In this document: piece by piece, positions 1 to 30,301 of the stretch
Layout of the letters: every line of letters begins with the position of its first letter
How positions within the stretch are numbered: position 1 is the stretch's first letter
Assembly (NCBI GenBank): GCA_009602725.1
Contig: WELB01000119.1
Span: 275,817-306,117 of the forward strand
Reading direction: 5' to 3'
Source: Spirogloea muscicola
Taxonomy: Eukaryota > Streptophyta > Zygnematophyceae > Spirogloeales > Spirogloeaceae
DNA: 30,301 nucleotides
Made by a program: the position numbers and the translations under genes
The notes under the pieces: model-generated
The model's input: only the letters and a program-made list of their open reading frames with translations
The model's database searches: none
What the model was told of the DNA's origin: nothing

Positions 1-1
1 G

Positions 2-3000
2 CCGTCGGTGGGGCCGACGGCCGCCACGGCACGCAGCGCAGAGCCACTGCCGGCAGCGGCGGCTGCAGCCTCCTCCAACGGGGCCCATGGCGGCGCCGCG
101 GCGGCGCCAGAGGAGGACCGCAGCGGCGGCGGCTACCGGCAGCCGCCGCCGGAGATCGCGGCGATCGTGGACGCGCCGCCGACGCCGGCGCTGTCCTTCT
201 CGCCGCTGCGCACCGAGATCCTGTTCCTGGAGCGGCCCGCGCTGCAGCCCGTGGCGGAGCTCGCGCGCCCCGAGCTCAAGCTCGCCGGCATCCGCCTCGA
301 CCCCGAGTGCAACACCCGCAGCCGCATGTGAGCGCCTCCACAGCCACCGCAGCTGATGATTATCGCCATCTGCTCGAGTTGCGACAAATGCTTCGTTTGA
401 CTGAGCTGTGCTGCGGCTGCTGAGACGGCGGCATCTACGCGCACCGGTGGTCCGCACTTGTGTGCCGTTAGCTGGCCAGCGCAGGCACTCGACTAGGTTG
501 AGCTAAGACATGTTCGGCTGAGTGGCATCAACTGGAAGCACTTGGTCTAGACTGCCACCTGCGGCACCCCAACGGAGCCAGCCCTGTACTCACAGTAGAG
601 ATTTCAGGCATGCAGTATTTTCGCATGCAACTAGAGTGCTGAGCAGTGGCAATCGACGGTCCTACCCTCCCTGCTGCACAGCTTTACGACAAGGCCTCTC
701 ACCCAAGCTGCGCTCCACGAACAGGTCGTTCTACACGGGGATGAAGGTCGCGAAGCTGGCCGAGGACGGCACGCTGGGGCCCGAGCGGGCCATCACCGGC
801 CTCCCAGAGGGCGCCAAGATCAACTTCGTCAGCTGGTCTGTGCGCTGCCTGTGCTTTCCATCCCTCCGCCTGACATTGCATGTCTTCCGTATCCCTTGGA
901 CTGCCACGCTCACAATTGCTTTGGAAGTAGTACCAAGCGCTCGCTCAAGTACGTGTGCAGCTCAGCTTGGTATAGCCTCGCTGGTGAGCATTGGCTGCTG
1001 GCAATGCTTGCATCTGTACGAACTCACCATCCTCGTCTTGTGTGTTTGTCCAGGTCTCCCAGCGGAAAGTACATTGGTTTCACCCTCCGGACAACCGAGG
1101 AGGTTTGCTTCGCTCATTCCAACTCACCACCGGAAGCCCCAGCAAGTTTCAATCATCTGCAATCTCATAGTACGCCAAACGTCCAGCTGGCAAGCAAGGC
1201 CCTTAAAGAGCAACACAGAGTGGTCCGGGCTTTGCTTCTTGCTCGTCGTGCAGGAGGGCAGCGCCAGAGACCTGCTCGGGCTCTGGGTGGTCGATGTTGC
1301 CGGCGGCCAGGCGCGCCATCTGATGGGGCCTTCTGACTATGCCCTCAACACCATGTTTGACTCGTGAGTAACCCAGGAAGTTGTGTACACGCTTGAGGCT
1401 TGGGACATGCATCCACTGCAGAAGACTTGGGAACCTTATCCAAGAACTTCGCTAACCTGACATCTGAGTCTTATCACAGCCGCAAAGGCTTGCTCAGAGT
1501 GCCATGTTGCTTGTGAGTTGGCGGTGGGACTGAAGTGGCAGCACGCTGTGCGGCATGGAAGCTACTCGTGGCTCGACGACGAGTCGCTCATCGTCGCAAC
1601 CATACCTCACCAGAGGGGCCCTCCGCCGAAGAAGCCGCTGACGCCGTACGGCCCCACGATCCAGATGAGTGAGGTCGGGAAGGTGTCGCAGGCGAGGACG
1701 TACCAGGACCTGCTCAAGGACAAGCATGATGAGAAGCTGTTTGAGTACTATGGCACTGCGCAACTCGTGAAGGTGGACCTCAGCGGGCAGGTCTCCCTAT
1801 TTGGCGAGCCAAAGCTCTACACCTCTATCGACCCCTCCCCTGATGAGAAGTACATCCTGGTGCGTACATGACCTTGGGCTGAGCGTCAGTCTGTGGTCAG
1901 CACTTCTTGTGGAACACAGATGTGGAGTTTTTACGTCAGGAGTTGAGAAGGGTGAGCCGAAGCAGAATTTGCTGCTTTGCTTCTGAGCTATTTACAGTAC
2001 CTTATGCTGATTTCCTCCTGCGCCATATTTGGTGCCGCTTGTTGGCCAGATTACAAGCATCGAGCGGCCGTTCTCCCTCCTGGTGCCCTGCGGGAGGTTC
2101 CCAAAGAGGGTGGAGGTGTGGAATCGCGATGCGGAGGTGGTTCAGGAAGTTGCATACCTCCCCCTCGCTGAGGACATACCCATCACGTTCAACAGCGTTC
2201 GCCAGGGCCGCCGCTCCATAAACTGGCGCGCCGACCAGCCAGCGCAGCTCTGCTGGTGAGTATGTGTCATATGCTTAGATATTAATCAAGCTTATGGTGC
2301 TCTTGCAAGTAGCCCCTTGCTTCATACGTGTAGGTGGCACTTGTTCTGACTTGTTCTGACCTCCAATTGCCAAACGACCACTTTAATTACAGGGTGGAGA
2401 CGCAGGATGGTGGTGATGCGAAAGTGGAAGTGTCTCCTCGTGACATCGTTTATACACATCCTGCGGAGCCTGCGCGGGGAGAGGCCCCCGATGTAGTCCA
2501 CCAGCTGGACCTACGCTACGGGTTGGTACAGAAGTCTCTGACTTGGGCACACGCACATCCGCTCACAACGTGTACGGAGCTGACGAGTTAGGCATAAAAT
2601 CAGCTGTAAGCCTTTCTCGTCCATTGCTGCAGAGGTATCACCTGGGGTGATGAGGGCCTCGCGCTCGTGTACGAGAGCTGGTTCAAGACCAGGCGCACAG
2701 TGACATGGCGGATTGCACCCAATAACAGCGTTCCCCCGAAGGTACTCTTTGACCGCTCCTATGAGGACTCCTACTCGGACCCCGGCAGCCCCATGCTGCG
2801 GAGGACCAAGTGGGGGAGCTATGTGCTGGCCAGAATTGCAACAGCAGACGGGAAGCGCAAGCTTCTTCTGGACGGTGATGGAGCCACCCCGGAGGGCAAC
2901 TTCCCGTTCTTGGATCTGCTTGACATGTGCGGCCACTGTTAGCACCCTCTCTGACATTCGTGTCTCAGTCCTGTTCATGTCCGTCTAGCACGAGCTTCTG

Positions 3001-5145
3001 TCCTTGTATCTCTCTACGCCAACCTGTTGCCTCGTAACATCACCATTCCCTGGATTGTCATTACAATGTATGTCTGTTTGCATGCCCCAGAGAGACTGGG
3101 GAGACGGAGAGGATCTGGCAGAGCCCCAAGGAGGAATGGTTCGAATCAGTGGCGACGCTGATGTCCGACTGGAGGCAAGGCGACCTGACCTTTGACCAGC
3201 TCCGCATCCTCATCTCGAGGGAGTCTCAGATGGAGCCACCCCAGTACTTCATGCGCCGCTGGTCTGATCAGACCATGAAGCAGATCACGTTCTTTCCCCA
3301 CCCGTACCCGCAGCTCAAGGTTTGGCTTCTCGACTGCACTGGCCCTCGTGCTGATTTCGTTGTTGTGGTTGTAGCTCCATCGTCCAACACCAGCATTAAG
3401 TGCGCGGCATTCTGCAGGGCCTGTCCAAGGAGATCATCTGCTATCAGAGGGAGGATGGCGTGCAGCTGACGGCCACACTTTACCTACCACCAGACTACAA
3501 TCCAGCAGTAGACGGGCCTCGCCCAATGCTCATGTGGGCTTACCCCCGAGAGTTCAAGAGCAAGGACGCAGCTGGGCAGGTTCGGGGAAGTCAGTACTCT
3601 TTTGCTGGGATTGGGTCAACATCAGCTTTGCTGTGGCTGGCAAAAGGGTAAGTCCTGTCCAATGTTGCAACGTTTGTCTCATGATCGTTGGGCCAAGCTC
3701 TGTCTGCAATATATGACATCATGGTTACGAAAGGCCTCTAGCCACTCAACTTTCTTGTAATAGGTTATGGTCATTGTCAGGTATACAATCTTAGATGGGC
3801 CAACATTTCCCATTGTGGGAGAAGGAGATGTTGAAGCCAATGACAGGTGGACAACCTGTCTCCGACTCTGCAGAAGCTGATTGCAAGACAGATGCACTAG
3901 CTCATGCATTTGGGAAGCCTAGCTCTATGACGATTTATGAGCTGAGCTCCAAGGATGACCTGATGCCTGCTTGCACTATTGTTCATGCAGTTACGTTGAT
4001 CAGCTCGTGGCCAGCGCCCAGGCTGCCGTCAAGGAAGTTGTCAGGAGAGGGGTGAACACCCCTGTGACTCAAGCTTACAGTGACTTCTTAAGCTTTGACA
4101 GCCATAGCTCTGGAGGATCACACAGGAAAATAAAGTTCTGTCAGAGGAGTGCTTGATTTACTGCTGTCCTTTGTTTCATCTTGAGGTGGTCTGACTAGCT
4201 GCCGTGATGGCGATTGCACTTGATCGCTGGCCAGGTTGCTGACCCAGGGAAAATTGCCATCGGTGGTCACTCCTACGGAGCTTTCATGGCTGCCAATCTG
4301 CTTGCTCATGCTCCTGAGCTTTTCGCCTGTGGCATTGCCCGCAGCGGGGCCTACAACAGGACACTCACACCCTTTGGTTTTCAGGTGAGCACTATTCCTG
4401 ATTAGTAGTGCATATTGTCTAGGGACGTTTGGCACAAGGGCCACAGGCCTGCTTCTGATCCTCATCGTATGTGCGCTCTGCTTGCCTATCCAAATATGCA
4501 CTTACAGTGGCAGATATTTGCTGTTTTAAGGAGCAGCCATGCTTCTGTTTGTTGTGCTTACGTGTCTTGGATTGTGCAGTCAGAAGAGCGTACATTGTGG
4601 GAGGCGCCTGAGGTCTATGTCCAGATGAGCCCGTTCATGCTTGCAAACAAGATCAAGAAGCCGCTGCTTCTGATTCACGGCGAGGACGACAACAACACTG
4701 GGACCTTCCCCATGCAGGTGCTGCTGATCATCAGTGGCCAGTATCAATAGCTGTGCGCGCAAAGATCCTCTGCGAGCTACAAGTGTGTGTGGGGTTGTTT
4801 TCACTTATGCTTGGTCTAAATGCCTAAGTAGACCATCACAAACGTGTGCAGTCGGAGCGATTCTTTGCCGCGCTGAAGGGTCACGGAGCCCCGTGCCGGC
4901 TGGTGCTGCTGCCGCACGAGAGCCACGGCTATCGGGGCCGGGAGAGCGTGATGCACACCCTGGCTGAAATGGATGCGTGGCTGGAGGAGAACTGTGTCGG
5001 CGGCGCCTCCAGCAATGGCACCAGTTCTGCAGCCAGCTTGGCTGGTGAGGTGAAAGTTGCAGCTGGCGTTGCAGAGAGTGGGGCGAGCAACACAGGGAGG
5101 TCTGTGAAGCTTGTGGGCGATGGTCGCCCTTTGTCTGCTTTGTGA
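2..5145 (+). CDS. CGEP: Chloroplast glutamyl endopeptidase, S9 prolyl-oligopeptidase family (5' partial, 15 exons)
   Basis: Serine protease of family S9; the plant homologue cleaves after Glu in the chloroplast stroma. Exons: 2-327, 725-835, 1054-1102, 1254-1363, 1562-1859, 2050-2255, 2393-2521, 2633-2926, 3091-3319, 3418-3647, 3781-3846, 3991-4051, 4235-4384, 4580-4717, 4852-5145. All phases agree, giving 896 visible residues, close to the plant protein along its length. The early block PPPEIAAIVDAPPTPALSFS is diagnostic, followed by a beta-propeller half and an alpha/beta-hydrolase half. The catalytic triad is visible: Ser in GGHSYGAF (codon 4271-4273), Asp in HGEDDNN (second D, 4688-4690) and His in PHESHGY (4924-4926). 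The frame is open to the window edge, so the true ATG and transit peptide lie upstream. Oddity: the exon 11/12 junction gives NDSYVDQL where plants have an Arg before the Tyr. Function is inferred from homology; the exon structure is read directly. Confidence 0.95.
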
Positions 5146-5750
5146 CCTCTGAGGGTTGGGGTTGAGGTGTACTTTTGTGAATAGTTGCAGCTCGTCTCCC
5201 ATAGTCTTATGCCAGGTCTCCTCCCATAGATTCACATCAAGATCAGGATCGATCTCTCAGACATCAGCTTATGCTGTGCCGATCTGTGAATAGTGAGACA
5301 TACATTCAATATCAATCTGAAATCAAGAACATGCTCATTCCAGATTACAATTCAATCATAGACTGTCTCGTTCGTTGTGCGCTTCTTTGCAAGCCTGAGC
5401 TTGAGTGTGAACGTCTGCCTCAGTGCTAAAATAAAGCTGGGAAGCTCCGTCTTTTCAAGCATGAACATTGTTGGGGTTTGTGGCACGGGGGTGAGATTGA
5501 CTGATGATCGTTATCTCTCTATCCCGAGCAGTAGCACTACCAAATTCACAGGTCATGCATCCAACTGAGCTGCATTCATGGGCTTCACAGCTCAATCTCA
5601 CGAGCTCCTGTGTGGAAGGAGAGGAGTGACTGTTTGATGGCTGCAAAAGGGCAAGACCATCGAGGTGGACAAATTCAGCCCTGGGGAGCTGTGGCTCCAG
5701 GAATAGAGGCACTTCTATTCTAAAAGGAGGTTAGACGCTTCCAAGAGAGG
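5146..5750. other. Gene-free stretch downstream of the endopeptidase gene
   Basis: This stretch follows the CGEP stop codon and should hold its 3' UTR. I see no ORF with recognisable homology, no RNA gene and no TGTAA-type polyadenylation signal. From about 5750 it passes into the repeat-derived region. Confidence 0.5.
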
Positions 5751-5751
5751 G

Positions 5752-5867
5752 CGGTGGCTGGGAAGAAGCCAGCCCAGAAAGAAGAATGCACAAAGTTCGA
5801 AGGGGCCAGGGAAAGCACTAAAGCACAAATGGAATTTAGCATGTAAGCAGCTGCAAATCACTCAGTA
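5752..5867 (-). repeat. Diverged retroelement 3' tail with hairpin
   Basis: Read on the minus strand this follows the LLSRGY-stop end of the ORF fragment at 5868-6280. It carries a diverged hairpin (GGCTGG at 5756-5761 pairing with CCAGCC at 5769-5774), an AAGAATG-like stretch, the block GGGGCCAGGGAAAGC and the CACTCAGTAACCCCTGCT end motif. It matches the tails at 6850, 7140, 18300, 21200 and 21460 in order and orientation. Confidence 0.7.
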
Positions 5868-6280
5868 ACCCCTGCTTAGCAGCCGCAGGTTGGACACAGT
5901 GGTCTCCTGGTAGCGGGTCCCCTGGCCAGGGCTAGAGGCTGCAGTTAAGGCACGACCGTCACGAGAAACTAGCGCGCGAGCCATGGACCTCTGCAGCGAG
6001 ACGGACAGGCGCATGCGGTACACCTGCGCGAGCCAGCCTGCTGCTTGAGAATCCAATGGCACCGGCGGAAGACAGTGCGACGCGATAGCTGGTGGAGCAG
6101 CTCGAGCCACCGAGCGCCCAATGCACCGTGGGTGTCAATGGCGGGCGGGAAGAACTCGTCGTCCCGCGGGTGGTCGCCATACTTCCACTCGTTGGCCCTG
6201 ACGGCGCGGGCCACTGCATGCCCAGCCTTGGAGGCAGGTTGCGTGGCGTGGGTTCGGCCGAAAGAGTGGATGGTCACCAC
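5868..6280 (-). pseudogene. Retroelement nuclease-ORF fragment, left arm of an inverted repeat
   Basis: The minus strand encodes broken pieces of the ORF family seen at 18.4-23.8 kb: an ASKAGHAVA segment, a KYGDHPRDDEFFPPAIDTHG segment, ARWLELLHQLS, then the terminal LLSRGY with its stop near 5868. Frames shift between these pieces, so no intact protein is possible. It lacks the zinc finger and the DVVTTDAY core, which would lie further 5'. A second copy in the opposite orientation (6310-6708) faces it head to head. Confidence 0.75.
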
Positions 6281-6309
6281 GTCCAGGATGAGACGCGGCC
6301 CGCCAGCCA

Positions 6310-6708
6310 GTGGACTCTTTCGACCGAACCCACGCCACGCAATCTGCCTCCAAGGCTGGGCATGCGGTGGCCTGCGCCGCCAGGGCCAAGGACGGCGACT
6401 ACCCGCGCGACGACAAGTTCTTCCCGCTCGCCATCGACACTCACGGTGCGTCGGGTGCTCGGTGGCTCGAGCTGCTTCACCAGCTCTCGCATCACATTAT
6501 CTCCCGCCGGTGCTTTGGGGAGCCGGTGAATTTCCATGCAGCAGGCTCACTCGCCCAGGTATACCGCATGCGCTTGGCCGTCTCGCTGCAGAGGTGGCTT
6601 GCGCGCTGCATCTCCGTGCCGGTCGTGCCCTTGCTGCGGCCTCTGGCCTTGGGACCCGCTATCAGGCGACCAGTTTCTCTGACCTGCGGTTGCTTAGCAG
6701 GGGTTACT
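6310..6708 (+). pseudogene. Retroelement nuclease-ORF fragment, right arm of an inverted repeat
   Basis: The plus strand reads THATQSASKAGHAVACAARA, then DYPRDDKFFPLAIDTHG, ARWLELLHQLSHH, GSLAQVYRMRLAVSLQR and, in another frame, the terminal CGCLAGVT/LLSRGY region with the CAGGGGTTACTGA end near 6705. It is the same C-terminal part as the left arm but inverted. It is the only clear copy of this family on the plus strand. Frame breaks in the C-terminal third and the absence of the N-terminal domains mark it as dead. Confidence 0.75.
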
Positions 6709-6849
6709 GACGAGTGTTTCGTGGCTGCTTGGTTCTATGTTGTGCTATATATAGCTTCAGCAAGATGCGCTCAATAACCGTGAGTCAGCAAGCACAGATC
6801 ACAAAGCCCCTCAACCCGAAGACCCTGGACCTTGGAACACATTGAGAAA

Positions 6850-7000
6850 AGAGAGAGTGCTCGCCCATTGAGGATAGGGGCTGGAAAAGCCAGCCCAGAA
6901 AAGAATGAACAGAGTACGAGACGGGGGCTAGGGGAAGCGCTAAGAGAAGCTAAGCACACAAAGAGACGAAGCAGGTACGAGTCACTCAGTAACCCCTGCT
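6850..7000 (-). repeat. Retroelement 3' tail with perfect hairpin
   Basis: Contains GCTCGCCCATTGAGGATA, then a hairpin at 6877-6896 (7-bp stem GGGCTGG/CCAGCCC, loop AAAAG), AAAGAATGAACA, GGGGGCTAGGGGAAGCGCT, AAGCACACAAAGA and the ACTCAGTAACCCCTGCT motif near 6985. No ORF portion remains except the last codons, so this is an extremely 5'-truncated copy read on the minus strand. Confidence 0.75.
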
Positions 7001-7138
7001 AAGAAGAAGAAGCTGCTAAGCAGCCGCAGGTCAGAGACGCTAGGCCAAGCAGGCAGCGTCGGGGCGGCTGAGGCGGCGTGGGCCCGACGGCGCGCGACGG
7101 GGCGTTCCCGGGGGCCGCCGCTTCAAACGCAGAAAGAA

Positions 7139-7370
7139 AGGGCTCGCCCATTGAGGCCAGAGAGGATAGGGGCTGGACAAGCCAGCCCAAAAAAGAATGA
7201 ACAAAGAACGAGAAGGGGGCCAGAGAGGATAGGGGCTGGACAAGCCAGCCCAAAAAAGAATGAACAAAGAACGAGAAGGGGGCCAGAGGAAGCCAGAGGA
7301 AGCGCTAAGAAACCAAAGCACACAAAGAAAGAAAGCAGCTACAAATTACTCAGTAACCCCTGCTAAGCAG
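7139..7370 (-). repeat. Retroelement 3' tail with a 63-bp tandem duplication
   Basis: Same tail as at 6850-7000, but the segment carrying the hairpin is duplicated head to tail with period 63 (7156-7218 and 7219-7281, then a partial third start). The two hairpins lie at 7170-7188 and 7233-7251, each GGGCTGG-ACAAG-CCAGCCC. The tail ends with CTCAGTAACCCCTGCTAAGC at about 7349-7368, roughly 320 bases before the RPA1 start codon. Confidence 0.8.
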
Positions 7371-7689
7371 ACGCCGCCGCCTGCTTTCCCGCGCTCCGGC
7401 GCGCCTCCACATGTGGCGGGGCTGCTCCCCGCCGGGCGCACCCCACCCGCCATTCTGGCGGCGCCGCCCGAATTGGCGGCCCCGCCAAAACTCTTTTGGC
7501 GCGGCCGCAAAAGGCTTCTTTCCCTTCTCCAGCGGCCCCCCGCGCCGCCGCCTCATGCGCCGCGCCTCGCGCCGTGCCCCGCGACGCGCCGCGCGCTGCG
7601 CCTCTCTCGCGNTGCCCAAGCCCGGCGCCGGCACGCCCGGGCGTTGCGCCCGCTTGAGAGCGTGGGGCGGGGCCGGGTGAGGCGCCGCC
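7371..7689 (+). promoter_or_regulatory. RPA1 promoter and 5' leader, GC-rich
   Basis: GC-rich stretch between the last retroelement tail and the RPA1 ATG. It holds the E2F-like sites and one undetermined base (n at 7612). The start codon context GCCGCCATGG at 7684-7693 is strong. No TATA-like element stands out. Confidence 0.45.
7474..7502. promoter_or_regulatory. Candidate E2F/DP binding sites upstream of RPA1
   Basis: TTTGGCGC at 7495-7502 fits the E2F consensus TTTSSCGC exactly. CCGCCAAA at 7482-7489 is the reverse complement of the near-consensus TTTGGCGG, and TTGGCGGC at about 7473-7480 is a weaker variant. They lie about 190-215 bases upstream of the ATG. RPA and other replication genes are classical E2F targets in plants and animals, so the position makes sense. 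Binding itself is inference. Confidence 0.5.
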
Positions 7690-10600
7690 ATGGCGCAGCT
7701 CACGGCGGGCGCCATCAAGGGCCTGAGCGACGGGCAGAGCGAGCTGCGCCCGGTGCTGCAGGTGTGGGAGATGCGGCAGATTGGGAGCCCCAGCAACACG
7801 GCGCAGGAGCGCTTCCGCCTCATCCTCTCGGACGGCCTGCAGCTGCACCAGGCCATGCTCGCCACGCAGCTCAACGACGCAGTCAAGAGCGGCGGCCTCG
7901 CCAAGGGCTCCATCATCCGCCTCCAAGAGTACATCTGCAACAAAGTCCAGAACCGCAAGTGAGGCTGCACTCCCGGGCTCGGCGTCTGCACGCGCAAACC
8001 GTCTGGCGAGGCTGCTCTAGTGACCGCATCGTCGCACTGCCTGTCCTGCATCACGGAGACCTGGCTGCCGCAGTCCACTGACTCCAAGTCTGCACTGACT
8101 CCGAGTCTGAGCCCGATCCTGCATCTCTGCGCGTCTTCTGGCGTCGTCTTAGCTTGTTTGCTGATAACGAAACGCGGCTTGCGGCTTGCATGACCAGTGT
8201 TGTCTTACGTCGTTGCTTTGCTTACTGGTCAACATGGAGGCTGTTCCCTCCAGCTCCGACATTGAAGTTCGCCAGCTGACAGTGCTGGCCCTGGGCCTGC
8301 ATTTCCTTCACTTGATGGCCAGGATTATTATTGTGCTCAACCTGGACGTCTTGGTGCAAAACGCCGAACCTATCGGCAATCCAAGCTTACTTGGCACGGA
8401 TACGGGTGCCGCAGGAGCTCCCAGCAAGCCTAGCACACCACAGCCCTTGCAGGAGCTCGCCACCAACCACGTCCCATATGTCAATGGTGCCCACCCTGCA
8501 CGAAGAGATGGGCTCCGTCAAGGTCCAGAGCAGGGCTATGGCACGGGCGGATCGGCGGGATTGTTCCAGCAGAATCAGCAGCGGCTGCAGCAGCAGGTTG
8601 GCACCTATGCAAAGCCGGAGCTCGTCGGAGGGGGCAACGGCTACCAGCCTCCGCCGTTGTACAGTAGCAGAGGCCCGATATCGAGGAACGAGGCCCCCGC
8701 TAGGATCATCCCCATCGCGGCGCTGAACCCCTACCAAGGCAGGTGGGCTATCAAGGCCAGAGTCACACAGAAGAGCGGCCTGAAGCGATACAACAATGCC
8801 AAGGGTGACGGGAGGCTCTTCTCCTTTGACCTCTTGGACGCCGAGGGCGGCGAGATCAGGGTCACGTGCTTCAACAGGGAGGCTGACACGTTCTTCGAGA
8901 AGGTGGAGGCAGGCCGGGTCTACCTCATTGGCAAGGGGGACCTGAAGGCCGCTCAGAAGAACTTCAACCATCTGAGAAACGAGTGGGAGATGACTCTGGG
9001 TGGCCAGTCGACTGTCGAAGCTTGTCCAGATGACGGAAGCATCCCTAATCAGCACTTTGACTTCAGGTAATCATTGAACTGTGGAGCAATGGTGGTTGAC
9101 TAGCAACAGCAGCTAGACTGCTGCTGTCATGTGTGATCCTTTCAGGCCATTCTGTAATGCCATCAGCAGAAGAAAATAGCATTCATTCAGCAACCATCCC
9201 TAGACTCACAGAGCTAGTCATTTGCAGGCTGCTCAGTCACTTGAGACGTTTGCTGCAATCTGCTGTTACAGGACAATAGCCGAGGTGGAGTGCATGGACA
9301 ATAACGCCATTGTGGACGCGATCGGCGTGATCGTCAACGTGACCCCTACACAGACGATTTTGCGGAAAAACGGGCTGGAGACGCAAAAACGATCCTGCAT
9401 GATACGAGATAGGTCGGAGCGGCAGTGCGAGGTCACCATGTGGGGAGAATTCTGCTCCAAAGAGGGTCAGCAGCTCCAGGTTTGAGTGCTCACCACTCGA
9501 CAAATCTCTCAAGCATTGGAGCTCAGGGCTAGATACAAACCGAAGTGAAGAGTATGATGCATTGCAGCAGTAGAGGATAGCAGATACGGATGCAGCCTTC
9601 ACTTTGCCTCTGATACAGCATGATCTCTGCAGGAGCTCTGTGACGCAGGCGATGCACCAATCTTGGCTGTCAAGTCCGGCCGGATTAGCGACTTCAGCGG
9701 AAAGTCCATTGGAACAATCAACTCTAGCCAGCTGATGATCAACCCCGACATCAAGCAGGCTCACGAGCTGCGCAGCTGGTACAGCACGGAGGGAGGGAGG
9801 AACGCTCCAGTGACCAGCATCTCTCGAGAGGGAGCTGGGATGAGGTCAGACGTCCGCAAGACCCTCGCCGCGATCAAGGACGAGGACATGGGCCGGTCAG
9901 GGAAGCCGGATTGGATTGCCATCAGGGCTACCATTGCCTTCATCAAGAAGGACAACTTCTGCTACGCGGCCTGCCCTCTGATGCAAGGCGACCGGCCCTG
10001 CAACAAGAAGGTCAACCAGGATGGCGACGGCCTGTGGAGGTGTGACAGGTGCACTCCGGGCGTGGTGGAGGAACCGGACTACCGATACATCCTGCAGATT
10101 CAGGCGCAGGACCACACTTGTGCACAGTGGCTGACTGCCTTCCAGGAGACAGCAGAAGAGGTTATGGGCGTCAAAGCCAAGGACTTATTCGAGTGGAAGC
10201 AGAACGGCGATCCCCAGGCCGAGGAGGCATTTGTGCGGCCGCAGTTCAGCCAGTACCTTTTCAAGGTGAAGGTCAAGGAGGAGAGCTTCCAGGACGAGCA
10301 GCGAGTCAAGTGTACAGTGGTCAAGGCAGACAAGGTCGACTTTGCAATCGAGTCTCGGCTTCTGCTAGAATTGATCGACAAGCTGGAGAGGGGGGAGTCC
10401 ATCAACACGCCTATGCCGCAATCGACTCCATCCATCACCGGAGCAGTTGGTGGAGGATATGGAGCTGGCAATACCGCCGGAGTGTCATATGGAGGGGCAG
10501 GCTATGGAGGTGCAGCTGCTGGAGGTGGTGGTTTTGGTACAAGTGGTGCATATGGAAGCTCCTTCGGAAGTGGAGGGGGCGGATCAAGCGGCGGCGGCTG

Positions 10601-10949
10601 CTTCAAGTGCGGCAAAGATGGACACTTTGCCCGTGATTGCCCGCAAGGTGGGAGCGGCGGTTATGGAGGAGGTGGAGGAGGTGGTGGAGGCGGGGCTTTC
10701 GGAGGCGGGGGCGGAGGTTATGGAGGCGGCGGCTTTGGAGCTGCAACGGGTGGCGGTGGCAGTGGCAGTGGCGGGGGAGGTGGAGGCCAGAACTGCTTCA
10801 AGTGCGGGCAAGGAGGCCACTGGGCAAGGGACTGCCCCAACCAAGGCAGCGGGGGCGGCGGCTACGGTGGCGCTGCATTGAAGAAGGGCGATGGCTATGG
10901 TGGCGGTTATGGAGGTGCCCGGCAATACGGGGCAGGTTTCCAGGACTAG
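7690..10949 (+). CDS. RPA1: Replication protein A 70-kDa subunit with C-terminal CCHC zinc knuckles
   Basis: Large subunit of the RPA single-stranded-DNA-binding trimer used in nuclear replication, repair and recombination. Exons 7690-7958, 8323-9066, 9272-9479 and 9633-10949 join in phase to 845 residues. Order: N-terminal OB fold DBD-F (about 1-105), low-complexity linker, DBD-A ([17 protein letters not shown] onward), DBD-B ([20 protein letters not shown] onward) and DBD-C. DBD-C has its C4 zinc site at Cys 521, 530, 544 and 547 with the plant-type [14 protein letters not shown] spacing. A glycine-rich tail of about 180 residues carries two CCHC knuckles, [14 protein letters not shown] (730-743) and [14 protein letters not shown] (795-808). 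Such knuckles mark the plant RPA1C/E-like class, linked in plants to repair; assigning that role here is inference. The ATG has a Kozak-like GCCGCCATGG context. The gene converges on the helicase gene. Confidence 0.95.
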
Positions 10950-11202
10950 CTAATAGACAGCAGGTTGTAGAGGTGCAAGGATGTACAGAAGACATTGTCA
11001 GACCATTCTTTAGTCACAGCTCCCACACTGCCTTTAGCAGAGAAGGTCCTTTTGCCATCACACAGCGCTGCAGAAGCCTCGCTGTTTTGCTCGACATTCT
11101 GATTCCTGGGGTTGATGGTACTTGCATGATGCTTCCCCACGGCATAGCTTGCTCGGTGCATGCAATGCAGCTGCTTCCAGGGAGGGCAAGTCACCTCTCG
11201 AT
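10950..11202. other. Convergent intergenic spacer
   Basis: 253 bases between the RPA1 stop (plus strand) and the helicase stop (minus strand). It must hold both 3' ends. I see no TGTAA signal on either strand, no stem typical of a terminator and no ORF. Overlapping 3' UTRs are possible. Confidence 0.6.
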
Positions 11203-14200
11203 CTAGAGGGTGACACGCCACGCAGAGCCCTCGGACTCCTCAGAAAACATGCTGTCCCTGTGGCCCATGCCAAGCAGCGAGAGCTCAGCCAGCCGCTCCA
11301 GCGCACTGCCTATTTCCTCAGCACAGCCCTCGTCAGCTTCACCAGCATTCAGGGTGGAGGATTCCGAGGTAGCCTTCACGTGCGCTCCGTTGGGGGACTC
11401 TGATCTGTACCCTGCAACGTCCGTCTTGCATTCGCCTGGTGTGTCGGCAGAGGCATACAGATGCAGGTGGTGACGGCCAGTGCCCTCGTACGCGTCCCGT
11501 GCGATGCAGTAGCGCAGTAGCTCCCGCCAGTTCGCATCTTGGTACAATGCAACAGGATGTCCAAGCACCACAAGCAGGGCCTGCAGGCGCATCACTCCAA
11601 GCAAATGTTGGCACAACCTTCAAGAAAAGCAGATAGTGTTCTCGAGGTTGTTGACTTATATACAGGTAAACTTACATGACCACCTATCGCTCTGTGGCTA
11701 GCAGTCAGCAGTCAGCAGTCAGCAGACCAACTGCAGTTGATGCAGCTATTGATGGGCGCTCCCCTGGGTGTCATTTGCACCCAATTCTCCAAAACCAATG
11801 CTTATGTACATCTGTTGCAACCGAAGGACGAACAAGGACGTTGGACCTTAGCTCGCGTAATGGCAACATTGAAGCGCTTAGCATTGCCCAGGATGCCCGC
11901 GTGCGAGTCCTCGCCATCGTCAAGGGGTCGTGTGCTGACTGTTGAGATGAATATGATTCTCTCCTCTTGGCCCTGCAATCATGTTACCGACTTTGTAAGC
12001 TCCCCTGGGAGGCATGTCCAATCCCTCTCCCGCTACGAGGAGATCAAGGGAGAGCTCCCCGACATTGTATAGTGACAAGATCATATTGAGGGCTCAGCGT
12101 GTGACCTTGATACTGTTGAGCAGTCATGGTTTCTGCCAACGAGCTAATAGAACAACCTCTCCAGTTCCTTGAATGCTTAAATCTGCGGAGAATGTATACA
12201 ACAGATGACCTGGTAGTCGTCGACCGTGCCAACTCGCACTCCTGCAAGCTGCCGCTCCCTCAACAACAAGCGAATCCGTCGGACCTGCATCAGAGAGGTC
12301 GTCAGGCAAACAAGCGGACTCCGAAACATCTTGCTGTGCTACAAGTCAGCATATCAAAGGAGCTGGTCAGCGCAAGTCAGCCCATTGGACCTGCTTGCGA
12401 TAGGGGGTCATGACGCCTATGTCTCCGATAGTTGCATTTCTGCTTGCTAGCAGCCCCTCAACCAAGTCAACAAGTCGGGTGGCTTCCACAGGTGTAGTAA
12501 GATGGGGAGTCGCCATCCTGCACTTGAGTGCCCTGGACTCCAACGAATAGCATCGGGAATGACCTCCCACGTAACTCCGCCCAGCCTGAAGGTGGCTCAA
12601 CCGCTGAGGCCTGCAAGGTATCATTGTTGAACATAACGAGGGTAAATCTCTACAGTCTCTTGAAGCGGCAATGAAGCATGAGCATTTTTGGCCTCTTCAC
12701 ATGCCACCATAAGCAATATGCAGGTGAGGGCTTGATTGGTACAGATTGTTTATCACTGTGATAGTCATCATTATGCTTCAAATTTGCAGTCCTCCGTCGC
12801 AGTTCTTAACGATGGTGGGGCTGGACCGTCACAGACCTACCTTGGCGCAGGCAATGAGCTCGTCATTATAGAACATCCTTGAAGGCAGCTCCAATAGCTG
12901 CACCATTTCATACAACCCCAACAGATGTTGGCCCTCAGGTTGCTCGCAATCTGTTGCCAGCATCTTGCTCGGTTTGAGATGTAGGGTTGAAGGTTGCTGA
13001 ACACCTAGTAAACTCTATCTTGCACTGCCAACATGTGATGCAGTGCATCAGCACTTCACTGGCACAAGGATGGCATTTGCTGCTGTTGCTGCAATGGTTC
13101 AGTATTGACAGCATCGAGCACCTTGCTGTTGGCCCTGTAATTCTTCACGAGCTTCGCCTCCGTCTTTTCAGGTGCAATCTTCTTGGCAAGCACAATCTTC
13201 TCCAGCAACGACAGTCCAAAGCCTGTCCTTCTCGCCTCCTCCGAATGCACCTAGAAAGCGGCTTGTCAAAGTAGAAGTCATGGTGCAAGAACCAAGACTG
13301 ATGATGCCATCCCAAGGGTTTTCAGATGTGAAGCTCTCAGCAGGGGTCACATCCACTTGTTGAGGCACATGCAAGACTTGCAATGTCGCTTCGTTTTCAT
13401 CCTGCCAACACTTTATGCATGTCATCACAGGCATGTCTTCACAAGCGCAGAGATGATGAAAATCTCCATTATAGGAAATGCAGACTTGCACTCTGGCAAG
13501 TATCAACTCACCACAGGGCCAAGCTGACAAGGATCCCCGCACAAGAGAATGCGGGTCCCACTGTTGGCGAGTGTTAGGGGGATCAATGTCTCTGGAATAA
13601 GAGCCTGTGCATACGGTTTGGGCAAACAGACATCTCTATTGAAGGACATCAGCTGACCAGACCAACAAATGCTCGAGCAAGCAGCTGTAATGCTCGAAGG
13701 TGCTGCGCTTCTTTGGAATGTAGTCATAATCAAGCTACTACAGTAAGGCTTTCTTGCTCAGCACAGCAAGCAATCTCCCATTGCTCTGCACAGCAAGCTG
13801 TTTTTAAGCACAATTCAATCTATGTATACCTGACCAGCTTCATCAATCAGTATGTGCGAGAAAGAAGCCCCGAATGGGTACAGCGGCAAGGAATGGAGCA
13901 GAGAAGCAGAGGCACAGGTGCCGATGATAATCCTGAATTGTTCTGGATTAGATTTGAGGTCAAAGAGACCAAGTTGCTCATTGTAACAGCAGAAATTTGG
14001 CCCACCATATCGCCTGTATGCAAAAGCGTGGCTCAGATAGGCTGTCCAAAATTTCTCCCAGCAACAGATTTGCATGAAGTGGCTTAGTAGGAGGCGCCTC
14101 AATTGGGGCTGGGCTGTCAGGGATATAGAACGAAGAGAAACCACGAAGACGGACGTGCAGGTTGTCTAGGATTCCCAGGAGAGCCATCATGAGAGTTCCA

Positions 14201-17200
14201 CTCAAGTAGCAAAAGTGGTGAGTAATTTTTGACAAGCTATGAGATCATGGGTTGCTACCCAATGACATCGTCTTTGACTGAGGCCGCCATTCGGTGTGGG
14301 TCAACCAAGCGCCACATAACATCTGGAGAGATGCCACCCTGGCTCGCCACTCCGCTGCAAAAGAAGGTGATGTCAGACCTCGCTGTATAAGTATATGTAT
14401 ATGGTGTGAATGCATAGAAGAGAATATGCTCATACTATTGTGGCAGTCTCCTTCTCCAAGCTACCCTCTGCACCAATGATTATGAACAAGGTGCCCGACA
14501 CAGCAAGCTCGTCTCTCCCCTCGACGTTCAGACTCGTGGAAGATTTTGCCGACAAATGTAGCTACTGCCCATATTTGTGCAGGTGACACCAGTCACAAAA
14601 TGGAGAAGAAGAAACCCAGGTGGGGCTTTACTGATAAGGTGCTGAAGAGGATTCCAAAGAGGATCCAATTGTTACTGCTGGTTGTAGCGCCAATTGAAAG
14701 CTGAAATAGATGACTAATCATGCTGACCTGCAAAGGATGTCTGCTGCATAGTTGGAGGGCGCACAGGCACATATTCTGGCTGTAGAATCGTGACACAGAA
14801 TCTGCAGTATGCATTCTAAGACCTTCACGGACGGAAGTTGCCAGGTTATAGTTAGTCAGTCTCCTTCCTTGAATTATTCCGTGGGGCCCTCAATGGCCAT
14901 GATGTTGCAAATATGGGTATCAAAAGATTGCAAGGCCTTCTGGATCAAGAGTTGCTCAAAAGGCATTTGACTGCAAAGATGAGTCAATGACCTACCATTA
15001 TGGTCTTGCCAGTGCCAGGTGGCCCTATGATGGTATATGGGCCTGAGCCATGGGAAGCCTCCAGGAGCATCTTTACTGCGCCAATCTGCTCTTCATTCAG
15101 CACCTCATTGATCTGCCAGCCAGCATAAGACTGATATGGGTTGTATGCATGTAGTAATCTGTGCTGATTATGCGAATGACAGTCAAGACGTCTTTACTAG
15201 AGTGAGGGTTTGTGAGATCGTGGACACTGCCCAGCCTCACGCTCAAGGGAAGTCTTACCAGCTGCAGTGGCTCCCTTGCCTTCAAGAGTCTTCTGCAAAC
15301 ACAGTGGACCGTGATCATTCGCACTGGCAAGGCAAAGCATCTTCATGAGTTCCAACCTGCAGAATGTGGGAGGTCTGCCTAGCAATTGACAACTTCTTGG
15401 GTGATTACCTCGCGCTGTCGCCTCTGTCTGCTGGTTTGCCTTCTGTCAGGTCTTGCGTCTGCGGAGAGGATATATTCTGGGCCTCTTCTACCTCGCAGTG
15501 GCAGGGCAGAAGTGTGACATGACACGACCTGGCCGCGCTTATGGCAACGTGCATCCGCTGCCAAGCAAGGACAAGGTAACCAGCTCTTTGTTGGTATAGT
15601 TACCTGCAAGGTAAAAGTAACTAAGCGTAACAGTCACAATGAGTAGCATATTTGACCTTGATTTCATTGACATAAGCGCTGGCCATTTGTGGGTTCCCAG
15701 GAGAAGGTTACATTCACCTCCAGTGCAAGACGATCAAAGCTGAAGCGGACATGGACTAATTCGTGCTCCAGCGAACGGACAGAAGAGGTGAAAGCCTTGG
15801 TTAAACGCAAGTACAGCTGAACACAGTCAAGACAGCCACCGAGGTATCAGTTGTAGTGCTTGCTGAACAGCACAGCTTTGTGCCATACTCTTCTCATCTC
15901 CTCCTTCAACTAGTTTATGCGGACCATTGCTCTATACAGGTTGCATCTCTTTCCAAGAATCTGGGCATCACCTGGGGAGTCTCCCGGAGATCTACTGCCT
16001 GTACAGTAGCAGCACATCCAATAAAGGGAAGCCGAGCGAGGCGTACGTACACCACATCTCCTCTCAGTACTGCCGGCCTGTTTTCTAGCAGGCCAGGTAC
16101 CTTACAAAGAGGAAGTAAAAGATAAGTCAGCGTTGCTCCTGAAGGCAGTACCTGCCTCAGGTCAGGGAGTGCTTGGGGAAGCTGTGCCTGCCTGGAGCTG
16201 GTACACGAGCTTGTCTGAAGCAAGTGGCATCCGCTGGAGAAGATGGACGTTGAACATGTCGTAGGCCCTGATGTCAAGTTGTATGGCAGCCTCCTCGAGC
16301 TTCAGCTGATTTGACAGCTGCAAAAGGGCAGCTCCTTCGTAGTCCAATGCAATGCTTCGAGGGACGCAACAAGCTGGGGGTCAAGGTCACCATCAAGCTT
16401 CTGCATGTTGACTTGGTAAGCGTCATGGAGCAAGAGAAGGTCATTTCATCGACAAGCAGCGAGCCTGAGGAATACCTCATCCAGTTGCTTATGGAGACAG
16501 CCACACTTTTGCCGGCTGCTTCGGTGGGGAGCTAGCGAAAAGGGGATCTTGCTGGGGCCCCTGTTGACTTGCAATGGCGCATGAAGAGGCCTCGAAAAGG
16601 CCTGCAGAACCACCTGCCGATGGTAGCTGGCCATCCATGGCAGCATCTCCGGAGGGTGCGCCACTGAGAATTGGACAGGGGGCTTGTCAAAGAGGTACTT
16701 CAGGGAGGCCGGGAAGAAGGGCTTTGCTTCCTTGCTGCGTGCAGAAGAATGAGTAGCGCTTGCAGCATCAGCCAAAGCAACAGATGAACCTGCGGGTGTT
16801 CACCGAAAGCACAGCTGGATGAACGGCAGAATGACAATTGCTGCACCTTAGGAAGGAGTCCACCTCCGCGGCATTGCGAGCAATGAGTGCAGTGACTCTG
16901 CGCCCCACGATGCAGAGAGCCTGGGAAGGCTGTGGAGAGGAGTTGCTGGCAATTGTTGGGAGCAGAGCGAACGTCAGGAGCAGCCACTGGTGCAGGAAGG
17001 CCGCCTCCTGGGGCGTGCACAGCAGCTCCTGTGGTGCACACCACGCCTTTGAGCTAAGAGATAAGGCAGCTGCCAGTCCAGCGGTCTGAGCAAATAGCTG
17101 ATGCCTAAGCCCCTTTGGACATGAATATAGAAGTTCCCATCCTATAACCCGTGATCCTGGACTTTGGGCTGACGGCGTCCTGCCCCAGTTGACTGCGCCC

Positions 17201-18079
17201 TGCCCTGCCGCAGTACAAGGCATTGCAGGCAAGCCAGCAGTGCCCAGAGTGCGGGATGAGAGCCTGGAGCAGAGCGCGAGCACGAGTGAGGTGGTACTCA
17301 CGACGGTGAGCTGATACTCTGAACGGGGCGGCAGGAGCACCGCCCGGCCGGCACCCCGTTCGCGTGGCCTGGCAAGCCCGTGGTCGTCGTGGATCGACGT
17401 GGTAGAGCCCAGTGACGGCAGCAGCCGCAGGTCCAGCAGCAGCGCTGGCACGCTGCCGCAGTTGTGCACTGACAAGGAACGGAAGTACGCCGGCGCAGCA
17501 AATCTGGTGTCACCGCGGGTCAGCAGCGGCCCCCGGAAGCCAGGGAGGAATGGGGCGGCGGCCTCCTGGGCGAAGGCGGCAGCGCGCTTGACGCCAAAGT
17601 CCACGCTGTGCGACAGGACGATGGGGCCGCCCGCCAGCATGAGCTGCATGGCCACCGGCATGGACGTCAGACGACCCACATCGTGGCCGCAGAGAAAACG
17701 GCAGCGCAAGCCGTCGAAGGGCAAGGCAGGGCAAGGCTAGACAAGGCAAGGCAACGCTGGCGCATCAATGTGGGGCCGCCGCACCGCTTGGGGGCCCGCG
17801 CGGATGGCGTCCAGAAGGCGCGCCTCGTGGCCGGCCATGGCCTCCGCCGCCCATGCTGGCAGCTCCGTGGCGGCTGCCTGTGGCGGGCTCGGGTACAGGT
17901 CCAGGATCATCCCCGCGACCGGGCTGGGCATGGCCTCCTCTGAAGCTCGCCGTGCTTGCCAGGCGAGGCCCTGCGGAGCCAGCGCCGAATCCGAGAGCCA
18001 CAGTGATGAACCTGGGAGCTGCCAGGCTCACCTGCGACTGCGTCAGGCCGAGCATGGGGGGCTGCTGCAGCCGCACCAT
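11203..18079 (-). CDS. SDE3: SDE3/MOV10-like SF1 RNA helicase, with an apparent one-base frameshift
   Basis: Upf1-like SF1 RNA helicase; plant SDE3 acts in RNA silencing. Well-phased core exons (minus): 15130-14996 (Walker A GPPGTGKT at 15002-15025), 14779-14728 (CAPSNYAAD), 14354-14259, 14013-13830 (DEAGQ), 13604-13512 (GDPCQLGPV), 13250-13122 (LVKNYR), 12897-12841, 12610-12391 (frameshifted; TPYRKQ), 12284-12210 (VGTVDDYQ), 11972-11847 (GQE...RFNVAITRAK), 11580-11203. Upstream: 15816-15718, 16100-15972 (VPGLLENRPAVLRGD), about 16369-16192 (RAYDMFNV), 16734-16614, 17028-16847, an exon ending 17302, and probably 17970 onward and 18079-18032 (proposed start). The N-terminal exons resemble the SDE3 beta-rich region only weakly. 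Unresolved: joins between 15718 and 15130, and the helix after Walker A, perhaps 14939-14909 with a GC donor. Exon 12610-12391 is 220 bases and switches frame after GDSPSYY. Confidence 0.85.
11701..11724. repeat. 7-bp microsatellite (GCAGTCA)n in a helicase intron
   Basis: GCAGTCA is repeated three times followed by GCAG, inside the last intron of the helicase gene (11846-11581). It is short and perfect, and nothing suggests a function. Confidence 0.7.
12391..12610 (-). other. Helicase exon carrying a one-base frameshift
   Basis: On the minus strand the first part reads SGWAELRGRSFPMLFVGVQG and on to GDSPSYY, matching the SDE3/MOV10 segment before motif V. The same exon then matches the family only in the next frame (PVEATRLVDL ... 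IGVMTPYRKQ). The switch lies near 12495 at TACTACACCTGTGG. The flanking splice sites are both phase 0, yet the exon is 220 bases long, one more than a multiple of three. No splice-site pair at this spot can absorb it. Confidence 0.8.
16101..16191 (-). other. Probable GC-AG intron in the helicase gene
   Basis: The upstream exon ends ...SDKLVYQLQ at 16192 with CAG, the intron begins GCAGGC, and the acceptor TTTGTAAG precedes 16100. The product reads VYQLQVPGLLENRPAVLRGD, matching the SDE3/MOV10 LxLEVPG...RPS block. The only GT alternative (before VYQLQ) removes five conserved-position residues. Confidence 0.65.
17706..17757. repeat. GGCAA/GGCAGGGCAA low-complexity run
   Basis: A run of (A)GGCAA-type units with GGCTAGA interruptions lies between two putative N-terminal exons of the helicase gene and breaks the reading frame there with an in-frame TAG on the minus strand. 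It is most simply intronic. Confidence 0.5.
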
Positions 18080-18230
18080 ACAGCGAGTCCCTGACTGTCT
18101 CAACAGGAAGCCTTAGAGTGAGGCCAAGGAAGAAAGAAGCGGCTGCTGATATTTTAAAATCGGCTGTAAACTGCCAGCCAGATGCATACAGGTGTTCATG
18201 ACGGAGCCAAAGGCTAGGAAGAAAGAAGAG
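18080..18230. other. Short spacer upstream of the helicase gene
   Basis: About 150 bases between the proposed helicase start and the retroelement-derived region. It contains an AT-rich stretch (GATATTTTAAAATCG near 18147-18161) that could belong to the helicase promoter on the minus strand. No ORF of interest is present. Confidence 0.35.
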
Positions 18231-18370
18231 CGCGCGCCCATAGAGAAGAAAGTGCTCGCCCATTGAGAATAGGGGCTGGAAAACAAATGAGCTCGCCCAT
18301 AGAAGCGAGGGGCTGGTAGAAGCCAGCCAAAAAAGAATGGACAAAATCCAAAGAGCTACAGGAGAATCAC
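18230..18370 (-). repeat. Retroelement 3' tail, two hairpin modules
   Basis: Holds GCTCGCCCATTGAGAATA followed by a partial hairpin half (18251-18285), then GAGCTCGCCCATAGAAG and a hairpin (GGCTGG at 18311-18316, CCAGCC at 18323-18328), AAAAAAGAATGGACAAAATC and the end motif ACTCAGTAACCTCTGCT near 18368. A segment of about 65 bases (18296-18360) is nearly identical to 19151-19219. Confidence 0.75.
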
Positions 18371-18970
18371 TCAGTAACCTCTGCTAAGCAGCCGCAGGTC
18401 GGAGATGCTAGGCTCGTTGAAGTGGGTCCCCTGGCCAGAGCCAGAGGCAGCAGCGAGGGCTCTGCCGGCACGAAGGTGCAACGCCCGGGCCATAGACCTC
18501 TGCAGCGAGACGGCCAGGCGCATTCGATACACTTGCGCCAGCGACCCGACTGCAGGAAAGCTCCCCATGGAAGCGACGGGCGATGGTGTGGCGGGCGAGC
18601 TGGGTGAGCAGCTCGAGCCACCGAGCGCCCACCGCCCCATGGGTGTCAATTGCCAACGGGAAGAACTCGTCTTCCCGCGGATGGTCTGCGTACTTCAGCT
18701 CTTTGGCCCGAGCAGCGCAGGCGACCGCATACCCAGCCTTGGAGGCACATTGAGCTGGGTGTGAGCGGTCGTAGGCATGTGGTCACCATGTCCAGGAGAA
18801 GACGTGGCCCGCCGGCCTGTGGGGTGGCCACCAGGTCTACACGCCGGGCGTGGAGACCGTCGGCCCTTTCCTGAATCGGCATGATGCCGGAGTGCTCCGC
18901 TGCCAAGGAGAAGCCCGCCTCCAACAGCATGCCATCCATCGCGTCGCGGAGGCGGTCGTGGGCTGCTGTC
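18371..18970 (-). pseudogene. Retroelement nuclease-ORF copy, 5'-truncated and frameshifted
   Basis: Minus-strand remnant ending in ISDLRLLSRGY-stop. Pieces in different frames cover AHDRLRDAM, LLEAGFSLAAEHSGIMPIQE, ARRVDLVATPQAGGP, LLLDMVTT, then (shifted) the KY-DHP segment and GSLAQVYRMRLAVSLQRSMA through GRALAAASGSGQGTHF. The frame is lost just after the LLLDMVTT core by a small deletion near 18775. The 5' end abuts a half-hairpin GCTGGAAAAGCCAGCCC at about 18972, so the zinc finger is missing. Confidence 0.75.
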
Positions 18971-19260
18971 CGCTGGAAAAGCCAGCCCGAAAAAGAAATA
19001 GAGAAGAGGGCTGGCAAAGCCAGCCTAAAAAGAATGGACAATGTCTGAAGCCAAAGAAAAGAGGTGCCGAAAAGAGAAAGTGCTCGCCCATTGAGGATAG
19101 GGGCTGGAAACAGAAGCGCGGCCAGATTGACTGGTGGCTGGGAAAGAAAGAGCTCGCCCATAGAAGAGAGGGGCTGGCAGAAGCCAGCCAAAAAAGAATG
19201 GACAAAATCCAGAGAGCTACAACTGGTGCCGAAAAGAAGGGAAACACACAGCTAGGCATC
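18971..19260 (-). repeat. Cluster of hairpin-tail modules without ORF
   Basis: At least four hairpin-like modules in the same orientation: GCTGGAAAAGCCAGC at 18972-18986, GGGCTGGCAAAGCCAGCC at 19008-19025, a broken one after GCTCGCCCATTGAGGATA at about 19080-19112, and GGGCTGGCAGAAGCCAGCC at 19171-19189. Each is followed by an A-rich run and AGAATGGACAA. This looks like repeated insertion of very short 3'-end copies into each other. Confidence 0.7.
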
Positions 19261-19511
19261 TAGACAACTAGACATGACGAAACCACAGGAAGTACAATAC
19301 CCGCGGGTGAGCAACATCAGGTCAGAGTAGCTTGAAGCTGGAAAAGATGCAGGCAGACGAGACCCGGAAGCAGCAACAAGAAGAAGGCGCGCGGGGCGCA
19401 TGAAATGAAATGGAGGCCAATTCAGGCCGACACATTGTTCAGGCAGAGTCTAGGGCAAACTAAACAGGGCTACATAATACGGAAACCGAATCCGAAGTGC
19501 CTAAGGTGACA
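19261..19511. other. Spacer between retroelement copies
   Basis: No coding potential, RNA gene or family repeat was recognised here. A CCCGCGGGTGAGC motif at about 19302 resembles CCCACGGGTGAGC at about 19518, the end of the next ORF copy, so a remnant of another diverged 3' end is possible. Confidence 0.4.
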
Positions 19512-19514
19512 TCA

Positions 19515-21203
19515 GTACCCACGGGTGAGCACAAACAAATCCGACAAGCTAACTTGGGGAGCTGGAGCGCCGCCACGAAAGCCGGAGGCCTGACTCAAAG
19601 CGCGCCCTGCACGTTGATGAAGAGCCAATGCTTGCGAGCGCTGCAAACTAAGTGAGAGCCGCATTCTATAGTATGCAACTAAGGCCTGCGGAATGCTGTG
19701 GTGGCCCAAGCTGCCCCCCCGACTTCGACGACGCACATCAACCAGCCGGGCCAGATGCTGGATCAGGGAGGACCATTTTAAGCCGTAGCCTCCATAAATA
19801 TCCATGGCACACGGATAAAGGTGGTCCCCTCGGGGATGGTCCTGGTAGTGCCGCTCCTCCTTGCGATCTGCGCTGGACGTGGCCCAGCCAGACACGGTTG
19901 ACGTGGGTGCGCCAGCCTTGTACGCGTCGATCAGTACCACGTCCAGGAGCAGACGGGCCAACCGCCCCGGGGGGTGGCGACCACGTCCAGACGCCGCACG
20001 TACGGCTTGCCGCGCCTTGAGGAGATTGGCATGATGCCGGACACCTCCATCGCCGGATGATACCCCGCCTCTCGCACATTTCCAAACACAGTTTCCCTGA
20101 GTAAGTCGTGGCAGGCAATGGGCTCACGCCCCTCAACACATCTCAGCATATGAGCAGCTAGATCGAGCTTGTCACCGGCAATGTGGCCACACTCGCACTG
20201 GCGGATGCCAGCCAAGCAAGGGGGGGGAGGCCGAGGTGGTGGTGGAGCGCTGTACGAAACAGCTTGTCTGTGAGCCGAAGGGACTCGTATATCGGCAGGG
20301 CGTTCAGCCACTCAGACGCGCCCGGGGAGCTGATGAAAGGAGCCGGGTGAGGCCACGTCCATCGCCCTTGAGCAGTCCCTTCAATTCAGAGGCGGCCTGC
20401 ACGTTCGCAGCGTGAGTGTAGTGCGCCTGCGCTTTCCTGTCAGAACAGCGTGCCCATGCCGCAAAATCTGCATGACCCTCTGCAAGTGTTGGTAAAGAGC
20501 GCGAGAGGTCATGCAGTGCTGCGGTGAGGGAAAGCTGGAAGGGCAGGTTCCCTGTTGCAACACCCGCTATAGCGGGTGCTAAAACAGCCTGGCCCCTCAG
20601 GATGAAGCGACTGGAGATGGTGGAGGCCACTTGGGCAACAAGAGCACGGCCCGCGCGCGAGTGGACGGCATGAGCGAGGGAGCGTTGAAGCGACACGGAG
20701 AGCCGCATCCGGAAGACCTGGGCCAGGGAGCCGGCCGCGTTGAAGCCGGGCAGCCCCCCTGGCGGACCCGGCCGCCGCTCCATGGCCTGCCGGGCAAGCC
20801 GCAGCCAGCCGCTGCCATAAGCCCCGTGGACGTCTATGGCAAGGGCCGCGAACTCATCGCCTGGGGGGTGATCAGCATACTTCCGCTCCTTGCCCCGGGC
20901 CGCCAAAGCGACCGCATGCCCAGCGGTCGCCGCCGACTTGGAGGGATTGGCGGAGTCGACACAGTCGGCGGTCACCACATCCGCGATGATACGCGGACCG
21001 CCGCCGGGCGGGATGGCGACTAGGTCTGCGCGCCAAGTGTGGAGCTGACCATCGGCGCCGCGCACGGGGGGCATTGTTGACGGCATTGTTGACGAGTGCT
21101 CCACGGCCACCTTGTAGCCCGCCTCGATGAAGACACCCTGCATGCCATCCCTGAGAAGGTCATGGGATCCGGTCCTCTCGCCGCCGTGGGCACATTGGAG
21201 CAT
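19515..21203 (-). pseudogene. Longest retroelement ORF copy, two nuclease-type domains in series
   Basis: On the minus strand the first domain starts at HMLQCAHGGERTGSHDLLRD and runs through WRADLVAIPPGGGPRIIADVVTADC, KERKYADHPPGDEF, IDVHGAYGSGW and FRMRLSVSLQRSLA. A linker of about 100 residues follows, with SEWLNALPIYESLRLTDKLF. A second domain then begins at GIRQCECGHIAGDKLDLAAH (zinc finger C-x-C/H-x3-C), continuing with HDLLRE, RRLDVVATPRGG, LLLDVVLIDAY, KEERHYQDHPRGD, YYRMRLSLSLQRSQA and a terminal LTRGY-stop near 19515. Breaks are visible near 20325, at the eight-G run 20220-20227 and near 19945, so it is not intact. The R-x-D...D-V...K-Y pattern fits PD-(D/E)xK nucleases such as the endonuclease of R2-like elements. 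That family assignment is inference. Confidence 0.75.
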
Positions 21204-21383
21204 GTGGGAAAGGCCAGCCCAAAGGAATGGACAAGGTCTGAGGGAGCTTGAGTGCGAACGACTAGGACTAAGGCATCAGCTGGAAAGGCCAGCCCAAAAA
21301 AGAATGAACAAAGTACGAGAAGGGGGCCAGGGAAAGCGCTAAGGAAAACAAGCACACGAAGACACAAAGCAGCTATGCAGCAC
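21204..21383 (-). repeat. Retroelement 3' tail with two hairpin modules
   Basis: A half-hairpin GGGAAAGGCCAGCCC at 21206-21220 abuts the 5' end of the preceding long copy. A second, GCTGGAAAGGCCAGC at 21279-21293, is followed by AAAAAAGAATGAACAAAGT, GGGGGCCAGGGAAAGCGCT, AAGCACACGAAGA, AAAGCAGCTA and CACTCAGTAACCCCTGCT at about 21380. All lie 3' of an LLSRGY stop when read on the minus strand. Confidence 0.75.
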
Positions 21384-21455
21384 TCAGTAACCCCTGCTAA
21401 GCAGCCGCAGATCAGAGATGCTAGGCTCCTGGAAGTGGGTCCCCTGGCCAGAGGG
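21384..21455 (-). pseudogene. Very short 3'-terminal retroelement ORF fragment
   Basis: Only the last 20 or so codons are present on the minus strand: GQGTHFQEPSISDLRLLSRG and the stop. The upstream side joins directly into another tail (GCTCGCCCATTGAGAATA). A 70-base remnant with the same 3' end as copies more than 1 kb long is what 5' truncation during reverse transcription would leave. Confidence 0.7.
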
Positions 21456-21588
21456 AGGAAGTGCTCGCCCATTGAGAATAGGGGCTGGAAAAGCCAGCCC
21501 AAAAAAGAATGAACAGAGTACGAGAAGGGGGCCAGGGGAAGCGCTAAGAAATTCAAGCACACACAGAAACAAAGCAGCTACGAATCCC
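21456..21588 (-). repeat. Retroelement 3' tail with perfect hairpin
   Basis: GTGCTCGCCCATTGAGAATA followed by a perfect hairpin at 21481-21500 (GGGCTGG, AAAAG loop, CCAGCCC), AAAAAAGAATGAACA, GGGGGCCAGGGGAAGCGCT, AAGCACACACAGA, CAAAGCAGCTACGAATC and CCTCAGTAATTTCTGCT. Almost identical to the tail at 6850-7000. Confidence 0.8.
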
Positions 21589-22375
21589 TCAGTAATTTCT
21601 GCTAAGCAGCCGCAGGTTGGAGATGCTAGGCTCGTGGAAGTGGGTCCCTTGGCCAGAGCCAGAGGCAGCAGCGAGGGCTCTGCCGGCACGAAGGTGCAAC
21701 GCCCGGGCCATAGATCTCTGCAGCGAGACAGCCAGGCGCATATGATACACTTGCGCCAGTGACCCGGCTGCAGGAAAGTCGACTGGCTCCCATTGGAAGC
21801 GACGGGCGATGGTGTGGCGGGCGAGCTGGGTGAGCAGCTCGAGCCACCGAGCGCCCACCGCCCCATGGGTGTCAATTGCCAACGGGAAGAACTCGTCTTC
21901 CCGCGGATGGTCTGCGTACTTGAGCTCTTTAGCCCGAGCGGCGCAGGCGACCTCATACTCAGCCTTGGTGGCACATTGGGCTGGGTGTGAGCGGTCGTAT
22001 GCGTCGGTGGTCACCACGTCCAGGAGAAGACGTGGCCCGCCGGCCTGTGGGGTGGCCACCAGGTCTACGCGCCGGGCGTGGAGACCGGTGGCCCATTCCT
22101 GGATCGGCATGATGCCGGAGTGCTCCGCTGCCGCGGAGAAGCCAGCCTCCACCAGGATGCCATGCATCGCATCGCGGAGGCGGTCGTGGGCCGCTGTTCG
22201 CTCGCCGCCGTGGGCGTAGCGCAGAACATGAGCGGCCAGCTCCCCAGACTCGGCCCCTCGCTCGCCGCATACACACTGACGCACGCCCTGGAGACGTGGA
22301 GGCAGCAGCCCCAGGAGCCGGTGGACGGCAGTGCGAAATACCTCATTGGGGAGAGCGAGGGCGTCACTGATGGGG
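21589..22375 (-). pseudogene. Best-preserved retroelement nuclease ORF segment (5'-truncated)
   Basis: The frame is open on the minus strand from LPISDALALPNEVFRTAVHR to a stop after NLRLLSRNY, about 260 residues with no break. Order: LPxxDAL...FRTA...LGL block; a finger CVCGERG...HVLRY, in which the last Cys found in the copy at 22673-23830 is replaced by Tyr; GGERTAAHDRLRDAMHGILV; HSGIMPIQEW; ARRVDLVATPQAGGPRLLLD; DVVTTDAYDR; KELKYADHPREDEFFPL; IDTHGAVGARWLELL; RMRLAVSLQRSMARALHLRA. This most closely resembles the C-terminal part of an R2-type non-LTR retrotransposon protein, with R-x-D, D-V and K-Y as candidate catalytic residues. No reverse transcriptase part remains. There is no start signal of its own. 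Confidence 0.7.
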
Positions 22376-22660
22376 AGGGCCAGAGCCAGAGGCAGCAGCG
22401 AGGGCTCTGCCGGCACAAATGTGCAGCGCGCGGGCCATAGACCTCTGCAGCAAGACGGCCAGGCGCATGCGAGACACTTGCGCCAGCGACCCGGCTGCAG
22501 GAAAGTCCACCGGCTCCCCATGGAAGCGACAGGCGATGGTGTGACGGGCGAGCTGGGTGAGCAGCTCGAGCCACTGAGAGCCCCGCGAAAATAAAATAAC
22601 ACAAAGTACAAGTAGGGGGAAAGGGGAAGCGCTAAGGAAAACAAGCACACCTAGAAACAA
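22376..22660 (-). pseudogene. Partial retroelement copy fused to the segment below it
   Basis: Encodes SLAQVSRMRLAVLLQRSMAR and ICAGRALAAASGSG on the minus strand, then joins directly, without a 3' tail, to LPISDAL of the neighbouring copy. The 5' side at about 22575 breaks into an AATAAAATAACACAAAG stretch and a tail lacking the hairpin. The fusion recreates the order [nuclease C-end]-[LPI block] seen in the two-domain copy, but with the roughly 100-residue linker deleted. Confidence 0.6.
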
Positions 22661-22672
22661 AGCAGCTACGAA

Positions 22673-23830
22673 TCACTCAGTAACCCCTGCTAAGCAGCCG
22701 CAGATCAGAGATGCTAGGCTCCTGGAAGTGGGTCCCCTGGCCAGAGGCAGCAGCGAGGGCTCTGCCGGCACGAAGGTGTAGCGCGCGGGCCATAGACCTC
22801 TGCAACGAGACGGCCAGGCGCATGCGATACACTTGCACCAGCGACCCGTCTGCAGGAAAGTCCACCGGCTCCCCATGGAAGCGGCGGGATACACTTGCAC
22901 CAGCGACCCGTCTGCAGGAAAGTCCACCGGCTCCCCATGGAAGCGGCGGGCGATGGTGTGGTGGGCGAGCTGGGTGAGCAGCTCGAGCCACCGAGCGCCC
23001 ACCTCCCCATGGGTGTCAATTGCCAACGGGAAGACCTCGTCTTCCCGCGGATGGTCGGCGTACTTGAGCTCTTTAGCCCGAGCGGCGCAGGCAACCGCAT
23101 ACCCAACCTTGGTGGCACATTGGGCTGGGTGCGAGCGGTCGTATGCGTCGGTGGTCACCACGTCCAGGAGAAGATGTGGCCCGCGGTCTGTGGCGTGGCC
23201 ACCAGGTCTACGCGACGGAGCGTGGAGACGGTCGGCCCTTTCCTGGAGCGGCATGACGCCGGAGTGCTCCGCTGTCACCGAGAAGCCAGCCTCCACCAGG
23301 ATGCCATGCATCGCATCGCGGAGGCGGTCGTGGGCCGCTGTCCGCTCGCCGCCGTGGGCGCAGCGCAGAACATGAGCGGCCAGCTCCCCAGACTCGGCCC
23401 CTCGCTCGCCGCATACACACTGAGGCACGCCCTGGAAACATGGAGGCGGCAGCCCCAGGAGCCGGTGGACGGCAGTGCGAAATACCTCATCGGGGAGAGT
23501 GAGGGCGTCGTTGATTGGGAGGGCCTGAAGCCACGCCGCTGCCCCCGAGGAGGAGGCCGATTGAAGTCTCGCGCGCCCGCGCAAGTCGACCTCGGGGAGC
23601 TGCAGCACGGCGGTGGTGTGGGCGGCCTTGTCCACCACGGCCGCGAAGCGCGCTTGGACGCGCAGGTCAGCGGTGTGCGCGAGCTGCGCAGAGGAGACCG
23701 TCTGGCCTGCCAGGTCCGGGTGCGCCGCGAGCAGCTCCTGGTGGGCGGAGCGAAGCGACACCTGGAACCGCAGCGCGCCCATGTCGACCTCCACCACCGC
23801 CTGCTCCAGTGCACGCTGGCCACGTCAAGC
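22673..23830 (-). pseudogene. Retroelement nuclease-ORF copy extending furthest 5'
   Basis: The minus strand reads VEVDMGALRFQVSLRSAHQE, linker, AAWLQALPINDALTLPDEVF, RTAVHRLLGLPPP, CVCGERG...HVLRCAHGGER (complete C-x-C/H-x3-C), HDRLRDAMHGILVEAGF, EHSGVMP, then a short out-of-frame stretch where the R-x-D-L-V motif should be, back in frame at LLLDVVTTDAYDR, KELKYADHPREDE and IDTHGEVGARWLELL. A 62-bp tandem duplication at 22828-22951 then shifts the frame before the RMRLAVSLQRS region. It keeps a 374-codon open frame only by chance after the shift, so I call it a pseudogene. Upstream of about 23830 the homology stops. Confidence 0.75.
22828..22951. repeat. 62-bp tandem duplication
   Basis: 22828-22889 and 22890-22951 are identical except for the last base (A versus C). 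The duplication lies inside a retroelement ORF and, since 62 is not a multiple of three, breaks its frame. Near-identity suggests a recent event or an assembly artefact. Confidence 0.9.
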
Positions 23831-24431
23831 AGAACAACCGCGGAAGTGACGGATCCACGATAGAAGCCCAGTCATTATTACAGCCGCGCACGTCAGGCCT
23901 CTATAGCCTTGGACTAGTAGATTTCCTGGCTAAGCAGCTCGGAGGGAAAGCCAAAACGCTTTAAAAGGCCAGCTCCAAAAGAATGGACAAGGTGAATGGC
24001 CAGGAATGGACAAGAAGAATGCACAGCCTTGCACATGGCCGCTTGTACTCGCAATGCTGGGCTGCATAAGCAACCACCACAACTAGCGAAGTTCGCAGCT
24101 CAGCAGGCAGGCAGGCAGTCACCCGTCTGCCCACACATGGGGCCACTGCCCTCTCCGACAATTGTGCCACTTCAATGCCCGTGCTAGAGGCGTCTTGGAG
24201 GTAGTCGTAGGACCGCCAATTTGGCTTGTGTCAATGATCTGAATGCAGTACTTGTGCTGCAACCAGTCGAGCAGGCCTTGACTTCCTAAGCTCGCGCCCA
24301 CAGGCAAAATGTAGCGTAACATGACTCCTATCGTGCCACCTTGCACAATAGAAGGCTGCCAAGAAAATAGGGACACAGAGCAGTATGTACATTTGCTGGC
24401 CGGCACCTACCAACCTGTGTCAAATAGGCGC
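23831..24431. other. Gene-free stretch between retroelement cluster and TRS120 3' end
   Basis: Holds one more half-tail (AAAGGCCAGCTCCAAAAGAATGGAC at about 23964-23988). Otherwise I see no recognisable gene. The part nearest 24431 should be the 3' UTR of the TRS120 gene, which is read leftward. No TGTAA signal is visible on the minus strand close to the stop. Confidence 0.5.
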
Positions 24432-27400
24432 CTAGGCAACACCCACAACGCAAACCTTATGGTCGAATGGCCTAATTGCAAGAGGGGGAGCCAGTGGCTG
24501 CAATGTGGTGCTGGAAGGGGCGTTCTTGTGACTAGCGCTTGCATCAACCGACATGTCCTGGCAAGACCCGGTGACTCTGAGTGTGTAGTCGCCAGGGACG
24601 AGGAAGCACAGCGCAAACTGGTGTACCACTGAGCTCTGAGGGAATACATCCAGGTCTACTTTGTGCAGCGAACCTGCATGATCAAGTTCGACATGAGAAT
24701 GATGTAAGCCGTCAACAACAAGGTCATTTGGTTGGTAAAAGCTAAGCAAATGTAGTGGTATGCGCAGAGGCTGCAAGCTGAAACAGAACACCCTACATGC
24801 AGCTCGCACGCTGTGATAAGGTCTGCAAATGTAAGCTCAAGCAACATGCTTGATACAAAGACGAGCTTCATACCAGCCCAAAGAATGGTTGCTTTGCTCC
24901 CAGTTGCACCGAGGCAGGAGGAGCCCGTCACATCACAGCATGCAAGTGTGAGCTCCAGCCTTGCTGCCGCTGGGCCACTGTTGTGCACGGTCAAGTCAAT
25001 GCCAGTCATCTTCCTCGCCACAATATTGGTAATGCCCTTGCGGCTGATCCGCATGGCCTCTTTCAGCGTCAAGGACAACGGCGCCGGAGACGAGGGCACG
25101 CCTTCCTCTGCACCACCAGGAGCATCCATGGCGGCCTTGGTAGCAGAGTCACTTGCCATGCTGCCGCCCGCTCGGGCAAGGCTGAAGCGGAAGGTCAGGA
25201 GGTCTGGGAGGAGCGCGGCGATGGTGGGCCCCTGCAGTGCCTCCCGCACCTTGTCGCGGATGTAGAGCTCACCACGGCCGTTGCGGCTGGACCGCCAGAA
25301 GATCCTCACATGCAAGCAAAGCGCTGCAACAACACCTTCCAGCTCAGCCTCGGCTTTCTCTTCGTCCTCGTTGAGCACCCGTGCATCCCGTGGAAGGACA
25401 AATTGCTTAGCAGCGGCCTCACTGCCGTTGCCGCAACTGCCCAGTTGCCTTTTGTCCCCAGTGGCCATGCTGGACTGGCTGACCTCCGCATCCTCTCCCA
25501 ATGTCAAGCCCTTCAATGGCACCAGCACTCTAGCCGAGCACTCGCGGTCAACTGTGAGGCTGGTCCCTTTGGTGGAGTGAGACGAGCTGCCTTCAGGGGC
25601 ACCCCCAACAACGACACTGACATCAAAGCTTGCATCGGTGCCATTCCATAGCTCCAGCTCCAGGAGCCTAAAAACCATCACGTGGCGCTTGCGAGGCACC
25701 GTCAGCGTTAGTATGCGCGCCTCCAAGAGGTGCAGGCCTCGCTGCACATGGAGCTGCAGCGGGACTACCAGCCTCCTGCCGGGCGGGAGCGGGGCATCCT
25801 GCAGTGCCTCCTTCGGCCCTGTACAGCATACGCAAAGATAAGTGTCGGGCATTACAAATGAGGTATTCATGTATTGTTGGGCTTCGAACCTGGAGAATGT
25901 AGTGGAGCATGTCATTGCGTGAGTGGATATAATCACATGCACCTGAAAGAACAGGCACAGCACTGAAGCTAGACCTGGCACTGACTTCACAGGCCTAGCT
26001 TTGGGCAAAAGATTACACCTGCATAGTGGATAGTGAGTGCCGATTCAGGTGCGTCCTTGCCAGAGCGACTCGCTGCTAGCATAGGCACCGTTGACTTTCT
26101 CGAGTCCGCAACCCTAGCTGTCAGAGTGCCTCCGCTCCTGCCAACATGTGTCGCCCGCAGGCCATGCAGCACCAATGTGAACATGGCAGACTGCCCTGGA
26201 AGCAGCGGAAGCACGTGCTCCAGGGTGGTTCTGTCCACCATTGCGGCGTGGTCCAAGCTCCTGCTGGAGAGGCCGATGTCGATCTCAGAGACAGGGACGA
26301 TGCCAGCGTTTGTGACCCGTATGTCAACCTCCTTATCCTCGCCCTCGAAGAGCACAAACGAAGCCCGTTCACCACCCAGGACGCTTGCCACCAGCAGCGG
26401 CAGGGCGGGTATTGCCACCAGGCTGCCTGGCGGCATCAGGGCCTTGGCCCTGGTCGGCGAGCCTCGGAATGGATCTGCCAGGTGGCCAGCAGCGAGCGCG
26501 TCGCCTGCGGAAGAGAACGAGTGCTCCGACAGCACGCCGAAGCAGCGCACAAAGCACCCCCGCAGGAGGAGCCGTCCAGGGCGCCGCGGCACACATGACA
26601 AAGAAAGCAGCTGCGGAGGGCGGTTCGGTGGAAGGCTGATGGATTTGGGAGGAGTCTCGCACACCAAGCTACATGCTGGCTCTGAGGTGCCTTCTTCTTC
26701 GCTTGCGCTCACGCTGAGGGAGATGCTCTCTACCGTGAGATCAAAAGCGCATGGGTTGGCAACTTCGACAATGACCTGCATGCAAGAGGCCAATCTAAGA
26801 TCCAGAACTCAAGAGCTGCACATCCGCGTCGAGCCCTTGGCTATAAACAAGCTGCCTACCGTTTTCTGCCGCACACAGGTTGTCATGCTACTGCAGGCAT
26901 CAGTAAGGATGCAACAAAACATCAGCAAAATTGTAACAGCACCTGAGCAGGCTCGCCGCAGACCCAGAGGAGGTCTGTGCCACTTTGTGCATTGCTGGCA
27001 GCAACAAACGGAGAGTAGATGAAGGGGCCTGATCCAGAGCTCTGCCTCCACCAGTGTCGCCCAGCACTTGTCCTATTGACAATCTGTAGCTCTGGAGAGG
27101 TCGGCGCAACCTCGTGCAGTCTGCAAAACAGCAGGGTCAGGCGAGGTAAGGTTGGCACTTAGGCTGCAAGAAGTTGAAGGGCTTGCTGGGCAAGTCAATG
27201 CTGCAGCCTAGCACGTACTTGTGAACAAGGGCGGTAAGCAGTGCTGGGCATTTGCCTGATGAATGGCAAGACGGTCGACTTTGACCGGGTCCCCAGCGGC
27301 AGCTGGTTGGCAGATGCCGACAGAGCAGCTGCTAGCGAGTACTGGCCAGTCGGCGTAATGAGGGGATAGTGCTTCCTCAGCAGCCTCGAGGCTGCCTTCC

Positions 27401-30249
27401 ACGCTGTGAGCGGGTCGTTGGCTTTCACTGCCAGCGCAAGCATGTCGCCTAGGATGTCCATCTGGAGGGTGCTCCACTGCCCCTCCACCTCCTCACGAAT
27501 CGTCCCTCCACTTTTGCCTTGAGGCTTGGCATCCTTTCCATTGGAAGCACCCCTAGTGTTTCCATCTGGATCGCTCTTTTGATGCTTGAACCGATCCTGG
27601 CTTGATGCATCTCAAAGGGTATCTAGCTCAGAAGAGTAGGCACGGAGACCGGAAGTTGGAAGCAGATCGAGATACATTGTAGTGTGGACGTAATGAACCT
27701 GAAGTTCAGCGACTGCCAATTGCTCAATGCAATTCGTGCAGACAAACCACTGGTCAGGTGTATGCCATACCAAATCCTTGTTGGACTCCAGTGAGGCTTC
27801 CCCAAGACCGTGCAGGCAGTACACAGGTGCCAGGATGCCGAGCACGTGTAAAGCCGCCATAGCGGCCCACTTGGAGTCAGCCTGGAGGTAGAGCTGGGCC
27901 ACTTGGCGGGCAAAAAAGCCAGACTTCCTTTTATAGCCCACCGCCCAGAAAAGTCTGGAGACCTGCAAGGTGCCAGTACTTAACATGGTCAGGGGTCAGG
28001 GTTCTAGTTTTTTGTCATCACGCGCCTATGTGCTCGTTGGTCAGCAACTAAACGATTCAAAGTAATCGACCAGTAGCTCTTGGCTAGCGGATTTAGGCTC
28101 CTTGCTGAGCCTCCAGGACATGCAAATACCAGAAGAGGCCTGCACATCTCACCTCCATATTGAAGATGACGCGGTCGGATGGATCCAGGAGCTGTCTGCT
28201 ATTCTCAATTGCAGCTGTAAGCAGCTCCTTCACTTCATAGACTTTATTTGGCCTCCTGCCGTGCTCCAAGCGAGTGACGAGTTACTTGGCACGTTACCAT
28301 CAAACTGTGACGTGCAAGCACAGTGAGTCCGTTGGTAAATGAGCAAGCAGCACATCAGCGCTGAGCATGCACTTGAGGTTGCAGTATGATACTTGGAGAA
28401 GAATTTTGCGAGCTTGATGGTGGCCTCCAGCTCAAAGATCAGGGCGCCTGCTCTGGAGAGTGGTGCAGTGCTCAAGTCAGGCCAGCCAAGCTGCGAAAAT
28501 GTATGGGCAGGCTTGTCAAGACTTGCTTCCGCAATGGCTGAATCTCTGGATGTATTACTTGCACAGTCAAAAGTGCCATGGCAAAGCCTGGTCTGGGGGT
28601 GCGATTATCTTGCCTATGATAGAGCTGAAGGACCTCAGAGTAGCGCATTCGGACCTCCTCCTCTACCAATGCATCTCGTGCTCCTTCTTTATCCACCTTC
28701 TCCAGCAGACCAGTTGCATCGGACATTCAGGTCTTTCAGCTTGACCAGTACTGAGGTCAGCTGGAAAATGTCAAGCTTTGAGGTGCCATGCACCTTGTGG
28801 GATTCTATGCGCACCAGGTTTTGTTTAGCTTGAGGTCGGAAGCCAGAGAAGGAAACACATTGCACAGGAGACTATCACACTGGAGATTGGTCCCAAACAG
28901 CCACAAATGGCAAATATGCCAAACGAGTCATCCAGTCTGCCTTTAGTTATTCGAGTGATACCACGAGAGCGCAGAGGCTGCCCTCAATGGCGCCAGCCAG
29001 CCAGAAGAGGTCCCCGGTCAGACGGGCGAGCTCGGCGGCGGTGGAATAGTGCAGGTGTGCATCCTGAGCCGACCCTGCAAGGAGGCAGAAGTCCCCCATG
29101 GCCTTCTGGACCCGCCCCAGCCGCTTCTTCTTCGTCTTCCCCACCTGGTGATCATGGACAAGGAGCACTCCTCCCTGAGCTCGCACGCAGTACCCCAAGG
29201 CTCAAGTGTGCTCATGGCCAAAGTTGGCATGGAACGCGTGGAACTGGACAATACCTCTTCCATGGTCAGTGCCGCCTGGGTGTCGAGCGGCGAGGAGAGG
29301 AAGGCCCCCATAGGCTCAGCATGGAGCACCCAGCTCTCGAACGCCATCAGTAAGGCTGCTCCAAATTCCTGCAGATGGCGGCTGAGAGTCAGGACTCCTA
29401 AGCTCTGACCCACACCTGGTGACTGAGGTACTCGCTAGACGCCTCAGCTCGACAGACTGGACTGTGCATAAGATGCCCCTCAGGTGGAGCCCACTACACA
29501 CTCATTAGCACTGGCGACAATAAGTTGCATATATGCGGATTCCTGTGGACGGCAATATGCTGATGTCCCAGTAATTGGCCCCTCTCTCCGCAAGCGCTGC
29601 ACCGGTTCAGCGTGCAACTTGACCTGCATGAGTGTCACTAGGTGGAAGTCCAGCAGCTGCTGGTCCCCACGGGGCAGTATCACCACGCCCTCCTGCTCAA
29701 CCTGCCAATTGATCGGGGCGGTCGTGCCAGCAGCTAGTCAGCGGCCAGTGCCGAGGAAGCTCTTTGCCACCACGCAGCTCGGCCTGCCATGCACAGAGCG
29801 TGCAGGCCACCTCCCTGCGTGGAAGGGGAGCGGACCTCGGCGTCGTCGACGTCAAAGGCGAAGCACCGGTGGGTCTGCGCAGCCGGGTAGCTGCGGCAGG
29901 CGGCGAGGAAGTCGTCGTAGGCGGCGGCGAGCGCGGCGCCGGCGGTGGTGGCGTGGCAGAGGCCGATGACGCCGAGGATGCGGCGACTGGCCTGGAAGTC
30001 CTCCCAGGGCGAGCGTGGCGCGCCGCCGGGGATGAAGCCCAGGTGCAGCGCGCCGCTGTCCCACGGCTGCAGCGCGAACGGGCTCTTCTGGTGCTCCACG
30101 TAGAAGCTGCTGGCCGTCGACAGCTCGATGCGGCCGTGCCTGGCCAGCAGCGCGAAGGCGCCGCGGAAGGCGGCCGCGGAGGTGCCGCCAACCGGCAGCA
30201 CCGCCACGCGCACCACGCACGCCCGCTCGATGCTAGCGTCCGGCTCCAT
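24432..30249 (-). CDS. TRS120: Trafficking protein particle complex II subunit TRS120/TRAPPC9
   Basis: TRAPPII-specific tethering subunit that acts at the trans-Golgi network with Rab GTPases, in plants also in cytokinesis. Exons (minus): 30249-29836, 29692-29624, 29368-29255, 29144-28962, 28699-28614, 28470-28393, 28255-28153, 27962-27771, 27596-27256, 27120-26943, 26775-26019, 25818-24874, 24673-24432; phase-consistent, 1233 residues against about 1190 in Arabidopsis. Hallmarks: start MEPDASIE, SSFYVEHQKSPFALQPWDSG, PWEDFQASRRILGVIGLCH, KKKRLGRVQKAMGDFCLLAG, ARLTGDLFWLAGAIEGSLCAL, HYPLITPTGQ, GPFIYSPF, VIVEVANPCAFDL, LPPGRRLVVPLQLHV and C-terminal LCFLVPGDYTLRV. The ATG context is GGCGGCATGG. 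The 27255-27121 intron starts with GC; the donor at 28613 is probably also GC (AG|GCAAGA), although a GT alternative exists further on, and the end of exon 27962-27771 has alternatives. Confidence 0.93.
27121..27255 (-). other. GC-AG intron in TRS120
   Basis: The exon ends ...LPFI plus AG at 27256, the intron begins GCAAAT, and the acceptor TTTTGCAG precedes 27120. The spliced product reads LPFIRLHEVAPTSPELQIVN and continues to RHWW, which aligns without gaps to the plant protein. No GT donor near this spot gives an open, in-phase product. Confidence 0.8.
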
Positions 30250-30301
30250 GCCGCCGGTCCTGCCGGGCCGGCCCGCAGCCTCCGCGCCTAGCGCCGCCGC
30301 G

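What the first reader, a model, noticed from the sequence alone, without database searches (positions are those of the whole stretch)
19515..23830. Unclassified retroelement ORF family with zinc finger and PD-(D/E)xK-like nuclease region, at least six local copies
Five minus-strand copies (18.4-23.8 kb) and two fragments (5.9-6.7 kb) share a protein with an LPIxDALxL...FRTA block, a C-x-C...H-x3-C finger, GGER..HD.LRD, R-x-D-L-V, LLLDVVTTDAY and K-Y-x-D-H-P. Seen directly: the motifs, the shared end and the variable 5' lengths. Known: the restriction-like endonucleases of R2/NeSL-type non-LTR elements have a CCHC finger followed by PD and D-V motifs. Inference: this is the C-terminal part of such an element in this alga, possibly a lineage-specific family. 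No reverse transcriptase is present in the window.
Basis: partly seen in the sequence, partly recalled or inferred. Interest (0 to 1): 0.75.

Follow-up and report, generated by a model that had tools for sequence, protein, structure and literature searches.

The report
Nested algal LINE retrotransposons with R2-type nuclease
The repeated stretches are the 3' ends of "jumping genes" that copy themselves through RNA with a reverse transcriptase and an R2-like cutting enzyme; they are abundant in this green-lineage genome, often sit inside one another, and belong to a known kind of element that may form an undescribed branch.

Summary
The window carries six minus-strand, 5'-truncated copies (18.2-23.8 kb) and fragments at 5.7-7.4 kb of related families F1, F2, F3; two are nested in others with 8-nt target-site duplications. 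No reverse transcriptase lies in the window, but in five families read whole (F1-F4, F6) this region ends an ORF of 1267-1410 aa with RVT_1: one or two C2HC fingers, RT, a C-x-C...H-x3-C knuckle and a nuclease with D, D-V-V and K-x2-[K/H]-Y. A modest-confidence model of the nuclease matches R2 (rows 1-7, Z 9.1-11.3, rmsd 2.4-2.6). A piece of F1-type 3' tail occurs 7786 times in 153 Mb, the F1 5' end 19 times, fitting 5'-truncating target-primed reverse transcription. Insertions lie in or beside other copies more often than a small random sample suggests. So: restriction-like-endonuclease (RLE) LINEs, without detected apurinic endonuclease or RNase H (unlike Dualen) and without rRNA, U2 or tRNA next to 40 junction pieces. 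Their clade could not be placed (no named eukaryotic RT set). Ordinary in mechanism; moderately new in host, abundance and nesting.

The parts
22586..23821 (-). Copy A, family F1, 5'-truncated (F1 element positions 2900-4065); linker, knuckle and nuclease region, apparently frameshifted in the nuclease
   Evidence: blastn and tblastn of full-length relatives against the window; translation
22378..22587 (-). Copy Y, family F1, first part (positions 3717-3926); abuts copy A
21448..22388 (-). Copy X, family F1 (positions 3188-4117), inserted inside copy Y; its nuclease is open in P0002
21279..21453 (-). Copy Y, second part (positions 3919-4081), resumes after X
22378..22385 (-). Target-site duplication of X, first copy (CTCTGGCC)
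   Evidence: junction letters
21446..21453 (-). Target-site duplication of X, second copy (CTCTGGCC)
   Evidence: junction letters
20641..21218 (-). Copy Z, family F2, first part (F2 positions 3573-4148)
19382..20636 (-). Copy V, family F3 (F3 positions 2746-4009, 91% identical), inserted inside copy Z
19152..19374 (-). Copy Z, family F2, second part (positions 4153-4361), resumes after V
20635..20642 (-). Target-site duplication of V, first copy (CTTGTTGC)
   Evidence: junction letters
19373..19380 (-). Target-site duplication of V, second copy (CTTGTTGC)
   Evidence: junction letters
18243..18974 (-). Copy U, family F1, 5'-truncated (positions 3375-4113) reaching the 3' tail
18137..18225 (-). 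Family F4 3'-end fragment
   Evidence: 92% over 89 nt
19004..19109 (-). Tail-only pieces of F1 (19109-19075) and F2 (19070-19004)
5756..6311 (-). F1-like fragment, one arm of an inverted pair
6310..6734 (+). F1-like fragment, other arm of the inverted pair
6852..7374 (-). F1/F2-type 3'-tail pieces (7374-7225, 7223-7134, 7045-7013, 7006-6852)

Best explanation
The repeats are 5'-truncated copies of several families (F1, F2, F3) of non-LTR retrotransposons (LINEs) of the restriction-like-endonuclease kind. A full-length F1 element (about 4.1 kb) encodes one protein: C2HC fingers that probably bind nucleic acid, a reverse transcriptase, a linker with a C-x-C...H-x3-C knuckle, and a C-terminal R2-type nuclease. 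Inferred cycle: the protein binds the 3' end of its own RNA, the nuclease nicks one target strand, the RT copies the RNA from the nick (target-primed reverse transcription), copying often stops early (5' truncation), and second-strand cleavage leaves a short duplication. Many copies land in or beside older ones, building the nested clusters seen here. Shown: RT domain, motifs, predicted nuclease fold, constant 3' ends without poly(A), variable 5' ends, 8-nt duplications at two nested insertions, high copy number, near-identical copies. Inferred: enzymatic activities, RNA recognition, present mobility.
For: One ORF of 1348-1357 aa in three F1 copies, alike after the variable 5' start; RVT_1 in F1 and F2, F3, F4, F6. 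PDB sequence matches led by R2 (single protein E 7.2e-7; profile of four families 3e-10, then an unnamed RNA-directed DNA polymerase 1.8e-5 and L1 ORF2p 3.5e-5). Nuclease model: Foldseek ranks 1-4 R2 (E 6.7e-4 to 0.03); second aligner rows 1-7 R2, Z 9.1-11.3, rmsd 2.4-2.6 over 131-144 residues. First D (R-x-D in F1-F4, R-T-L-D in F6), D-V-V and K-x2-[K/H]-Y in F1-F4 and F6; the first K of K-x2-K-Y is the catalytic K of RLE LINEs (PMC5678591, section 8). 3' ends: 18 of 20 long-frame copies align in one block to tail position 4110 or beyond, then diverge. 7786 tails against 19 5' ends (the tail pattern also catches sister families). Two 8-nt duplications.
Against: The nuclease model is of modest confidence (mean pLDDT 53; nuclease blocks mostly 58-80 with a dip to 41; 12-row alignment). 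Only one Foldseek match has E 0.001 or better, TM-scores are at most 0.33, and Tdp2 chains (a different nuclease fold, recalled) follow directly from E 0.041 with high probability, though at Z 4.2 or less in the second aligner. A sequence profile of this region finds no PDB chain at E 10. The knuckle spacing (CX1CX11-12HX3C) is not the CX2-3CX7-8HX4C given for RLE LINEs, the P of PD is absent, and G-x-W is G-x-x-W in F1-F4 and absent in F6. No activity was measured.
Confidence: 0.96

Rival explanations
1. The elements are Dualen/RandI LINEs, which carry an apurinic endonuclease, an RNase H and an RLE and are known from green algae.
For: Dualen LINEs are reported in all core-Reinhardtinia species examined in PMC8226300 (passages), and Dualen carries APE and RLE (PMC4640811, passages).
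Against: Pfam finds RVT_1 and weak zinc-finger hits only, no APE-type and no RNase H family, in one full ORF each of F1, F2, F3, F4 and F6. A separate upstream ORF was not searched for.
Confidence: 0.05
2. The elements belong to the NeSL/Utopia or the R2 clade proper, with target-site specificity lost. (This is a sub-case of the best explanation, not its opposite.)
For: Same domain order as described for Utopia: N-terminal zinc fingers, RT, one zinc finger, RLE (PMC4640811 section 9); R2 is the best PDB match for RT and nuclease.
Against: No Rfam family reached its cut-off in 20 F1-type and 20 F6 3'-flank pieces; tails are dispersed in thousands. R2 leads partly because it is the RLE LINE found in the PDB.
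Confidence: 0.4
3. The repeats are a domesticated nuclease gene family or a DNA-transposon nuclease unrelated to reverse transcription.
For: In the window itself only the C-terminal part is present.
Against: The same region is the 3' end of RT-encoding ORFs in five families; copies are 5'-truncated and a number of the listed matches carry stops.
Confidence: 0.01
4. Clustering reflects only where insertions survive (for example gene-poor regions), not any preference for other copies.
For: Close neighbouring F1 tails lie on the same strand in 7 of 14 pairs, as without orientation-specific targeting.
Against: 3' flanks touch element DNA within 60 nt in 11 of 19 F1-type and 8 of 21 F6 junctions against 3 of 60 random 300-nt pieces, 45 of which have letters (Fisher p 2e-5 and 0.003 against the 45). 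This does not separate preference from survival, the F1 set was picked for long frames, and the random set is 20 kilobases.
Confidence: 0.5

Closest known systems
R2 non-LTR retrotransposons (PDB 8gh6, 8iby, 8ibz, 8ibw, 9dou, 9nl2, 9nl3)
   Same: RT and C-terminal nuclease best matched by R2; finger(s), RT, linker with knuckle and RLE in one protein
   Different: No rRNA in the 40 flank pieces examined; knuckle spacing CX1CX11-12HX3C; dispersed in thousands; green-lineage host
Utopia / NeSL clade (PMC4640811)
   Same: Domain order ZF - RT - ZF - RLE (section 9)
   Different: No U2 in the 40 flank pieces; Utopia is reported from Amoebozoa, SAR and Opisthokonta (abstract), and the words alga, Chlamydomonas and Viridiplantae do not occur in the text; no RNase H as in oomycete Utopia
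Dualen/RandI LINEs
   Same: LINE with an RLE, present in chlorophytes (PMC8226300 and PMC4640811 passages)
   Different: No APE and no RNase H detected here
Zepp / ZeppL LINEs of Coccomyxa and Chlamydomonas (PMC8226300 passages)
   Same: Green-alga LINEs with a propensity to form clusters
   Different: L1 elements, clustered at putative centromeres there; here RLE-type and on many contigs. That L1 endonucleases are of APE type is recalled
Prp8 RLE-like domain
   Same: Two spliceosome chains (7abg_A, 6exn_A; taken to be Prp8 from recall) at Z 6.9 and 5.7; shared K and Y positions described for Prp8 and RLE LINEs (PMC5678591)
   Different: Prp8 is a spliceosomal protein, not an element; weaker match than R2, level with bunyavirus L endonuclease (Z 5.8-6.9)

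Membership tests
RLE-encoding non-LTR retrotransposons (LINEs) | Reverse transcriptase in the same ORF upstream of the nuclease | tested here: met
   RVT_1 in one ORF each of F1, F2, F3, F4, F6; R2 leads the PDB matches
RLE-encoding non-LTR retrotransposons (LINEs) | C-terminal restriction-like endonuclease fold | tested here: met
   [quoted passage not shown] rows 1-7 R2 at Z 9.1-11.3; model confidence modest
RLE-encoding non-LTR retrotransposons (LINEs) | Catalytic D, D and displaced K in K-x2-K-Y | tested here: met
   R-x-D (R-T-L-D in F6), D-V-V and K-x2-[K/H]-Y in F1-F4 and F6; the second K is H in F3 and F6, which PMC5678591 calls the less conserved one; the P of PD is absent; copy L004 has E for the second D
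RLE-encoding non-LTR retrotransposons (LINEs) | CCHC knuckle CX2-3CX7-8HX4C between RT and RLE | tested here: inconclusive
   A CCHC knuckle is in place but spaced CX1CX11-12HX3C in F1-F4 and F6, outside the published spacing
RLE-encoding non-LTR retrotransposons (LINEs) | G-x-W motif after the nuclease core | tested here: inconclusive
   G-x-x-W in F1-F4, GPRF in F6
RLE-encoding non-LTR retrotransposons (LINEs) | Hallmarks of target-primed reverse transcription: constant 3' end, 5' truncation, short target-site duplications | tested here: met
   duplications read at two nested insertions only
R2 clade | Insertion at the 28S rDNA site | tested here: not met
   No Rfam match in 20 F1-type and 20 F6 flank pieces; thousands of dispersed tails
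Utopia (NeSL clade) | Insertion in U2 snRNA genes | tested here: not met
   No Rfam match in the same 40 pieces; few reptile Utopia copies are flanked by U2 (PMC4640811 abstract), so this lowers but does not exclude clade membership
NeSL / R2 / CRE / R4 / HERO clades | Position in an RT tree with named members | not testable with these tools
   No named eukaryotic RT set was available
Dualen/RandI | APE and RNase H besides RLE | tested here: not met
   Neither found by Pfam in one full ORF of each of five families; other ORFs upstream were not searched
Green-lineage host | Nuclear RuBisCO small-subunit genes, TTTAGGG repeats | tested here: met
   8 matches at 4 places, all over the Pfam cut-off, each gene in two pieces; TTTAGGG arrays, some at contig starts; species unknown

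The most novel reading that the evidence does not exclude
These families form an undescribed green-alga clade of RLE LINEs without APE or RNase H, with its own knuckle spacing, that has left tight site specificity, amplified to thousands of copies and uses its own older copies as a landing zone, so that nested insertion spares the host genes.
Probability: 0.3. Interest if true: 0.6.

Novelty: new member of a known kind. Interest (0 to 1): 0.4.

Why it matters
Most RLE LINEs are described as target-specific (PMC4640811 abstract), and R2 is studied for transgene insertion (PMC12222951, abstract start in the listing). Near-identical, multi-copy RLE families in a green-lineage genome would show how such elements live without one fixed target, and offer natural RT-nuclease variants with a different knuckle and short 3' tails. 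The nested pairs also give ordered insertion series. In mechanism it is no surprise.

Tried and rejected
Rejected: a domesticated nuclease family (RT joined in five families); a head-to-tail array made by orientation-specific targeting (same-strand pairs are 7 of 14); U2, rRNA or tRNA targeting in the pieces examined (Rfam on the window, 0 matches); Dualen by domain content.

Led nowhere: Pfam on the window's own fragments (0 families for 4 proteins); PDB sequence search with P0002 (one row at E 5.3) and with the nuclease profile A1 (0 rows); relatives in viral contigs (12 pattern stretches, 0 confirmed) and genome contigs (66, 0 confirmed); literature searches touching RLE LINEs or LINEs in green algae (listings read, no RLE-only LINE of green algae noticed; most subscription journals are not in that library and Repbase was not available, so I do not claim it is unpublished). 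A common 3' RNA fold: only the F1 tail is clearly more stable than shuffles (z -4.65; F2 -1.18, F4 -0.65, F3 -1.71, F6 -1.16).

Rows dropped and limits: the 20 long-frame copies whose flanks were cut were picked by open frame from the 111 match pieces at 107 scored places. Of their 5' pieces, 9 of 20 begin within 30 nt of the F1 start used, 4 further in and 7 gave no usable 5' end. Of their 3' pieces, six match the F1 tail at only 73-82% (sister families); L046 reaches the tail in two blocks and L048 stops at 4015. Some long open frames are runs of N (L065, L066, L068, L071), so frame length overstates full-length copies. The 88 sites are those on C1-C4 and C6 among 100 listed of 7786; 12 listed on C7 and C8 were left out; the expectation (1.05, at most 5 in 2000 draws) assumes uniform placing. 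The 5'-end pattern had 1 control hit. In one search, 19 of 20 F1-type and 21 of 21 F6 junctions were used; 15 of 60 random pieces are N, and one of 20 random kilobases (L120) is 96% element and makes up most of the 6.8% random coverage. First-look candidate counts (5,063-18,138) are rough and not copy numbers. The second half of the script failed and was redone.
Full report
What is in the window. Blastn and tblastn of genomic relatives against the window show six minus-strand, 5'-truncated copies between 18.2 and 23.8 kb, plus an inverted pair and tail pieces at 5.7-7.4 kb. The six fall into three families that are about 50-70% identical in protein. Copy X (22388-21448) interrupts copy Y (22587-22378 and 21453-21279) with CTCTGGCC on both sides; copy V of family F3 (20636-19382) interrupts copy Z of family F2 (21218-20641 and 19374-19152) with CTTGTTGC on both sides.

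What the whole element is. In the genome (153.1 Mb, 471 contigs) the window protein P0001 has 111 match pieces at 107 scored places, a lower bound. Three copies fetched whole (L009-L011) carry one ORF of 1348-1357 aa that is the same, or nearly so, after a variable start. The F1 ORF holds two C-x2-C-x12-H-x3-C motifs (F2 two, F3, F4 and F6 one; pattern search; Pfam sees them only below its cut-offs), RVT_1 (E 8.4e-16), then the C-terminal region seen in the window. F2, F3, F4 and F6 have the same order, RVT_1 at 2.5e-13 to 1e-18. F5 was seen as a fragment only. Against the PDB the best matches are R2 retrotransposons (3e-10), then an unnamed RNA-directed DNA polymerase (1.8e-5) and L1 ORF2p (3.5e-5).

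The nuclease. The first D (R-x-D in F1-F4, R-T-L-D in F6), D-V-V and K-x2-[K/H]-Y are kept. PMC5678591 (section 8) gives the first K of K-x2-K-Y in the second helix as the catalytic K of RLE LINEs, and a CCHC knuckle upstream. The knuckle here is spaced CX1CX11-12HX3C, outside the range given there; the P of PD is missing; G-x-W is G-x-x-W in F1-F4 and absent in F6. [quoted passage not shown] Foldseek ranks R2 chains 1-4 (E 6.7e-4, 0.0018, 0.019, 0.03; TM at most 0.33), directly followed by many Tdp2 chains from E 0.041. The second aligner gives R2 in rows 1-7 (Z 9.1-11.3, rmsd 2.4-2.6, 131-144 residues), then bunyavirus L endonuclease and two spliceosome chains, taken to be Prp8, at Z 5.7-6.9; Tdp2 falls to Z 4.2 or less. 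A sequence profile of this region alone finds nothing in the PDB, so the fold rests on the model plus the motifs.

How it moves (inferred). The 3' end is constant and has no poly(A): F1 ends ...GAGCACTTTCTT(CT), and 18 of 20 long-frame copies align in one block to tail position 4110 or beyond before diverging, six of them at 73-82% identity. Most F2, F3 and F4 tails read also end in TTCT-type letters; F6 ends ...ATACACGCATTT or shorter. The F1-type tail piece is found 7786 times (control 0), the F1 5' end 19 times (control 1); the ratio overstates truncation because the tail pattern also catches sister families. With the two duplications this fits target-primed reverse transcription with frequent early stops. 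In 21 F6 junctions the fifth base after CACGCA is C in 18, a short nick-site preference or part of the tail; both sides of these junctions were not read, so this is open.

Clustering. Among 88 exact F1 tails on five contigs, 14 neighbouring gaps are under 1 kb where 1.05 is expected for uniform placing (at most 5 in 2000 draws), 7 of 14 on the same strand. The first 60 nt of 3' flank touch element DNA in 11 of 19 F1-type and 8 of 21 F6 junctions, against 3 of 60 random pieces, 45 of them with letters (Fisher p 2e-5 and 0.003 against the 45). Element DNA covers 6.8% of the random set, mostly in one kilobase. Whether this is target preference or survival in gene-poor DNA is not resolved.

Targets and host. 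No Rfam family reached its cut-off in 20 F1-type flank pieces (one without a clean junction), 20 F6 flank pieces or the window, so 28S, U2 or tRNA targeting is not seen. The host is of the green lineage: RuBisCO small-subunit matches at four places, each in two pieces, and TTTAGGG repeats, some at contig starts. The species is not known.

Known or new. This is an RLE LINE: the tests for RT, nuclease fold and catalytic residues that could be run are met. It does not meet the target tests for R2 and Utopia or the domain test for Dualen. Its clade could not be placed. Papers seen: PMC4640811 abstract, sections 9 and 10 and passages; PMC5678591 abstract and section 8; PMC8226300 passages; PMC5348765 passages; all others as search listings only.

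Noticed in passing
L027, L030, L035 (5' flanks on contigs C66, C453, C135): Three copies share an upstream F1 tail, the same 177-nt stretch and then the element's 5' end, yet have different 3' flanks (L047, L050, L055). This fits reverse transcription of a read-through RNA that began in an upstream copy; gene conversion or assembly effects are not excluded.
   Followed up: partly
L080-L100, 3' junctions of family F6: F6 looks young: 52 of 150 listed matches equal the query over all 124 aa. After CACGCA the fifth base is C in 18 of 21 junctions, a possible nick-site preference.
   Followed up: partly
L085, L091, L093, L096: F6 copies end directly against F1- or F2-type element DNA, so cross-family nesting occurs.
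   Followed up: partly
window 5976-6606: Two F1-like fragments lie head to head as an imperfect inverted repeat (arms 80-92% complementary).
   Followed up: no
window 7155-7280: A 63-nt stretch of element tail is exactly duplicated in tandem.
   Followed up: no
window 9624-10949: An ORF with two C-x2-C-x4-H-x4-C knuckles in glycine-rich sequence that looks by eye like the large subunit of replication protein A; no search was run.
   Followed up: no
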